The position numbers were made by a program, and so were the translations under genes. A stretch of 64,000 nucleotides of DNA, taken from Methylorubrum salsuginis. GTDB lineage: Bacteria; Pseudomonadota; Alphaproteobacteria; Rhizobiales; Beijerinckiaceae. Numbering within the stretch: position 1 is the first letter of the stretch; each line of letters begins with the position of its first letter. The stretch covers positions 62,001 through 126,000 of the forward strand of contig NZ_FOSV01000005.1 of assembly GCF_900114375.1 (NCBI RefSeq). The letters are read 5' to 3'. Positions 1 through 64,000 of the stretch are shown one piece after another. The notes under the pieces are model-generated. The model was not told the DNA's origin. It ran no database searches and worked only from the letters and a program-made list of their open reading frames with translations.

Positions 1-2219
1 TCGCCTTCCGTCCATTGCCAGCGGTTGAAGGTGTGGAGCGTGACGCCGACCGGCAGGCCGAGCCGTTGTGCTTCGGCCGCCACCGCTTCCAGCGTCAGCG
101 GGGGTAGGCCCGCGCCCGAGACCTTGCCGTCGGCGAGCCGCAGCTCGTCGGCCCGCATCGTGTGGTACGAGGCGAGCGAACCGCCGCCGAACCCGCGGCC
201 CCAGAGCGAGCGGGCGGCGGGCCAGAGGGCGTGATCGCGTAAGATGCGGGCAGCGCTGCGGGTGGCGTGGCCGAGATAGTAGGCCGAGTTCGTCGCGCTC
301 ATCGGCGAGGTGAAGCGCGGCGTCCAGCGCGGGTTCTTGGACAGCCGGTCCTCATCCGCCTGCGGCGTGGTGTAGGGCTGGTCCTCGGTCTCCAGCGGCA
401 TCTGCGGCCAGCGCACGACGCCGAACTCGGTCGTCTCCGGCACGCGCCCCAGGATCTCGCCGACCATCACGGCCTGCGAGGTGGTGACGCCCGGCCCCAT
501 CTCGTGGGCGACGTGGCGGAGCGTCAGGCGGCCTTGCGGGTCGATCTCGAGCGAGGCCAGTGCGGCCTCGGCGCCGGTGCCGTAATCCTTGTGGACCTGC
601 GCGAAGCCGACGCCGTAACGCTTGCCCGGATTCTTCGCCTCAAAGGCCGCCTTCTTCGCCTGCCGCTCGCGCCAGAGCGGGTGCGCGGCGGCCTTTTCCA
701 GGATTTCATCGTTGCGCAAGGCGCCCGCCGGCACCGCGCCCTGGCTGTTGCGCTGGCCGGAGCGAAAGACGTTGGCGAGCCGCAGCTCGATCGCGTCGCG
801 CCCGAGCAGCTCGGCCGCCTCGTCCACCAGCATCTCGGTGGCCGACATGGTCTGGAGCGTGCCGTAGCCCCGCGTCGAGCCGGCCTCGACCGCGCGGGAG
901 GCGAGCGCCACCGCCTGGAAGTCGCTTTTGGGCAGATAGTAGATCGACTGCGCCGCCGTCGCGCCGACGAAGGACACCGACATCGAGAAGTTCGGGCGCC
1001 CGCCCCCGTCGCAGACGTAACGCCCGGTCATCGCCCGGAACCGGCCGCTGGCGCGGTCGATCATCAGGGTGGTGTCCATGGTGAAGCTGTGGCGCTTCAA
1101 GCCGTTCTGGAACTGCTCGAACCGGTCGTTGGCGAGCCGCACGGGCCGTCCCCCGCCGTAGAGTCCGGCGAGGATGCAGAGCAGCGGATGGAGGTGGTGA
1201 TCCTTGGTGCCGTAGCCGACGGTAGTGCCGGCCTTCAGGTCGATCGCGGAAACGGGGAAGCGCGAGGCCTTCACCAGGGCGGCGGCCTGCTCGGCCACCT
1301 CGTAGGGGCCCTGCGTCGCCATCATCAGGTGGAGCGTGCCGGTGTCCGCATCGTACCAGACGTTGCCGTTGTCAGCCTCCATCGCCGAGGCATCGACCGA
1401 TTGCGAGACGTAGGAGCGCTTGAGAACGAGCGCGTCGTCGCCGGCCGCAGCGATCTCGGCGGCGATCGCGTCCGCTGCCGCCATGCCGCGGGCGAAGGGG
1501 CCGTCGGTCCCGGCAGCGGGCCAGGCCGGTTCATCGCCCTTGAAGCCGGAAAAAATCGGCGCGTCGCGGTAGGGCGAGAAACGGTCGTCGCCCTCCGGTC
1601 CGTCGCCCTCGATCCGCACCCAGCGGGTCGCGCCGTAATGCGCCGGCGTCGCGTAGGCCGTCGTCTCGCCGTAGCGCACCACGTCCTCGTTGAAGCGCAC
1701 CGCCCGCTTGGCCGCGGCGTAGCGCGGGTAGTCGTGGTAGATCAGCAGCGCCACCGGCTGGCCCAGCAGCCGCGGGGTCTCGCCCGCGGGCACCAGGAAG
1801 CGGTCGCCGAAGAAGTCGGGATGGGGCGGCACGGCGAGCCCGTCCTTAACGAGATCCTCGTGCAGCACCAGCCGGTCGGGCTGGAGCCCCTCGCCGAAGC
1901 TCGACAGGTCGAGCCCCTCGAAGCGGCGATCCGCTTTTGTCGCGGCGATCAGGAAGGCGTGGGCCTGAATGTCGGGCCAGCCGGCGATGTCGCGGGCGCG
2001 GTAATCGCGGGTGAAGGTCTTGGCGCCGGTCACCTTGGCCACCGCATCGAGCCGGGTGCGGGGTTTGCCCCCCGCGATCCAGCCGGGGCCCGGCGCCGCC
2101 TCGACGAGGCGGGCCTCCGCTGGGGTGCCGCGCAGGAGCGACACCTTGATGGCGATGCCGGCGGCCGCACTTCCGCGCAGGAAGCCCCGGCGCGACAGGT
2201 TGGGGGTCGAGGCTTCCAT
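1..2219 (-). CDS. Xanthine dehydrogenase-family molybdopterin-binding subunit, Tat-targeted (3' end cut by window)
   Basis: The reading frame runs leftward from the ATG at 2219 and is still open at base 1, so about 739 residues are visible and the C-terminus is missing. The N-terminus carries a twin-arginine motif (SRRGFLRG, residues about 9-16) followed by a short Ala-rich hydrophobic stretch, predicting Tat export of the folded cofactor enzyme. The body reads like the large molybdopterin subunit of the xanthine dehydrogenase/aldehyde oxidase/isoquinoline oxidoreductase family (for example GKPRTRLDAVAKVTGAKTF, then GGGRPVRLANDRFEQF). The catalytic Glu expected near the C-terminus lies outside the window. 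It sits 11 bp downstream of the purine permease and in a urate/allantoin cluster, so purine hydroxylation is a reasonable inference. The Tat signal is unlike classical cytoplasmic XdhB, and the substrate is unproven. Confidence 0.8.
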   Translation of the reverse strand, partial: MEASTPNLSRRGFLRGSAAAGIAIKVSLLRGTPAEARLVEAAPGPGWIAGGKPRTRLDAVAKVTGAKTFTRDYRARDIAGWPDIQAHAFLIAATKADRRFEGLDLSSFGEGLQPDRLVLHEDLVKDGLAVPPHPDFFGDRFLVPAGETPRLLGQPVALLIYHDYPRYAAAKRAVRFNEDVVRYGETTAYATPAHYGATRWVRIEGDGPEGDDRFSPYRDAPIFSGFKGDEPAWPAAGTDGPFARGMAAADAIAAEIAAAGDDALVLKRSYVSQSVDASAMEADNGNVWYDADTGTLHLMMATQGPYEVAEQAAALVKASRFPVSAIDLKAGTTVGYGTKDHHLHPLLCILAGLYGGGRPVRLANDRFEQFQNGLKRHSFTMDTTLMIDRASGRFRAMTGRYVCDGGGRPNFSMSVSFVGATAAQSIYYLPKSDFQAVALASRAVEAGSTRGYGTLQTMSATEMLVDEAAELLGRDAIELRLANVFRSGQRNSQGAVPAGALRNDEILEKAAAHPLWRERQAKKAAFEAKNPGKRYGVGFAQVHKDYGTGAEAALASLEIDPQGRLTLRHVAHEMGPGVTTSQAVMVGEILGRVPETTEFGVVRWPQMPLETEDQPYTTPQADEDRLSKNPRWTPRFTSPMSATNSAYYLGHATRSAARILRDHALWPAARSLWGRGFGGGSLASYHTMRADELRLADGKVSGAGLPPLTLEAVAAEAQRLGLPVGVTLHTFNRWQWTEG

Positions 2220-2230
2220 GATGCTCTCCC

Positions 2231-3640
2231 TCAGGCCGCGCGGCCGAGCGCGGCCGGGCCCGGCGTCGCCGCGTTGGCGGGCGTCGGTGCGCCGTCCGCA
2301 TCGTGGGTCTTGGCGGGCTGGCCGAGGCGGTCGGAATTGAGGAACAGGTTCAGCAGGATCGCGCTGATGCAGCCGAGCGTGATGCCGCTGTGCAGGATCG
2401 GCCCGGTCCAGGCCGGCATGGTGGCCGAAAAGAAGTTCGGCGCCGCCATCGGGATCAGCGACAGGCCGATCGAGACGGCCACGACGATCTGGTTGCGGCG
2501 GTCGCCGAGGTCGGCCTCGCCGACGATCTTGAGCCCGGCCGAGGCCACCATGCCGAAGATCACGATACCGGCCCCACCCAGCACGGCGGGCGGGATCGAG
2601 GCGACGACGAAGGCGAGCTTCGGGAACAGGCTGACCGCGAGGATGATGAAGCCCGAGGCCGCGGTGACGTAGCGGCTGCGCACCCGCGTCATGTTCACGA
2701 GGCCGACGTTCTGCGAGAACGAGGTGTGCGGGAAGGTGTTGAACACGCCCGCGATCAGCGTCGAGAGCGAATCGGCCATCAGGCCGCGGGTCAGGGTCGG
2801 CTTGTCGACCGGCTTGCCGACGATGTCGCCGACCGCGAGGAACATGCCGGTGGATTCGACCAGCGTGACCATCATGACGATGCACATCGCCACCACCGCC
2901 GAGAGGTGGAAGGTCGGCCAGCCGAACTTGAACGGCGCCACGAGTTCGATGACCGGGCGGGCGGCGAGGCCTTCGAGGTTGAACAGCCCGAGCGGCCACG
3001 CGACTAGGAGGCCCGCGACGAGGCCGATCAGCACGGCGACGTTGGCCACGAACCCGCTGGCGTAGCGGCTCACCAGCAGGATCACGCCGAGCACTAGGCC
3101 CGCGACCGCGAGATGCACCGGCGCGCCGAAATCGGTGGCCGCCGCGCCGCCGCCGGCCCATTTGATGCCCACCGGCAGGAGCGTGACCCCGATGATCAGG
3201 ATCACCGTGCCGGTCACGAGCTGCGGGAAGAACGCCGCGAGGCGATAGAAGAACGGCCGCATGGCGAGCCCGAACAGGCCGGCCGCGATGGTGGCGCCGA
3301 AGATGCCCGGCAGTCCGATGGTCGGGTCCTGGGCCATGGCCACCATCGGCCCGACCGAGGCGAAGCTGACGCCCATGATGATCGGCAGACGCACGCCGAA
3401 GCCCGGCAGCCCGAGGCTCTGGATCAGGATGGCGAGGCCGGTGACGAAGAGATCGCAGTTGATCAGGAAGGCGACCGTCTCGGCCGAAAGATTGAGCGCC
3501 GCGCCGATGATCAGGGGCGGGGCCACCGCGCCGGCGCTCATCACCAGCACGTGCTGCATGCCGTAGGCGGCGAGCTTGGGGATCGGCAGCATCGCGTCGA
3601 CCGCATTGGTCTCCGCTGCCGCCTTCGGGGCGTCAGTCAT
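2231..3640 (-). CDS. NCS2-family purine (xanthine/urate) permease
   Basis: This 469-residue protein is an inner-membrane nucleobase:cation symporter-2 (NAT/NCS2) transporter with about 12-14 hydrophobic segments. The family signature N-x-G-x4-T-R is visible as QNVGLVNMTRV near residue 312. I chose the ATG at 3640 (MTDAPK) over one eight codons upstream because a GAGGAA ribosome site precedes it at good spacing. It lies between the hydroxyisourate hydrolase gene and the molybdenum-enzyme gene on the same strand, so xanthine or urate uptake is the likely job. Uracil cannot be excluded from sequence alone. Confidence 0.9.
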   Translation of the reverse strand: MTDAPKAAAETNAVDAMLPIPKLAAYGMQHVLVMSAGAVAPPLIIGAALNLSAETVAFLINCDLFVTGLAILIQSLGLPGFGVRLPIIMGVSFASVGPMVAMAQDPTIGLPGIFGATIAAGLFGLAMRPFFYRLAAFFPQLVTGTVILIIGVTLLPVGIKWAGGGAAATDFGAPVHLAVAGLVLGVILLVSRYASGFVANVAVLIGLVAGLLVAWPLGLFNLEGLAARPVIELVAPFKFGWPTFHLSAVVAMCIVMMVTLVESTGMFLAVGDIVGKPVDKPTLTRGLMADSLSTLIAGVFNTFPHTSFSQNVGLVNMTRVRSRYVTAASGFIILAVSLFPKLAFVVASIPPAVLGGAGIVIFGMVASAGLKIVGEADLGDRRNQIVVAVSIGLSLIPMAAPNFFSATMPAWTGPILHSGITLGCISAILLNLFLNSDRLGQPAKTHDADGAPTPANAATPGPAALGRAA

Positions 3641-3766
3641 GGGACGTTCCTCGCTGTGGGCCAAGGGTTTCGCGGCGTCTTGGCGTCGTGCATCCCGAGC
3701 GGGATGCGCGGAGGATCGTCGGGCGTCTTCTGGTCCGCGCCTCTGGCGATCCGGGGGAAGCGGCTT

Positions 3767-4135
3767 TCAGCTTCCGCGATAGGTGCTGTAGCCGTAGGGG
3801 GAGATCAGGAGCGGGACGTGCAGGTGGTCGGGCCCGGCGTCCTGCGGGGCGATGCGGAAGCGCACCGGAACGATGTCGAGGAAGGGATCGCCCCGGTCGA
3901 AGTAGTTGCCGACCTCGAAGGCGATCTCGTAGGTGCCGGCCGTCATCTCGGATCCGGCGAGCAGGGGCGCGTCGCAGCGCCCGTCCGCATTGGTCGTGAC
4001 CGTCCTGAGATGGGTGCGGGTCTCGCCCTCGATTCGGGTGAGATGCAGCCTCAACCCCGCGGCGGGGCGGCCGGTCGAGGTGTCCAGCACGTGGGTCGTG
4101 AGCCGGCGGGGCGGACTTTGCGTCTCGGTGGTCAT
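3767..4135 (-). CDS. uraH: 5-hydroxyisourate hydrolase (transthyretin-like)
   Basis: This 122-residue protein hydrolyses 5-hydroxyisourate, the product of urate oxidation, to OHCU. The family hallmarks are at both ends: [15 protein letters not shown] at residues about 11-25, with the conserved His, and the C-terminal tetrapeptide context YSTYRGS. Length matches the family. The ATG at 4135 is preceded by AAGGGGAA; the open frame extends further upstream but that extension has no family similarity. It is transcribed away from the allantoinase/OHCU decarboxylase gene across a 220-bp divergent promoter region. It lacks a signal peptide, so it is cytoplasmic. Confidence 0.93.
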
Positions 4136-4257
4136 CGGCCGGTTCCCCTTGTGGTGGCCGCCCGGCGGCGGCAAGCTCGGCAGGCATGCGATGTCGGCTA
4201 ACCTGCTCTGCGACACTTGCAGATCGGGCCGCGCGCACCATCCCGGCTTTTCGGGAA

Positions 4258-4278
4258 CAGCTTCGAAAAACTCCGAAC
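4258..4278. promoter_or_regulatory. Candidate regulator site in the uraH/puuE divergent promoter
   Basis: The stretch CAGCTTCGAAAAACTCCGAA closely matches CAGCTTACGAAAAATTCGAA at 7872-7891, in front of puuD and beside the lysR gene. Both lie in the two divergent intergenic regions of the purine cluster. They may be operators of the LysR protein encoded at 6863-7795. This is inference from one pair of sites. Confidence 0.4.
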
Positions 4279-4355
4279 AATACGCGTCATCCGTCGGCGG
4301 TATCCTGCTTGCACGCACAAAGGCCGACCCGCCGGTTGCAAATTCGGGGCCCCTC

Positions 4356-5780
4356 ATGCACGCACCGCTTCACACCACCCGCGATATGATCGGCTACGGC
4401 CGCAACCTTCCGCAGGCGGATTGGCCCGGCGGCGCCCGGATCGCGGTGCAGATCGTGCTCAATTACGAGGAGGGGGCCGAGAATTGCCTCCTGCACGGCG
4501 ACGCGGCCTCCGAGGCGTTCCTCTCCGAGATCGTCGGCGCGCAGCCCTGGCCGGGGATGCGCCACATGAACATGGAATCGCTCTACGAGTACGGCGCGCG
4601 CGCCGGCTTCTGGCGGCTGTGGCGGCTCTTCACCGAGCGGAAGGTGCCGGTCACCGTGTTCGGCGTCGCCACCGCGCTCGCCCGCAACCCGGACGCGGTC
4701 GCGGCCATGCGCGAGGCCGAGTGGGAGATCGCCAGCCACGGCCTCAAGTGGATCGACCACCGCGACATGACCCGCGCCGAGGAAGCCGCGCAGATGGACG
4801 CGGCGATCCGGCTCCACGAGGAGGTCACCGGCTCCGCCCCGCTCGGCTGGTACACCGGGCGCTCCTCGGTCAACACGCTCGAACTCGGCCTGGAGCGGGG
4901 TTTCGCCTACCTCTCCGACGCCTACGCCGACGACCTGCCCTACTGGCTTCACGGCAAGGCCGGTACCGGGCTCGTGGTGCCCTACACGCTGGACGCCAAC
5001 GACATGCGCTTCGCCACCCCGCAGGGGTTCAACACCGGCGAGCACTTCTTCACCTACCTGCGCGACACGTTCGACGCGCTCTACGCCGAGGGCGCCACCG
5101 CGCCGAAGATGATGTCGGTCGGCCTCCATTGCCGGCTCGTCGGACGGCCCGGCCGAATCGCGGCGATCACCCGCTTCCTCGACCACGTCGCGGCGCATGA
5201 CGGCGTGTGGCTGACCCGCCGCATCGACATCGCCCGCCACTGGGCCGAGCGGCACCCGGCGCCGGTTCTCAAGCCCAGCACGATGAGCGCGTCGCAATTC
5301 CTCACCCGCTTCGGCGACATCTTCGAGGACACGCCGGAGATCGCGCTCCAGGCCTGGGCCTCCGGCCTCACCGCCCGCGAGGACACGGCCGAGGGCCTGC
5401 ACGCCGCCCTGGTCGCCGCGCTCCGCCACCAGCCGCCCGAGAACCAGCGCGCCCTGGTGCTCGCCCATCCCGAACTCGCCGGCCGCCTCGCCCAATCCGG
5501 CGGCCTCACCGACGCCTCCACCGCCGAACAGAGCAGCGCGGGCCTCGGTGCGCTGACGCCGGACCAACTCGCCCAGTTCGAACACCTCAACGCCGCCTAC
5601 CGCGACCGCTTCGGCCTGCCCTTCGTCATGGCGATCAAGGGCCGCTCCCGCGAAGAAATTCTAGCCGCCTTCGAAGACCGGTTGCGGAATGACGCGGATG
5701 CGGAACTGGTTGAGGCGTTACGTCAGATCGAGCGAATTGCTTGGCTGCGGTTGAAGGATCGGCTGCCGGCGGCGGGGTGA
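4356..5780 (+). CDS. puuE: Bifunctional allantoinase (PuuE type) / OHCU decarboxylase (UraD) fusion
   Basis: The 474-residue protein joins two enzymes of the urate pathway. Residues about 1-300 are a polysaccharide-deacetylase-fold allantoinase ([20 protein letters not shown] near the start, then [17 protein letters not shown] and the [12 protein letters not shown] region), which opens allantoin to allantoate. Residues about 310-474 are an OHCU decarboxylase ([55 protein letters not shown]), which makes S-allantoin. Together they cover consecutive steps: OHCU to allantoin to allantoate. I chose the ATG at 4356, where allantoinase similarity begins. The frame stays open far upstream but over non-coding sequence. 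Confidence 0.92.
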
Positions 5781-6051
5781 TTTCCGGTTTGGTTGGTCGC
5801 CTGATTCCTGGTCACGCCATTCACGAACACCCTGACGGCGGGCGGCACCCGTGGACAGGACCTTGCCCTTTCCCGCGAATCGGCCGCGGACAGCACGTGG
5901 CACTCCGTTGACCGAGGGCTGCGCGCAACCCGCGTACCTTGAGGGACAAAGCATGTTTGCTCATAACGCGGACCGTACTGTCGCCCACTGGGTCTGCCCC
6001 TAAATCAGTGCCGGTCGCGGCAATGTCGTCGCCGGACCGAATTGAGGGATC

Positions 6052-6741
6052 ATGGACAAGCTCATCCTCTACACCTCGCCGTCAGCCTTTCCGAACCCGC
6101 AGCGGGTGCGCCTACTCGTGCAAGAGAAGGGCATCGCGCAGCACGTCGAGGAGCGCCTGCTCGACATGGCGTCGGTCGGCGAACAGCGCGGCTGGAGGCA
6201 CCTCAAGCGCAATCCCTGGGGTGAGACCCCGACCCTCGAACTGCCCGATGGCGGTTATCTCGCCGAAAGCGTCGCGATCGCCCGCTATCTCGACCTGAGC
6301 TTTCCGGGTCGCAAAATTCTGGGTGAAGGGGCGCTGGAGCAGGCGCAGGACGTGATGTGGAACGACCGGATCTGGGTGCAGATCCTGTATCGTCTCACCA
6401 CGCTGTTTCACGTGTCCCACCAGGGTCTCGGGCCGAAGCTGGAACTGACGAACAACCCGCAATGGGGTGAGCATTGCCGAAAGGAGGCGCTGGCGCATGC
6501 GGGCCTCGTCGAACGGCATCTGTCGGACGGGCGAGACTGGCTCCTCGGCGGCGAGCATCCGACCTTCGCCGACATCACGCTGTGCACGGCGATCGCGTTC
6601 TCCAAGTTCGGTCCGGTGGCGACCCCGCTGGACGAGCGCTACGAGCAACTCGACCGGTTCTGGCAGCGCTGGAAGGCGCGCCCGAGCTTCCGCCTCGCCT
6701 ACGCGGACGGCGGCGGCCTGGAGGAACTGCAGACCGCCTGA
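6052..6741 (+). CDS. Glutathione S-transferase family protein
   Basis: This 229-residue cytosolic GST has an N-terminal thioredoxin-like domain (KLILYTSPSAFPNPQRVRLL, with the PTLELPDGGYLAESVAIARYL glutathione-site region including the cis-Pro and E-S pair) and an all-helical C-terminal domain ending in the usual FADITL motif. GAGGGATC precedes the ATG. A 271-bp spacer separates it from the allantoinase gene, and it is convergent with the LysR gene. A role in purine breakdown is not evident; it may be a bystander. Confidence 0.88.
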   Translation: MDKLILYTSPSAFPNPQRVRLLVQEKGIAQHVEERLLDMASVGEQRGWRHLKRNPWGETPTLELPDGGYLAESVAIARYLDLSFPGRKILGEGALEQAQDVMWNDRIWVQILYRLTTLFHVSHQGLGPKLELTNNPQWGEHCRKEALAHAGLVERHLSDGRDWLLGGEHPTFADITLCTAIAFSKFGPVATPLDERYEQLDRFWQRWKARPSFRLAYADGGGLEELQTA

Positions 6742-6862
6742 TCGGCGCACGGCCCGGCGGAGAAGCTACGCCCTGCGCCGGGCTGCCATCCTCGCACCCG
6801 GCAGCGCGACGTGCCCAGCAAGGCGGCTGCAACCACACAGACCAGCGCGCGAACGGCGAACG

Positions 6863-7795
6863 CTACCGCACCGCCCGCTTTCCCACCAATTCCAACTGAC
6901 CCCCGACGTAACCCCGCAAAGCCTCCGTCGTCATCTCGACGAACGTCTTCGCCCGGTTCGGCAGCATCTTTCGCGACGGATACACCACCCCGAGCGTCAC
7001 CGAAGTCGGCGGCGTCTCCGGCAGCACCGGCACCAGCCGCCCGTCGGCGAGATACGGCGCCACCTCGTAGACCGGCTTGAGCACGATGCCCTGGCCCTGG
7101 AGCGCCCATTCGGTCAGCACGTCGCTGTCGTCGGCGTCGATGCGGCCGGAGACCGGGATCGTCAGCGCTTCGTCGCCGTCGAGCAGGGTCCAGCGGAACT
7201 GCTCCGAGCCGGGGAAGCGCAGGAGCAGGCAGGAATGATCCAACAGGTCGGCCGGGGCCTCGAGGGCAGGATGCGCGTCGAGATAGGCCGGCGCGGCGCA
7301 CAGCATCCGCTCGACATCGGCGACCTTGCGCAGGGTGAAGGTCGAATCGCGCATCTGCGAGAGGCGCACCGCCACGTCGACCGCCTCCTGCACGAGGTCG
7401 AGCAGATGGTCGGACAGGCGCAGGTGCACGTCGGCCTCGGCGTGGCGTTCGCGGAAGGCCGGAATCAGCGGCGCCACCACGCGGCGCCCGAGGCTCAGGG
7501 GGGCCGTGACCTTCAGCGTGCCGCGCGGGGCGGCGCCTTGCGTCTCGACGCTCTTCTCGGCGCGCTCGACGGAAGCCGCGACGTCGAGGCAGCGGTCGTA
7601 GAAGACGCGGCCGGCTTCCGTCAGGTTCATCCGCCGGGTGGTGCGCGTCAGCAGCAGGCAGCCGAGATGCTCCTCCAGCGTCTGGATGCGGTAGCTGATC
7701 ACCGACGGCGACAGCCGCAGCGAACGCCCGGCCGCGGAAAAACTGCCGGTCTCAGCCGCGCGCATGAAGATGCGGATGGATTCCAGCGACAGCAT
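6863..7795 (-). CDS. LysR-family transcriptional regulator, probable purine-cluster regulator
   Basis: This 310-residue protein has the LysR winged helix-turn-helix at residues about 1-60 (SLESIRIFMRAAETGSFSAA, then SPSVISYRIQTLEEHLGCLL) followed by an effector-binding periplasmic-binding-like domain. The ATG at 7795 is preferred over a TTG four codons upstream because family proteins begin with this sequence. It is divergent from puuD across about 170 bp, the standard layout for a LysR regulator of its neighbour. A repeated CAGCTT..CGAAAAA..CGAA sequence occurs both here and in the uraH/puuE promoter. The inducer is unknown; urate or allantoin are guesses. Confidence 0.88.
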   Translation of the reverse strand: MLSLESIRIFMRAAETGSFSAAGRSLRLSPSVISYRIQTLEEHLGCLLLTRTTRRMNLTEAGRVFYDRCLDVAASVERAEKSVETQGAAPRGTLKVTAPLSLGRRVVAPLIPAFRERHAEADVHLRLSDHLLDLVQEAVDVAVRLSQMRDSTFTLRKVADVERMLCAAPAYLDAHPALEAPADLLDHSCLLLRFPGSEQFRWTLLDGDEALTIPVSGRIDADDSDVLTEWALQGQGIVLKPVYEVAPYLADGRLVPVLPETPPTSVTLGVVYPSRKMLPNRAKTFVEMTTEALRGYVGGQLELVGKRAVR

Positions 7796-7871
7796 CGCGA
7801 GGCCCAAAAAACGCGAACGGCGACAAGCCGTGGCAGGACAATCGCATGGCGGCGCCGTCCCGACCCCGGGT

Positions 7872-7892
7872 CAGCTTACGAAAAATTCGAAA
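7872..7892. promoter_or_regulatory. Candidate regulator site in the lysR/puuD divergent promoter
   Basis: CAGCTTACGAAAAATTCGAA lies between the lysR and puuD start codons and resembles 4258-4277. It includes the palindrome TTCGAA. A LysR operator is the simplest reading, unproven. Confidence 0.4.
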
Positions 7893-7968
7893 ACTGACAA
7901 GGAATTCGGCGGGCATACAAGCGGCCCGGCATCGCTAGGATCGGGGGAAGAATTCGGAGGGACCGGCC

Positions 7969-9231
7969 GTGGAGAGCTTCGTCTGGGAGTGGGGCAGCCT
8001 GCTGCTGCGCTGGCTTCACATCGTGGCGGCGATGGCCTGGATCGGCTCGTCGTTCTTCTTCATGCATCTCGACGCCTCGCTGAAGCGTACGCCCGACATC
8101 CCGGCCGGCGAAGGCGCGGCCGCCTGGCAGGTGCATGGCGGCGGCTTCTACGAGATGCGCAAGTATTTCGTCGCGCCCGAGCACCTTTCGCCCGATCTCA
8201 CGTGGCACAAGTGGCAGGCCTACACCACGTGGCTGTCGGGCTTCGTGCTGCTCGCCTGGATCTATTACGCCCAGTCGAAGCTCTACCTCGTCGATCCGGC
8301 GGTGATGGATCTTTCCGCCCCCGCCGCAAGCGCGGTCGGAATCGGCGCCCTGGCGCTCGGTTGGCTCATCTACGACCGCATCTGCCGTTCCCCCATCGGA
8401 AAAAGCGAATCCGGCCTCGCCGCCATCGGCCTCCTCGTCATCACGGCGGCGGCTTTCGGCTTCGCCCAGGTGTTCAGCGGGCGCGGCGCGCTGATCCATA
8501 CCGGCGCCCTGATGGCGACCTGGATGGCCGGCAACGTCTTCCTCGTCATCATCCCCAACCAGCGCAAGGTCGTGGCCGCCCTCATGAAGGGCGAGCGGCC
8601 GGACCCGAACCTCGGCAAGCAGGCCAAGCAGCGCTCGGCGCAGAACAACTACCTGACCCTGCCGGTCGTGCTCCTGATGATCTCCAACCACTACCCGATG
8701 CTGTTTTCCTCGAACGCGACGATCCCGCTGATCGTTGCCCTCATCACGGCCTCGGGCGCGGTCATCCGCTTCTTCTACAACGTGCGGCATGCCGACCATG
8801 CCCGTTCGCCCTGGTGGGCCTGGGCCGCGGCTACCGCAGGCCTCGGGGCCGCCTTCGCGGTGGCGCTCGCCGGCAGCGCCGGGGGGCGCTCGATCCTCGG
8901 CCTGCCGCCGCAGGCGGCGGTGTCTGAGACCGTGAAGCTCGCCTCGGCCGATCCCGCCCTCGCGCTGGCGAAGGCGAGCCCGCCGGACCACGTCGTCGAA
9001 CTGGTGGCCGGGCGCTGCGCCATGTGCCACGCCGCCGAGCCGGCCTGGGAGGGGATCGGCGTCGCGCCCAAGGGGGTTCTGCTCGACAGCGGGCCGGCAA
9101 TCGGCCGTCAGGCGGAAGCGATCCGACGGCAGGCGGTGCTGACCCACAACATGCCGCCCAACAACATCACCGAGATGACATCGGAAGAGCGGCAGGTTCT
9201 CGCCGATTGGCTCAAGGACACCACGCGATGA
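7969..9231 (+). CDS. puuD: Membrane-bound urate oxidase (urate hydroxylase) with C-terminal cytochrome c domain
   Basis: This 420-residue protein matches the PuuD family, which oxidises urate to 5-hydroxyisourate using a membrane domain and a cytochrome c tail rather than the soluble copper-free uricase. The N-terminal part has about eight hydrophobic helices with conserved histidines (WLHIVAAMAWIGSSFFFMHLD near residue 15; HKWQAYTTWLSGF near residue 88). The tail carries one haem c motif CAMCH at residues 350-354 and the axial-Met-type sequence LTHNMPPNN. The GTG start is supported by GGAGGGACC. It heads a tight run with guaD, the aminohydrolase and allA, and overlaps guaD by ATGA. Confidence 0.92.
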   Translation: MESFVWEWGSLLLRWLHIVAAMAWIGSSFFFMHLDASLKRTPDIPAGEGAAAWQVHGGGFYEMRKYFVAPEHLSPDLTWHKWQAYTTWLSGFVLLAWIYYAQSKLYLVDPAVMDLSAPAASAVGIGALALGWLIYDRICRSPIGKSESGLAAIGLLVITAAAFGFAQVFSGRGALIHTGALMATWMAGNVFLVIIPNQRKVVAALMKGERPDPNLGKQAKQRSAQNNYLTLPVVLLMISNHYPMLFSSNATIPLIVALITASGAVIRFFYNVRHADHARSPWWAWAAATAGLGAAFAVALAGSAGGRSILGLPPQAAVSETVKLASADPALALAKASPPDHVVELVAGRCAMCHAAEPAWEGIGVAPKGVLLDSGPAIGRQAEAIRRQAVLTHNMPPNNITEMTSEERQVLADWLKDTTR

Positions 9232-10589
9232 GTTCGCTGCTTCTGAAGAACGCCGATGTCCTCGTGACCATGGACGAAGGGCGGCGCGAGATCCGCGGCG
9301 GCGGGGTCTATATCGAGGACAACCGGATCGTCGCCGTCGGTGCCATGGACACCCTGCCGGAGACGGCCGGCGAAGTGATCGACATGGCCGGCCACGTCGT
9401 GCTGCCCGGTCTCGTCAACACCCACCACCACATGTACCAGACGCTCACCCGCGCGGTGCCGGGCGCGCAGGACGCCGAGCTGTTCGGCTGGCTGAAGGCC
9501 CTCTACCCGATCTGGGCGCGGCTGACCCCGGAGATGATCCGGGTCTCGACCCAGACCGCGATGGCCGAACTGATCCTGTCGGGCTGCACCACGTCGAGCG
9601 ACCACCTCTACATCTACCCCAACGGCTGCCGGCTCGACGATTCGATCGAGGCCGCCGAGGGGATCGGCATGCGCTTCCACGCGGCCCGCGGCGCCATGAG
9701 CGTCGGCGAGAGCAAGGGCGGCCTGCCGCCGGATTCCGTCGTCGAGGACGAGGGCGCGATCCTCACCGAGACCCGCCGCCTCATCGAAAGCTGGCACGAT
9801 GCCGAGCGCTATTCCATGCGCCGCATCGTGGTGGCGCCGTGCTCGCCCTTCTCGGTCAGCCGCGATTTGATGCGGGAATCGGCCGTGCTGGCGCGCTCCT
9901 ACGGCGTCGGCCTGCACACGCATCTGGCCGAGACCGCCGACGACGTCGCCTATAGCCGCGAAAAGTTCGGGATGACGCCGGCCGAATACGCGGCCGAACT
10001 CGGCTGGACCGGGCGCGACGTGTGGCACGCCCACTGCGTCAAGCTCGACGAGGCGGGGATCAAGCTGTTCGGGAAGACCCGCACCGGCGTCGCCCACTGC
10101 CCCTGCTCGAACATGCGGCTGGCCTCGGGCATCGCCCCGGTCGGGCGGATGCGCTGCGAGGGCGTCAGCGTGGGCCTCGGCGTCGACGGTTCGGCCTCCA
10201 ACGACGGCTCGCACATGCTGGGCGAGGCGCGCCAAGCGATGCTGCTCGCCCGCGTCGGCTTCGGCCCCTCGGCGATGACCGGCCGCGAGGCACTGGAGAT
10301 CGCCACCCGCGGCGGCGCGCAGGTGCTCGACCGCGACGATATCGGCGCGCTCGCTCCCGGCATGGCGGCGGACGTGGTGGCCTTCGACATGCGCGGCCTC
10401 GAGACCGCGGGGGCCCTGCACGATCCGGTCGCCGCTCTGGTCTTCTGCGCGCCGCAGCGGGTGGCCTGGAGCGTCATCAACGGCCGCGTGGTCGTGCGCG
10501 AGGGGCGGCTGACCACCGTCGACACCCGCACGCTCGCCGCCCGCCACAACGCCCTCGCCGCCGCCCTCGTGCGCGACGAGGCGCGGTAA
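9228..10589 (+). CDS. 8-oxoguanine / guanine deaminase (amidohydrolase family)
   Basis: This 453-residue amidohydrolase deaminates 8-oxoguanine to urate, or guanine to xanthine, and so feeds the urate pathway. Metal-binding and catalytic motifs are visible: LPGLVNTHHHMYQTL (HxH, about residues 60-75), HTHLAETADD, AHCVKLDEAG, and GVDGSASNDGSHM containing the catalytic Asp. The overall pattern fits the 8-oxoguanine deaminase subgroup (YPIWARLTPEMI; ARGAMSVGESKGGLPPD). The start overlaps the puuD stop codon as ATGA, so translation is probably coupled. Confidence 0.88.
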   Translation: MSSLLLKNADVLVTMDEGRREIRGGGVYIEDNRIVAVGAMDTLPETAGEVIDMAGHVVLPGLVNTHHHMYQTLTRAVPGAQDAELFGWLKALYPIWARLTPEMIRVSTQTAMAELILSGCTTSSDHLYIYPNGCRLDDSIEAAEGIGMRFHAARGAMSVGESKGGLPPDSVVEDEGAILTETRRLIESWHDAERYSMRRIVVAPCSPFSVSRDLMRESAVLARSYGVGLHTHLAETADDVAYSREKFGMTPAEYAAELGWTGRDVWHAHCVKLDEAGIKLFGKTRTGVAHCPCSNMRLASGIAPVGRMRCEGVSVGLGVDGSASNDGSHMLGEARQAMLLARVGFGPSAMTGREALEIATRGGAQVLDRDDIGALAPGMAADVVAFDMRGLETAGALHDPVAALVFCAPQRVAWSVINGRVVVREGRLTTVDTRTLAARHNALAAALVRDEAR

Positions 10590-10603
10590 TGGGAGACCGT
10601 CCG

Positions 10604-11443
10604 ATGCCCGCTTCCCCCTACAACCCGCCCTGCGGCGGCCTCCCGCCCCAGACCGCGCTGATGACCGGCCGGGCCGTGTTCACCGAGGCCTACGCGGTGA
10701 TCCCCAAGGGCGTGATGAGCGACATCGTCACCAGCGTGCTGCCCTTTTGGGAGGGCACGCGGGCCTGGATGCTGTCGCGCCCGCTTTCGGGCTTCTCCGA
10801 GACGTTTTCGCAATACCTGATGGAGGTGGCGCCGAACGGCGGCAGCGAGCGGCCGGAGCCCGATCCGAGCGCGGAGGGCGTGCTGTTCGTCGTCGGCGGG
10901 GCGCTCCGCCTCGTCCTCGACGGCAAGGCGCACGCGCTGCAACCCAGCAGCTACGTCTACCTGCCGCCGGGCGCCGCCTGGAGCCTGCGCAACGACGGGT
11001 CCGAGCCCGCCCGCTTCCACTGGGTCCGCAAAGCCTACGAGCGGGTGGCGGGCATCGAGGTGCCGCCGGCTTTCGTCGTCGACGAGCGGGAGATCGCCCC
11101 CATCGCGATGCCGGGCACGGACGGGGCTTGGGCCACCACCCGCTTCGTCTCGCCCGACGACGTGCGCCACGACATGCACGTCAACATCGTCACCTTCCAG
11201 CCCGGCGGCTCGATCCCGTTCGAGGAGACGCACGTGATGGAGCACGGCCTGTTCGTGCTGGAAGGCAAGGCGGTCTACCGGCTCAACCGCGACTGGGTCG
11301 AGGTGGAGGCCGGCGACTTCATGTGGCTGCGCGCCTTCTGCCCGCAGGCCTGCTACGCCGCCGGCCCCGGCCCGTTCCGCTACCTGCTCTACAAGGACGT
11401 GAACCGCCACCCCGCCCTCAGCCCCTTCCGGTCGGCCCGATGA
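10604..11443 (+). CDS. (S)-ureidoglycine aminohydrolase, bicupin
   Basis: This 279-residue protein has two cupin barrels and matches the YlbA/AllE/UglH family, which releases ammonia from ureidoglycine to give S-ureidoglycolate. The N-terminal region YNPPCGGLPPQTALMTGRAV is typical. The C-terminal cupin carries the Mn-binding set in FEETHVMEHGLFVLEGKAVYRL and the downstream GDFMWLRAFCPQACYA. I chose the ATG at 10604, preceded by GGGAGACC, over an overlapping ATG at 10589. It overlaps allA by ATGA. Confidence 0.9.
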   Translation: MPASPYNPPCGGLPPQTALMTGRAVFTEAYAVIPKGVMSDIVTSVLPFWEGTRAWMLSRPLSGFSETFSQYLMEVAPNGGSERPEPDPSAEGVLFVVGGALRLVLDGKAHALQPSSYVYLPPGAAWSLRNDGSEPARFHWVRKAYERVAGIEVPPAFVVDEREIAPIAMPGTDGAWATTRFVSPDDVRHDMHVNIVTFQPGGSIPFEETHVMEHGLFVLEGKAVYRLNRDWVEVEAGDFMWLRAFCPQACYAAGPGPFRYLLYKDVNRHPALSPFRSAR

Positions 11444-11946
11444 GCGCGCGCGATATCCTCATCGCGCCGCTGACCCCAGAGGCTTTCGCCCCCTTCGGCA
11501 CGGTAATCGACAAGGCCGCCGTCGCGCCCCGCCCGATGAACGCCGGCAAGGCGCGCCGCTACCACGACCTCGCCGAAGTGCCGGTGGCGGGCGAGGGAAG
11601 CCGCGTGGTGATCGGCCATGTCGAGGCCGAGCCCTACGCGCTGCCGCTCTCCTTGAGCCTCGTCGAGCGTCACCCACTCGGCGCCCAGGCCTTCGTGCCG
11701 CTGAGCCCAGCGCCCTTCCTCGTCGTGGTCTGCCCCGACGAGGATGGCCGCCCCGGCCGACCGCGCGCCTTCCTCACCGCGCCGGGCCATGGTGTCTGCT
11801 ACGGCCTCAATGTCTGGCACGGCGTGCTCACGCCGCTGAACGCCCCCCAGGACTTCCTCGTGATCGACCGCGGCGGCCCCGGCTCGAACCTCGAAGAGCA
11901 CGTTTTTGAGGAGCCCTGGACCATCCTCCCGCCGAACGCCGCCTGA
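11440..11946 (+). CDS. allA: Ureidoglycolate lyase
   Basis: This 168-residue protein belongs to the AllA family, which splits S-ureidoglycolate into glyoxylate and urea. Recognisable features are the start IAPLTPEAFAPFGTVID, the central LVERHPLGAQAFVPL and the C-terminal WHGVLTPLNAPQDFLVIDRGG. Length is normal. The start overlaps the previous stop by ATGA. It ends the rightward purine operon; no allantoate amidohydrolase (allC) is seen in the window, so that step must be encoded elsewhere. Confidence 0.93.
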   Translation: MSARDILIAPLTPEAFAPFGTVIDKAAVAPRPMNAGKARRYHDLAEVPVAGEGSRVVIGHVEAEPYALPLSLSLVERHPLGAQAFVPLSPAPFLVVVCPDEDGRPGRPRAFLTAPGHGVCYGLNVWHGVLTPLNAPQDFLVIDRGGPGSNLEEHVFEEPWTILPPNAA

Positions 11947-12044
11947 CCCGCCGAACCTCACGCCGAGGCTTGCCAAGATCGCCCCATCCGTCTAAGACCC
12001 GCCCACGATCGCGGACCGCCGCATAGGCCCGTCCGACCATCGAC

Positions 12045-12120
12045 GCCGCAATAGCTCAGCTGGTAGAGCACCTCATTCGTAATGAGGGGGTCGGGGGTTC
12101 GAATCCCTCTTGCGGCACCA
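12045..12120 (+). tRNA. tRNA-Thr (CGT anticodon)
   Basis: The 76-nt cloverleaf includes an encoded CCA. The acceptor GCCGCAA pairs with TTGCGGC, the anticodon stem CCTCA/TGAGG encloses loop TTCGTAA, giving anticodon CGT, and the T-loop GGTTCGAATCC is standard. Confidence 0.96.
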
Positions 12121-12181
12121 CTTCTCCCTTTCAAAATCGTTCTTTCCGACCAGCGGCTTACACGTCGGAATGAGGGGGCGA

Positions 12182-13297
12182 TCACACCGCCGATCGATGC
12201 GCCGGAGCCGGTCCCCAAACCAGGCGCCCGAGCATCAGCCCCAGCCTGCGCGCGGCCAGTGCGGCCATCACCATCCAGCCCACGGCGAGCCAGACGGCTT
12301 GAAGCAGCAGCCCCACCACGTCCCCCAGGACGAGCGCAGCCGTTCCGAGCAGCTTGAGCGTCGCCCGCGTTCTTCTGCCCATGGCTTCGGCGAGACGGCG
12401 GGCGCGTCCCAGCTCTCCGGCATTGCGCGCGACACCGAGAACCTGAGCCGCGCCGCGCTGGCCGATCCGCGCTTCCAGCGCGACGACATCCTGCCCCATG
12501 GCTGAAATCGTGCGGACGGCGCCCGGCCGGAGCACCCGCTGCGCCGCCGACCGCATCGCGGGAAGGTCGAAGACGCGGGCGCCCGCAACGGCTTGCCTGA
12601 GGGCGGCCTTGTCCAGGGCCGTAACCGCCAGCCCGCCCATCTTCTCGATCAGCTCACGCGACAGAAGGCCCGCCCGACGCGCGCCCTTGAGCAGGCTCAA
12701 GCCCCGTGTCACGGGCGCCTTGGCCGCGAGGCTGGTGCCGCCGCTCGGCAACAACGCAGCCACCGTCAGGCCGGTCAGGGCGAGACCGGCCGTCGAGAGC
12801 CCGAGAATGACGGTGTCGTAGGGCTGACCCTGGATCAGCTTGCCCCCCTCCTGCCAGAGGTCGCGCACGTCGCCGATCCCGACAAGGTCCGCCGAGAGCG
12901 AGCCCGCCGCCCCCATCCACGTGTCGGAGGCGCCGGTCGCGGCACCGTCGAGAAACGCCGCTGCGGGGCTGCCTTCGGCCGGCAGGGCCAGAGCCGCGAC
13001 CCGGGCGCGGCGATCCGCATCGACCGTCGCGCCTTGAGCGGCGGCGAGTTCGAGGAAGCTGCGCGCGAGATCGCCATCGCCCCGGCTGACGGCGTCGTCG
13101 ATCTCGGCGGCGATCCGCTGTTCGGTGGCGACGGCGGCGAGGCGAAGGGTCGAGAGGCGGGCCGGGTCGTCGGCGGCCTGAAGCTGGCCGACGCTCGAGG
13201 CGGCCTGCGGCAGGGTCCAAGCGCCGCCCGCGATCACGGCCGCCAGGAGAGCGCCCGTCGCCGCGAGACGCAGGGATGCCGAACGTGCGACGATCAT
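12182..13297 (-). CDS. Conserved membrane protein of unknown function
   Basis: I do not recognise this 371-residue protein. It has an N-terminal signal-anchor-like segment (residues about 9-28), an Ala-rich helical region with charged residues, a second hydrophobic stretch near residues 160-185 (TVILGLSTAGLALTGLTVAA), and a long hydrophobic C-terminal region (about 315-365). That suggests an inner-membrane protein with a sizeable extracytoplasmic helical part. It stands alone between tRNA-Thr and the protease gene. The ATG at 13297 begins the signal-like sequence. Codon use resembles the surrounding core genes. Confidence 0.7.
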   Translation of the reverse strand: MIVARSASLRLAATGALLAAVIAGGAWTLPQAASSVGQLQAADDPARLSTLRLAAVATEQRIAAEIDDAVSRGDGDLARSFLELAAAQGATVDADRRARVAALALPAEGSPAAAFLDGAATGASDTWMGAAGSLSADLVGIGDVRDLWQEGGKLIQGQPYDTVILGLSTAGLALTGLTVAALLPSGGTSLAAKAPVTRGLSLLKGARRAGLLSRELIEKMGGLAVTALDKAALRQAVAGARVFDLPAMRSAAQRVLRPGAVRTISAMGQDVVALEARIGQRGAAQVLGVARNAGELGRARRLAEAMGRRTRATLKLLGTAALVLGDVVGLLLQAVWLAVGWMVMAALAARRLGLMLGRLVWGPAPAHRSAV

Positions 13298-13475
13298 GGA
13301 GCGGGTCTCATCGAGCGGCTGCTGTCGTTCGACCTCAGGGACTGCCGGTCTTCTTGTAGCGGCAGCGACCGAGCAGGGCCACGGCCTTCGCCCGGTCGAG
13401 CGCCGGCGCTTCCGGCCCGGTCACGCCGGCTCGAAAGGGACGTGGGCCGAATGCCGGAGCGCGCGCCGGTCCCTA

Positions 13476-14654
13476 TCAGCGGCAGGTGACGTGGACCGTG
13501 AAGAGCTTGGCCTGTTCGGCGACGCTGGCGGCGTCGAGCGGGGTCGGGCTCTTGATGCCGACAGTGGTCGGAATGCCGTTGGCGTCGAGGAAGTTGAGGG
13601 CTATCATCGTCTTGATCGCGAAGTTGACGTTCTGCGGGATGTCGCCCTTGCCCGCCAGCGCGACGTTCAGGGCGTTCAACTTCGATTGGATCACGCCCAC
13701 CACCGCCCCGTACTGATCGACGAGCGGACCGCCGCTGTTGCCGGGCTGGACCGGCGTCGAGATCTGCAGCATGCGCGTGTCGTCACCGAGGCCCGCCGAC
13801 GCCGTGATGTTGCCGACGGTGAAATTGCCCGACGCCGCGAGCAGGCTCGGGAGCGGGAAGCCGTAGGCGTAGACGCTCTCGCCGATCCGGGGGCGCAGCG
13901 ACATCGCCGGAACCACCGGCTTCTCGATGCCTGTGCTGAGCACCGCTAGATCGTTCTGCGCGTCGGTCGCAACGAGGCGGGCGCGCACCGACGGCACGCC
14001 GAACTTCGCCACGCTGATCTCGGTGCAATTCCCGATCACGTGGTGATTGGTGAGGACATGTCCGGCGTCGGACACGAAGAAGCCTGTACCGGACGTGACG
14101 CCGTCCTTCTTCGGCGCGGCCTCGGCCTTGCCTCCCTCCTTGCCCGCCGTGGATTTGGCTTCGACCACCGCCTTCTGACAATCGATCATCGCGCTGATCG
14201 CATCGGACGAGCCGGACAGGGACAGGCGGGCGATCGATTTCTGCTCGAAAATCACATCGACGCCGCCCGCCCGGGCGATGTCGAGGACGAAGCCTTTCTT
14301 GAGGCCGGAGGCGTACAGGCCGCGCTCGTTCGTCCGCTCGACGCCGGTGAACCGGCCCTTCCACCGACCGCGACCCGTCATCATCGCCAGATGATAGACG
14401 CGGTCGGGCTCGATCGACTTCCAGCGCGGATTGGTGAAGGCAAGGAACGCTTCGTCCTTGTCGCCGTCGAACCCCATCCAGACCGTCGTCTCATCCTGAT
14501 AGGTGGCGGCGGCGAGGCAGCCGTTCAGCGCCTTGCTGACGCCGATCGACCAGCCGGCGACCTTCTCGATAGACTTGTCCACGCTCAGGACCGGACCGGC
14601 CTGCGCGGCGCCCGCGACCAGGAGGCCGAGGGCGGCGGCGATTGCGCTGCGCAT
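13476..14654 (-). CDS. Secreted trypsin-like serine protease (S1 family)
   Basis: This 392-residue protein has a Sec signal peptide (AIAAALGLLVAGAAQA), a roughly 150-residue unassigned N-terminal domain, then a trypsin-fold protease domain. The catalytic triad is visible: His in VLTNHHVIG (about residue 204), Asp in TDAQNDLAVL (about 233), and Ser in VQPGNSGGPLVDQYG (about 305). It probably acts in the periplasm. No PDZ domain follows, so it is not a canonical DegP. It lies 43 bp downstream of a small secreted-protein gene on the same strand and may be co-transcribed with it. Confidence 0.88.
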   Translation of the reverse strand: MRSAIAAALGLLVAGAAQAGPVLSVDKSIEKVAGWSIGVSKALNGCLAAATYQDETTVWMGFDGDKDEAFLAFTNPRWKSIEPDRVYHLAMMTGRGRWKGRFTGVERTNERGLYASGLKKGFVLDIARAGGVDVIFEQKSIARLSLSGSSDAISAMIDCQKAVVEAKSTAGKEGGKAEAAPKKDGVTSGTGFFVSDAGHVLTNHHVIGNCTEISVAKFGVPSVRARLVATDAQNDLAVLSTGIEKPVVPAMSLRPRIGESVYAYGFPLPSLLAASGNFTVGNITASAGLGDDTRMLQISTPVQPGNSGGPLVDQYGAVVGVIQSKLNALNVALAGKGDIPQNVNFAIKTMIALNFLDANGIPTTVGIKSPTPLDAASVAEQAKLFTVHVTCR

Positions 14655-14697
14655 GCGTGCGGGTGCCCGTGAGCGGGATTGCAGGGTGAGGCGAGGC

Positions 14698-15027
14698 TCA
14701 GTTGCCGCGCACCGGGATCGGCTGGGCCGAGCCCGCGAACGGGTCGGACGCGGTGTTGATGCGCGCCGGGATCACGCCGGCGCCCTGACGTCGCGCCGGG
14801 GCGGAAGCATAGGTGCCGCGCGCGCGCCGGTTGCGATAGACGACGACCGTTCTGGGGCGGGCAGAATAGTATCGCGGGCGTGGTGCAGCCACCATCGCGC
14901 CGAGCGCAAATCCGACGGCGGCGCCGGCAAGTCCATCGAGAGGTCCGGCCGCCGCGCGCGGCATTATCCCGATACCGACGAGCAGAGTCGCTGCGACGGC
15001 GAAGAAAGACTTCGACACGATGCTCAT
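14698..15027 (-). CDS. Small secreted protein with glycine-rich hydrophobic segment
   Basis: This 109-residue protein of unknown function begins with a signal peptide (SIVSKSFFAVAATLLVGIG, cleavage likely after AAA near residue 27). A Gly/Ala-rich hydrophobic patch follows (DGLAGAAVGFALGAMVAAP), reminiscent of glycine-zipper envelope proteins, and then an Arg/Tyr-rich tail. It is upstream of the secreted protease gene by 43 bp, so an envelope-related operon is possible. Confidence 0.65.
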   Translation of the reverse strand: MSIVSKSFFAVAATLLVGIGIMPRAAAGPLDGLAGAAVGFALGAMVAAPRPRYYSARPRTVVVYRNRRARGTYASAPARRQGAGVIPARINTASDPFAGSAQPIPVRGN

Positions 15028-15366
15028 GGTGGCTTTTCCAAATACGGGAAATGCCGAGGAGCCGCAGCATCGCGCGAATTCGCTCGCCCGCTCAAGACGG
15101 GGCCTGGTCGATTCGCCCGCGGCCGATTCAACCTTGGCGCGGGATCGACCTTACTTGAAGTGTCAGGCTTGTGAAGCGCCGTGCCCCATTTTTTTCACAA
15201 TCCGGCCAAGCTCGTCGTGATTAAGGTTGAGCGTGTGTGATCCGGCCGGTTCAACGCGTGCGGGATCGCGGATTGCGCGGTTCCCCGCAGGCCGTTTCAT
15301 CGAAGCCGCCGCCGGTCGGCGGGGCTTCGTTCGATCGCGAAATCGTCTCGGTCGAGCGCTGCGCGC
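15028..15366. other. Non-coding interval between guaA and the small secreted-protein gene
   Basis: No convincing gene is seen. The interval should hold the promoter of the leftward small secreted-protein gene and the 3' end of the guaA transcript. Two GC-rich inverted repeats occur at its right end (15301-15329 and 15354-15368). Confidence 0.6.
15301..15329 (-). terminator. Possible guaA transcription terminator hairpin
   Basis: CGAAGCC-rich arms pair with GGCTTCG, with one bulge, about 40 bp past the guaA stop. No T-run follows, so the terminator reading is weak. A smaller hairpin, GAGCGC-TGC-GCGCTC, sits at the guaA stop codon (15354-15368). Confidence 0.35.
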
Positions 15367-16947
15367 TCACTCCCACTCGATCGTCCCCGGCGGCTTCGAG
15401 GTGATGTCGTAGGTCACCCGGTTGATGCCCTTCACCTCGTTGATGATGCGCGTGGCCACGCGGCCGAGGAAGGCCATGTCGAAGGGGTAGAAGTCGGCGG
15501 TCATGCCGTCGACCGAGGTGACGGCGCGCAGCGCGCAGACATGGTCGTAGGTGCGTCCGTCGCCCATCACGCCAACGGTCTTGACGGGGAGGATCACCGC
15601 GAAGGCCTGCCAGATCGTGTCGTAGAGGCCGGCCTGGCGAATCTCGTCGAGATAGATCGCGTCGGCCTTGCGCAGGGCCTCCAGCTTCTCACGGGTGATG
15701 ACGCCGGGGCAGCGGATCGCCAGCCCCGGGCCGGGGAAGGGATGGCGGCCCACGAAGCTCTCGGGGAGACCGAGTTCCCGGCCGAGCAGGCGCACCTCGT
15801 CCTTGAACAGCTCGCGCAGGGGCTCGACGAGCTTCATATTCATGCGCTCGGGCAGCCCACCGACATTGTGGTGGCTCTTGATCGTCACCGACGGCCCGCC
15901 GGAGAACGACACGCTTTCGATCACGTCGGGATAGAGCGTGCCTTGCGCCAGGAACGCCGCGCCGCCGATCTTCTTGGCTTCCGCCTCGAACACGTCGATG
16001 AACAGCCGGCCGATCGTCTTGCGCTTCACCTCAGGATCATCGACGCCTTCGAGCGCGCGGATGAACAGATCCTGCGCCTCCACGTGGACCAGCGGGATGT
16101 TGTAGTGGTCGCGGAACAGCCGCACGACCTCCGCGCCCTCGTCCATTCGCATCAGGCCGTGATCGACGAAGACGCAGGTGAGCTGGTCGCCGATCGCCTC
16201 GTGGATCAGCACCGCGGCCACCGACGAATCGACGCCGCCGGACAGGCCGCAGATCACCTTTTCCTTGCCGACCTGGGCGCGAATCTTGGCGATGGCCTCC
16301 TCGCGATAGGTCCCCATGGTCCAGTCGCCGGAGCAGCCGGCGATGTCGCGCACGAAGTTGCGGATCAGCAGCGCGCCGTGGGGCGTGTGATGCACCTCCG
16401 GATGGAACTGGACGGCGTAGTACTTCCGGGCTTCGTCCGCGACGGCGGCGAAGGGCGCGTTGCGCGACATCGCCACCGTGGTGAAGCCCTCCGGCAGCTT
16501 GGTGACGCGATCCCCATGGCTCATCCAGACCGGGTACTTCTCGCCGACATGCCAGACGCCCTTGAAGAGCGGCGAGTCGGAGAGGATTTCGACCTCGGCG
16601 CGGCCGAACTCGGCATGGTGGCCACCCTCGACCTGACCGCCGAGCTGGGCCGCCATGGTCTGCTGGCCGTAGCAGATGCCGAAAACCGGAACGCCGGCCT
16701 CGAAGATTTTTTGCGGGGCACGCGGCGAGAGGTCGGTGGTGACGGATTCAGGCCCGCCGGAAAGAATCACGCCCTTGGGCCGGTGCGCCTCGAAGGCAGC
16801 TTCCGCCTTGGTGAAGGGCACAATCTCGCAATAGACCCCTTCCTCGCGCACCCGGCGCGCGATGAGCTGCGTCACCTGGCTCCCGAAATCCACGATCAGG
16901 ATCTTGTCGTGGTGGGAAGTGTCGACGGCGGAAATGTCGTTGGTCAT
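15367..16947 (-). CDS. guaA: GMP synthase (glutamine-hydrolysing)
   Basis: This 526-residue enzyme converts XMP to GMP. The N-terminal class I glutamine amidotransferase domain has Cys92 (FGICYGQQ) and His182/Glu184 ([10 protein letters not shown]). The ATP-pyrophosphatase domain has the P-loop LSGGVDSSV at about 235-243, and the C-terminal dimerisation domain ends [17 protein letters not shown], the family terminus. I chose the ATG at 16947 rather than a codon seven residues upstream, because length and alignment then fit the family. It is a single-gene unit, convergent with nothing close by. Confidence 0.97.
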
Positions 16948-17116
16948 GCGATCGGGCCCTTTGCGCACGGGTTAGACGACGCGTCCCGGCGGCGCAACGC
17001 GTGCGGCGTCGTGTCCCCCGTGCGGTTCGTGCGGCACCAATTCGATGAACCGGACGTTCACGCCCCCGGGGCGATATCCCGAAGCCCCTCGCAACGGACA
17101 GGAGTCACTTCCGACC

Positions 17117-17359
17117 ATGAGAGCCGCTCTCTTCGGACTTGCCGTCACGCTCGCAGGCCTCGGCGCCGCCGCGCCGGCTTCCGCCCTCCCCCTCGCCGGC
17201 GCGATGCCGGGCGCCGCCCCGGTCTCGGACGGGCTGTTTCAGCAGGCCCGGGTCGTGCGCCGCGAGGTGATCCGTGGCCCCCGCTGCAAGACCGTCATCA
17301 CCAAGCGCCGCGGTCCGTTCGGCCGCGTGACTGTGGTGCGCAAGCGCCGCTGCTTCTGA
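17117..17359 (+). CDS. Small secreted basic protein
   Basis: This 80-residue protein of unknown function has a signal peptide (RAALFGLAVTLAGLGAAAPASA) and a short basic mature part with two cysteines (GPRCKTVITKRRGPFGRVTVVRKRRCF) that could form one disulphide. ACAGGAGT precedes the ATG at 17117. It stands alone. Confidence 0.65.
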   Translation: MRAALFGLAVTLAGLGAAAPASALPLAGAMPGAAPVSDGLFQQARVVRREVIRGPRCKTVITKRRGPFGRVTVVRKRRCF

Positions 17360-17392
17360 TTTGTCGACAGGGGCGGCCCCGCGGGGCCGCCC

Positions 17393-18409
17393 TCACGATT
17401 TCAGCATCCCGTGGCCGCGCATCCAGGCCATGAACAGGCCGGGCCAGGCCGAAGCCGGACTGCCCGGTACGCCGAGGCCGAAGCCGTGGCCGCCGCGCTC
17501 GAACAGGTGCATCTCCACCGGCACGCCCGCCTGACGGAGCGCCGCGTGCATCAGCAGCGGATGGTCGGTCACCGCGATCCGGTCGTCGGAGGCCTGCACC
17601 ATGAAGATCGGCGGCGTGCGCGCATTCACCTGCACCTCCACCGAATAGGCTCGGCGCCGCGCGTCCGGCGGGTCGTCGCCGACCAGAACCTTCCGGCTCG
17701 AGATGGTGCGGTCGTAGGGCGCCCGCATGGTGATGATCGGGTAGATCAGCCCGGCGAAGCTCGGCCGCGCGTTCAGGCCGTCGGCCTCGTCGAGATCGTC
17801 GTAGAGGTCCTGCTCGGCATCCGTCGCCGTGGTGCCCGCCAAATGGCCGCCCGCGGAGAAGCCGAGGACGCCGATGCGGTCGGGGTCGATCCCGAATTCC
17901 TCCGCCCGCCAGCGCACGAGCCGCATGGCGCGCTGCGCATCCTGGCGTGGGGCGTCGGCGCCGTCGCGCCAGCCTTCCACGGGCAAGCGATAGATCAGGA
18001 CGAAGGCGGTGAGGCCGCCCTTGGCGAGCCATTGGCCCACCGGAAGCCCCTCGTTGCCGATATCGATGCGTCTGTAGCCGCCGCCTGCCGCCACCACCAC
18101 CGCGGCCCCGTTCGGCCGCTCCGGGCGGATCACGAGAAGGCAGGGGCGCACCACCCCGGTGACGACCCCGGTCAGCGTCTCGTCGAAGCGGTATTCGGAG
18201 CGGTACGGCCCGCCCCCGCCCGGCGGCCGTTCGGGCCAGAGGTCGATGACTTCGAGGTCCGAGCCCGGCGCCGATTTCGGCAGGGGCTGCACCACGTCGT
18301 CGGAGACGCGCACGGGCGGCCGTGCCCGAAGCGTTCCCTGGGCGAGTGCCCGCTCGCCGGTGAGGGCCGCCGCGGTGCCCGCGAGCAGCGCGCGCCGGTG
18401 AAGCGTCAT
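17393..18409 (-). CDS. Secreted alpha/beta-hydrolase (acetyl-esterase/xylanase-like)
   Basis: This 338-residue protein has an N-terminal Arg-Arg signal (HRRALLAGTAAALTGERALAQ, possibly Tat) and an esterase domain. Visible are the oxyanion-hole region VVVAAGGGYRRI, the nucleophile elbow GFSAGGHLAG, an acid-site candidate in VQASDDRIAV, and the catalytic His in FERGGHGFGLG. The pattern fits the BD-FAE/esterase-lipase group active on acetylated sugars; the substrate is unknown. The ATG at 18409 follows a GAGG site; an upstream TTG in the same frame is less likely. Confidence 0.85.
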   Translation of the reverse strand: MTLHRRALLAGTAAALTGERALAQGTLRARPPVRVSDDVVQPLPKSAPGSDLEVIDLWPERPPGGGGPYRSEYRFDETLTGVVTGVVRPCLLVIRPERPNGAAVVVAAGGGYRRIDIGNEGLPVGQWLAKGGLTAFVLIYRLPVEGWRDGADAPRQDAQRAMRLVRWRAEEFGIDPDRIGVLGFSAGGHLAGTTATDAEQDLYDDLDEADGLNARPSFAGLIYPIITMRAPYDRTISSRKVLVGDDPPDARRRAYSVEVQVNARTPPIFMVQASDDRIAVTDHPLLMHAALRQAGVPVEMHLFERGGHGFGLGVPGSPASAWPGLFMAWMRGHGMLKS

Positions 18410-18524
18410 GGACAAAGCCTCGTCATGGTCGGTCCCGTCACGGCAGAAGCCGCGCGGGGTCGTCCGCGAGGCACGCCGTCACGCCATCAACGAGGCAAGC
18501 GCCGGGCCGATCCCGGTGCGACGA

Positions 18525-19862
18525 TCACGAAGTGCGCGTCATCGTCGCGACATAGAAGCCATCGGTGCCGGTGAGCGCCGGACTCATCTGCACTCCGCGC
18601 CCGGTCCGCCGGATTTTCTCCGAGAGGCCCGGCACGACCGAGAGGTCGGTCGCGACCGACGCGATGGCGCCGCCGCTGCGGGCGAGCAGACCGTCCACCG
18701 CCGCGTCGTTCTCCTCCGGCAGGACCGAGCAGGTGACGTAGACGAGGGTGCCGCCGGGCCGCACCAGCCTGGCCGCGCGGTCGAGCACCTCGGCCTGCTC
18801 GGCGACGCGGTTCGCCAGACTTCCCGGGCGCAGCCGCCATTTGGCGTCGGGGTTGCGCCGCCACGTGCCTGTGCCGGTGCAGGGCGCATCGATCAGAACG
18901 CGATCGACGGTACCGTCGAGATCGGCCAGCACGTCGGCCCGCGCCTTGCCGGTGCGCGGCGTGCGCACCTCCACCTCGGCGCCCGAGCGGCGCAGGCGCT
19001 CGTGGATCGGCGCCAGCCGGCGCGGGTCGGCATCGGTGGCGATCAGCCGGGCGCCGTTGCCCGTGAGGCTCGCGAGCGCCAGCGCCTTGCCGCCGCCGCC
19101 CGCGCAGAGATCGACGAGCGTCTCGCCCGCCTTCGCGCCCGCCAGAAGGCTCGCGAGTTGCGAGCCCTCGTCCTGAATCTCGAAGCCGCCCTCCAGGAAC
19201 AGGGGATCGACGTGCAGCGCCGGCCCCCGCCCGTCCTCTCCGGTCGGCACGCGCAGGCCGAGCGGCGAGAGCGGCGTCGGCGCGGCGCCGAGATCGGCGA
19301 GCGCGGCCGCCGCCGCCTCGCGGGTCTGCTTGAGGGCGTTGACGCGGATGTCGAGCGGGGCCCGCCGCCCGAGCGCCCGCAGCTCCTCCGCCAGGGCGTC
19401 GCCGAACGCGGCTTCGAGCGAGGGCAGCACGAAGGCCGGGGCGTCGCCTGCCACCTCCGGCGGGGCGTTCCCGAGGCTGCCCTGCTTCAGCCGGGTGCGC
19501 TCCTCGTCGGTCAACGGTTCGGGGGCGAAGCGGGCGCCGTCGAACAGGCTCGCAATCGTCGGCTCGGCCAAGCCTCGCTGCAGCCGCAGCATGCCGATCG
19601 TCACGGCGCGCCCCGTCTCGGCCCCCATCACGAAAGCGGCGGAAGCGCGCCGCCGCAAGCCGTCATAGACGAGGCTGGCGATCGCCGCGCGGTCCCCGGA
19701 GCCGGCGAAGCGGTGGGCGAGGCCCCAATCCTTCAGCGCATCGGCGGCGGGACGACGGCGCGCGAGGATGTCGTCGAGGATCTCGATGGCGGCGGAGATG
19801 CGGGCGGAGGGGGTCAGGATCGGCTCCGAAACAATGCGTTCAACATGCCGCCTTACGGCCAC
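18525..19862 (-). CDS. RsmB-family rRNA (cytosine-C5) methyltransferase
   Basis: This 445-residue protein has an N-terminal NusB-like region and a SAM-dependent m5C methyltransferase domain. The SAM motif is DLCAGGGGKALALA. The two catalytic-cysteine motifs are DAPCTGTGTWRRNPDAKWR and YVTCSVLPEEN. It probably methylates 16S rRNA, as RsmB does at C967. The start is uncertain: the longest frame begins with GTG at 19862 and no strong ribosome site is visible. Confidence 0.88.
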   Translation of the reverse strand: MAVRRHVERIVSEPILTPSARISAAIEILDDILARRRPAADALKDWGLAHRFAGSGDRAAIASLVYDGLRRRASAAFVMGAETGRAVTIGMLRLQRGLAEPTIASLFDGARFAPEPLTDEERTRLKQGSLGNAPPEVAGDAPAFVLPSLEAAFGDALAEELRALGRRAPLDIRVNALKQTREAAAAALADLGAAPTPLSPLGLRVPTGEDGRGPALHVDPLFLEGGFEIQDEGSQLASLLAGAKAGETLVDLCAGGGGKALALASLTGNGARLIATDADPRRLAPIHERLRRSGAEVEVRTPRTGKARADVLADLDGTVDRVLIDAPCTGTGTWRRNPDAKWRLRPGSLANRVAEQAEVLDRAARLVRPGGTLVYVTCSVLPEENDAAVDGLLARSGGAIASVATDLSVVPGLSEKIRRTGRGVQMSPALTGTDGFYVATMTRTS

Positions 19863-19982
19863 GCTTCGACCCGAAGACCGTCACGATAAGGCCGAGCTTC
19901 CGGCGGGTTGGCCCTTCAGAACGACACGATGGCGCCGTCCGTCAAGAAGAGCCTTCCGGGACGGCGATGGAGATTCGAAGCC

Positions 19983-20165
19983 ATGTCGACCCTGAAACTC
20001 ATCGCGGGCGCCGCCCTGCTCGCCGTCACCACCGCCGCCTGCGCGACGGCGCCGGCGGCGCCTGCCTACGATCCGGTCCCGCCCCCGGCGCGCCGCCCCG
20101 ACGCCAAGACCCAGCTCGAATACGGCAACCCGCCCCCGCCCCCGCCTCCGCCGGGCCGCTACTGA
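19983..20165 (+). CDS. Small proline-rich lipoprotein
   Basis: This 60-residue protein has a signal peptide ending in a lipobox-like TTAAC with Cys20. A mature Pro-rich tail (PPARRPDAKTQLEYG, then a run of eight prolines) follows. It is probably a membrane-anchored lipoprotein of unknown function. It begins 120 bp from the divergent RsmB-like gene. Confidence 0.65.
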   Translation: MSTLKLIAGAALLAVTTAACATAPAAPAYDPVPPPARRPDAKTQLEYGNPPPPPPPPGRY

Positions 20166-20208
20166 GGCGACCCGGCCGCGGGGCGGATCAGACCGCCTCG
20201 CGGTGGGT

Positions 20209-21141
20209 TCAGGCCGCCTCGCGAGCCTTGCGGTTCTCGTAGGCCTTCAGCCCGGTCAGCACGCGGGCGAGGATCGGCGTCTCGATGCCGGCCTTCCGCC
20301 CGCGCGCGATCAGGTCGCCGACGATGTGGTCGGCCTCGATGCGCGCACCGCCCTCGATGTCGCGCAACATCGAGGCAGTCATCGGAGACTTCTCCGCCGT
20401 CAGGGTCTTGCGCGCTCCCGCCAGCACCTTCTCCCGCGAGCCGTAGCCGTTGGCGACAGCCACCGCCTGGCACTCGTCGAGCAGCCCCTCCACGAAGGCC
20501 GGGCCGCCCGGCGCCGCGACGATGTCGCCGATGCTCGCGCGCATCAGCGTGGTCGCGCCGGCCAACGTCGCCAGAAACACCCACTTCTCCCACATCTCCA
20601 GCACCACCTTGTCGCTGGACCGGGCCTGGAAGCGCACGCCCTCCATCTGCGCCTCGATGGCCGCGATGCGCTCCGAGCGGGTGCCGTCGCGCTCGCCGTA
20701 GGTGAGGCTGTGCAATTCGCTCATCTGGCGGATCTCGCCCGCCTTGGTCAGCGTCGCCACGATGGCGCAGGTGCCGCCCAATACCCGCTCCGGCCCGAAG
20801 GCGGCGTCGAGCACGTCGAGATGGCGCATCCCGTTGAGGATCGGCAGAACGGCGGTCTGCGGCCCCACCGCCGGACGCAGGTCAGCCACGGCGCCGTCGA
20901 GGTCGTAGGCCTTGGCCGAGAGGATCACGAGGTCGAACGGCTCGCTCAGTTTGTCCGCCGTCACGGTTTTCGGTGAGGCGATATGCACGTCGCCGACCGG
21001 ACTTTTCACCCGCAGGCCCTCCGCAGCGAGTTTCTCGGCCCGCGCCGGACGCACTAGGAAGGTCACGTCGCGCCCGATCTCGGCGAGCCGCGCCCCGAAA
21101 TAGCCGCCGGTCGCCCCGGCCCCGACCACGAGAATCCGCAT
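20209..21141 (-). CDS. Ketopantoate reductase family (2-dehydropantoate 2-reductase-like)
   Basis: This 310-residue protein has an N-terminal Rossmann NADP site (ILVVGAGATGGYFGARLAE) and the ApbA/PanE C-terminal helical domain. The product would be pantoate for coenzyme A synthesis. GGGAGGAACG precedes the ATG at 21141; the longer frame upstream has no similarity. One caution: the catalytic K-x3-N motif of E. coli PanE appears here as EKWVFLATLAG, with Lys but without the Asn. It may therefore be a family member with another 2-keto acid substrate, and I leave the symbol blank. Confidence 0.82.
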   Translation of the reverse strand: MRILVVGAGATGGYFGARLAEIGRDVTFLVRPARAEKLAAEGLRVKSPVGDVHIASPKTVTADKLSEPFDLVILSAKAYDLDGAVADLRPAVGPQTAVLPILNGMRHLDVLDAAFGPERVLGGTCAIVATLTKAGEIRQMSELHSLTYGERDGTRSERIAAIEAQMEGVRFQARSSDKVVLEMWEKWVFLATLAGATTLMRASIGDIVAAPGGPAFVEGLLDECQAVAVANGYGSREKVLAGARKTLTAEKSPMTASMLRDIEGGARIEADHIVGDLIARGRKAGIETPILARVLTGLKAYENRKAREAA

Positions 21142-21310
21142 CGTTCCTCCCACGCCCCGCCTCCCGCGGGGTTCTGCGGCATCTGCGCGCCGGACGTGCC
21201 CCGCGCAAGGGTGTCGGCGCACGCATTTTCGCATCCAGAGCCCGAAAGACCGCAACACGGCCGTTGCCGTCGCGATCCAACCCGATTATAGAGCCGCAGG
21301 CCCAGCGCCA

Positions 21311-21386
21311 GCGCCCTTCGTCTAGCGGTCCAGGACGTCGCCCTTTCACGGCGAAAACACGGGTTCGATTCCCGTAGGGCGCGCCA
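21311..21386 (+). tRNA. tRNA-Glu (TTC anticodon), integration site of the 22-kb element
   Basis: The 76-nt cloverleaf includes an encoded CCA. The acceptor GCGCCCT pairs with AGGGCGC, the anticodon stem GTCGC/GGCGA encloses CCTTTCACG with anticodon TTC, and the T-loop is GGTTCGATTCC. Its 3' 50 bases recur perfectly at 43582-43631, so this intact gene is also attL of the integrated element. Confidence 0.96.
21337..21386 (+). repeat. attL: 3' part of tRNA-Glu, 50-bp direct repeat
   Basis: These 50 bases (anticodon arm to CCA) are identical to 43582-43631. Identity stops immediately on both sides (c versus t to the left, c versus g to the right). The copy here keeps the tRNA intact. Confidence 0.95.
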
Positions 21387-21400
21387 CTCGCTTTTTCGGT

Positions 21401-21420
21401 TTCGTTGTCGAAATCGTTGC
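21401..21420 (+). repeat. Candidate integrase arm-type site, left copy
   Basis: TTCGTTGTCGAAATCGTTGC begins 15 bp inside attL and recurs exactly at 43456-43475, inside the 5' end of the integrase gene. In the excised circle the two copies would flank the tRNA-derived core in the same orientation. Confidence 0.6.
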
Positions 21421-21435
21421 TGCGATAGTGGCGCA

Positions 21436-21861
21436 ATGAGCGACCGACCTTCCTCCCCTCCCCTGACAGTGCCGCAAGACGCGCTCGCCGCTGTCCAATC
21501 CTGGGACGACCTCGAACGCTTGGTTTCTGCGGGCGCCGAGCGAGCAAGGAGGAGCAAGGCTGCTGCTCTGAAGGATCTGCGCCAAAAGGGGCCCGCAGTG
21601 CGTGCGTTGTGCGCGGAGCTAGGCATTCAGGTTCCTCCCAGGAAGCCCCCCGGCCCGACACCCAAGCCAGGCCTCGACGATTGGATTCTGCAATACAAGG
21701 CGCATGGCGAGGCAAAGCTTGGAAAGCGCGGTCGTGAGCTTTGGAAGTACGTTACGGATCAGGTCGCTTGTGAAGATTCTCTGATCGGCGAGTATCTCAA
21801 CATCACGGAAAGTGCCGTCAAAAAGCGCTACTACCGAATGATGGACAAGCGAGCGGAGTGA
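21436..21861 (+). CDS. Hypothetical protein with C-terminal helix-turn-helix-like segment
   Basis: I do not recognise this 141-residue protein. Its N-terminal half has a short helical region rich in Ala and Lys (AGAERARRSKAAALKDLRQ), then a Pro-rich linker. The C-terminal part (DSLIGEYLNITESAVKKRYY) resembles a sigma-factor-type helix-turn-helix, with a conserved-looking KRGRELWKYV segment before it. It is the first gene inside attL and could be a regulator of the element, which is inference. Confidence 0.6.
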   Translation: MSDRPSSPPLTVPQDALAAVQSWDDLERLVSAGAERARRSKAAALKDLRQKGPAVRALCAELGIQVPPRKPPGPTPKPGLDDWILQYKAHGEAKLGKRGRELWKYVTDQVACEDSLIGEYLNITESAVKKRYYRMMDKRAE

Positions 21862-21948
21862 CGAATCCCAGAGCTTGAATTCGTCACCAGACGGCGATCC
21901 ATTCGGCGCTGTAAATCTCCGACTGTTACCAGCCAGTTGGAGCCGCCG

Positions 21949-22170
21949 ATGCCCAGAGGTGTGAGTGAAGCCCTTCCTGCCGAGTCGGCCGTCATGACGG
22001 TGAACGAGCTCGCGCAGTATTTTCGAATTTCCCGGGTCAGCGCCTACAAGCTTTTCAATACCGGCGCCCTCACGCCGATTAAGATCGGCGGGCGCACGAT
22101 GGTGAGGCGGGCGGATGCGGACGCCTTCCTGGCGGGCTGCCCGCGCCGGGTTCCGATGGCCGCGGCCTAG
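21949..22170 (+). CDS. Excisionase-like MerR-type DNA-binding protein
   Basis: This 73-residue protein has a winged-helix fold of the HTH_17/AlpA/Xis type: VMTVNELAQYFRISRVSAYKLFNTGALTPIKIGGRTMVRRADADAFL. Such proteins in mobile elements act as excisionases or regulators of integrase. GGAG precedes the ATG at 21949. It lies near attL, the end opposite the integrase, upstream of the replication gene. Confidence 0.75.
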   Translation: MPRGVSEALPAESAVMTVNELAQYFRISRVSAYKLFNTGALTPIKIGGRTMVRRADADAFLAGCPRRVPMAAA

Positions 22171-22275
22171 CCCCTGAACGCGAAAACGGCGGTTCGCTCC
22201 CACCAGAGCGACCGCCGTTTCCGTCTCGTTCCATTGCCACGCGCCCTGCCAGGGGCGCCCAGCGGAATCTCTCAG

Positions 22276-24933
22276 ATGTTACGCATCGAATATGACGCCG
22301 GCGAGCCCGACGGGCAAGCGGTCGATCTGCCGCTCGCCGCCGAGGCGGCGCCTTTGGAGCCAGATCCGGTTGAGGCAGAGCGCTTTCTTCGAGCCCTCCG
22401 CCCAACCGGGCTTATCGCGCTCGCAAGCATCGTCCCTGACGGCCCATGCCGGGGAGCAACCTTCGTCGCGCAGCAGGATGCTCTGGCGATGCAGGATTGG
22501 ATCGCGCTCTGCCAGGGGAGGGAAAACAATTACTTCACCCTGAACGAGCCAGTCGCAGCCGAGCTGCAGAAGGGCGTGAACGGCCGCGTGCGCGAAGAGG
22601 ATATCGCGTTCTTCCACGGCATTGTGGTCGATATTGATCCGGACCCAGTTGCAGAGAGCCAGCCCGGCGGCTTCGAGCGGGAGCGTAGGCGCCTGCGTCC
22701 GACCGCAGAAGAATGGCTTACTGATGCCGGCGGCGCGTCTGCCGTGGTCAACAGCGGGGGCGGCTATCAGGGCATCTGGCTGTTTCGGGAAAAGATGCCC
22801 GCAACAGCGGAAAACAAGGCTCGCATCAAAGCGCTGTCGCGGTCCATGGCTCGCGCCTACGGTGGCGACACGACGTTCAGCGTCGAGCACCTGTTTCGCA
22901 CCCCCTGGACCATCAACCTGCCCAACGCCGCGAAGCGCCGGCGCGGCCGGACTGCGAAGCTCGCAAAGGCTCAACTCGTAGAGCCGCGCCGCTGGCACAA
23001 CCTGGAAGACTTGGAGGCGCGGTTTCCGCCGGCGGCCGAGCCTGACGATACCGCACCCACGGGCAGCCTCGACGCCTACACCGCGACGGGCGTGCTCGGC
23101 GCGCCGGATCTCCTCGATGCCGAACTCGCGGAGCGCATCCGCGCCGCCCGAGCGGTAAATCCGGTGTTCGACAAGGCGCTGAGCGGCGACGGGCCTACGG
23201 CCGACCGCTCGGCGCGCGACTACGCCCTGGCAGCGGCGTGCATCGAAGTCGGCATCGACGATCCGCTCGAAGTCGCCCACATCGTGGCCGCCTACTCTCC
23301 GGACAAAACAGAGGATCACGGCACCCGCTACCTGGCCCGCACCGTCGAGCAGGCCTTTCGGCGCGTGCGGCCCGCGCACCCCGAAGACCATTTCGAGCGC
23401 ATCACCGAAACGGCCCCAGCCGGTGTGGGGGCTGAGAGCGCCGCGACCGTCGAGCCCGCCGACATTTTCGGCGACGACGATCCAGGACACCTCGCGGCAC
23501 CGCCGCCCGGCTGCCTGCCGGACATCATGCAGAGGTTCGTCGCCACCGAGGCGCAGCGCAAAGGCGTGCCGGAAAGCTTCGTCCTCGGGGCTACCCTGGC
23601 GGCTGTCGGTGGTGTGATCGGGAACGCCCTGAGGATCAGGCCGAAGCGCCATGACAGTTGGGATGCGCCCGGCGCCCTGGCCGTTGTCGTGGTCGGCTCG
23701 CCGGGCCGGAAGAAGTCGCCCACCATCAACGCCGCGCTGGCGCCGTTACGCACCATCGACCGGGAGCAGCACGCGCGCTGCAGCCAGTTGCGCCGGGCGT
23801 GGGAGACGGCGAACAAGCCTGGGCGCGGCGGTCGGGTGGCGTCGGCAGCTACGCCCATGCCCCCGATGCGCCAGATCATCGTCGACGACGCGACGCTCGA
23901 AAAGCAGGTTCGCATCCACGCCGACAATCCGCGCGGCGTCCTGCGGTCGACGGATGAGCTCGCGGCCTTCCTCGGCAGCTTCGGTGCCTACAAGCGCAGC
24001 GGCGACGGCGACCGTGGAACGGTCCTGCGCATGCTCGACGGGGGCGAGATCAACGTCGATCGTGTGAGCGGATCGGTGCGGGCGCCGAGCGCCCTGATGG
24101 GCCTGATCGCCTCGACCCAGCCGGACAAGATCCGAGAGCTGACGCGGAATCTCGGAAGCGACGGCCTCCTGCAGCGCCTGATCTTCATCGTCGATGACGG
24201 CTCTGACCGTGTCGGCCTGGACGTACCGCCGGACGCCGCTGCGCTCGCCGATTACGAGGCGGCGATCCGGGGCCTGTACGCGCTCGACGAATGCACCGGC
24301 GGCACTGTGCGGCTGTCGTCCGAGGCCTACGAGATCCTTCAGAAGTCGTGGCGGCGGGTCCGCGCCTTGGGCAGCTTGCCGGGTGCATCTGCGGCCTGGG
24401 AGGGGCACATCTCGAAGTGGGAGGGCCTGCTGTTCCGCATCGCCCTGATCTTCCACAGCCTGGACGTTTGGTCGTTCTGGGGATCGGCGGATTGGATCGC
24501 CCGCACGGAGGTTTCAGCGGCCACAGCTCGGAAGGTGTCGCGCTTCGTCGACTTTCTTATGCGCCACGCGCTGCGCTTCTACGGCGAGTTCTACGAACCA
24601 GCCGCCCACACGCGCGAGGCTCGGGAACTGGCCGGATGGCTGCTGACGCGGCCGGACAACGCGACCGTGACGCCGCGGGACATCGAGAAAACGCGCCGGT
24701 CGCTGCAGGGCAACCGCCACCTGACGCTCGCGGCCATGTGTAGCTTGGAAAACGCCGGATGGGTTTCCGTCGAAAAGCGCGGCGCCGACGGGCCGTCGAG
24801 TTGGACCGTAAACCCGGAAATTCATCGCCGTTTCGCTGAACGTGCGGAACGGGAAAAAGCACGCCGAGAGCGTGAAAGGGCGAGAATGCTAGCGGCAATG
24901 TCGGCGCGGGAGGCCATTCGCGATGCCCGGTAG
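22276..24933 (+). CDS. Replication protein: AEP-type primase domain fused to DUF3987 ATPase/helicase-like domain
   Basis: This 885-residue protein has a two-part layout. The N-terminal third resembles archaeo-eukaryotic primases of mobile elements: the acidic motif HGIVVDIDPDP near residues 115-123, the SGGGYQGIWLF motif (Gln where many have His), and the LFRTPWTINLPNAAKRRRGR segment. The C-terminal part (from about residue 430) matches DUF3987, with a Walker A variant VVGSPGRKKSPT near 472-483 and a downstream acidic segment RSTDELAAFLGSF. Such proteins replicate plasmids, satellites and integrative elements. A 20-bp inverted repeat around an AT-rich core starts 30 bp after the stop. The ATG at 22276 begins the conserved part. 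Family assignment is from motif memory. Confidence 0.8.
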   Translation: MLRIEYDAGEPDGQAVDLPLAAEAAPLEPDPVEAERFLRALRPTGLIALASIVPDGPCRGATFVAQQDALAMQDWIALCQGRENNYFTLNEPVAAELQKGVNGRVREEDIAFFHGIVVDIDPDPVAESQPGGFERERRRLRPTAEEWLTDAGGASAVVNSGGGYQGIWLFREKMPATAENKARIKALSRSMARAYGGDTTFSVEHLFRTPWTINLPNAAKRRRGRTAKLAKAQLVEPRRWHNLEDLEARFPPAAEPDDTAPTGSLDAYTATGVLGAPDLLDAELAERIRAARAVNPVFDKALSGDGPTADRSARDYALAAACIEVGIDDPLEVAHIVAAYSPDKTEDHGTRYLARTVEQAFRRVRPAHPEDHFERITETAPAGVGAESAATVEPADIFGDDDPGHLAAPPPGCLPDIMQRFVATEAQRKGVPESFVLGATLAAVGGVIGNALRIRPKRHDSWDAPGALAVVVVGSPGRKKSPTINAALAPLRTIDREQHARCSQLRRAWETANKPGRGGRVASAATPMPPMRQIIVDDATLEKQVRIHADNPRGVLRSTDELAAFLGSFGAYKRSGDGDRGTVLRMLDGGEINVDRVSGSVRAPSALMGLIASTQPDKIRELTRNLGSDGLLQRLIFIVDDGSDRVGLDVPPDAAALADYEAAIRGLYALDECTGGTVRLSSEAYEILQKSWRRVRALGSLPGASAAWEGHISKWEGLLFRIALIFHSLDVWSFWGSADWIARTEVSAATARKVSRFVDFLMRHALRFYGEFYEPAAHTREARELAGWLLTRPDNATVTPRDIEKTRRSLQGNRHLTLAAMCSLENAGWVSVEKRGADGPSSWTVNPEIHRRFAERAEREKARRERERARMLAAMSAREAIRDAR

Positions 24934-24963
24934 ACCGCCTCTGCCGGCTCCTCGGGCCGGTTT

Positions 24964-25085
24964 GCCGACAATGCCGCTCGCGTACGCGAGATCCAGATTG
25001 CATTTTCAATCAATTAATTACCTTCTATTCCACACCCCCTGTTTTTGTAGAACTATCTCACACGCACGCGAGCGGCATTGTCGGC
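24964..25085. repeat. Perfect 20-bp inverted repeat around an AT-rich core: candidate replication origin
   Basis: GCCGACAATGCCGCTCGCGT (24964-24983) and its exact reverse complement (25066-25085) flank about 82 bp rich in A/T (CAATCAATTAATTACC) in an otherwise GC-rich region. The left arm runs into the 14-bp palindrome CTCGCGTACGCGAG (24977-24990). The position just downstream of the primase/helicase gene suggests an origin. A transcription terminator is unlikely because of the long spacer. Confidence 0.55.
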
Positions 25086-25149
25086 GCTCGGTTCCGGGCG
25101 AGCCCACCCCCTGTGGTCGCTTCAACAGCTTAGATTACGGACCCGTGCG

Positions 25150-26019
25150 ATGAAGAAGCGGCCGCCACCCGCCCGCCCGGATTCGCCTGCGCGCCGAGCG
25201 TGGGAGCTGTCGCCGGAGTTCCGCGCGATCGCCCTCGATACCCTCCGGCGCGTGAACGCTCGGATGCACCTAATTCCCCGCTGTGGTGCCAAGGCGCGCA
25301 CGACCGGTCAGCCCTGCAAGCGCATTCCAGCGCCCGGCCGGAAGCGCTGCCTGTTCCATGGCGGCGCGACGCCGCGCGGTGACGGTCCCGCGGGATGGCA
25401 CACGCCGGGCTTCCCCGACGGACTGCCGCCGCGAAAGGCTCGCAGCGCCAGCTTCAAGCAGAAGCGCCGCCGCGAGCTGCAAGAGCGCCGGGACGCGCTG
25501 ACCCCGGAGGAGCAAGCCCGGCTCGATGAATGGCGCCGCACTCACGAGGCGGGCAGCAAGAGCAAACGTGCGCGCCGGCGAACCGACCGGGCGGCGGCCG
25601 AATGGCTGCGCGACCTCATGGACCAGCAGAACCGACCTTCCCACCCCCAATCCGCAGAATCGGCCTGTGAGCCGACCACACTCAGTGAAATGGAGCACGA
25701 GGACATGGGTAAGCCGAACATCGACAGCGAGGACCGCGCGGAGCTCACGAAGCGGCTTCATGACGAAGGGGCCAGCATCGGCCTGGAGACCCTGATGCTC
25801 ATCGCCCGCGACAAGGATTTTCCGGCCGGGGCGCGTGTCCTGGCAGCGCGGGAACTCGTGAAGCTGTCTGGGATCGGTGTCGCTGACCAGGATGAGGAGA
25901 AGTCGCCGGACCAGATGAGCCGGGCCGAGCTTGAGGCCGCGGCGCGCACGATCCGGGCGAAGATCGCCGAACTCGAACAGCAAGACCAGCCGTTGGGCAG
26001 GCCGAGCGTGTTCGATTGA
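25150..26019 (+). CDS. Phage-type HGG-motif protein with C-terminal terminase-small-subunit-like region
   Basis: This 289-residue protein has an N-terminal metal-site-like pattern: C45-x10-C56-x10-C67-x2-H70-G-G (PRCGAKARTTGQPCKRI, then RCLFHGG), found in many phage and island proteins near DNA-packaging genes. A basic, charged coiled middle (about 95-180) follows. The C-terminal segment LETLMLIARDKDFPAGARVLAARELVKLSG resembles a repeat seen in small phage packaging proteins. Function is unknown; a DNA-binding or packaging role is inference. I chose the ATG at 25150, since upstream sequence belongs to the inverted repeat. Confidence 0.65.
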   Translation: MKKRPPPARPDSPARRAWELSPEFRAIALDTLRRVNARMHLIPRCGAKARTTGQPCKRIPAPGRKRCLFHGGATPRGDGPAGWHTPGFPDGLPPRKARSASFKQKRRRELQERRDALTPEEQARLDEWRRTHEAGSKSKRARRRTDRAAAEWLRDLMDQQNRPSHPQSAESACEPTTLSEMEHEDMGKPNIDSEDRAELTKRLHDEGASIGLETLMLIARDKDFPAGARVLAARELVKLSGIGVADQDEEKSPDQMSRAELEAAARTIRAKIAELEQQDQPLGRPSVFD

Positions 26020-26028
26020 CCGGCTGGG

Positions 26029-26160
26029 CGTTCCGCTAGGGCCTGCTCTAACGGAACGTTCCATCGACCAATCGAGGCGGTTCCGCATGAATGGTATTGC
26101 AATTTGGAACGGAAGCTGGTTCTATGTCTAAGAACCTAACGGAACGCTCTGTCCGGAACG
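26029..26160. promoter_or_regulatory. Cluster of CGGAACG/CGTTCCG half-sites: candidate resolvase site
   Basis: Seven near-identical hexamers lie at 26029-26035, 26052-26058, 26057-26062, 26079-26086, 26106-26112, 26140-26146 and 26154-26160. They include a palindrome GGAACGTTCC (26053-26062) and a direct 11-bp repeat CTAACGGAACG at 26048 and 26136. The cluster surrounds the start of the serine recombinase gene, the usual position for a res site and autoregulation. Confidence 0.5.
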
Positions 26161-26729
26161 CCCCCATGCTCATTGGTTACGCGCGCACCTCGACCCTTGA
26201 GCAGGAAGCTGGCTTCGAGGCGCAGCTTCGCGAGCTGACGGCACATGGATGCGAGAAACTGTTCCGGGAGCAGGTCTCGTCCGTGGCCCCTCGCAAGCAG
26301 CTTGAGGCCGCCCTGGAGTTCGCCCGCGAAGGTGACGCGCTCGTGGTCACGAAGCTGGACCGGCTGGCCCGCAGCGTCGTCCACCTGGGCCAGATCATCG
26401 GGACGCTGGAGGCCAAGGGCGTCACCCTGCGCATCCTGAACCTGGGCGTGGACACCGCGACGCCCACCGGCAAGCTGATGCTCAACGTGCTCGGCGGCGT
26501 GGCGCAGTTCGAGCGGGAGATGATGCTGGAGCGGCAGCGCGAGGGCATCGCCAAGGCCAAGGCGGAAGGCGCCTACAAGGGCCGCAAGCCCACCGTCCGG
26601 GCTCGATCGGAAGAGATCAGGGCGCTCGCCGCGGAGGGGCTCAGCATGGGCGCCATCGCGACGAAGCTTGGGATCGGCAAGGGGTCCGTCCATCGCGTGC
26701 TCAATCCGGCGATGCCAGTGCGCACCTGA
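26124..26729 (+). CDS. Serine recombinase (resolvase/invertase family)
   Basis: This 201-residue protein has the resolvase catalytic domain: MLIGYARTSTLEQ with the nucleophile Ser, VVTKLDRLARSV, ATPTGKLMLNVLGGVAQFERE, then the MMLERQREGIAKAKAEGAYKGRKP hinge helix. A C-terminal helix-turn-helix (LSMGAIATKLGIGKGSVHRVL) follows. The ATG at 26124 has GGAAG eight bases upstream and adds 14 residues before the conserved start; the ATG at 26166 is an alternative. It may resolve multimers of the circular form or invert DNA. Repeated CGGAACG sites overlap its 5' end. Confidence 0.9.
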   Translation: MSKNLTERSVRNAPMLIGYARTSTLEQEAGFEAQLRELTAHGCEKLFREQVSSVAPRKQLEAALEFAREGDALVVTKLDRLARSVVHLGQIIGTLEAKGVTLRILNLGVDTATPTGKLMLNVLGGVAQFEREMMLERQREGIAKAKAEGAYKGRKPTVRARSEEIRALAAEGLSMGAIATKLGIGKGSVHRVLNPAMPVRT

Positions 26730-26759
26730 CGCGTCGCGCCGCCCCTTGTAGCCGACCCG

Positions 26760-27080
26760 TCAGCGCTTGGTCTTTTCCTCGCGCAGCATCTGCATCTTGA
26801 GCCAGATCCAACGCCCATGCTGTTCCGGTGTCATCCCGCCTTTCGGCGGCGGGGGCTCCGGCGGAAGGAATTTCTTGGCGCGCTTGCGGCGCCGGCCGGT
26901 CAGTGAGTTAGCGTGCTGCCGCTCCGTCACAACGAACGCCTCGAAGTCGGCTTCCGTGATCAGCACGGGCCGACCGGGCAGGAAGGCCAACCGACCCGCC
27001 GCGCGTAGCTTGCGGATCCTGGCGACCGAACAGTTGAGGCGCTCGGCGACCTCGGCCTCGGTGAGGAGCTTCGTCGTCAT
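26760..27080 (-). CDS. Small helix-turn-helix protein (excisionase/AlpA-like)
   Basis: This 106-residue protein has an N-terminal DNA-binding domain of the HTH_17 type (LLTEAEVAERLNCSVARIRKLRAAGRLAFL, then PVLITEADFEAFV). A basic, Pro-rich tail (RRRKRAKKFLPPEPPPPKGG) follows. The start codon overlaps the stop of the upstream 66-residue gene as ATGA, so the two are translated together. It converges with the resolvase gene. Role: regulator or directionality factor, by inference. Confidence 0.7.
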   Translation of the reverse strand: MTTKLLTEAEVAERLNCSVARIRKLRAAGRLAFLPGRPVLITEADFEAFVVTERQHANSLTGRRRKRAKKFLPPEPPPPKGGMTPEQHGRWIWLKMQMLREEKTKR

Positions 27081-27277
27081 AGGCCACGTCTCCGGCGAGG
27101 GCGAGGGGCTTCCACGATGTCGCTCTCCCCGTATCGGCCAAGAATCCACCGCGCCAAGGCGATCAGCGCGGCCCGCTGCTCGTCCGTCCTGGTCGATTGG
27201 CGCATGCTGCGGCGCCCAACGGTCCAGTGGATGTAATACTTTCCGTTCCTGTGCCGCTCTAGGTGAGGGAAAGACAT
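27077..27277 (-). CDS. Small protein of unknown function, coupled to the HTH gene
   Basis: The 66-residue protein reads MSFPHLERHRNGKYYIHWTV at its N-terminus and has a basic tail. The N-terminal strand pattern (YYIHWTVGRRSMRQST) resembles the arm-type DNA-binding region of phage integrases, but no catalytic domain follows. AAGG precedes the ATG and the gene overlaps the downstream HTH gene by four bases. Function unknown. Confidence 0.6.
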   Translation of the reverse strand: MSFPHLERHRNGKYYIHWTVGRRSMRQSTRTDEQRAALIALARWILGRYGESDIVEAPRPRRRRGL

Positions 27278-27337
27278 CGGCCAGCCTTGTCGTTCAAGGG
27301 CGCCCCAAGTGGGACGCCCCGCTTAATAAGGTCGATT

Positions 27338-27586
27338 TCACTTTTCTCGGATGATCTGCTGCCAACACGCTAATAAACGTAGAGCTTGCTGCGCCGTCAT
27401 TTCGGAGGCGAAAAAAGAAAAGCACGTAGTGCTTGGATCTTCGCCCTCGGACTTTACGCTGACGCCTGACAGAGTTTCGCCGTCGGCCCCGTTTAGTTCC
27501 GAGTTAAATAGTCTGAGCCCCGCGGCCATGCTTGGCGGCTGCCGCCCGGATTTGGCGCGCCGAGATGCTGGAACGATAGCGTTCAT
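27338..27586 (-). CDS. Small protein of unknown function
   Basis: I do not recognise this 82-residue protein (MNAIVPASRRAKSGRQPPSM at the start, FFASEMTAQQALRLLACWQQ near the end). The ATG at 27586 has AGGAG eight bases upstream, which favours it over the longer frame. It is the first leftward gene of a regulatory region full of palindromes, so an early regulator is possible, but nothing in the sequence proves it. Confidence 0.55.
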   Translation of the reverse strand: MNAIVPASRRAKSGRQPPSMAAGLRLFNSELNGADGETLSGVSVKSEGEDPSTTCFSFFASEMTAQQALRLLACWQQIIREK

Positions 27587-28191
27587 GGGAAGTACTCCTG
27601 TCGCCCCGCGTTTCAGGCGGGAAGGTAAAGTCCAGGGCTGAAAGCGCCGCGACAGTCGGCCCTCTACGTCTTTAGGCATTGCCTTGGACATGCACGTAGA
27701 GACCCTGGACGATCGTCCAAAGCTATAGTCTCACCGGACACTATAGGAACGGCTGTCAGGCGGGCTTTCAAGCCTGCGCCTAGAAAATGATTGCGCCTTG
27801 CAAGGCTGTCAACCGGGCAAATAAAATAAATTTCCGTCCAAAATACAGGACATTCCGTCTGTTTTGCTTGAAAATATCAGACGGAAATCAGACAAATCAG
27901 ACGCCGCAGCTCGATGGCCATTCGCATCAACTGCTCGCCAGGGTGGGGTGCCCAGGCCCCGGGTATACCCCGATCGCACTGCCGAAACCCGCGGCCGGTG
28001 CGCGTACAAAAATTCTGCCTGAAAATCGAAACGGACAACTTGTCCGATGAAAACCTGCCATACGCGAACAAATCGGACAGGTTGTCCGACAACATGCACA
28101 AGACCGCATCGCATTTTTATTGCTTTGGTGCAGTTGATGCGAGTGCAATTCCGCCATATACTCACGCGGGCGCCGCGCGCGAGACTTGAGC
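27587..28191. other. Palindrome-rich divergent control region without genes
   Basis: About 600 bp separate a leftward and a rightward gene. It is AT-richer than the flanks and contains TGGACGATCGTCCA (27706-27719), CTATAGT-N10-ACTATAG (27723-27746), TTCCGTCTG-N16-CAGACGGAA (27853-27886), and two related operators at 28032-28046 and 28074-28088. No protein gene is convincing. It looks like a regulatory switch or second origin. Confidence 0.6.
28032..28088. promoter_or_regulatory. Pair of 15-bp palindromic operators
   Basis: CGGACAACTTGTCCG (28032-28046, perfect) and CGGACAGGTTGTCCG (28074-28088, one mismatch) are spaced 42 bp start to start, four helical turns. They lie about 100 bp upstream of the phage-like gene at 28192. 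A dimeric repressor could bind both cooperatively. Confidence 0.6.
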
Positions 28192-29178
28192 ATGTCCAAA
28201 ACGATAGACCCGCCGATCTTCGTCTACCTCATCCCGTCTCTGATGGGGTTTCTCGAAAGGGCCACCGCGGCGAATGAGCCTCGACAGTTCACCTTCGACC
28301 TCATCAGCGCCATCGACGAGCTGCTCCTCTACTTCAAGCCTGGGCGCTCATACCAACTCAGCGAACAGGATCGCCGCCTGCTGCGCTCCTTGACGCTGCA
28401 GGCGTTTCAGATCGGACGCTCGATGCAGCTCGCCGGCTGCGATGCGACCGTGCTTGAGTTGGGTCTGCGCGCCTTGGGCGGCCTCGTCGATATCCTCGCT
28501 CTGCCCGAAGAAGAACGAGACGGTCAGCAGGCGCGCGAACGCGCGTTCATTCGGACACTCAGGCGTCTCCGACACGTCGTCTATGGGGCACAACTCGCCA
28601 TCGACGAGGAGCAATTCGACGCGGACGTTGAACTGCCCCCGCTCTCGGACCAGGGCCACCATGCCGGCCCCCAGGCCGCCGTCCTCCCCTTCCGGCAGGA
28701 GACGCCGGCAGCCGTCGAGCGGCAGAAGGCGCGCGGGTCGCAAGAGGCCGCTGCCCTGTGGAAGCGCGCCGAGGACTATTTCCGTGCCGCCGACAATCTC
28801 GACGACCCGGCCACGCCCTACGCCACCGCCCTGCGCCTGCTCTCCGAGGGCCTCGCCGCGGGCTACCAGCTGTCGATCGAAAGCCGGGTGAGAATCGGGA
28901 TTGCGATGCTCGGCGCGCGCGGCGCCATCGGCCGCGTCTTCGTCCCGGACATCCTGCCCGCGGCCGAATTCGAGATGTTGCGCGCTCGCGCACATCACAT
29001 CCTCGACGCCCTGGAGACGGATACCACCGTCCGCGCCCAGGCCGAGCCCGAGTGGATCGCCGGCATCTGCGCCGAGGCGAGCCTGCACGCCAACGTCATC
29101 GCCAACGTGGCTCACATGCGCACGTACCAGACCGCCGAGCTGTCGGCGCGTCGCTACTTCGCTCAGCAGGCCGGATAG
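28192..29178 (+). CDS. Hypothetical protein, first gene of phage-like operon
   Basis: I do not recognise this 328-residue, largely helical protein. It starts SKTIDPPIFVYLIPSLMGFL and has no signal peptide or clear enzyme motif. A flexible Pro/Gln/Ala-rich stretch sits near residues 150-180. It is followed after nine bases by a phage-like gene and then by a large ejection-like protein, so it may be a virion or regulatory component. The upstream palindromic operators suggest repression of the operon. The ATG at 28192 is used; an in-frame TTG lies two codons upstream. Confidence 0.55.
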   Translation: MSKTIDPPIFVYLIPSLMGFLERATAANEPRQFTFDLISAIDELLLYFKPGRSYQLSEQDRRLLRSLTLQAFQIGRSMQLAGCDATVLELGLRALGGLVDILALPEEERDGQQARERAFIRTLRRLRHVVYGAQLAIDEEQFDADVELPPLSDQGHHAGPQAAVLPFRQETPAAVERQKARGSQEAAALWKRAEDYFRAADNLDDPATPYATALRLLSEGLAAGYQLSIESRVRIGIAMLGARGAIGRVFVPDILPAAEFEMLRARAHHILDALETDTTVRAQAEPEWIAGICAEASLHANVIANVAHMRTYQTAELSARRYFAQQAG

Positions 29179-29187
29179 GAACCGCCC

Positions 29188-30651
29188 ATGCCCCGCACTC
29201 GCACGGCCCTGATCGACCCGACGCAGCTCCGCGAGGGCTTCAGCAACCTCGCCCAGGCCTTCGCCCCGCCGTCGGCGCAGGAGCTGCTGGCGGGGTCGAA
29301 GATCCGCGAGACCAACCAGCGTGTGGCGCAGATCGCCGACCTCTACGCGATGGCGGGCGATCCGAACGTCAACGGGACCGTCCTCGCCAACAAGGCCGGG
29401 ATCGCCGGCGCCTTCAACCCGAGCCAGAGCCTGGAGGCCGTCGACCGCAACAACCGCACGTCGGTCTTCAACAACGCCGCCGACAACACCCGCGCGCTGC
29501 AGCAGACGCGGATGCAGCAGGACGGCGAGCTGACGCGCGCCATGCTGGCGCCGCTCGGCACGGGCCAGACCCGCATCGTGCCGGGCTCGATCGCATCGGC
29601 CTTCGGCGTGCCCGAGCGCCAGACCGGCATCGTCTCCCTGAACCAGGGTGATCGGGCCTTCCTGCCGGACGGCCGCACCCTCGACGGCGCCCCCAAGCCG
29701 ATGTCCGACGACCAGCTCAAGGCCTCGATCATCGCCGGGCTGCCGCAGGCCGAACAGCGGGCCTACGCGCTGGGCGGAACGCCCGTCGAGAACGTCGTCA
29801 CGCCCAACGGCCCTCGCGTGGCCTTCCGCGCCGACGCCGTCGGGCAGGAGCCGATGGCGCCGCAGGCCGCGCCGACCAACCTCGCCCGCCTCCAGGCCGA
29901 GCGCGCCGCGCTGCCGCCGGGCGATCTGCGCGCCGCCGAATACGACGCGGCCATTGCCGCGGAGGGCCGTGGTGTCACCGCCGACCCGTACCGCAACACC
30001 ACGGAACAGGAACTCGCCAAGCGCCACGCCGAGATCGTGAAGGTCGGCAGCGGCGCTGCGGCGATGTCCGGCAATCTCGACCGCCTCGAAACCTTGCTCG
30101 CCGCCGTTCCGACCGGCGCGCTGGCCGAGCGCAAGGCACAGCTTGCGGGCTATGCCAGCGACCTCGGCCTGACCGACGTCGCCGCGGCCCTGACGGGCGG
30201 CAAGCTCGATCAGATCCAGGCCGTCGAGGCGATCGTTCAGCGCCTCGCCCCGGGCCTGCGCACGCCCGGCTCTGGCGCGCAGTCCGACCGCGAGTTGCAG
30301 AACTTCCTTCGCAGCCTGCCGTCGCTGCGCAACACGCCCGGCGGCAATCGGATCATCATCGACACGCTGCGCGCCGCCGCGGGGCAGCAGGCTCAGGCCG
30401 CGGACCTCGCGCGGCAGGCGCAGGCCGGGACGCTCGACAAGTTCGAGGCCGAGCGCCGCATCGCGGCGCTGCAGTCGCCCTTCGCGCGGTTCGGTTCGGG
30501 CGACGGGCCGACCGCACAGCCCGCACCCTCCCCTGCGCCGGGGGGAGGGACGGCCGAGCCGGTTGCGGTGTCGACGCCGGAGGAAGCGCGGCGTCTGCCG
30601 TCGGGCACGCCGATTCGCCTGCCCGACGGTACGGTGGGAAGGGTGCCCTGA
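29188..30651 (+). CDS. Phage-like internal/ejection-type protein
   Basis: This 487-residue protein has no signal peptide. It is rich in Ala, Gln and Asn, and helical in its middle. The C-terminal sequence EARRLPSGTPIRLPDGTVGR resembles the tail end of many podophage internal or DNA-ejection proteins, which often finish with a P-S-G-T-x-[FI]-R-x-P-D-G motif. GGA precedes the ATG. One base separates its stop from the next gene, so the pair is co-transcribed. Function by analogy only. Confidence 0.55.
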   Translation: MPRTRTALIDPTQLREGFSNLAQAFAPPSAQELLAGSKIRETNQRVAQIADLYAMAGDPNVNGTVLANKAGIAGAFNPSQSLEAVDRNNRTSVFNNAADNTRALQQTRMQQDGELTRAMLAPLGTGQTRIVPGSIASAFGVPERQTGIVSLNQGDRAFLPDGRTLDGAPKPMSDDQLKASIIAGLPQAEQRAYALGGTPVENVVTPNGPRVAFRADAVGQEPMAPQAAPTNLARLQAERAALPPGDLRAAEYDAAIAAEGRGVTADPYRNTTEQELAKRHAEIVKVGSGAAAMSGNLDRLETLLAAVPTGALAERKAQLAGYASDLGLTDVAAALTGGKLDQIQAVEAIVQRLAPGLRTPGSGAQSDRELQNFLRSLPSLRNTPGGNRIIIDTLRAAAGQQAQAADLARQAQAGTLDKFEAERRIAALQSPFARFGSGDGPTAQPAPSPAPGGGTAEPVAVSTPEEARRLPSGTPIRLPDGTVGRVP

Positions 30652-30652
30652 C

Positions 30653-32722
30653 ATGGCCGACGCTTGGGCCGAATTTCGCGTTGCTCCGGCCAGCGCACCG
30701 CCCGCGCAGCAGGCCGACGAATGGGCCGCGTTCCGCACGACCGCAGCCGCGTCGGCCCCGCCCCCGCCGGTGCCCGCGGCGAAGCCGAGTGTGGCCGCTG
30801 ATGTCGCCAAGGCCTTGCCCACGGGCGTGGCGAAGGGCGCGATCGGCCTCGCCGGCTTGCCGGGCGACGTGCAGGAGATGGGCGGCAGCCTGATCGACCG
30901 CGGGATGCTCGCCGTCGGTCACATGGTCATGGATGCGACCGGGCTCGGCCCCCGGGCCGGAACGCCGGATCGAGAGGAGTTTGATCGGATGTATCTCGGC
31001 ATCGGCTCGGGCGGCGGGCTGCCCGGTTCCGGCGCCATCCGCCGCGGCGTCGAGACCGTCACCGGCCCGCTGTACGAACCGAAGACCGTGCCGGGCCAGT
31101 ACGCGCAGACGGTCGGAGAGTTCGCCCCCGGCGCGCTGATCGGACCCGGTGGTGTGGCGCGGCGCGCCGCTGAGACCGTCATCCCGGCCGTTCTGTCCGA
31201 GACGGCGGGCCAAGCCACGAAGGGCAGCGCGGCCGAGCCGTTCGCGCGGCTGGCCGGCGGTGTAGCCGGCAACCTCGGCACGGCTGCCACCGCGGCCAGG
31301 GCCGACGCGCCGGCGCGCGCTGTCATCGCCGCGACGCGCGGTACGACCGAAGTCGACCTTGCGGCGGCCCGCACGCTCGGCGAGACGGCGCAGCGCGTCG
31401 GCGTGCCGCTCACCGGCGCCGAGGCGATCCAGGGCGCCACGGGCAACGCCACCAAGCTGGGCGACCTGCAGCGGGCCGTGGAAGGCTCGCTCGACGGCGG
31501 CGCAATCCTCTCGCGGGTCTACGCCGAGCGGCCGCAGCAGATGCGCAGCGCCGCGGAACAGGCCCTCGACGCCATCGCAGCGCAGAGCGCGGCGCCCTCG
31601 ACGCTCGGCCCCCGGGCGGCCCGAGCCGCCGAAGCAGCCATCGAGGATCTGCGCCAGAGCATCAACCGGACGACCCGCGCCGACTACGCGGCGGCCGGCG
31701 CGCACAGGATGGACCCGGCCGACTTCGAGTTGATGGCCCAACCAGCATTCCGGGAAGTCCTGCGCCAGTTGCGCGCCGACCCGGTGCTCGGCCCGACCTA
31801 CCGCGATCTGCCCGACAGCTCGATCGCAGTCATCGACGCGGTGACGAAGGGGATGCGCGACCGCGGCGTCGCCCTCGGCAACCGGGCGAATCCGGGGTTC
31901 AGCTCGGAAGCCGCCGGCCTCTACGCCGGGGGCGCTGCCGAGGCGCGCGCCATCGCCCGCGATCCGGCGCGCGGCGGCTCCCAGGCCTACGACGACGCCC
32001 TCACCGCCCAGGCGCAGGCGCGGCGGCAGAACCTTGAGCCCCTGGAGCAGGGGCCGCTGGGACAGCTCGCCCAGGCCGGCGACACGGCAGCGGCAACGCA
32101 GGCCGTCCTGCCGTCGCGCCCGCACGTCGGCGGCGAGACCGAACTTGCCGACGCGGTGGCGCGGCTGCGGGCCCGCGATCCCGACCTGACGAACGAGTTG
32201 ATCCGGCAGCGGCTGGCCGATCAGTTCGATGCCAGCGCGACGCGGCTCGTGGGCGGCGAGGCCCAAGGCGGCGGGGCGCGCTTCGCCAAGGACATCGCCG
32301 GGACGGAGCAGCAAGCGCGCAACCTCGATGCAGTCCTGGAGGCGATCGAGCGGCCAGCGGCCCGAACGGCTGTGGCCGACGTGCTCGACGTGTTCCGCGC
32401 CACGGGCACCCGCAAGCCGCAGGGCAGCCCGACCGATCTGAATCAGCAGATTCGCGAGGCGGTGGGCGAGATGCCGTTGACCGCCCAGGCCACGACGGCG
32501 CTACGCACGGGCGGCGCCTCGTTGCTGACGCAGGCCGGCGACACGGCGCGGCGGGCGTGGCTCGGCCGGAACAACCACACGCTCGGTGAGCTGCTGACGG
32601 CGCCGAACAGCGTCGAGCAGATCGGGGCCATCCTGCAGCGGGGCGCCGCGACGCCCTTTGCAGACGCGGCTCTGCGTCAGGCGCTGCAGTCGCGCGGCGC
32701 CGACGTTGCGGCTTCGAGGTAG
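30653..32722 (+). CDS. Large phage ejection-like protein
   Basis: This 689-residue, Ala-rich helical protein begins ADAWAEFRVAPASAPPAQQA with a second WAAFR repeat, an opening common in podophage ejection proteins. A segment near residues 50-140 with Gly/Pro-rich motifs (AKGAIGLAGLPGDVQEMGG and GPLYEPKTVPGQYAQTVGEF) is also typical of that class. The rest is low-complexity helix with many Arg and Gln. In phages such proteins cross the host envelope with the genome. No capsid or portal gene accompanies it here. A GC-rich hairpin (32728-32745) follows the stop. Confidence 0.6.
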   Translation: MADAWAEFRVAPASAPPAQQADEWAAFRTTAAASAPPPPVPAAKPSVAADVAKALPTGVAKGAIGLAGLPGDVQEMGGSLIDRGMLAVGHMVMDATGLGPRAGTPDREEFDRMYLGIGSGGGLPGSGAIRRGVETVTGPLYEPKTVPGQYAQTVGEFAPGALIGPGGVARRAAETVIPAVLSETAGQATKGSAAEPFARLAGGVAGNLGTAATAARADAPARAVIAATRGTTEVDLAAARTLGETAQRVGVPLTGAEAIQGATGNATKLGDLQRAVEGSLDGGAILSRVYAERPQQMRSAAEQALDAIAAQSAAPSTLGPRAARAAEAAIEDLRQSINRTTRADYAAAGAHRMDPADFELMAQPAFREVLRQLRADPVLGPTYRDLPDSSIAVIDAVTKGMRDRGVALGNRANPGFSSEAAGLYAGGAAEARAIARDPARGGSQAYDDALTAQAQARRQNLEPLEQGPLGQLAQAGDTAAATQAVLPSRPHVGGETELADAVARLRARDPDLTNELIRQRLADQFDASATRLVGGEAQGGGARFAKDIAGTEQQARNLDAVLEAIERPAARTAVADVLDVFRATGTRKPQGSPTDLNQQIREAVGEMPLTAQATTALRTGGASLLTQAGDTARRAWLGRNNHTLGELLTAPNSVEQIGAILQRGAATPFADAALRQALQSRGADVAASR

Positions 32723-32727
32723 TGCGA

Positions 32728-32745
32728 CGCGCCGAACTCGGCGCG
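32728..32745 (+). terminator. Short GC hairpin after the ejection-like gene
   Basis: CGCGCCGA-AC-TCGGCGCG is a perfect 8-bp stem five bases past the stop codon. The two-base loop is tight and no T-run follows, so it is only a candidate terminator. The remaining ~265 bp up to the rhodopsin gene hold no gene I can support; a small palindrome CTGTGAACACAG is at 32911-32922. Confidence 0.35.
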
Positions 32746-33009
32746 CCGGCAACGATCTGCTGGCTGCGGGCATCTCTCTTGAGGCCGCCTGCCCCATGGG
32801 CGCGGCGGCGATGCCGGGGCCATTAGGCTACAGGCCTTGGGATAATGCTCCAGACGAGTTGGCTCCTCAGGCCCGAAGTCCTGCCCGCTCAGGGCGTCGT
32901 TCTCACGCGACTGTGAACACAGTCCTAGAAACATCCCTTCCCGGCCGAGATTGCCCGATGCGCCGCTACGTTCACTGCGCGCCTTTCATCCCAAAACGAC
33001 GAGAAATCG

Positions 33010-33762
33010 ATGACGCCTCAGTTCTGGCTCTGGCTGGGCTTCGCCGGCATGGCCGTGGGTGCCGCCGCCATCCTGGTCCTAGGTAAACGGCGGACCCATG
33101 CCGAGGAGGCGGACACGATCATCCACGGGATCGTGCCGATCATCGCCGCCTGCTCCTACTTCGCCATGGCGACGGGGCAGGGCAGCCTCACCCTACCGGC
33201 CGGGCCCGATGCGATGGAGGCCGCGCGCCAGTTCTACTTCGCCCGTTACATCGACTGGACCTTCACCACCCCCCTGCTGCTCGTCGGCCTCTCGCGCACC
33301 GCGATGCATTCGGGCCTGCGCCGCCCGGCGGTGGTGTGGGGTTTGATCGGCTCCGACCTGATCATGATCGTGACCGCTCTGGCCTTCGGCCTTTCGCAGG
33401 TCGCCTGGGTGAAGTGGACCTGGTTCGCCATCTCCTGCGGCGCGTTCGGGGCGGTGTTTTACGGCATCTTCGTGCAGTTGCGCGAGGAGAACGCGGCGGA
33501 GCGCGCCGACGTGCGCGCGGCCTTCCTGCGCAACGCCGTGTTCCTCACCGTGGTCTGGTGTGCCTATCCGGTGGTGCTACTCGTTGGGCAGGACGGCCTC
33601 GGAATCCTCTCGCCGGCCCTGGCCCTGGCGATCGTCGCTATGCTCGATCTCACCGCCAAGGTGGCCTACGGCCTGATGGCGACGATCCAGACGACCCGCG
33701 CCGTTGATCGCGATCTGGCCGAGACCCGCTCTTCCGCAACGCCGCTGCGCCGGGCGGCCTGA
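33010..33762 (+). CDS. Microbial (type I) rhodopsin, proton-pump-like with DTG motif
   Basis: This 250-residue, seven-helix protein is a retinal-binding rhodopsin. Helix C reads ARYIDWTFTTPLLLVGL: Arg79, counterion Asp82, Thr86 and Gly93 correspond to Arg82, Asp85, Thr89 and Asp96 of bacteriorhodopsin. The internal proton-donor position is therefore Gly. Helix F has WCAYPVVLLVG and helix G has MLDLTAKVAYG, giving Asp213 and the Schiff-base Lys217. The counterion pair fits an outward proton pump; loss of the donor predicts slow reprotonation or a different function. The stop overlaps the start of the Blh gene (TGATG). It sits inside the tRNA-Glu element between phage-like genes and an SOS cassette. 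Confidence 0.93.
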   Translation: MTPQFWLWLGFAGMAVGAAAILVLGKRRTHAEEADTIIHGIVPIIAACSYFAMATGQGSLTLPAGPDAMEAARQFYFARYIDWTFTTPLLLVGLSRTAMHSGLRRPAVVWGLIGSDLIMIVTALAFGLSQVAWVKWTWFAISCGAFGAVFYGIFVQLREENAAERADVRAAFLRNAVFLTVVWCAYPVVLLVGQDGLGILSPALALAIVAMLDLTAKVAYGLMATIQTTRAVDRDLAETRSSATPLRRAA

Positions 33763-34712
33763 TGGCCGGCGCGGCTCGCCCCCTTGCTCCGCCCCTCGGG
33801 GCGAGCCGCGCCCTCCCGGCAGCAGGGGCACGGCTCCCGGACTCGGCCAGGATCGTGGTCGCCGCCCTCGTTGGGCTCGGCCTGATTGCCTCGGCTCTCC
33901 TGCCGCGGGACGCGTCCTGGCTCACTGCGCTGGGGGCTGTGATCGTGCTCGGCGTCCCCCACGGGGCGCTCGACGGAGCGGTGGCCGTGCCCCTGCTGCG
34001 CCCGCGCTTCGGCCGTCTGTGGTTCGGCGTCTTCGCCCTGCCGTATCTCGGCCTGTCGGCGCTGGTGCTCATCGCATGGCAAGTCGCGCCACTGGCCACA
34101 TTGGCCGGCTTCCTGGCGCTGTCGGTCCTGCATTTCGGCGAGGAGGACGCGGGGCCGGGCCGGCCCGTCGAGGCGCTCGTGCGCGGCGGTCTGCCGATCG
34201 CGCTCCCGGCACTGCTGCGGCCCGAGGAGACCGCCGAAATCTTCGCGCTCGTCGCACGCGTGCCGATGCCACAGCTACCCGCGTGGTGGAGCGCCGCGGC
34301 TTGGCTCTGGCTCGCTCTGGCCACCCTCTGGCTCACCATTTACCGGCCGCGCCGCGCGCTGCTGGCCGAATGCGCGGGCCTTGCCGCCGCCTTCTGGCTG
34401 CTGCCGCCGCTCACCGCCTTCGCCCTGTACTTCGTCGGCCTGCACGGCCCCCGCCACATGCGCGCCCTGGTGCGCGATCCCGTGCGGGCACCCACCATCG
34501 ACACGATGGGCCGGGCCGTCCGCGCCGCGCTGCCGATCTTCGCCCTAACCCTCGGGCTCGGCGCCGGATTGTGGCCGCTCTACGCACCGGGCTCGCCCGA
34601 CCCGACGGCAACCCTCCTGGCGCTGACCCTGCAGATTCTGTCCGCGCTGACGCTGCCGCACGTACTGCTCGACCGCGTAGCATCATGCTGGCAGGGACCA
34701 TCTCCATCCTGA
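33762..34712 (+). CDS. blh: Brp/Blh-family beta-carotene 15,15'-dioxygenase (retinal synthesis)
   Basis: This 316-residue membrane protein cleaves beta-carotene to two retinals, the chromophore of the rhodopsin encoded immediately upstream. Conserved histidine motifs are visible: VPHGALDGA near residue 66, SVLHFGEEDA near 125, GLHGPRHMRA near 225, and LPHVLLDRVA near the C-terminus. These are the iron ligands expected for the family. Several hydrophobic helices span the protein. It overlaps the rhodopsin stop by one base, so the two form a translationally coupled light-harvesting unit. Carotenoid synthesis genes are not in the window and must be supplied by the host. Confidence 0.9.
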   Translation: MAGAARPLAPPLGASRALPAAGARLPDSARIVVAALVGLGLIASALLPRDASWLTALGAVIVLGVPHGALDGAVAVPLLRPRFGRLWFGVFALPYLGLSALVLIAWQVAPLATLAGFLALSVLHFGEEDAGPGRPVEALVRGGLPIALPALLRPEETAEIFALVARVPMPQLPAWWSAAAWLWLALATLWLTIYRPRRALLAECAGLAAAFWLLPPLTAFALYFVGLHGPRHMRALVRDPVRAPTIDTMGRAVRAALPIFALTLGLGAGLWPLYAPGSPDPTATLLALTLQILSALTLPHVLLDRVASCWQGPSPS

Positions 34713-34749
34713 ACCTGTAGTTATGCGCCGACGCGGCGGACGGCTCCCA

Positions 34750-35010
34750 TCATCGGCCCCTTTGCGTACTCGTGCTGTCGAAGCGCACTTCAATGAACGG
34801 ACGCGTCAGCGCCCGCCGGCCCCGCGCATCGTGGACATCGACCAGCCAACCCGACCAATCGGTGTCCGGCGCCCCATCCATGAGCGTCCGCGCGACGCGA
34901 TCAGCTTGCGGGCCGAGCGCCTGCAGTCGCGGAACCCACCGGCCGGTCAGGTCGAAGACGGCATCGCCACCACAGCCGACGCAATGGAAGTGGTAACGCT
35001 GGACCGTCAC
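34750..35010 (-). CDS. DUF6894-like small protein
   Basis: This 86-residue protein resembles the DUF6894 family common in Rhizobiales: a start of the form RYHFHC, a central helix, and an end like WSGWLVDVHDARGRRALTRPF. The central part has two cysteines (CVGCGG) in place of the usual acidic stretch. I chose the GTG at 35010, which has GGAG upstream and matches the family start; a longer frame exists. It is divergent from the SOS-boxed operon and could share its control region. Function unknown. Confidence 0.6.
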   Translation of the reverse strand: MTVQRYHFHCVGCGGDAVFDLTGRWVPRLQALGPQADRVARTLMDGAPDTDWSGWLVDVHDARGRRALTRPFIEVRFDSTSTQRGR

Positions 35011-35098
35011 TGCGCTTTTCGCTCCGGGTTCACAGCGCTCCCCACACCATTTCGGCCCGGCTCCGATCGCCGTTGAACCGGGTCCGTGCATCGGGTTT

Positions 35099-35113
35099 GT
35101 TCCTGTTACGTTC
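35099..35113. promoter_or_regulatory. LexA (SOS) box of the alphaproteobacterial type
   Basis: GTTC-CTGTTAC-GTTC matches exactly the GTTC-N7-GTTC direct repeat recognised by alphaproteobacterial LexA. It lies 20 bp upstream of the first ATG of the umuDC-like operon, so DNA damage should induce that operon. Confidence 0.85.
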
Positions 35114-35132
35114 TACAAGATTCGGAGGCTCG

Positions 35133-35381
35133 ATGCACGCGATCAGCGGGCGCAGGACGATGCTGCGCGACGATCTGACGACCGGCCAAGATGCGCGGCG
35201 CGCCGAGGCCGAAGCTCTCGCGCAGGCCTATCGAACCGCACACCGCGGGGACGATCAGGCCGCACTCGTCGCGGCGATCAGCGATGCCCTGGCCGACCTC
35301 GACGCCACTGAAGAGCGCGCAGCGGCGACCCGGCGCGCAGTCTCTCATGGCTTCGTGCGCGGTCGGATTGGCGCACCATGA
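35133..35381 (+). CDS. Small protein heading the SOS operon
   Basis: This 82-residue protein of unknown function is helical and charged (RRAEAEALAQAYRTAHRGDD; ALADLDATEERAAATRRAVS). GGAGG lies just upstream of the ATG, and the LexA box is 20 bp away. Its stop overlaps the umuD-like start (ATGA). It may be a small regulator or partner of the mutagenic polymerase, which is inference from position only. Confidence 0.65.
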   Translation: MHAISGRRTMLRDDLTTGQDARRAEAEALAQAYRTAHRGDDQAALVAAISDALADLDATEERAAATRRAVSHGFVRGRIGAP

Positions 35382-35842
35382 GCGCCGCGGGCCTTTTTCG
35401 CGTCGAAGAACTGCCCGCCGATGGAACCGGCACGGTGCGCGTGCCCGTGATGGGCCAAGCACTTTGCGCCGGCTTCCCGTCCCCGGCCGACGATTTCCAG
35501 GAGCAGGCGATCGAGCTGCCGCGCTGGCTCGTGCCGAACCCGCCCGCCACCTTCCTCTGGCGCATCGCCGGCTTCAGCATGCGCGATGCCGGCATCCACG
35601 ACGGTGATCTTGCCTGCGTCGATCGCAGCCTCGCGCCGGGCCACGGCAGCATCGTCGTGGCGGCCGTCGATGGTGAGATGTCGATCAAGCGCATGGTGGT
35701 CGAGGGCAACCGCACGCGCCTCGCCTTCGACAACGCCGATCTGCCCGTCTACGCGCTGCAGGAACTCGCCGAGGCCGCGATCTGGGGCGTGGTGCGCTTC
35801 ACCATCCGTTGGCATTTGGCCAAGGCTGGGCTGCCCCGGTGA
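35378..35842 (+). CDS. umuD: UmuD-like self-cleaving SOS protein
   Basis: This 154-residue protein is a LexA/UmuD-type S24 peptidase. The cleavage site is LCAGFPSP, with Ala31-Gly32. The catalytic dyad is Ser67 ([10 protein letters not shown]) and Lys104 (MSIKRM), with the same 37-residue spacing as in E. coli UmuD. The motif has Phe where GDSM is usual. RecA-stimulated trimming would activate it as partner of the UmuC polymerase. It overlaps both neighbours (ATGA and GTGA), so all three are coupled. Confidence 0.92.
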
Positions 35843-37170
35843 GCGGGCCCGCGGCACGGCTGCGCGACCGGATCGGCGGCGGGCGCGCCATCGCCCTCAT
35901 CGACGGCAACTCGTTCTACTGCTCGTGCGAGCGGGTGTTCGATCCCAAGCTCGCCCGCGTGCCGGTGATCGTGCTGAGCAACAACGATGGATGCGCCATC
36001 GCCCGCACGGCCGAAGCCAAGGCGCTCGGGATCAAGATGGGTGCGCCCTACTTCATGATCCGCGAGATGTGCCAGCGCCAAGGCGTGCGCGTGTTCTCGT
36101 CGAACTACACCCTCTATGGGGATATGAGTGCGCGCATCAACGCGATCTACCGCGACGCCACGCCCGAGGTCGAGGTCTACTCGATCGACGAGAGCTTCCT
36201 CGATCTCACCGCCTTCACCCGGCGCGACCGTGTCGCGCTCGCCCGCGACATCCGCGCGACGGTTCGGGCCTGGACCGGCATCCCGACCTGTGTCGGGCTG
36301 GGGCCGACCAAGACGCTCGCCAAGCTCGCCAACCACATCGCCAAGACCGTGCCCGAACTCGACGGCGTGTGCGACCTGACCGATCCGGCGGCCTATGATC
36401 ACTGGCTCTGCCGCATCCATGTCGGCGAGCTGTGGGGCGTCGGCCGGGCCTCGCTGGCGAAGCTCGAGGCGCTCGGCGTCGACACGGTGGCGGACCTGCG
36501 CGACATCGATCCCCGGCCAGTGCGAAAAGCGCTCACCGTGGTGGGCGAGCGGATGATCCACGAGTTGCGCGGCGTGTCCTGCCTCGGGCTCGACCTCGTG
36601 CCGGCGCGCCGCAAGGGCTGCGCGGTGACCCGCTCGTTCTCCGGCCGGGTGACGGAGCGGGCCGAACTGGAGCAGGCGGTCGCCGCCCATGCGACACGTC
36701 TCGGCGAGAAGCTTCGGCGGGAGGGGCTGGCGACCTCCCACGTCACCGTCTTCTACCACACGAGCGAGCACGACCGCGGCGAGCCGATGCGCTCAATCTC
36801 GACGGTGGTGACGCTAACGGAGGCGACCAACGACACGCTGGCGCTGATCCCGGCGGCGCTGCACGGTGTGGCGCGCACATGGCGCGAGCAGGGCACCCCG
36901 CCCTGGCGCTACTCGAAGGCTGGCATCGTCACGACCGATCTCGTGCCGCTGGCGGGCTCGCAGCGGGCCTTGATCGGGCAGCTCGACCGCGAGCGTTCGG
37001 CGAGCCTGATGAGTGCGCTCGACGCCTGCAACGCGCGCTGGGGCCGGGGCGCCGTGGTGCCCGCGAGGGCCGGGCTGGAACGGCAGCGGCGCGGCTGGGC
37101 GACGAAGTTCGAGATGCGCACGCCCCGCTACACGACGCAGGTGGAGGAACTGCCGGTCGCGCACGCGTGA
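35839..37170 (+). CDS. umuC: UmuC-like Y-family DNA polymerase (translesion synthesis)
   Basis: This 443-residue protein has the Y-family palm: [21 protein letters not shown] with the first catalytic Asp, [12 protein letters not shown] with the Asp-Glu pair, and [20 protein letters not shown]. It also has the UmuC-type helix-hairpin-helix [19 protein letters not shown] and the C-terminal little finger. Start is GTG at 35839, overlapping the umuD stop. It would copy over damaged DNA after SOS induction and raise mutation rate. The upstream LexA box governs the operon. Confidence 0.95.
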
Positions 37171-37192
37171 CGGCTTCGTCTATGCTCGTGCC

Positions 37193-37837
37193 ATGTGCAA
37201 CCTCTACAGCCTGACGAAGAGCCAGGACGAGATCCGGCGCGCCTTCCGGATCGACGCCGACCGCACCGGCAACCTGCCGCCGCTGCCTGGCATCTTCCCG
37301 AACACCGCCGCGCCGATCGTCCAAGTCGCGGACGGACAGCGCGTGCTGTCGATGTACCGCTGGGGCATGCCCTCGCCGGCCTTCGCGCTGGAGGGCAAGC
37401 GCGTCGATCCGGGCATCACCAACGTGCGCAACACCGGCTCGCCGCACTGGCGTCGCTGGCTCGGGCCGGAGCACCGCTGCCTCGTGCCGCTGTCATCGTT
37501 CAGCGAGTTCAACAAGGCGGCCGGCGGCGACATCTGGTTCGCGCTCGGAGCGGATCGTCCGCTCGCCTGCTTCGCCGGGATCAGGACCGAGGCCTGGACC
37601 TCGGTGCGCAAGCTCAAGGATGGCGAGACAACGGACGACCTCTATGCCTTCCTGACCTGCCCGCCGAACGCCGAGGTGGGCGCGGTGCATCCGAAGGCGA
37701 TGCCTGTGATCCTGACGACGCAGGATGAGCGCGACGCGTGGCTGCGCGCGCCGTGGTCGGAGGCGAAGGCACTGCAGCGTCCGCTACCGGACGAATCGCT
37801 GATGGTGGTAGGGCGCGGAGCGAAGCACGACAGCTGA
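37193..37837 (+). CDS. SOS response-associated peptidase family protein (HMCES/YedK type)
   Basis: This 214-residue SRAP protein crosslinks to abasic sites in single-stranded DNA to shield them. The catalytic Cys2 is exposed by Met removal (MCNLYSLTK). Asn77-region [11 protein letters not shown] and the His motif [11 protein letters not shown] fit the family. The usual Glu-containing motif (GFYEW) appears as SSFSEFNK, still with Glu. It lies 22 bp downstream of umuC, so it probably belongs to the SOS operon. A strong hairpin overlaps its stop codon. Confidence 0.9.
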
Positions 37838-37871
37838 AGGTCCGGCAGCTGCCCGCAGCTGCCGGACCTTC
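37836..37871 (+). terminator. Strong hairpin at the end of the SOS operon
   Basis: A perfect 16-bp stem (GAAGGTCCGGCAGCTG and its complement) with a 4-base loop CCCG overlaps the stop codon of the SRAP gene. No T-run follows, but stem strength and position suggest transcription termination. Confidence 0.6.
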
Positions 37872-37929
37872 CAGACCGTAAGGGTGAGCGCTCTGCCGAG
37901 CCGCTCCCGGTCGCACTATTCATTCGAGG

Positions 37930-38181
37930 GCTACAACTCGCGCCCTGCGCCTCTCCTTCGCGTCGGTCGTCGGAGACCTCGGCCTCAACGACTCGACGAT
38001 CGGCGCAATGCTCGGCCATGCCGGCAGCACCGTCACCAGCCGCTACGTCCACCACCGCGACGCGGTGCTGATCGCCGCTGTCGATCGTGTGGTGGAGAGG
38101 GTCGCGGCTGTGCTGAACGTGGCAAGAGTCAGGTATGGAAAGCTCGACCGCTATTGGCTACCGAACCGCAGACGGCTCTAA
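37930..38181 (+). pseudogene. C-terminal fragment of a tyrosine integrase
   Basis: The frame from 37930 reads ATTRALRLSFASVVGDLG, TIGAMLGHAGSTVTSRYVHH and so on to a stop at 38179. That is the C-terminal catalytic part of a phage-type integrase, with the box II Arg, the GH pair and the nucleophile Tyr in SRYVHH. Only about 83 residues remain and there is no start, so it is a relic. It is distinct from the two intact integrases in the window. It overlaps the end of the opposing darG gene by four bases. Confidence 0.75.
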
Positions 38182-39257
38182 CTTGCCCGAGGCTCTTTGT
38201 GGCTGGATAGACGCTCTACCGCTAGTCTTACCACGCGCTCGTCAAATATCCGCGCCTTGCGCGCAGCAGACCCAGATCCTCCCGGCCAAGTTTTAATACC
38301 GTGCATAATCGCCTCAACTTCAGGCCTAAATCCCCCTCTGTGCATGAGCCAATGCACCGTAGCGAGCAATTCCATTCCGTAAGGAGATTCAAAGCCATCT
38401 ATCAAGCTGGCCGTTGCCTCAAGAACATCTATATAATCTTTTCCTTCTGACTTGAGATAGGTGGCCACTCGATCTCGCTGGCTATCTTCAAAGCGAACAA
38501 TATCCAACGGACCTGCATCGGCCAACCGTTTCTCACAGTGCAGATAAGTGCCGTCTATGCCGTCTAGCAAATGTCTGAGGCGATCTGCGTAGGGGCCGTA
38601 CCTATGCGCCTTGAAGGCAAGCTTCAATGGATTCGAGATGGAAGCCATCTCAATCTCGGACTCTAACAAGTAAGCAAGCTTTTGCACTTCGAGCAAAGAG
38701 CACTCGAAGCCAAGCACTGCGTAACGGCGCACAAGCTCTACAACTAGAGCACGCGCCGGAGTCAAAGACTTTTTCCCGCTTCTCTTCGAAACATTTTGAT
38801 ACGCAGTCGTTGGCTCGTAAACGATTACCTCCACGTCGGGCAGGTTTCCAAGAGCAGCCTCAATGCGGGGTCGTACATCTTCCCAGTTTAAGCCACCATT
38901 TCCGCTTCCAAGCGGAGGGACCGCGATAGATCGAATGCCATGTGCTTCGATCACTCTGCGCAAGTCAGCCAAGCCCTCCTCGATCCAAATCATCTTGGAC
39001 GGGAAGCGCCAGTTAGCCTTGGTCGGGAAATTGATGATCCAGCGCGGGCCGGTTAGATGCCCGCGCTCGGTAACGAACATGCGGCCGGTCTGAACCTCGC
39101 CCGCCTTGCAGGCAGCCGCATATGCCCGGAAGTTCTCCGGGAAGTGCTCCTTGAACATCAGCGCGATGCCCTTGCCCATCACGCCCACGGTGTTCACCGT
39201 GTTAACCAACGCCTCCGCAGGAGCGTCGAGAAGGTCGCCCTGTGTGAAGGTGATCAT
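38178..39257 (-). CDS. darG: DarG antitoxin: macro-domain DNA ADP-ribosylglycohydrolase
   Basis: This 359-residue protein has an N-terminal macro domain (MITFTQGDLLDAPAEALVNTVN, GVMGKGIALMFKEHFP, AVPPLGSGNGGLNW), which removes ADP-ribose from DNA. A C-terminal helical domain (LLEVQKLAYLLESEIEM, AHRYGPYADRLRHLLDG) probably binds the toxin. The ATG at 39257 overlaps the darT stop (ATGA), the classical DarTG order with toxin first. This stretch is visibly lower in GC than its neighbours, a sign of separate acquisition. It neutralises DarT until phage infection or loss of the pair. Confidence 0.92.
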   Translation of the reverse strand: MITFTQGDLLDAPAEALVNTVNTVGVMGKGIALMFKEHFPENFRAYAAACKAGEVQTGRMFVTERGHLTGPRWIINFPTKANWRFPSKMIWIEEGLADLRRVIEAHGIRSIAVPPLGSGNGGLNWEDVRPRIEAALGNLPDVEVIVYEPTTAYQNVSKRSGKKSLTPARALVVELVRRYAVLGFECSLLEVQKLAYLLESEIEMASISNPLKLAFKAHRYGPYADRLRHLLDGIDGTYLHCEKRLADAGPLDIVRFEDSQRDRVATYLKSEGKDYIDVLEATASLIDGFESPYGMELLATVHWLMHRGGFRPEVEAIMHGIKTWPGGSGSAARKARIFDERVVRLAVERLSSHKEPRAS

Positions 39258-39898
39258 GAGAAATACCAACTCGGTAAGGTGCGCACCTTCAACGGTGTTC
39301 CCGATTTGTCCACATCTTTTTGCACGTCCGCCTTAATCCCGTCGCTGTGAACCGCAACCCCTAGCAGGCCGGTGAGGGGCACATGCCGGTGGATCAACGC
39401 TTCAGCTTGATAGCGCTCAACTCGTTCTGGATCGCGAGGATCCTTCTTGAAGTTTTTCGATCTTAAAATTTCCCAATCAATCTTGTTCAATCGTGTAGCG
39501 TCTCGATAAAATTTTGCGGTCGTTAAGTATGCATGTCGGTCAGTAAAAACGAAATCCAATCCTTGGTTGGCAACATGATATATACTTGACACAAATATAA
39601 GAATGTCATCGTTCGCGCGTTTAGTGATCCCGTTCCAGCCAGTCTTGATATTAAGTGCCATAGGTGAGTACGGCGTGAAATAGAACGGAACGTAATCGTT
39701 TAGCACCCCTCCCGGATTCAGGGGAACATCCCGGCTACCACGGCGGCCAATAAGGTCGAGATTGCCGATATTTACGTAGGCTGGGTCAGATCCGCTAGCG
39801 TTGCGTGCGAAAAGGCCGCGGGAAAGCACAGTACGCAGATTCTCCCGATGCACGATGCGGAAGATGTAGCCCTTCTCCTGGTTCAGAAACCCCGTCAT
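39254..39898 (-). CDS. darT: DarT toxin: DNA ADP-ribosyltransferase (DUF4433)
   Basis: This 214-residue toxin modifies single-stranded DNA by ADP-ribosylation from NAD+. Family features are the N-terminal YIFRIVHRENLRTVLSRGLF, the NAD-loop region GVLNDYVPFYFTPYSPMAL, the FTDRHAYLTTAKFY segment, and the catalytic Glu in VERYQAEALIHRHVPL. It is the first gene of the pair and its stop overlaps the darG start. DarTG systems are known to act as toxin-antitoxin and anti-phage modules; here it may stabilise the element or exclude phages. Confidence 0.93.
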   Translation of the reverse strand: MTGFLNQEKGYIFRIVHRENLRTVLSRGLFARNASGSDPAYVNIGNLDLIGRRGSRDVPLNPGGVLNDYVPFYFTPYSPMALNIKTGWNGITKRANDDILIFVSSIYHVANQGLDFVFTDRHAYLTTAKFYRDATRLNKIDWEILRSKNFKKDPRDPERVERYQAEALIHRHVPLTGLLGVAVHSDGIKADVQKDVDKSGTPLKVRTLPSWYFS

Positions 39899-40051
39899 CG
39901 CAGAAGCCCGCCAGCCTCCTATCCCGCAGCTTCAGCTCGAGGCGGTCCATCCAACGTTCGGAGAGGGCCTGAGCATCAGCTGGGATCATACTGCCCAGCG
40001 GTTAGCGATTTACCATCTTTCCCGACCGAGGTGAGGCCAGCCTGCAAAGCC

Positions 40052-40285
40052 CTACCCTGAGCCCCTGCCGCTCTCCGCGATGAGCGGGGCGCCAGCCGTC
40101 TCTCTCATCGCCTGCAACGTGGCGTAGCTGGGTCCATCAAGGTCGATTCTGCCCTCTGCTTCTGACCGTCGCGCTTCGAGGGCAGCCTCGTCCTCGCCTC
40201 TCGACAGAAGCCCGGAAAGCCGGTCGAGCGCCCGGTCTATGGCCTTTCGATCCCAGCGGTTCGTCCCTCGCACCGGACCCGGCAC
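40052..40285 (-). CDS. Small protein resembling the C-terminal part of AlpA-type regulators
   Basis: This 77-residue frame begins PGPVRGTNRWDRKAIDRALD, a motif found at the C-terminus of small excisionase/AlpA-like regulators in Rhizobiales; the helix-turn-helix half is absent here. Start is GTG at 40285 with AGGG upstream. It may be a degenerate piece or an independent short gene. Confidence 0.45.
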   Translation of the reverse strand: MPGPVRGTNRWDRKAIDRALDRLSGLLSRGEDEAALEARRSEAEGRIDLDGPSYATLQAMRETAGAPLIAESGRGSG

Positions 40286-40317
40286 GATGCCCTGCCAGCG
40301 TCAGTCGTCGGACGTGC

Positions 40318-40509
40318 TCAGGAACTCGCAGCCTCAGTAACCGGTGGCCTGTTTTCGTGAGAGCCCGCGCGAGATGATGCCGAGCCGCAGACTTCTTCCA
40401 CGTTCAGCACGACAACACGATCAGTCACGTGCCCGAAGTACCAGCGCACCAAGGCGTGGCCGGCTTCATGGTGGCATGTGAGGCGACGACGCCCCTTCGC
40501 TCGGCTCAT
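40318..40509 (-). CDS. Short HEAGH-motif protein (metallopeptidase-like fragment)
   Basis: This 63-residue protein has TCHHEAGHALVRWYFGHVTD near the N-terminus, containing the zinc-metallopeptidase motif HExxH as in the FtsH protease family. No ATPase domain accompanies it, and the protein is shorter than related phage-island proteins of this type, so it may be C-terminally truncated. GAGAGG precedes the ATG at 40509. Confidence 0.55.
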   Translation of the reverse strand: MSRAKGRRRLTCHHEAGHALVRWYFGHVTDRVVVLNVEEVCGSASSRAGSHENRPPVTEAASS

Positions 40510-40518
40510 GGTCGCCTC

Positions 40519-40767
40519 TCAGCCTTCGGTTCGATCACGTAGGCGCACACCCGGACCGCCGCCGTTCTCAGGGATGAACTCCAGCCCGGCGGCTTCAAGC
40601 GCTCGCCGTATGGCCTCGGCGTTGGCTTCGGTGACGCTCAAAGGACCATCCTGCAGCTCGGCCCTCCGGACCGTTGCCACGCCCAGGCGTGCGGCGTCGG
40701 CGACATCCTGTGCCGTCCAGCGCAGGAACGCGCGGGCCGCACGTAGCTGGCCGCTAGTGATCTTCAA
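40519..40767 (-). CDS. XRE-type helix-turn-helix regulator
   Basis: This 82-residue protein is a single-domain repressor of the XRE type: ITSGQLRAARAFLRWTAQDVADAARLGVATVRRAE, ending with the LEFIPENGGGPGVRLR tail common to small prophage regulators. A perfect palindrome GTGATATT-TCT-AATATCAC (40805-40823) and a half-site at 40768-40775 lie just upstream, so it probably represses itself and the divergent gene at 40831. Confidence 0.85.
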   Translation of the reverse strand: MKITSGQLRAARAFLRWTAQDVADAARLGVATVRRAELQDGPLSVTEANAEAIRRALEAAGLEFIPENGGGPGVRLRDRTEG

Positions 40768-40823
40768 AATATCACCTGATAGCTGATTGACAAGCGCTGC
40801 TGCGGTGATATTTCTAATATCAC
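40768..40823. promoter_or_regulatory. Operator region of the XRE regulator
   Basis: GTGATATT-TCT-AATATCAC (40805-40823) is a perfect 8-3-8 palindrome between the divergent regulator and the 40831 gene. A half-site AATATCAC at 40768-40775 overlaps the regulator's ribosome-binding region. Confidence 0.65.
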
Positions 40824-40830
40824 ACGGTCA

Positions 40831-41148
40831 GTGAGCTATCAATCGATATCCGCCCGCCGCACCCTCTCCTGGTCCTCCGCCCTCCGCGACATACGCAACG
40901 ATCGCCAGCCGAACCCGGCGGGCTTCCTCGGCGCCCGCGCTCGCATCGAAGCCGCGGTGCGCGTCGGCCGCGCCTCGCTCGTCACCCCGACCGGCGCTTT
41001 CGACCGCGCCGGCATCATGACCGCTGCCGCTGCCGCCGCGAAGGCGCATCAGCTCTCCTACGGCTCGACCTGGGCGACCGCGATGTCCATCAGCCTCAAG
41101 GCCGCGTGGCAGCTCGCCAAGTCCCTCCGCTCCCGCATCGCGCACTGA
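40831..41148 (+). CDS. Small phage/island-type protein of unknown function
   Basis: The 105-residue frame starts with GTG at 40831. Its C-terminal part (GIMTAAAAAAKAHQLSYGST, then MSISLKAAWQLAKSLR) resembles a motif of small proteins often encoded in alphaproteobacterial prophages next to XRE regulators. The N-terminal half is unassigned and a later start is possible. It is divergent from the regulator across the palindromic operator. Confidence 0.6.
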   Translation: MSYQSISARRTLSWSSALRDIRNDRQPNPAGFLGARARIEAAVRVGRASLVTPTGAFDRAGIMTAAAAAAKAHQLSYGSTWATAMSISLKAAWQLAKSLRSRIAH

Positions 41149-41247
41149 TCTAGCCCCGGCCCCGCCGGCTGCCGAGCGGCGCCGAAACGGACCCCACCCC
41201 CTTCACATCTTGACCCGCCGCAACGAGCCCGCACCGGAGCCCGAGCG

Positions 41248-41775
41248 ATGACGCACGCCCTGACCCTGCCCGACTTCAGCAGCAGCCCCGCCGGCGGCGA
41301 CCGCGTGCCGTTCCACGCCGATCCCGTCCTTGCGGCGATCGAGCGCCACAGCGAGGCGTGGGCCGTCTTCCAGGTCGCGCGGCCGGGCGTTGGCAGTGGG
41401 CGGGCCGACGATGAGACCCACGCCGCGCTGATGGAGATGCTCGGCACAGCCTGCGCCACGCGCGCCGGGGCATTCTGCCTGATCCAGCACCTTCGATGGT
41501 GGCTCGCGGAGGAAGCGCCGTACGCTGGCGACTACGGCGACGCATGGGCCGTCGCGCGGGCTCGTGAGGCCGACCTGTCGAAGTTCCTCGGCGTCGAGCC
41601 GATCGAGCGGCGCGCCGTCGCGCTGCCGTCCGGCCGGATGCTCGCCCCCGCGGTCGACCCGCGCCCGGCGCCTGCCGCGGTGGGCGGCAACCGAGCTGTG
41701 GCGGGCGAGGCGCTGGCGGCTCTCATCCTCGTAGCCGGCAGCGCCTTCCTGACGGGATTCTCCACGCTGCTGTGA
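41248..41775 (+). CDS. Hypothetical protein with C-terminal membrane segment
   Basis: I do not recognise a function in this 175-residue protein. The N-terminal part (FHADPVLAAIERHSEAWAVF) resembles small island proteins seen in Methylobacterium. The C-terminus has one hydrophobic segment (EALAALILVAGSAFLTGF), suggesting a tail-anchored membrane protein. It converges with the small secreted-protein gene next to the integrase. Confidence 0.6.
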   Translation: MTHALTLPDFSSSPAGGDRVPFHADPVLAAIERHSEAWAVFQVARPGVGSGRADDETHAALMEMLGTACATRAGAFCLIQHLRWWLAEEAPYAGDYGDAWAVARAREADLSKFLGVEPIERRAVALPSGRMLAPAVDPRPAPAAVGGNRAVAGEALAALILVAGSAFLTGFSTLL

Positions 41776-41779
41776 GGCG

Positions 41780-42139
41780 TCAGCGCGGCGCCGTCCAAGT
41801 ACGAAGGGGCAGGCCTGCATAGAAGCGCTCGGCACCCTGGACCAACAGCGCCGTGGGGTGTTGGGTGCAGAACGCCCGCAACGAGCCCACCACCAGATCG
41901 GCGTTGAGGCCGGAGAGGTCGCGGAACTGCCGGTCCCGCACGATGAGCACGTTGTTGATGCCGGTGGCGAAACCGAGCGTCCAGGTCATGAAGGCCGTTC
42001 GGTAGTCGCGTTGATCGAACACCGGAGTGGCGTCGGCGCAGGACATCAGGCCGAAGCCGCCAGCATTCAGGCCCTCGGCTCTGCAGGGCGCCGCGGCGAG
42101 GCAGCCGCACAGAGACAGAATCGCGAGACATCGGCCCAT
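41780..42139 (-). CDS. Small secreted Rap1a/Tai-like protein downstream of the integrase
   Basis: This 119-residue protein has a signal peptide (GRCLAILSLCGCLAAAPCRA). The mature part has two Cys (MSCADATP and AFCTQHPT) and a central GFATGINNVL motif, a pattern like the Rap1a/Tai immunity-type fold. That assignment is tentative. The ATG at 42139 starts one base after the integrase stop, so it is co-transcribed with it. Confidence 0.6.
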   Translation of the reverse strand: MGRCLAILSLCGCLAAAPCRAEGLNAGGFGLMSCADATPVFDQRDYRTAFMTWTLGFATGINNVLIVRDRQFRDLSGLNADLVVGSLRAFCTQHPTALLVQGAERFYAGLPLRTWTAPR

Positions 42140-42140
42140 G

Positions 42141-43544
42141 CTAGGCCCCCACGCGCGCAGCCGCCGACCGGGCGAGCGGCACGACAGCCGAAGGCCCGAC
42201 CTCGAGATCGGGCGCCGTGCGGCGGATCGTGTCGGCGACGAAGCTCGGCGCGAGATGCGCATAGTGCTTCTCCGCCATGCGGGTGCCGGAGTGGCCGAGC
42301 GCCTCGGCGACGACGATCAGCGGCGCGCCGTTGCGCACCATGGCGCTGGCGTAGGAGTGGCGAAGCTCGTGCAGGCTGATGCTCTCGAGCTTCGCCCGCT
42401 CCAGCGCCGCCTTGAACCCGCGCTGGTACTGCGCAGGTTTCCACGGGTCGCCGTCGTCACGCCGCAGCAGCGGCTCCCGCGGTGCGCGGCCGGCGGAGAG
42501 GCGATCGAAAAGGGCCGCGCTGCCGGCGGTCAGCGGGACGTGGCGGGCCTTGCCGTTCTTGCTGCGCTCCACGAACACGGTGCCGTTGGTCCGGTCGAAG
42601 TCGCGCACCGTGAGGCGGGACAGCTCGCCGAATCGAGCGCCGGTCATCAGCGCCGCGGCGACCAGATCGCGCAGGGCGCCCTCCGAGGCGTTGAGCAGGC
42701 GCTGTTGCTCCGCGGCGTCGAGGAACCGGACGCGGGCCGCGCCTGTGTCCCGGAACGGCTTGAGCAGGCGCCACGCGCTATCGCTCTCAACGAGCTGGTG
42801 CTGGTAGGCCCAATTCAGCGCCGCCTTCAGCAGCGTCAGCGTCCGGTTGGCCGTGTCGCGCCGACGGCGCAGCGCCTCCGGGTCCGTCACATCGACAGCG
42901 CGGGTGTTCCGCTTCGTCGCCAAACGGGACGTGCGCACCAACTTGGGTGCCGTCACCATCGCGTCGCGCCAGCGCCGGAGCTTGTCGAGGGTCAGGTCGG
43001 CGACGCGCAGGGATCCAAGCTTTGGCAGGATGTGGGCCCGAGCCCGCGAGCGGGCGTCATAACCCGACTTCATCCCCTCGGCCTCGCGGGCTTCGAGGTA
43101 GCGTTCCAGCGCGTCGCCGACGGTCAGGGCAGGCTGTGCGTCCGGCGCCGAGCGCAGCGACTTCACCCACGCCCGCGCCGCGTCCTTGGCTTGCTCGTGC
43201 GTGAGGATCGATTCGCCATCCGCTGGCGAGACGTCATCGGCGCGGCCGAGCCGGATCTGCACCCGCTTGCCGGCGGGCGTGCGGGAAGCGGCCAGCCATG
43301 CGCCGCCCTGCCCTCTCGTGCCGCGTCCGGCCCGGTAGCCGAGCCGGACACCTGGGCTCAGCAGCTCCCACTCCGGCGCGTCGGATGCCGGGAGCTTCTC
43401 GCGGCTCGCCCGGCTCTTGAAGGCGCTCGCTCGACGGCCCAAAAGCCCCTCCCAATTCGTTGTCGAAATCGTTGCCTTGAATGCCATCGAATCGATTTTG
43501 ACGCAACGGAACGGAATAAGACAAGTTACTGTGTTATATGGCAT
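42141..43544 (-). CDS. Tyrosine-type site-specific integrase of the tRNA-Glu element
   Basis: This 467-residue integrase has an N-terminal arm-binding region, a core-binding domain (LTVGDALERYLEAREAEGMK) and the catalytic domain. Visible are Arg in MTGARFGELSRL, the HxxR pair in LHELRHSYASAM, His in LGHSGTRMAE and the nucleophile Tyr in EKHYAHL. Its start is 37 bp from attR. Two starts are possible: ATG at 43544 with AGGAG close upstream, or ATG at 43487, where the usual sequence begins. The 20-bp repeat shared with the attL end lies in its 5' coding sequence (43456-43475). Confidence 0.95.
   Translation of the reverse strand: MPYNTVTCLIPFRCVKIDSMAFKATISTTNWEGLLGRRASAFKSRASREKLPASDAPEWELLSPGVRLGYRAGRGTRGQGGAWLAASRTPAGKRVQIRLGRADDVSPADGESILTHEQAKDAARAWVKSLRSAPDAQPALTVGDALERYLEAREAEGMKSGYDARSRARAHILPKLGSLRVADLTLDKLRRWRDAMVTAPKLVRTSRLATKRNTRAVDVTDPEALRRRRDTANRTLTLLKAALNWAYQHQLVESDSAWRLLKPFRDTGAARVRFLDAAEQQRLLNASEGALRDLVAAALMTGARFGELSRLTVRDFDRTNGTVFVERSKNGKARHVPLTAGSAALFDRLSAGRAPREPLLRRDDGDPWKPAQYQRGFKAALERAKLESISLHELRHSYASAMVRNGAPLIVVAEALGHSGTRMAEKHYAHLAPSFVADTIRRTAPDLEVGPSAVVPLARSAAARVGA
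43456..43475 (+). repeat. Candidate integrase arm-type site, right copy
   Basis: TTCGTTGTCGAAATCGTTGC is identical to 21401-21420. It lies about 106 bp inside the attR core, within the integrase gene (encoding TISTTN on the minus strand). Confidence 0.6.
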
Positions 43545-43581
43545 TCACTCCTGTTCGAACGCGTTTGAGGCTGTCAATGAT

Positions 43582-43631
43582 GTCGCCCTTTCACGGCGAA
43601 AACACGGGTTCGATTCCCGTAGGGCGCGCCA
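43582..43631 (+). repeat. attR: 50-bp copy of the tRNA-Glu 3' part
   Basis: Identical to 21337-21386. Only the anticodon arm to the CCA end is present; the D-arm and 5' acceptor strand are missing, so it is not a working tRNA gene. Confidence 0.95.
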
Positions 43632-43897
43632 GCTTGCCATGCCACTCGATTGCATAATGATTGCAACGAGTTAGAGAGCGGCAATCTGGCGCGTGAACCC
43701 CAGTCATATGCGGTGATGGACCCCAGCCCCACGAGTGGATTTGCTCCCTGCCAGTCGGTGAAGCCGCCTATCTACCTCGCCGGCTTGGGTTCGGTGTCCT
43801 TCGAGTCAAAGTGTTACTAGGGCGCATCCGGCACGTCCCCCCTCACGAAGCTCAGCAGGTCGTGAGCGGCAGTGATGGCCGACGCGGTGCCGTGCCC

Positions 43898-44544
43898 TCA
43901 ATTCCTCCTGACGATGCAGGCCCTAACTAGAAGCTTTCCGAGCGCCGTGGGTGCCGCTGCGTTCACAAATGTCCCTCCAAATCCAGAGACAAGTTCGACG
44001 CATCCCAATCGGGACAGATTCCATACAGCCACTTGCACATGCTCTGGCGGTTCCGCGCCCATGGCATCGTTTGGCAAACGAACATACTCGTCAGGAATCT
44101 TCTGAGTTTTGACGTACTTCTCGGCGTGAATAAAATCTTTCGTTGCGCTGGCGATCTTGTTCAGTATTGCAGCATCAATATTACCCATATCCTTTAGGAC
44201 GTTGATTAGTAATTGGCGAACCTCTACGCCGCTATCCTTGTTGGCGGCATTTGCGAGCAATCTTGCCCATATATCTTGGAGTTCGTCGTCTTCCTCTAGC
44301 ACCGCCGCTTCGATCTACGGTAGCGCGATATTGGGAGGAAGACGCCGCGTTGGGTACTCAACTCCCATCTCCTTCAAAAAAGCATCTGCCCTAACTGTCA
44401 GGCGGACTTGGTGCTCCCATCGCCAATATCGTAGGCAGTCTTCCAATGCACCTGACATTTGGCCCATCGGTCCGTCTATAAATTTTGCAAAAAACCTCCC
44501 GTTTTCTCAGCGTTTTGCATCGCTTGACGAGCGGTATTTGCCAT
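43898..44544 (-). pseudogene. Broken Abi-alpha / DUF4393-family gene
   Basis: The gene starts at the ATG at 44544 (MANTARQAMQNAEKTGGF). It needs one extra base in a T6 run (44489-44494) to continue as FAKFIDGPMGQMSGALEDCL and YWRWEHQVRLTVRADAFLKE. An in-frame amber codon at 44315-44317 then interrupts it before IEAAVLEEDDELQDIWARLL and the rest of the family domain, ending at 43898. Abi-alpha proteins are linked to abortive infection. Two lesions argue for a dead gene. It lies just outside attR in lower-GC sequence. The 266 bp between attR and its end hold no gene I can see. Confidence 0.8.
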
Positions 44545-44802
44545 CTCTTACGCTGCTTTTGACTCTTCGTCGAACGCCATACTTCGTTATCCAGCTATAA
44601 GGAATTTTTCGATATATTAGGGTGCTCATAGGGGTCTGCGAGTAGTCGGCACGACAAAATTCGGTAGCGGCGTTGTGATGCTCGCGGCTCATGTCGATTT
44701 CCAAGTGACTGTTCGGTGCTTCCTCACCGCCGCGATGAGCGCCTCCCAAATCTCCTTGTGCTCGACGCGTTTCTTGCTCGAATTGCGCCAGCCGTTCGCC
44801 TG

Positions 44803-45474
44803 CTACTTCGCGACCCACTCGGTCATGCCCTGGACCACGTACTTGCTGCCGACCATCGTGACGTTGGCCCCAGCCTTCACACGCAGCACGCCCTCCAGGG
44901 CTGCCGTAAGCTCCATTCGGATGTTGGTGGTGTCCCGGACGTCGCCCCTCAAGGTGTCCTGCTTACGCGTCGCCGGCTCCCATAGGAGTGCGGCGGTCTC
45001 CTCCCGCACGCCTTCGGTCGCCCGCACCTGCCTGTCGCCCGAGTCCTTGGCGACGCGGGTGAGGGCCTCGACCAGCACGGTTCGCACCCGCATCTGAGGG
45101 CCGCGCAGCTCATCGGCGCTGCGACCTGCCCGGTTGGTCGCCCCCACCACGTACCAAAGCCTGCCGTCGGCCCGTTGGGTCGCATAGAGATGAAGGCCGA
45201 GGTCGTAGTCCTCTTCGCGGAAGAACAGCGCGCTCGGCACCTCGGGTATGCTGACATCGACCAACTCCGCAGCGGCGTCGTTGGCCCGCATGAAGCCGGC
45301 GTCCGTCAGGATCCACCGCTCCTTGAGGGCGAGAAGTACGGCGTCGGGGTGGGCTTCGGCGGCAAGTGCAGGTCGCGGGACGAAGGGGAGCGCTGCGGCG
45401 GCGGCAAGCAGGAGGCGCCGGCCTGGATCGTGCTCGCGCTCGACGGCGCGGATGGCGAGGGTGACCGCCCTCAT
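44803..45474 (-). CDS. Hypothetical protein with possible signal peptide
   Basis: I do not recognise this 223-residue frame. A hydrophobic stretch after a basic start (GRRLLLAAAAALPFVPRPALAA, residues about 18-39) could be a secretion signal if a later start is used. The middle (EDYDLGLHLYATQRADGRLW) looks like coding sequence rather than an antisense shadow. It lies between the broken Abi gene and the second integrase operon, transcribed away from the latter. About 258 bp without a supported gene separate it from the Abi pseudogene. Confidence 0.45.
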   Translation of the reverse strand: MRAVTLAIRAVEREHDPGRRLLLAAAAALPFVPRPALAAEAHPDAVLLALKERWILTDAGFMRANDAAAELVDVSIPEVPSALFFREEDYDLGLHLYATQRADGRLWYVVGATNRAGRSADELRGPQMRVRTVLVEALTRVAKDSGDRQVRATEGVREETAALLWEPATRKQDTLRGDVRDTTNIRMELTAALEGVLRVKAGANVTMVGSKYVVQGMTEWVAK

Positions 45475-45497
45475 CGCCCGCGCCGAAGGAGGCGAGC

Positions 45498-45575
45498 ATG
45501 GCCAGTGAGATCGAAGAGATCCTGCGGGCGGCGCTCGCTAGCAAAGAGATCGAGGGAGGGCGCCGTGTCACGTAG
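45498..45575 (+). CDS. Very short leader-like open frame upstream of the HTH/integrase pair
   Basis: A 25-residue frame (MASEIEEILRAALASKEIEG to the stop) has AAGGAGGCGAGC immediately upstream, an excellent ribosome site. Its end overlaps the GTG of the next gene. It could be a real micro-protein coupled to that gene; nothing more can be said. Confidence 0.4.
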   Translation: MASEIEEILRAALASKEIEGGRRVT

Positions 45576-45906
45576 CGTGCCACGCGCGCCCGCTGTGCGG
45601 TTCTCAGTCGACCCGGGCGACATCCCGCCGGATAAAGTCGCGCGCCGCCTGCACCTCACGCTGGCGCAGTTCGACGCTGTCCGGACGCGGCTGTTCATGC
45701 GCGGCTTCCCGCGTCCAGACCCTGACACGGGGATGCATTGTCTTGAGGCCATAGACCGGTGGCGCCTGCATCGCCACCCAGGCCAGTTCCCCGAATTGAC
45801 GACGGCCGACTCGACGGTGTCTGGTGCAGCTCCGAAACAGGACCTCGGAGCGATGACCCGTGAAGTCTTCGGGCGGAAGGCCGAGGAGCGGCGCCGGAAT
45901 GGTTGA
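45565..45906 (+). CDS. Small putative DNA-binding protein coupled to the second integrase
   Basis: This 113-residue protein has a helix-turn-helix-like segment (DKVARRLHLTLAQFDAVRTRL) followed by RGFPRPDPDTGMHCLEAIDRW, a pattern of small Xis-like proteins encoded directly upstream of tyrosine integrases in Rhizobiales islands. GGAGGG precedes the GTG at 45565. It overlaps the integrase start by eight bases, so the two are translated together. Confidence 0.7.
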   Translation: MSRSVPRAPAVRFSVDPGDIPPDKVARRLHLTLAQFDAVRTRLFMRGFPRPDPDTGMHCLEAIDRWRLHRHPGQFPELTTADSTVSGAAPKQDLGAMTREVFGRKAEERRRNG

Positions 45907-47161
45907 CCTCCCGCGCCATGTGCGCGGCAGGCCCAACCCGACGGGGCGCATGTATTTCAGCTTCGAGAAGTTCCGGGGCACCCCGCGCGCATGGCCGGTG
46001 GTGCCTCTTCTCGATTTCGTGCAGGACGGCCTCTTTTGGCGCCGCTGCCGGCAATGCGAGGCGCTGGCGGCCAAGCGGGCAGCCGATGGCTGGGAACGGG
46101 CTTGGGTGAGCGCCTCGGGCCGCTCTTACCCACTGCCGCAGCCGCGGGGCGATGGCGGTCCTGCGGTGTTTTGGGCGGCTGTGGACGCGGCAGAAGCCCG
46201 AGACCGAACCGACGACGGGCAGGCTCGGAAGACGTTCGACGCCCTGATCGATTTCTACAAGACGCAGCCCGCCTACGAGAAGCTCGCGCCGCTGACAAAG
46301 CGGGACTACGATCGCCATCTCGCAAAAATCGGCCAAGCCTGGGGCAGCGCTCCGGTGGCCTCGCTGACGACCGTGCTCGCACAGGAGGCGATCGACCTCC
46401 AGTCTCACACGCCGGCCGGCGCCCGATATTTCCGCGCCGTCCTGTCCAAGCTGCTCTCGTTCGGCGCGGCCCGCGGCTACTGCGAGACGAACGTCGCCCG
46501 CGTCACCGAAAAGGTCGAGCACGCGGTCGAGCCGCACAAGCCGTGGTCAGACGGGGCCTTCGAGGCATTCTTCGAGCACGCGCGGCCGGGTCTGCACCTG
46601 CCGGTCTACTCGGCCCTCTACACCGGCCAGCGCTCGGTGGACGTGTTGCCGATGATTCGACCGGCCCGCGGCGCCAACGCGATCGAGCTGATTGCCCGGA
46701 AGACGGGGGCTGAGGTCTTCGTCCCGATCCACTCGGAGTACCAGGAGATCCTGACCCGAACCCACATCGACCATCCGGCGCTCCATCTGCGCGAGGATGG
46801 GCAGGCCTGGACGCTTGCGGCCTACAGGACCGCCTGGCAGCGAGAGTTCACTTCCAAAACGAGTAAGGGCGCACCGGCCCAAGTCTCGAGCGAGAAGGCG
46901 GCCGCGATGAAGACGCTGCGCGATGGCGCCTTCGTGTTCCACGGCCTGCGGAAGAACGCCGTCAACATGCTGCTCGAGGCCGGCAACACCGAGGCTGAGG
47001 TGTCGGCGATCGTCGAGATGTCCGAGCAGATGGTGCGGCACTACTGCCGCGATGTGAACAAGCGACGGCTCGCGATCAACAGAATGCGGAAGCTCGAAGA
47101 GTGCTGGAAGGAGACCAGAGCGAACCTGTTCGGGCCCGGTGCGGCGGCCGCTGCGAAGTGA
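45899..47161 (+). CDS. Second tyrosine integrase, adjacent to tRNA-Lys
   Basis: This 420-residue recombinase has a core-binding domain (TFDALIDFYKTQPAYEKLAP) and the catalytic set: Arg in YTGQRSVDVLPM, a HxLR-type motif FHGLRKNAVNMLLEAG, and Tyr in VRHYCRDVNKRRLA. It reads toward the 3' end of tRNA-Lys(TTT), 89 bp away, which is probably its target. No second copy of the tRNA-Lys 3' end was noticed between attR and this gene, so its element may have decayed. It is unrelated in sequence to the integrase at 42141-43544. Confidence 0.9.
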   Translation: MVDLPRHVRGRPNPTGRMYFSFEKFRGTPRAWPVVPLLDFVQDGLFWRRCRQCEALAAKRAADGWERAWVSASGRSYPLPQPRGDGGPAVFWAAVDAAEARDRTDDGQARKTFDALIDFYKTQPAYEKLAPLTKRDYDRHLAKIGQAWGSAPVASLTTVLAQEAIDLQSHTPAGARYFRAVLSKLLSFGAARGYCETNVARVTEKVEHAVEPHKPWSDGAFEAFFEHARPGLHLPVYSALYTGQRSVDVLPMIRPARGANAIELIARKTGAEVFVPIHSEYQEILTRTHIDHPALHLREDGQAWTLAAYRTAWQREFTSKTSKGAPAQVSSEKAAAMKTLRDGAFVFHGLRKNAVNMLLEAGNTEAEVSAIVEMSEQMVRHYCRDVNKRRLAINRMRKLEECWKETRANLFGPGAAAAAK

Positions 47162-47250
47162 GGTTTGGACACAGGTCGCGAAGGCTTGGACACACGAGGC
47201 CGCTGGTCACAGCCTATATGGCAGCTATATATATGTAATTGTGAAGGTTT

Positions 47251-47326
<76 letters not shown>

Positions 47327-47592
47327 GCACGAAGGCGCCGGGCTGTCCGGCGGGGCCGGGGCGGGCGATGTGCGTGGCTCGCAATAGGGGGTCGGGGCGG
47401 GAGGGTCAACACGGTGCGCCGATGATCCCACAGGGCGTGCGGGCGGCCGGTTGCCGGCGGGGCGGGCGTCGCGCGCATTCCGGCTCGGCGGGGCTGCCGA
47501 GGGGCGCGCTGCCATGCCATGGCCGCACTGTCGTCCAGATCGGAGCGTCTACCGGCCCCGGCCCGGCTCGACCGGGTGCAGGAGACGACTTG

Positions 47593-47850
47593 ATGATCGG
47601 ACGCAGCTTCTTCGCGCTTCTTCTCACCTCCGGCGCAGCGTTCGCCGCCCCCGCCCCGAGCCAGCCGGCCGACCGCGACGCCCTGCGGCAGCACTGCACC
47701 GGCGATTACCTGAGCTTCTGCGGCGATTTCGCCCCCGACAGCGCCGAAGTGCGCGCCTGCTTCAAGACCAACAAGGCCAAGCTCTCGCCCGGCTGCCAGG
47801 CGGCGATCACCAGCTACAGCAAGGCCCAGAAGCGCGCCGACCTGCGCTGA
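47593..47850 (+). CDS. Small secreted Cys-rich protein
   Basis: This 85-residue protein has a signal peptide (IGRSFFALLLTSGAAFAAPA). The mature region has four cysteines spaced as HCTGDYLSFCGDF, then VRACFKTNKAKLSPGCQAAI, the pattern of the cysteine-rich GLG1-type repeat found in many rhizobial secreted proteins. Probably periplasmic; function unknown. It is followed by the convergent tgt gene. Confidence 0.75.
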   Translation: MIGRSFFALLLTSGAAFAAPAPSQPADRDALRQHCTGDYLSFCGDFAPDSAEVRACFKTNKAKLSPGCQAAITSYSKAQKRADLR

Positions 47851-47909
47851 GGCCTCGCGCCGCATCGGCTGTCTCCGATGCGCCGGCACCCTTCTTGTCG
47901 GAGCGATGC

Positions 47910-49061
47910 TCAGGCCTTCTCGGCGGCCTCGGCGCGGGCCCAGCCCTCCTTCGTCTCACCGACGAAATCGACGAGCCGCCCCTCGGCAATGGCTGCCCGC
48001 ATGCCCGCCATCAGCGCCTGATAATAGGCGAGGTTGTTCCACGTCAGCAGCATCATCCCCAGGATCTCGTCCGAGCGGACGAGGTGGTGGAGATAGGCGC
48101 GGGAATAGTCGCGGGCCGCCGGGCAGTCGGAGGCCTCGTCCAGCGGGCGCACGTCCTCGGCGTGGCGGGCGTTGCGCAGGTTGATCCGGCCGTGGCGGGT
48201 ATAGGCGAGGCCGTGGCGGCCGGCGCGGGTCGGCATCACGCAGTCGAACATATCGATGCCGCGCAGGACCGACTGCATCAGGTCGTCGGGCGTGCCGACG
48301 CCCATGAGGTAGCGCGGCTTGTCCGCCGGCAGGTGCGGCTCCACCGTCTCGATCATGGCGAGCATCACCGCCTGCGGTTCGCCCACCGCCAAGCCGCCGA
48401 TGGCGTAGCCCTTCAGCCCGAGATCGGTGAGCGCACGCGCGCTCTCGACGCGCAGCTCCGGCACGTCGCCGCCCTGGACGATGCCGAACAGCGCCTTGCC
48501 CGGCTGCTCGCCGAAGGCGACGCGGCAGCGCTCGGCCCAACGGAGCGAGAGGTGCATCGCCTTCTCGATCGCCGGGCGCTCGGCGGGCAGGCGCACGCAT
48601 TCGTCGAGCTGCATCTGGATGTCGGACCCCAGGAGCCCCTGGATCTCGATGGAGCGCTCCGGGCTCATCCGGTGCGCCGATCCGTCGACGTGCGAACGGA
48701 AGGTGACGCCGTCCTCGTCGATCTTTCTGAGCGCGGAGAGCGACATCACTTGGAAGCCGCCGGAATCGGTGAGGATCGGGCCGTCCCAGCGCATGAACTT
48801 GTGGAGCCCCCCGAGGCGCTCCATCCGCTCCGGGCCGGGGCGCAGCATCAGGTGGTAGGTGTTGCCGAGCACCACGTCGGCGCCGAGTTCCCGCACCTGC
48901 TCCGGATACATCGCCTTGACGGTCGCCGCCGTGCCGACCGGCATGAAGGCCGGCGTACGGATGGTGCCGCGCGGCATCGCGATGGCGCCGGTGCGGGCCT
49001 GCCCGTCGCGGGCGTGAATCGCGAAGTTGAAATCAGGGCTGGTCGAGCGCGGATCGGTCAT
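47910..49061 (-). CDS. tgt: tRNA-guanine transglycosylase (queuosine synthesis), reduced zinc site
   Basis: This 383-residue enzyme swaps the wobble guanine of Asn, Asp, His and Tyr tRNAs for preQ1. The first catalytic Asp lies in [14 protein letters not shown] and the nucleophile Asp in [18 protein letters not shown]. Odd feature: the zinc motif CxCxxC of E. coli Tgt is here [16 protein letters not shown], so two of the three Cys ligands are replaced by Ser and Ala. I chose the ATG at 49061, where conservation starts. It lies 13 bp downstream of queA, the next enzyme of the pathway, on the same strand. Confidence 0.95.
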
Positions 49062-49074
49062 GGTCTCGAGAACT

Positions 49075-50172
<1,098 letters not shown>

Positions 50173-50280
50173 GAACCGGGCTTTGCCGCGGATGGGGCCG
50201 GGAGGCAAATGCGGGTTGCCCCGGTCCGGGGCGAGGCGCATGCAGGGCCCGAGGGATGCGCTCGACCGGAGGGACCACCG

Positions 50281-51744
50281 GTGCTCGGAAGAATCCTCAT
50301 CGTCGGGGCCGGGCCCGTCGGCCTGACCTTGGCCTGCGAACTGGCGCGGTACGGCGTCGGCGTGCGCCTGATCGACCGCAGCCCGGAGCCGACGCGGACC
50401 TCGAAGGCGCTCGTCATCTGGTCGCGCACTCTCGAACTCATGGACCGGATGGGCTGCACGCCCGCTTTCCTGGCCGCCGGTCTGCACGCGCGGGGCGCGA
50501 CGCTCCGCAGCGGCGGGCAGGTCCTCGGCGGGACGCGCTTCACCGAGATCGCAAGCCCTTATCCCTTCGCCCTGATGATCCCGCAGGCCGAGACCGAGCG
50601 GCTTCTCACCGAGCATCTGGCGGGCTTCGGTGTCGCCATCGAGCGGGAGGTGGCCCTTTCGGACTTCTCGCAAGCGGCCGGCGCCGTCACGGCGCGGCTC
50701 TCCCACGCCCACGGGCGCGAGGAGGTGGTGTCGATCCCGTTCCTGATCGGCTGCGACGGGGCGCATTCGCGCGTGCGCCATGGCCTCGACCTCGCCTTCG
50801 CGGGGCAGGCCCAGGGCGACGAGTGGCTGCTCGCCGATGTCCGGGGCGCGGGGCCGGGCGCGCCGCCGCCGGACGAGGTCGCGGTCTATCTCCACCGGGA
50901 CGGGCCGCTCGTGCTGTTCCCCATCCCCGGCGGGCGGGCGCGGGTGGTGGCGACGGTGGGCCGGCTCGATCCGGAGCACCCGCGGCCCGACCCGAGCCTC
51001 GACGCGGTGCAGGCGTTGGTCGAGGCGCGCGCGGGGGCCGGCCTCCACCTGTCCGATCCGGTCTGGCTCAGCCATTTCCGCATCCACGAGCGCAAGGTCG
51101 GGCAGTACCGGGTGGGCCGCGTGTTCCTGGCGGGCGATGCCGCCCACATCCACAGCCCGGCGGGCGGCCAGGGCATGAACACCGGCATGCAGGATGCCGT
51201 GAATCTCGCCTGGAAACTCGCCCTGGTGCTGCGGGGCGAGGCCGCGCCGGACCTCCTCGACAGCTACAGCCCGGAACGCGCCGCGGTGGGCGAGGCGGTG
51301 CTGCGCAACGCCGCCCGACTCACCGCCGCGGCGACACTCACCAGCCCGGCGGCCCAAGCCGCCCGCAACCTCGCGCTCCGGGCGCTGCTCGGTTTCCACG
51401 CGGTGCGGGACCGGATGGCCGCGACCATGAGCGAGATCGAGATCGGTTATCCCGACAGCGTCCTCTCCGAGGGGCCGGGCGCAGGGCTGCGCTGGCCGCC
51501 GGAGCACGATGCCGGGCCGCCGCCCGGTGCGGGCGGTGCGCCGCGCTTCGCGCTTTACGCCGAGGACGGGCCGGCGGGCGCCGCGCTCGCCGCGCGCTTC
51601 CCCACCTTGCTCGCTCCGGAGATGCGGCCCGCACCGGACGGTCGGCTCCATCTGGTGCGACCCGACGGCTATGTCGGCTTGAATGCCGAGGCCGGCGACT
51701 GGGCGGCGGCCGCCCGCTACCTCGCCCGCCTCGCCCCGTCCTGA
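50281..51744 (+). CDS. FAD-dependent aromatic-type monooxygenase
   Basis: This 487-residue flavoprotein belongs to the PheA/TfdB/para-hydroxybenzoate hydroxylase group. It shows the ADP-binding GxGxxG ([20 protein letters not shown]), the DG motif ([14 protein letters not shown]), and the GD motif ([20 protein letters not shown], then [17 protein letters not shown]). A thioredoxin-like C-terminal region follows. The substrate is unknown; aromatic ring hydroxylation is likely from the family. The GTG start at 50281 is supported by CGGAGGGACC. It is divergent from queA over about 110 bp. Confidence 0.88.
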
Positions 51745-51799
51745 CGATGCAGCCCGCGCGCGGCTCGCGCGTTGATCCGCGGCTTCTGCACGAGGATCG

Positions 51800-52057
51800 A
51801 TGCCCCACATGAAATGGTACGCCCTGCGCCCGCGCGATCCCGCCGATCCGCGCTGGCCGCTGCCCGAGACGCCCCAGGTGAGCCTCAAGGCCGAGGATGC
51901 CCCCGACGCGCGGCGCCGCTTCCTGGAGGCCTATCCGAGCGAGCCGTTCGGCACGCCGGGCCAACCGCTGCCGAACCGCGGCGCGGGCTCGTTCCTCGGC
52001 GACGAGGACGCGCTCCTCGTGGAGGAGACGCAGGCGCCGCCCGCCCCCGAGGCGTGA
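51800..52057 (+). CDS. Small hypothetical protein
   Basis: This 85-residue acidic protein ([20 protein letters not shown], later [20 protein letters not shown]) has no signal peptide or recognised motif. It lies 12 bp upstream of another small gene on the same strand and may form an operon with it. Confidence 0.6.
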
Positions 52058-52069
52058 GGAGAGGACGCG

Positions 52070-52282
52070 ATGGGTATCCCGCACGAAACGCTCGACGCGC
52101 AGGTGATGCGCTACTGGGAAAAGGAGGCGGCCCGCTTCGACGGGCTCGCGGCGCGGGCGAGCTTCGGCTGGCTGGCCCGCTCCTATGCGCGGCGCGCCAA
52201 GCGGGCCCGCGAGATGGCCGAACGCGCCCGCGCCAAGGAAGTCGTCCGCGGTCGCCTGCCGGCCAAGCCCGCAGGCGCGTGA
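52070..52282 (+). CDS. Small helical hypothetical protein
   Basis: This 70-residue protein is basic and helical, possibly coiled (WEKEAARFDGLAARASFGWL, then RRAKRAREMAERARAKEVVR). GAGGAGAGGACGCG precedes the ATG. No family is recognised. Confidence 0.6.
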   Translation: MGIPHETLDAQVMRYWEKEAARFDGLAARASFGWLARSYARRAKRAREMAERARAKEVVRGRLPAKPAGA

Positions 52283-52373
52283 GGCGTTAGCCCGGGCTAA
52301 GACCTTTGCCGTGGCCTTCCAAGAGGCCCGGCCTTAAGGCGTGGCACCCCGCCACACCCCCGAAAATCCCGCC

Positions 52374-53261
52374 ATGACCCGGACCGAGAAAGCCGCTCTC
52401 GCGAGCGCCGCCGTGGGCGTCGTCGTGACGGCGCTCAAGTTTGCCGCCTACTGGCTCACCGGTAGCCTCGCGCTCTATTCGGACGCGCTGGAGAGCATCA
52501 TCAACGTCGTCGCGGCGGCCTGCGCTTTCCTGGCCGTGCGCGTCGCCGCCCAGCCGGCGGACGAAGACCACCCCTACGGCCACCACAAGGCGGAATACTT
52601 TTCAGCGGTGATCGAGGGCGCGCTCGTCATCGTCGCGGCGGTGCTGATCCTGCGCGAGGCCTATCACGGCATCCTCGATCCCACGCCCCTCGACGCGCCG
52701 GCTCTGGGGCTCGCGGTCAACGCCGTGGCGACCGCAATCAACGCCGCCTGGGCCTTCGCGCTGTTCCGCCAGGGCCGGATGCTGCGCTCGCCCGCGCTCA
52801 TCGCGGATGCCCGCCACATCGTCGCCGACGTCGTCACCTCCGGCGGCGTCCTCATCGGCGTCGGCCTCGTCGCCGTCACCGGCACGCCGGTGATCGATCC
52901 GGTGGTGGCGGGCTTGGTGGCCCTCAACATCCTGTGGTCGGGCTGGACCATGGTGCGCGATTCGGTGAACGGCCTGATGGATCAGGCCGCCTCGCCGGAG
53001 ATGATCGCCCGCATCCGCGCCCTCATCTCGGCCAACAGCGAGGGTGCTCTGGAGGCCCACGACGTGCGCACGCGGCATGCCGGGAGCGCCACCTTCGTCG
53101 ATTTCCACCTCGTCGTTCCCGCCGAGATGACGGTGAAGGAATCGCACGCGATCTGCGACCGCCTGGAGGACGCGATCGAGACCGAGATCGAGGGCGCCGT
53201 GGTGGTGATCCACGTCGAGCCGGGGGACAAGGCGAAAGCCCGAGGCGTGCCGGTGATCTGA
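52374..53261 (+). CDS. Cation diffusion facilitator (CDF) metal transporter
   Basis: This 295-residue inner-membrane protein exports divalent metal ions by proton antiport. Six transmembrane helices are apparent; the first metal-site motif is ALYSDALESIINVV in helix II and the second is ADARHIVADVVTSGGVL in helix V. A cytoplasmic His/Asp-containing tail follows (AHDVRTRHAGSATFVDFHL). It also has HPYGHHKAEYFSA between helices II and III. The ATG at 52374 starts the conserved region. The metal cannot be told from sequence; iron, zinc or cobalt are candidates. Confidence 0.9.
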   Translation: MTRTEKAALASAAVGVVVTALKFAAYWLTGSLALYSDALESIINVVAAACAFLAVRVAAQPADEDHPYGHHKAEYFSAVIEGALVIVAAVLILREAYHGILDPTPLDAPALGLAVNAVATAINAAWAFALFRQGRMLRSPALIADARHIVADVVTSGGVLIGVGLVAVTGTPVIDPVVAGLVALNILWSGWTMVRDSVNGLMDQAASPEMIARIRALISANSEGALEAHDVRTRHAGSATFVDFHLVVPAEMTVKESHAICDRLEDAIETEIEGAVVVIHVEPGDKAKARGVPVI

Positions 53262-53420
53262 CGATCACCCTGTCTTCTTCTGCCTCGAGCGCCCGCGTCC
53301 GCCTCGGCCAAGCCGCGGTCCGCTGCGCGGGGCACTTTCTGCGCCCGGCTTGCGGAGCCGATCGCTCGATCCGAGCGATCGGCACTTGACGCGGGGGGCG
53401 CGGTTCCCGAGCACGCTCGC

Positions 53421-54200
53421 ATGAGCCGCGTCTTCGTCACCACCACCCCGACCCACCGCAACGCGACCGACCTGTTCGCCGACCGCTGGGCCAGCGACCT
53501 GTCCGAGTTGGCGCCCGGCCTGCCGTCCGGCGGGCTGCCGGGGTTTCGGGCCGATCCGCGGCCCGGACAGGCCGCCGCGCATCTCGGGGTGAACGGGCGG
53601 CTCGACGGCTACGACGTGCTCGAACTCGGGCCGCTGGAGGGCGCCCATACCTGCCAGCTCGAAGCGCTGGGGGCGAAGAGCATCACCGCGGTCGAGTCGA
53701 ATTCGGAGGCCTTCCTCAAGTCGCTGATCGTCAAGAACATCGCCGGCTTGAACCGCTCGACCTTCCTGCTCGGCGACGTCAGCCGGCATCTGGAGGCGCC
53801 GGGGCCGCGCTACGACCTGATCTTCTGCTGCGGCATCCTCTACCACATGCTCGATCCGCTGGAGTTGATCCGCTTGGCGGCCGCGCGCACCGACCGGATC
53901 TTCATCTGGACCCATTACTTCCGCGAGGAGCGGCGCCTGCGCCGCCACGTCACCCATCCGGTCGAGCACGAGGGCATGCGGCTGTCGCTGCACGAACTGA
54001 CCTACCGGGACCGCAAGCTCGCGACCTTCTGGGGGGGAAACCGCGAAAAGACCCGCTGGATGGAGCTGCCCGATCTGATCCGGGTGCTCGCCCATCACGG
54101 GCTCAGCGAGACGACGATCATCGCCGACGCCCCGGACTTCGTGAACGGGCCGGCGGTGACGCTGGCGGCCAAACGGCCGGGCGCCCCGCCAATCGCTTGA
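53421..54200 (+). CDS. Class I SAM-dependent methyltransferase
   Basis: This 259-residue cytosolic protein has a Rossmann methyltransferase core: motif [21 protein letters not shown], acidic motif [13 protein letters not shown], and motif [22 protein letters not shown]. The family resembles small-molecule and tRNA methyltransferases with a YHMxDP motif. The substrate is unknown. It stands alone upstream of gatB. Confidence 0.82.
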
Positions 54201-54282
54201 CCCGTCCCGCGGGCCGTCCCTACACACTGCGGACGAAAGGCGCCTTCCAGGCGCCGCCGGCACTGAAGAATCGCGAAAGACC

Positions 54283-55755
54283 ATGACCGAGCGCGTCGAC
54301 CCCAAAAAACTCATCAAGGGCGGCCTGCACGACTGGGAGGTCGTGATCGGCATGGAGATCCACGCCCAGGTCACCAGCCGCTCCAAGCTGTTTTCCGGCG
54401 CCGCGACCGCCTTCGGCGCCGAGCCGAACGACCACGTCTCGCTGGTCGATGCGGCGATGCCGGGCATGCTGCCGGTGATCAACGAGGAATGCGTGGCCCA
54501 GGCCGTGCGCACCGGCCTCGGGCTGAAGGCGAAGGTCAATTTGCGCTCGGTGTTCGACCGGAAGAACTATTTCTACCCGGATCTGCCGCAGGGCTATCAG
54601 ATCTCGCAGTACAAGGACCCGATCGTCGGCGAGGGCGAGGTGCTGGTCGATCTGCCGGACGGCGCCTCGATCACGGTGGGCATCGAGCGGCTGCATCTGG
54701 AACAGGACGCCGGCAAGTCGCTGCACGATCAGGATCCGACCAAGAGCTTCGTCGATCTCAACCGTTCGGGCGTGGCCCTGATGGAGATCGTCTCGCGGCC
54801 GGATCTGCGCTCGTCGGAGGAGGCCAAGGCCTACGTGACCAAGCTGCGCACGATCCTGCGCTATCTCGGCACCTGCGACGGCGACATGGAGAAGGGAAAC
54901 CTGCGCGCCGACGTGAACGTCTCGGTGCGCCGTCCCGGCGAGGGGCTCGGCACCCGCTGCGAGATCAAGAACGTCAACTCGATCCGCTTCATCGGCCAGG
55001 CGATCGAGGTCGAGGCGCGGCGCCAGATCGCGATCCTGGAGGATGGCGGCACCATCGATCAGGAGACCCGCCTGTTCGATCCGGGCAAGGGCGAGACCCG
55101 CTCGATGCGCTCCAAGGAAGAGGCGCACGATTACCGCTACTTCCCCGACCCGGATCTGCTGCCGCTCGAATTCGATCAGGCCTATGTCGATGCCTTGGCG
55201 TCCGGCCTGCCGGAGCTGCCGGACGCCAAAAAGGCGCGCTTCGTCAAGGATTACGGCCTGTCGGCCTACGATGCGGGCGTGCTCGTGGCCGAGCGCCCCT
55301 CGGCCGATTACTTCGAGGCGGTGGCGCGCGGGCGCGACGGCAAGGCGGCGGCCAACTGGGTGATCAACGAGCTGTTCGGGCGCCTCAACAAGGAAGGCCG
55401 GAGCATCGAGGACACGCCGGTCTCGGCCGAGCAGCTGGGCGGCATCGTCGATCTGATCGGCGAGGGCGTGATCTCGGGCAAGATCGCCAAGGACCTGTTC
55501 GAGATCGTCTGGTCGGAAGGCGGCGACCCGCGGGCGATCGTCGAAACCCGCGGCATGAAGCAGGTGACCGACACCGGCGCCATCGAGGCGGCGGTGGACG
55601 AGATCATCGCCAAGAATCCCGACAAGGTCGAGCAGGCGCGGGCCAAGCCGACGCTGCTCGGCTGGTTCGTCGGCCAGACCATGAAGGCCACCGGCGGCAA
55701 GGCGAACCCGGCCGCCGTCAACGCGCTCCTGAAGGAGAAGCTCGGGATCGAGTGA
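54283..55755 (+). CDS. gatB: Aspartyl/glutamyl-tRNA(Asn/Gln) amidotransferase subunit B
   Basis: This 490-residue subunit of the GatCAB complex binds and activates mischarged tRNA for conversion to Gln-tRNA or Asn-tRNA. It begins with the family core [20 protein letters not shown], followed by [51 protein letters not shown] and [13 protein letters not shown]. The C-terminal YqeY-like domain ends [20 protein letters not shown]. Length is normal. gatA and gatC are not next to it in the window. Confidence 0.97.
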
Positions 55756-56107
55756 GGGCCGTCCAGCCCGTGGCCGGACGACGCGGCTAAGAGTGCCTCA
55801 CAAAACTCCCGTTCACAGCCGGTGTCTCCTCCGGGCGCGCCGGCGCAGCGGGAGTCTTGTGAGAGACACTCAGAACGCGATCCCGACCGCCTTGCGCCGA
55901 GGTGTTCAGTCCAGAGGGTCGGTCCCGATCGAGCTGGCGCGGATCGAAGCACGGCCCCACACTCCGGGATTGTCTTTTGCTGCTCCGTGCGGCGGGATTG
56001 TTAACTCTCGGCCGTAAATGTCGGCGTCGTTCAGGGTCTCCCCCGCCTAAGCCGGTCTTGGTCCCGGCTGCGGCGGGCCGCCCGAGCGAAGACATTGGGC
56101 TTCACCG
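55756..56107. other. Intergenic region with a long imperfect inverted repeat
   Basis: About 350 bp without a supported gene lie between gatB and the GGDEF-EAL gene. An inverted repeat at 55791-55871 pairs GAGTG, CTCACAA and ACTCCCG with CGGGAGT, TTGTGAG and CACTC, leaving two small mismatched gaps, around a 37-base centre. It starts 36 bp after the gatB stop. It could end gatB transcription or be a small repeat element. Confidence 0.55.
55791..55871. repeat. Imperfect inverted repeat, 19 paired bases per arm
   Basis: Arms at 55791-55811 and 55849-55871. Long arms with an unpaired 37-base centre are unlike an ordinary intrinsic terminator and could mark a miniature repeat element. Confidence 0.5.
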
Positions 56108-59100
56108 GTGCAGAGCTTCGACCACGACGCCATCCCTGCCCCCCGCGAAGCCCTCCTGAACGCGGGCCCGCAGGAGCATCTCGACGCCCTGTGCCGGACG
56201 GCGTCCGAAATGTTCCGCACGCCGGTCGCCCTGATCCCCTTGATCGACGAGGACCGGTTCTGGTTCCGCGCCCGCTGCGGCGTCGAGGACGACGGCATCG
56301 AACGCGAGAGCGCCTTCTGCAACCACACCATTCGCCGCGCCCGGGGGCAGGCGCTGGTGGTTCCCGACCTGACGCAGGATGCCCGTTTCGCCCACTCGCC
56401 CCTGGTCGTAGGCCCGCCGCAGGCCCGCTTCTATGCGGGCGTGGCCATCGGCTCGATCACCGGCCGGACCATCGGCACGTTCTGCGTGATCGATGTCGTG
56501 CCGCGGCCGGACTTTTCGCCCACGCAGGTGCGTGCCCTTCAGGATCTGGCGCTGCTGGCGGAAGCCCATCTCCACCTGCACGAGCGTCGCGCCGAGGCCG
56601 AGGCCGAGGTTCTGGGGCAGGCCCGCGCCGAGGCTCACCTCGTCGAGCGTGAGGCGGCGCTGCGCGTTTCCCAGGCCGCCCACGCCATGGCCGAGCGCAC
56701 CGCCTGCTTCGGTCACTGGCGGATCGATGCCGAGGAGCGCACCATCGCGTGGTCGGAGGGGATCGCCCGCATCTTCGGACGCAACGCGGCCCTGAGCCCT
56801 CTCTCCCTCGACACCCACATCGCCTTCTATCATCCCGATGATCGCGCCCGGGTCTACTGGGTGATCGACGAGGCGCTGGCCGGGCGCAGCACGGCGGAGA
56901 CCGGCGGCTACGACCACCGCTCGCGGGTCATCCGTCCCGATGGCGAGGAGCGCGTGGTCTCGGTTCACGGCATCGCCCAGCACGATGACGGAGGACGGCT
57001 CGTCGCGCTCTACGGCGTCTGCCTCGACGTGACCGATCTGGCCAATTCCGAGCGACAGCAACGGGAGGCCGGCGAGGTCCTGCGCACGACCCTGGAGGCG
57101 ATGGACCAGGGGCTGATGATGATCGGTCCCGACGGCCGTATCCGCGTCCACAACCAGCGCGCCCGTTCGGTCCTCGGCCTGCCCGAATCGCTGCTCCACG
57201 AGGGCGCGCGCTACGCCGACGTTCTGCGCTTCCAGACGGATTCCGGAGAGTTTCGCAACGCCCCGCCCGAGGTGCGCGACTGGCTCGTGGACGGCAGTCC
57301 GCGTCCGTCGATCAGCCGGTACGAGCGGACCCGCCCCAACGGCGTCGTGGTCGAGGTCCGCATCGCTCCGACGACATCCGGCGGCACCGTCTGCACCTAT
57401 ACCGACGTGACCGAACGGCGGCAGGCCGAGGCGGCTCTGCGCGCCGCGGAGGCCGACTACCAATCGCTGTTCAACAACGCGGTGATCGGCGTCTATCGCG
57501 CCCGCCTCGACGGACACATCGTCCAGGCGAACCGGGCGCTCGCCCGCCTGCACGGCTACGACGACGGTCGTGGCATCCTCGTGCCCAATACCGCCTTCGG
57601 CCACGACTGGTATGTCGATCCCGAGCGCAACGCGGCCTTCCTCGATCTCCTGCACCGCGACGGACGGGTCGAGGATTTCGTCTCGGAGGTGCGCCGTCAC
57701 GCGGGCGGGGAGACGATCTGGGTGTCGGAGACCGCATGGCTCGTGCCGGGGCCCGACGGGACGCCCGTGGGCTACGAGGGCACGGTCGCCGACGCCACCG
57801 AGCGCAAGCGGGCCGAGGCGCTGGTCGAGCACATCGCCCGCCACGATGCGCTGACCGGGCTGCCGAACCGCCGCCTGTTCCAAGAGACGCTCGGCCGCAA
57901 ACTCGCGGGCGCCCAGCGGCGGGGCGGCCGGATCGCGGTCCTGTGCTGCGACCTCGACCGGTTCAAGGCGGTCAACGACACCTTCGGCCATCCCGCGGGG
58001 GATGCCGTGCTGCGGGTCGTCGCCGAGCGACTGGGAGCGGCCCTGCGCGAGGGCGACATGGTGGCCCGTCTCGGCGGCGACGAGTTCGCCATCATCCTGA
58101 AGGATCAGGACGAAACCCGCCGCATCGCCGTCGTGGCGCGTCGCATCATCCAGTCGCTCGAGCGTCCGATCGATCTCGACGGCCTTTCGGCGGCCATCGG
58201 CGTCTCCATCGGCATCGCCGTCGGCCCGGAGGACGGCGACAGCCCCGAGACGCTGTTCAAGAACGCCGACATCGCCCTCTACCGGGCCAAGGATTCCGGC
58301 CGGAACGCCTTCCGCTTCTACGAGCGCGGGATGGATGCGGCAGTGGCCACCCGCAACCTGCTCGAACTCGACCTGCGCGATGCGCTGCGCTCCGGCGGCT
58401 TCGCCCTGCATTACCAGCCGATCTTCGCGTTGAAGGACGGTGCCCCGAACGGGTTCGAGGCGCTCTTACGCTGGAATCATCCGGTGCGCGGCGCGGTCTC
58501 GCCGGCGGAGTTCATCCCGGTGGCCGAAGAATCCGGGCTGATCGCCCCGCTGGGCACCTGGGCTCTCAACGAGGCCTGCCGCGAGGCGGCGTCCTGGCCC
58601 GGCGAGATGCGGGTCGCGGTCAACGTCTCGGCGGTGCAGTTCCGCAAGCAGGGGCTGGAGCAGGCAGTGGTCCGGGCGCTGGCCGCCTCCGGCCTACCCG
58701 CGCGGCGGCTGGAACTGGAGATCACCGAAAGCGTGCTGATGCAGGATTCGGACGCCGTCATCGGCTGCCTGCACCGCCTGCGGGCGATGGGCGTGCGCAT
58801 CGCCCTCGACGATTTCGGCACCGGCTATTCGTCGTTGAGCTACCTGTGCCAATTCCCCTTCGACAAGATCAAGGTCGACCGCTCCTTCGTCCGCGACCTC
58901 GACAACCCGGTGGCGGCGGCGGTCGTGCGGGCCATCGTCGGCATCGGCGAGCGGCTCGGCTCCTCCATCACCGCCGAAGGGGTCGAGACGGAAGAGCAAC
59001 TCGAACGCCTTCGCCACAAGGGCTGTACCGAGGTGCAAGGCTTCCTCCTGTCGCGCCCGATGGCGGCGGAGGACGCCCGCGCCTTCATGCGGGGGCGGAC

Positions 59101-59116
59101 CAGCGCGGCGGCCTGA
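56108..59116 (+). CDS. GAF-PAS-GGDEF-EAL cyclic-di-GMP signalling protein
   Basis: This 1002-residue cytosolic protein has an N-terminal GAF domain (about 20-165), a helical linker, three PAS-type sensor regions (about 205-315, 330-440, 455-580), a diguanylate cyclase GGDEF domain and a c-di-GMP phosphodiesterase EAL domain. The GGDEF active site (LGGDEFAI, 656-660) is intact and an inhibitory RxxD site (REGD) lies five residues before it. The EAL domain has Glu784-Ala-Leu, DDFGTGYSSLSYLCQFPFDK and the usual downstream motifs. Both activities look possible. The start is GTG at 56108. No membrane segment is visible, so ligands are internal. Confidence 0.93.
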   Translation: MQSFDHDAIPAPREALLNAGPQEHLDALCRTASEMFRTPVALIPLIDEDRFWFRARCGVEDDGIERESAFCNHTIRRARGQALVVPDLTQDARFAHSPLVVGPPQARFYAGVAIGSITGRTIGTFCVIDVVPRPDFSPTQVRALQDLALLAEAHLHLHERRAEAEAEVLGQARAEAHLVEREAALRVSQAAHAMAERTACFGHWRIDAEERTIAWSEGIARIFGRNAALSPLSLDTHIAFYHPDDRARVYWVIDEALAGRSTAETGGYDHRSRVIRPDGEERVVSVHGIAQHDDGGRLVALYGVCLDVTDLANSERQQREAGEVLRTTLEAMDQGLMMIGPDGRIRVHNQRARSVLGLPESLLHEGARYADVLRFQTDSGEFRNAPPEVRDWLVDGSPRPSISRYERTRPNGVVVEVRIAPTTSGGTVCTYTDVTERRQAEAALRAAEADYQSLFNNAVIGVYRARLDGHIVQANRALARLHGYDDGRGILVPNTAFGHDWYVDPERNAAFLDLLHRDGRVEDFVSEVRRHAGGETIWVSETAWLVPGPDGTPVGYEGTVADATERKRAEALVEHIARHDALTGLPNRRLFQETLGRKLAGAQRRGGRIAVLCCDLDRFKAVNDTFGHPAGDAVLRVVAERLGAALREGDMVARLGGDEFAIILKDQDETRRIAVVARRIIQSLERPIDLDGLSAAIGVSIGIAVGPEDGDSPETLFKNADIALYRAKDSGRNAFRFYERGMDAAVATRNLLELDLRDALRSGGFALHYQPIFALKDGAPNGFEALLRWNHPVRGAVSPAEFIPVAEESGLIAPLGTWALNEACREAASWPGEMRVAVNVSAVQFRKQGLEQAVVRALAASGLPARRLELEITESVLMQDSDAVIGCLHRLRAMGVRIALDDFGTGYSSLSYLCQFPFDKIKVDRSFVRDLDNPVAAAVVRAIVGIGERLGSSITAEGVETEEQLERLRHKGCTEVQGFLLSRPMAAEDARAFMRGRTSAAA

Positions 59117-59123
59117 GCGGCCG

Positions 59124-60482
59124 CTACCGAAAATCCGTCGGCACCAGGCCGTAGCGGGCGATCTTGTCGTAGAGGGTCTTGCGCGGAACGCCGAGGGACT
59201 CGGCGGCCACCCGCACGTCGCCGCCGGCCATGATCAGTTCCTCGCGGATCAGGCCGCGCTCGAACCGTTCGACCTGCTCCGAGAGGGTCGGCGCCGTCGT
59301 CGGCGCCGGCGCGTCCGCTGCGGGCCGTCCGGCAAGCCCCAGCGCGCAGCGCTCGGCGAAGTGGTCGAGCTCACGCACGTTGCCGGGCCAGGAATGACGG
59401 GTCAGGTGGTCGCGCATCGCCCCCGTCACCGGCGGCGGCTCGCGTCCGAACCGGGCGGCGGCGCGGCCCAGGAAGTGCTGGAACAGGAGCAGGATGTCCT
59501 CCCGCCTTTCCCGCAGCGGCGGGATGGCGACCGTCACCACGTTGAGGCGGTGATAGAGGTCGTCGCGGAACGAGCCCGCTGCGGCTTCCTGGCCCAGATC
59601 GACCTTGGTGGCCGACACGACCCGCATGTCCACGGGACGGCGCTCGTTGGTGCCGAGCGGTTCGACCACGCGCTCTTGAAGCACCCGCAGCAGCTTCACC
59701 TGAAGCCCCAGCGGCATGCTCTCGATCTCGTCGAGGAACAGCGTGCCGCCCTGCGCGTGCTCGATGCGCCCGACCCGGCGCTTGAGGGCGCCGGTGAAGG
59801 CGCCGGCCTCGTGGCCGAACAATTCGCTCTCGACCACGCTGTCGGGCAGCGCGCCGCAATTCATGGCGACGAAGTTCTTGTTGGCCCGCCGGCTCCAGCG
59901 GTGAAGCGCGCTCGCCACCACCTCCTTGCCCGAGCCGGTCTCGCCGAGCACCAGCACATCGACATCGGCCGAGGCCACGTCGCGCACGAGGCGGCGCAGG
60001 GCCACGATCTCCGGCGAGATGCCGAGGAAGGCCGGATCCTCCTCGATGGCGGCATCGAGGCGGGCATGGAGGCGGCGGTTCTCCAGCACGAGCCGGCGGT
60101 GGTCCAGCGCCCGGCGCACCGAGCCCATCAGGCTTTCCGCCGGGTAGGGCTTGGCCAGGAAGTCGTAGGCGCCGCCGCGCATCGCCGCGACCGCCATGGA
60201 GATATCGCCGTGGCCGGTGATGAGGATCACCGGAAGGTCCGGGTCGTCGGCGCGCACCCGCTCGAACAGGGCGCGCCCGTCCAGGCCGGGTAGGCGCACG
60301 TCGGTGACGACGACGCCCGGCGGCTCGGCCCGGATGGCGGCGAGCGCGGCTTCCGCCGTCTCGAAGGTCTCGACCGCGAAGCCGTCGAGTTCGAGGCTCT
60401 GGCGATTGGCCCGGCGCACGTCCTCCTCGTCGTCGACGAAGACGATGCGCTCGGATCGGTCGGGCTGAGATTCGCCGCTCAT
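59124..60482 (-). CDS. dctD: Sigma-54-dependent response regulator for C4-dicarboxylates
   Basis: This 452-residue NtrC-type regulator has a receiver domain with phospho-acceptor Asp61 (VVVTDVRLPGLDG), an AAA+ domain with Walker A LGETGSGKE (179-187) and the sigma-54 contact loop GAFTGA (227-232), a Walker B FLDEIE, and a Fis-type C-terminal helix-turn-helix (AAESLGVPRKTLYDKIARYG). It overlaps the dctB stop by ATGA. The neighbouring dctA gene carries a sigma-54 promoter and candidate upstream sites, which makes DctD the fitting assignment. Confidence 0.93.
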   Translation of the reverse strand: MSGESQPDRSERIVFVDDEEDVRRANRQSLELDGFAVETFETAEAALAAIRAEPPGVVVTDVRLPGLDGRALFERVRADDPDLPVILITGHGDISMAVAAMRGGAYDFLAKPYPAESLMGSVRRALDHRRLVLENRRLHARLDAAIEEDPAFLGISPEIVALRRLVRDVASADVDVLVLGETGSGKEVVASALHRWSRRANKNFVAMNCGALPDSVVESELFGHEAGAFTGALKRRVGRIEHAQGGTLFLDEIESMPLGLQVKLLRVLQERVVEPLGTNERRPVDMRVVSATKVDLGQEAAAGSFRDDLYHRLNVVTVAIPPLRERREDILLLFQHFLGRAAARFGREPPPVTGAMRDHLTRHSWPGNVRELDHFAERCALGLAGRPAADAPAPTTAPTLSEQVERFERGLIREELIMAGGDVRVAAESLGVPRKTLYDKIARYGLVPTDFR

Positions 60483-62323
60483 GAGGTCTCCTGAACGGCC
60501 TCTCGCACGGCCACCCCCGCCCGCAAAAGGTCCATGCGGAACACGGTGCCGTCATCGCTCGAGGTCACCGAGAGGGTGCCCCCGCATTCCTCGACGATGC
60601 CACGGGAAATGGCGAGGCCGAGACCCAGACCGTCGGCCTTGGTGGTGAAGAAGGCGTCGAACACCTGCGCCCGCGCCGCCTCCGGGATGCCGGGACCGTT
60701 ATCGGCGACCGATAGGATCACCCGCTCGGGCCCTGCCTCGACGTCGAGCCGGACCCACGGATCGGGCCGCCCGGTCACGGCGTCGAGGGCGTTCTGGACG
60801 AGATTGACCACGACCTGCTCCAGGCGCGGCCCGTCGCCTAGCACGGCCAGATCGGGCGGCAGCGTCGCCACGTCGAGGCGGATGCCGGCGTCCCGCGCAC
60901 GGGGGCCGAGAACCTCGAAGCCGCCGCCGACGATCTCGGCGAGCCGCACCGGCTCGCGCCGGCCCGAGGCACGCCGGGCGAACCCCTTCAGCTGCCGCGT
61001 CAGCCCGCCGATCCGCTCGGTCAGGCGGCCGATGGCGGAGACGTTCTCGGCGGCGTCCTCGATCCGCCCGCGCCGCACGAGGATCGCGGTGTTGTCGGCA
61101 TACGACCGGATCGCCGCGAGCGGCTGGTTGATCTCGTGGGCCATGCTGGCGGCGAACTGGCCGAGCGCGGCGAGCCGCCCGGCCTGGGCGAGTTCGCGCC
61201 CCAAGCGCTCGCGCTCGGCCTCGGAGCGGCGGCGTTCCTCCATCTCGGCGACCAGCTGGCGGTTGGCGTCGCTCAAGGCCTGGGTCCGCTCTGCGACCCG
61301 CCGCTCCAGTTCCTCGCGCCGCGCCGCCGACTCGGTGAGGCGGTTGCGGATGCGCCGCTGCCGCGCCAGCCACGTCGCGAGCGCCCCCCAGGCGAGTCCG
61401 GTGCCGAGCAGCGCGATCAGCCGACCCTGCACCCGCTCGCGCTCGACCGCGGCGGCGATGGGGGTCAGCGTATGGAGCCGCCACGTCGTGTCAGGCACGG
61501 CGGCGTCGAGCATCAAGGCGGGCCATGCGGGACGCCCGCCATTGCCGACCCGCACGAGATCGACCGCGTCGTCGGTCGGATAGACCGGCAGCGGCCCGAG
61601 GGTCGCCTCGCCGAAATCCCGCGACGCGCCGATGCGCTCGCGCTCCGCCGCGTCGAGGCCGCGCAGGGCCGTGAAGCGCCACGCCGGATCGCTCGCCACC
61701 AGCACGATGCCGCGGGCATCCGTGACGAACACGCGCTCGCGCGCCGCCCGCCACGCCGCCTCGACGCCGTCGAACTCGATCTTGACCACGACCACGCCCG
61801 CGGATGCGGGCAGGCGCCGGGACAGGTAGAAGCCCGGGCGCCCGCTCACGGTGCCGAGCGCGAATTGCGAGCCCGCGCCCGTCTCCATCGCCTGCCGGAA
61901 ATAGGGGCGGAAGGTGTAGTCGTTGCCGATGAAGCTGCGCGGCTCGTCCGCGTTGCTCGCCAGAAGGGTCACGCCGTCGGCGCGGATGACGTAGATCACC
62001 GTCGCCCCGGTGGCCCGGGCGATCTGGCCGAGCCGGCCGTTGACGCTGTCGATGAGCGCCTTGTCCGGGGCGGGGCCGACGGCGCGCAGGATCTCGGGAT
62101 CGGTAGCCAGCGCCAGCGGCAGCGCGCTCTGGCGCTGCATCTCCGCCGAAAGCGCCGCGACCTGAAGCGAGAGCGCCGATTGCGCCGTGCGCCGCAGGTC
62201 GGTGAGCGCGAGGCGCTCCGCCAACCGTCCGCCGAGCCAGACGGCGAGCGCCATCACCACGAGCCCGGCGATGAGGAAGAGGCCGGTGCGCGGGCGCACG
62301 CCGACAGAGGCCGGTTCGCTCAC
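60479..62323 (-). CDS. dctB: C4-dicarboxylate sensor histidine kinase
   Basis: This 614-residue membrane kinase has transmembrane helices at about 15-36 and 301-321 enclosing a periplasmic double-Cache sensor. The sensor's ligand region reads [20 protein letters not shown], then [19 protein letters not shown], typical of DctB. A coiled coil (330-385), the H-box His396 ([19 protein letters not shown]) and the ATPase motifs ([31 protein letters not shown]) follow. It senses periplasmic succinate, malate or fumarate and phosphorylates DctD. It is divergent from dctA over about 300 bp. Confidence 0.93.
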
Positions 62324-62336
62324 CGCCCGCAGCCCC

Positions 62337-62383
62337 GTGCGGAATCCCGGAACGAATTCCGCGACCCGGTGCGGAAAGCCGCA
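62337..62383 (+). promoter_or_regulatory. Tandem candidate DctD upstream activating sites
   Basis: GTGCGGAATCCCG (62337-62349) and GTGCGGAAAGCCGCA (62369-62383, with the palindrome TGCGG-AAAG-CCGCA) are related and start 32 bp apart, three helical turns. They lie about 90-130 bp upstream of the -24 element, the normal distance for an enhancer-binding regulator such as DctD. Confidence 0.6.
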
Positions 62384-62468
62384 GAGGCCTCCCCGAGCCG
62401 GACCGGGCCGGTATGAAAAATAAGTCTCATTTCAACACGTTAGCAAAAAGTTACGAGCCTCGCCGGGC

Positions 62469-62483
62469 TGGCACGGGGGTTGC
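62469..62483 (+). promoter_or_regulatory. Sigma-54 (-24/-12) promoter of dctA
   Basis: TGGCAC-GGGGG-TTGC is an exact match to the RpoN promoter consensus TGGCAC-N5-TTGC. It is about 140 bp upstream of the dctA start codon, so transcription should need phosphorylated DctD. Confidence 0.9.
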
Positions 62484-62625
62484 CATTCATATCGCGAAAC
62501 GCAGCCATGCCCGAACCGCAGAGCTGTGTGCCGGAAGGCCAAAAGCAAGAGTGGGCGCCGTCGTGATCCCGTCCGGGACCGGCGACCTCCCACCGATCGA
62601 TCCACGTTTCGCAGGGAGAAGCCCC

Positions 62626-63975
62626 ATGGCAACCGTGCCGTCCCCGCTGACCGCGCCGCATGCGCCGTCCGCCCCCAAGCCGATCTACCGCACGCTCTAT
62701 TTCCAAGTGCTCGTCGCCGTCGCGATCGGCATCACGCTCGGCCACTTCTACCCGAAGCTCGGCGCCGACATGAAGCCGCTCGGCGACGCCTTCATCAAGC
62801 TCGTCAAGATGATCATCGCCCCGGTGATCTTCCTCACCGTGGTCTCCGGCATCGCCGGCATGACCAACCTCGAGAAGGTCGGCCGCGTCGGCGGCAAGGC
62901 TTTGGCGTACTTCCTCACGTTCTCGACGCTGGCCCTCATCGTCGGCCTGATCGTCGCCAACGTGCTCCAGCCCGGCCACGGCCTGCACATCGACCCGAAC
63001 TCGCTCGACCCCAAGGCGGTCGCGACCTACGCCGGCAAGGCGAAGGAGCAGAACATCGCCGACTTCCTGATGAACATCATCCCGACGACCGCCGTCGGCG
63101 CCTTCGCGGGCGGTGAGATCCTTCAGGTTCTGTTCTTCTCGGTGCTGTTCGGCTTCGGCCTCGCCTTCATGGGCGAGAAGGGCAAGCCGGTCCTCGACAT
63201 CATCAAGGTCACCTCCGAGGCGATCTTCGGCGTCGTCAACATCATCATGAAGGTCGCCCCCATCGGTGCCTTCGGCGCGATGGCCTTCACCATCGGCAAG
63301 TACGGCATCTCCTCGCTCGCCAACCTCGCCTACCTCGTCGGCGCCTTCTACCTGACCTCGGCGATCTTCGTGCTCGGCGTGCTCGGCGCGGTCGCCCGCT
63401 ACAACGGCTTCTCGATCATCCGGCTCATCCGCTACATCAAGGAAGAGCTGATGCTGGTGCTCGGCACCTCGTCCTCCGAGTCCGCCCTGCCCTCGCTGAT
63501 CGAGAAGATGGAGCGCGCCGGCTGCTCGCGCCCGGTCGTCGGCCTCGTGGTCCCCACCGGCTACTCGTTCAACCTCGACGGCACCAACATCTACATGACG
63601 ATGGCCGCGCTGTTCATCGCCCAGGCCACCGACACCCCGATCACCTACGGCGAGCAGATCCTGCTACTGCTGGTCGCCATGCTCTCCTCGAAGGGCGCGG
63701 CGGGCGTCACCGGCTCGGGCTTCATCACGCTGGCCGCGACGCTGGCGGTGGTCCCCTCCGTGCCGGTCGTCGGCATGGCGCTGATCCTCGGCATCGACCG
63801 CTTCATGTCGGAGTGCCGCGCGCTGACGAACTTCATCGGCAACGCGGTGGCCTGCATCGTCGTCGCCCGCTGGGAGGGTGAGGTCGACGAGGCCAAGCTG
63901 CACGCGGCGCTCGGCGGCAAGCCGGTCGAGGCGGCCCCGGTCGCCCCGGCTCCGGTCCTCCAGCCGGCCGAGTAA
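62626..63975 (+). CDS. dctA: C4-dicarboxylate:cation symporter
   Basis: This 449-residue inner-membrane transporter takes up succinate, fumarate and malate. Family (DAACS) motifs are clear: [24 protein letters not shown], the serine-rich reentrant loop [13 protein letters not shown], the [20 protein letters not shown] signature, and [21 protein letters not shown] chose the ATG at 62626, preceded by CAGGGAGAA; a longer open frame covers the promoter and is not real. It is controlled by the divergent dctBD pair. Confidence 0.97.
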
Positions 63976-64000
63976 AACGGTCGAGAAGCTCCGGGCGGGT

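Follow-up and report, generated by a model that had tools for sequence, protein, structure and literature searches.

A rhodopsin-blh pair in the cargo slot of a tRNA-Glu-integrated, phage-derived element and at many other locations in Methylobacterium genomes

Phage satellites (PICI and P4-like) are integrated at tRNA genes and combine an integrase and a primase/helicase-like protein with variable cargo that includes defence systems. The nearest precedent for the locus described here is the xanthorhodopsin operon of Tardiphaga, gained horizontally near tRNA genes (tRNA-Lys, and tRNA-Glu in a MAG) amid mobile elements (PMC7701988), and virus-borne type-1 rhodopsins have been described from giant viruses, which infect eukaryotes (PMC3500653, PMC7659345). 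Rhodopsins with a DTG motif are also known already, among them one from Methylobacterium, the MpR of Methylobacterium populi, which is a Li+/Na+ pump according to Cho et al. 2021 as told in PMC10154332. In the same source, E32, E33, and D35 mark most of the MpR-like clade, the DTG rhodopsins PspR and PaR are reported to pump protons and to carry a conserved His where bacteriorhodopsin has T46, and the reader is warned that the three-letter motif does not predict rhodopsin function.

The window analysed here is a stretch of 64,000 nucleotides from Methylorubrum salsuginis, in which a 22-kb element encloses a rhodopsin-blh pair. This element resembles the PICI and P4-like satellites in its tRNA integration, integrase, primase/helicase-like protein, and variable cargo with defence systems, and differs from them in that no packaging gene was recognised among the ORFs scanned and in carrying injection-like proteins. 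Horizontal gain near tRNA genes and the presence of mobile elements are shared with Tardiphaga, whereas the consulted parts of PMC7701988 describe neither a prophage cargo slot nor a multi-site cassette, both of which are seen with the cassette described here. The consulted parts of PMC10154332 likewise describe no mobile context for MpR; the window rhodopsin lies in the cargo slot of a phage-derived element.

The rhodopsin-blh pair and its motif

The pair and the region preceding it comprise the following features of the window:

32899..33009, plus strand: promoter-type region, conserved upstream of the cassette genes; relatives are homologous up to about -111
33010..33762, plus strand: DTG (MpR-like) rhodopsin gene; 250 aa, PF01036 E 1.5e-45, key residues invariant
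33762..34712, plus strand: Blh beta-carotene 15,15'-dioxygenase gene; 316 aa, PF15461 E 1.9e-45, 5 conserved His

An earlier note made from the letters alone had read a seven-helix rhodopsin with Asp82, Thr86, Gly93, and Lys217 overlapping a Blh gene. Both points are confirmed: the protein is a type-1 (microbial) rhodopsin by its PF01036 match, numbering gives E32, E33, D35, H39, R79, D82, T86, G93, D213, and K217, and the rhodopsin stop and blh start have one base in common (TGATG). K217, D82, and D213 are invariant in 36 of 36 rhodopsin rows, as are E32, E33, D35, and H39; position 93 is Gly in 34 rows (DTG) and Ala in 2, with the other key residues the same in all 36. The second protein belongs to the Blh/Brp beta-carotene dioxygenases, its five His being found in 40 of 40 rows. 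Values of dN/dS over 10 pairs are 0.06 to 0.20 for the rhodopsin and 0.13 to 0.41 for blh, and this purifying selection argues for the pair being in use.

The Gly at the proton-donor position, which the same note had put forward as a DTG-type peculiarity, is there, but it is not a novelty. The window rhodopsin and MpR have the same DTG motif and E32, E33, and D35 at the same numbering (residues as printed in PMC10154332); with a DTG/DTS motif, these three residues, and no His pair, the protein falls in the MpR-like DTG clade, which already carries DTG, so that the missing donor is a known trait. Rhodopsins of Pantoea and Sphingomonas plasmids, one of them with blh, are 35 to 37% identical to it. 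Judged from its residues, the window protein is most likely a light-driven cation pump of the MpR clade (Na+ and Li+ were reported for MpR). A possible reading, to which we give less weight, makes it an outward proton pump of the PspR/SpaR type (DTG/DTS) or a sensor, not a Na+/Li+ pump. PspR and PaR, the DTG rhodopsins reported as proton pumps, have their His for T46, and by eye H39 of the window protein falls at that place; the mirror proteorhodopsins (SpaR, PspR, PaR) also share with it a DTG/DTS motif without a carboxylate donor (PMC10154332). However, where that group has a conserved His pair on the cytoplasmic side, the window protein reads E-E-x-D, so that E32, E33, and D35 match the MpR clade and not the SpaR clade. 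A sensory role would suit the chemoreceptor genes near the pair at L053, on plasmid L177, and on a Pantoea plasmid, and the PAS/kinase genes at L037, L047, and L054, but such genes are never part of the shared cassette segment, which holds no transducer gene.

Several further rhodopsin genes and promoter-like sequences were observed in the genus. A second rhodopsin-blh type with Ser at the donor place (DTS) occurs at L065, L066, L067, and L068 (G056, G084, G034, and G066); having Gly or Ser as residue 33 and His as residue 35, this paralogue is nearer to the mirror-proteorhodopsin pattern, and three of the four genomes also possess the DTG pair. At about 53718 to 54403 of contig C134 in G080, two adjoining pieces of a further rhodopsin lie on opposite strands, perhaps a broken and inverted paralogue. 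Upstream of the rhodopsin at L054 to L059, GGAAC-N16/17-GTT-like sequences were seen by eye, which we take to resemble EcfG stress-sigma promoters; the conserved upstream motif of the window's clade differs from them.

The element and its cargo slot

The element around the pair contains the following features:

21311..21386, plus strand: tRNA-Glu(ttc) (ARAGORN); its 3' part, 21325-21386, is attL (direct repeat D1)
22234..24933, plus strand: DUF3987 helicase/primase-like protein; PF13148 9e-42, phrog_2373 DNA helicase 3.1e-19
26091..26729, plus strand: serine resolvase/invertase; PF00239 9.6e-40, phrog_125 7.6e-57
28192..29178, plus strand: p330, conserved element-family protein; about 60% aa identity in G014 and G038, dN/dS 0.27-0.34
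29188..30651, plus strand: p487, phage injection-protein-like; 42% over 43% of the query to RHph_N65, dN/dS 0.26-0.28 (G014, G038)
30563..32722, plus strand: p650, conserved phage-like protein; 40% over 87% to an RHph_N65 hypothetical protein
32699..34807, no strand: cargo slot; sister-element homology ends at 32698/32699/32703 and restarts at 34807/34808
35378..35842, plus strand: UmuD-like S24 peptidase; PF00717 2.1e-20
35809..37170, plus strand: UmuC-like Y-family polymerase; PF00817 2.2e-37
37193..37837, plus strand: SRAP domain protein; PF02586 1e-20, scored in a longer ORF (37013-37837); start set by the gene caller
38178..39269, minus strand: DarG-type macro-domain antitoxin; PF01661 6.2e-22
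39254..39898, minus strand: DarT ssDNA ADP-ribosyltransferase toxin; PF14487 1.5e-51
42141..43544, minus strand: tyrosine integrase adjoining attR; PF00589 3.9e-29
43570..43631, plus strand: attR, copy of the tRNA-Glu 3' end; 62 nt, 94% overall, last 50 nt identical

The pair does lie inside att repeats, as had been proposed, these being the tRNA-Glu and its 62-nt copy at the two ends of the element. With attL and attR taken from a tRNA 3' end and the integrase adjacent, this is a tRNA-integrated element (a plus-strand ORF overlying the integrase is without Pfam or PHROG match). The last 50 att nucleotides match the tRNA-Glu of G101 and G045, the 2 of the 15 genomes searched in which panE lies beside tRNA-Glu, and at their panE-tRNA-Glu junction none of the element was seen within 1.2 to 1.5 kb beyond. 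Both rpoBC trees put G101 closest to the genome of the window. Outside the element, in window 43632-47326, a 433-aa ORF (45860-47161) that is integrase-like by eye and without Pfam match adjoins a tRNA-Lys, perhaps as another small island.

Pfam recognises the SOS and DarTG modules that the earlier note placed beside the pair, namely UmuD, UmuC, SRAP, DarT, and the DarG-type macro domain. The phage-like genes that the note saw on the left fared unevenly: p330, p487, and p650 (28.2 to 32.7 kb) are without Pfam or PHROG match at E 0.01, while two of them, p487 and p650, resemble neighbouring parts of Rhizobium phage RHph_N65 that are annotated partly as "putative injection protein" (the features matched by p487 read "putative injection protein" and "hypothetical protein"). 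Capsid, terminase, and portal genes were not recognised among the element ORFs scanned with Pfam and PHROG; given this, and since no excision or transfer was seen, the element may be immobile.

A comparison of window 24900-38000 with 111 genus genomes found sister elements in at least four (G038, G014, G064, and G110), two of which (G038 and G110) begin at tRNA-Glu; among the matches listed, G060 has a more distant p650 match (70%). Homology to the window is interrupted between 32698 and 34808 in G014 (L163), where 3322 bp of other DNA intervene, and between 32699 and 34807 in G064 (L165), where 2403 bp do. The left edge alone is seen in G110 (L164), at window 32703. Homology thus stops and resumes at about the same edges around other DNA, which makes the rhodopsin pair the content of a cargo slot that measures about 2.1 kb and begins inside the last codons of p650. 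The cargo of G064 encodes a staphylococcal-nuclease-type protein and that of G110 a Hint-domain protein. In G038 the cargo starts earlier, at window 32294 inside p650, which is truncated there, and encodes the DUF3732 and CTD7 proteins of an ABC-three-component (ABC-3C) defence system. The genes to the left are under purifying selection, p650 (about 82% aa identity in the four sister elements) with dN/dS 0.18 to 0.23 over five genomes, and p487 and p330 with 0.26 to 0.34 over three (window, G014, and G038). The pair is therefore the occupant of a swappable slot (about 32,699 to 34,807) of a phage-derived element, in agreement with its description as cargo on a tRNA-integrated, phage-like element.

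Two other parts of the element also vary. The G014 element (L163 3262-5165) has an HD-domain gene and a second ORF where the window has DarTG (38178-39898), a replacement that suggests a second cargo slot. The UmuDC block (window 34795-37170) looks like a travelling module too, with copies of 89% elsewhere in the same genome (G000:C13, L168) and 87% in G101 (G101:C6, L167), and at L037 it lies beside the rhodopsin cassette in inverted orientation.

Other locations and history of the pair

A rhodopsin match was found in 40 of the 111 genus genomes, and 36 of the 40 stretches taken around these matches (up to 20 kb) match all or part of the window pair in DNA; the only other window matches of at least 150 nt in the 40 stretches are at L037 (UmuDC, inverted), L047, L049, L051, L055, and L068. 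The pair occupies 23 contexts among 36 genomes when at least two shared flanking proteins define a context (20 with at least one), a count that can be inflated by contig ends, which cut some loci and leave short flanks at L032, L034, L037, L041, L042, and L069. L051 was counted in the same context as L042, L048, and L049, though the cassette sits elsewhere in that neighbourhood. Left out of the context and tree counts were G077 and G078 (short loci only), G084 (DTS paralogue only), G110 (a 19-residue fragment at a contig end), and four paralogue loci; the split paralogue of G080 (C134) was not among the fetched loci. In 20 of these genomes, the rhodopsin lies in 14 contexts versus 5 for cyanase, which is a near-core gene (108 of 111 genomes) and not a matched accessory gene (loci up to 20 kb, three of them cut to 10 to 12 kb by contig ends). 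An initial control on cyanase, its flanks about 1.5 kb per side, which gave 14 contexts in 30 loci versus 24 in 36 for the rhodopsin (about 2 kb), was judged uninformative because 26 of the 30 loci had 0 to 2 flanking genes. A single conserved core locus of the pair was looked for and was not found, and the window element is only one of its vehicles. The suggestion that this element would be what moves light-driven pumping between methylotrophs is accordingly not supported as far as the main vehicle is concerned; the vehicle was rightly named, and the unit of mobility was taken too large.

Pairs of loci in different contexts share only 1.8 to 2.1 kb, without a recombinase. Counted from the rhodopsin start, L051 and L053 (G103 and G029) share -264 to +1788 (2.05 kb at 97%) between unrelated flanks, L032/L033 and L037/L033 share -272 to +1798 and -251 to +1810, respectively, with sharp ends and unrelated flanks, and the window and L031 share -111 to +1665. 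In one subclade, a 75-nt repeat lies at -325, -326, and +1773 to +1775, and it is found at -317 on a plasmid. A model of this repeat, built from cassette-edge copies and so favouring edge matches, gave 13 matches (E<=0.05) in 803 kb of rhodopsin loci, some of them away from the edges, and 4 in a 37-kb plasmid stretch, whereas cyanase loci (371 kb), rpoBC loci (429 kb), and arbitrary stretches of four genomes (398 kb) gave no match. The repeat is not seen next to the window cassette or next to most other copies, and is a candidate recombination site for the one subclade only. On the 40-kb plasmid (L177), the repeat stands in one orientation between genes at about 11662, 15538, 19016, and 19684, as if marking module borders. 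Conserved transposon ends were considered and rejected: by eye, the only sequence common to the regions upstream of the pair in 34 rows (the window among them) is a promoter-like stretch of about 110 nt, no terminal inverted repeats were seen, and among over-represented exact 11-mers in non-coding DNA no word pointed to the cassette edges.

Copies of the pair are also carried by a prophage and by plasmids. In Methylobacterium gossipiicola (G020), it lies in a block that begins at a tRNA-Leu with an adjacent integrase, flanked by replication/antiterminator genes and then by terminase, portal, protease, and major head protein; this set of genes at a tRNA identifies a tailed temperate phage, the block being cut by a contig end and no tail gene being identified in it. 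Where the pair lies in G020, about 4.6 kb is missing from related stretches of G081 and G048 (match positions only), which is what a variable cargo region would show. The G020 pair also occurs in an IMG/VR viral contig (30,594 bases), its coordinates there differing by no more than a few bases. Of the plasmid copies, one of 88% identity lies on a 40-kb plasmid of a Methylobacterium from an Arabidopsis leaf, with an IS91 transposase 0.4 kb after blh, and one of 78% on a 1.57-Mb plasmid of M. aquaticum. Rhodopsin and Blh found no match in 50,697 phage records, and short peptide patterns, which can miss distant rhodopsins, recovered only the M. gossipiicola record from 2.9 million viral contigs. 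A phage-borne bacterial rhodopsin was not found in the consulted portions of the open-licence literature on rhodopsin and prophage, which does not prove its absence; the giant virus rhodopsins (PMC3500653, PMC7659345) are virus-borne as well, but here the carrier is a tailed-phage prophage of a bacterium, with a linked blh.

These surroundings bear on whether the window element contributes to the spread of the cassette. It could be a decayed prophage remnant that adds nothing, the cassette having landed in it by chance and moving on its own through recombination, illegitimate or at repeats, with help from DNA uptake or plasmids. Forty neighbouring proteins at 22 rhodopsin loci would fit such independent movement: 29 have ordinary domains (including QueC, PEP carboxylase, HAD hydrolase, PBP, and permease), 10 are without match, 1 is a phage terminase (L043), and none is an integrase or transposase. 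So would the L049 context, which has a HAD hydrolase to the left and a protein of 274 aa to the right, and where about 1.9 kb is inserted at a site that is empty in G080, whose flanks are contiguous with a 52-bp gap and whose own cassette lies elsewhere. Against a mere remnant stand the purifying selection on the phage-like genes, the different cargo in the same slot of the sister elements, and the second copy in the prophage cargo region of M. gossipiicola, and we hold this explanation to be possible but not the better one. The account that we consider likely is that of a short mobile cassette (upstream region, DTG rhodopsin, and blh, about 1.8 to 2.1 kb, no recombinase) in the cargo slot of a tRNA-Glu-integrated, phage-derived element, with an MpR-type cation pump as its most likely product.

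The rho-blh tree (36 rows, 1680 columns) was compared with the rpoBC tree. The rho-blh data reject the rpoBC topology (AU test, p = 2.4e-114), and the reverse test of rpoBC data against the rho-blh topology also rejects (6.5e-56), which upholds the earlier claim of horizontal movement and rejects a tree of vertical descent. Near-identical pairs occur in distant species, G052 and G079 differing by 0.2% in rho-blh versus 8.0% in rpoBC. Vertical inheritance of an ancestral rhodopsin locus, dispersed through rearrangements of the genome, would account for the broad rhodopsin clades, which follow the species clades and indicate that part of the rhodopsin history is vertical. Set against the AU test, the G052/G079 pairs, the excess of contexts over the cyanase control, and the empty sites in relatives, such an origin is very improbable, and exchange of the cassette between lineages remains the favoured history.

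Retinal supply and what the cassette may mean

The cassette occupies the place between p650, the last phage-like gene, and the UmuDC block where related elements carry other cargo. In the mechanism we propose, the element would move by integrase-tRNA recombination and carry the cassette along, and the cassette itself may enter and leave its vehicles by recombination at its edges, for which the 75-nt edge repeat is a candidate site in one subclade. The ring-bearing carotenoid out of which Blh would make retinal may be supplied from outside the cell.

The supply of that carotenoid was examined through the lycopene cyclases. Since weak, mostly partial matches pass the PF05834 cut-off in 108 of 111 genomes, the cut-off alone was discarded and the scores were calibrated with a Pantoea plasmid, the CrtY of which reached 312.8 bits in the same test. 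All first-look candidates of the window's own genome gave at best 24.1 bits (40.2 with neighbours in frame) and those of G020 31.8 bits, and the best over the genus was 45.6 bits (111 genomes, best 15 candidates per genome). No genome of the 111 exceeded the TIGR01790 cut-off of 209.5 (best 31.8 bits, best 15 candidates per genome), and none matched PF18916. No CrtY- or CrtYcd-type lycopene cyclase was therefore recognised in the 111 genus genomes, the host included, and by the measure of a recognisable cyclase of these two types the pair in this host does not class as a self-sufficient phototrophy unit. The premise of the earlier note that such pairs need only host beta-carotene is thereby left unsupported, doubtful though not disproved. 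Methylobacterium strains are reported to make acyclic C30 diapocarotenoids in the parts consulted of a review (PMC9598406). Either an unrecognised cyclase (perhaps of the CruA type) is present or the ring comes from outside.

In a more far-reaching view, a self-contained cassette for light-driven ion pumping would be lysogeny cargo traded among the temperate phages and phage-derived elements of Methylobacterium, placed in the kind of slot that also takes defence systems, and the lysogens would use beta-carotene or retinal from outside (e.g., from the leaf) as the genus could not make a ringed carotenoid; we regard this as unlikely in its full form. The horizontal spread of rhodopsins has mostly been argued from trees, and here the vehicles are visible: the cargo slot of a phage-derived element, the cargo region of a prophage, plasmids, and many small-cassette insertions beside ordinary genes. 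Two questions become testable: the delivery of phototrophy genes to bacteria by phages, and the way in which a rhodopsin-blh pair under purifying selection functions when lycopene cyclases of the usual types go unrecognised throughout the genus.
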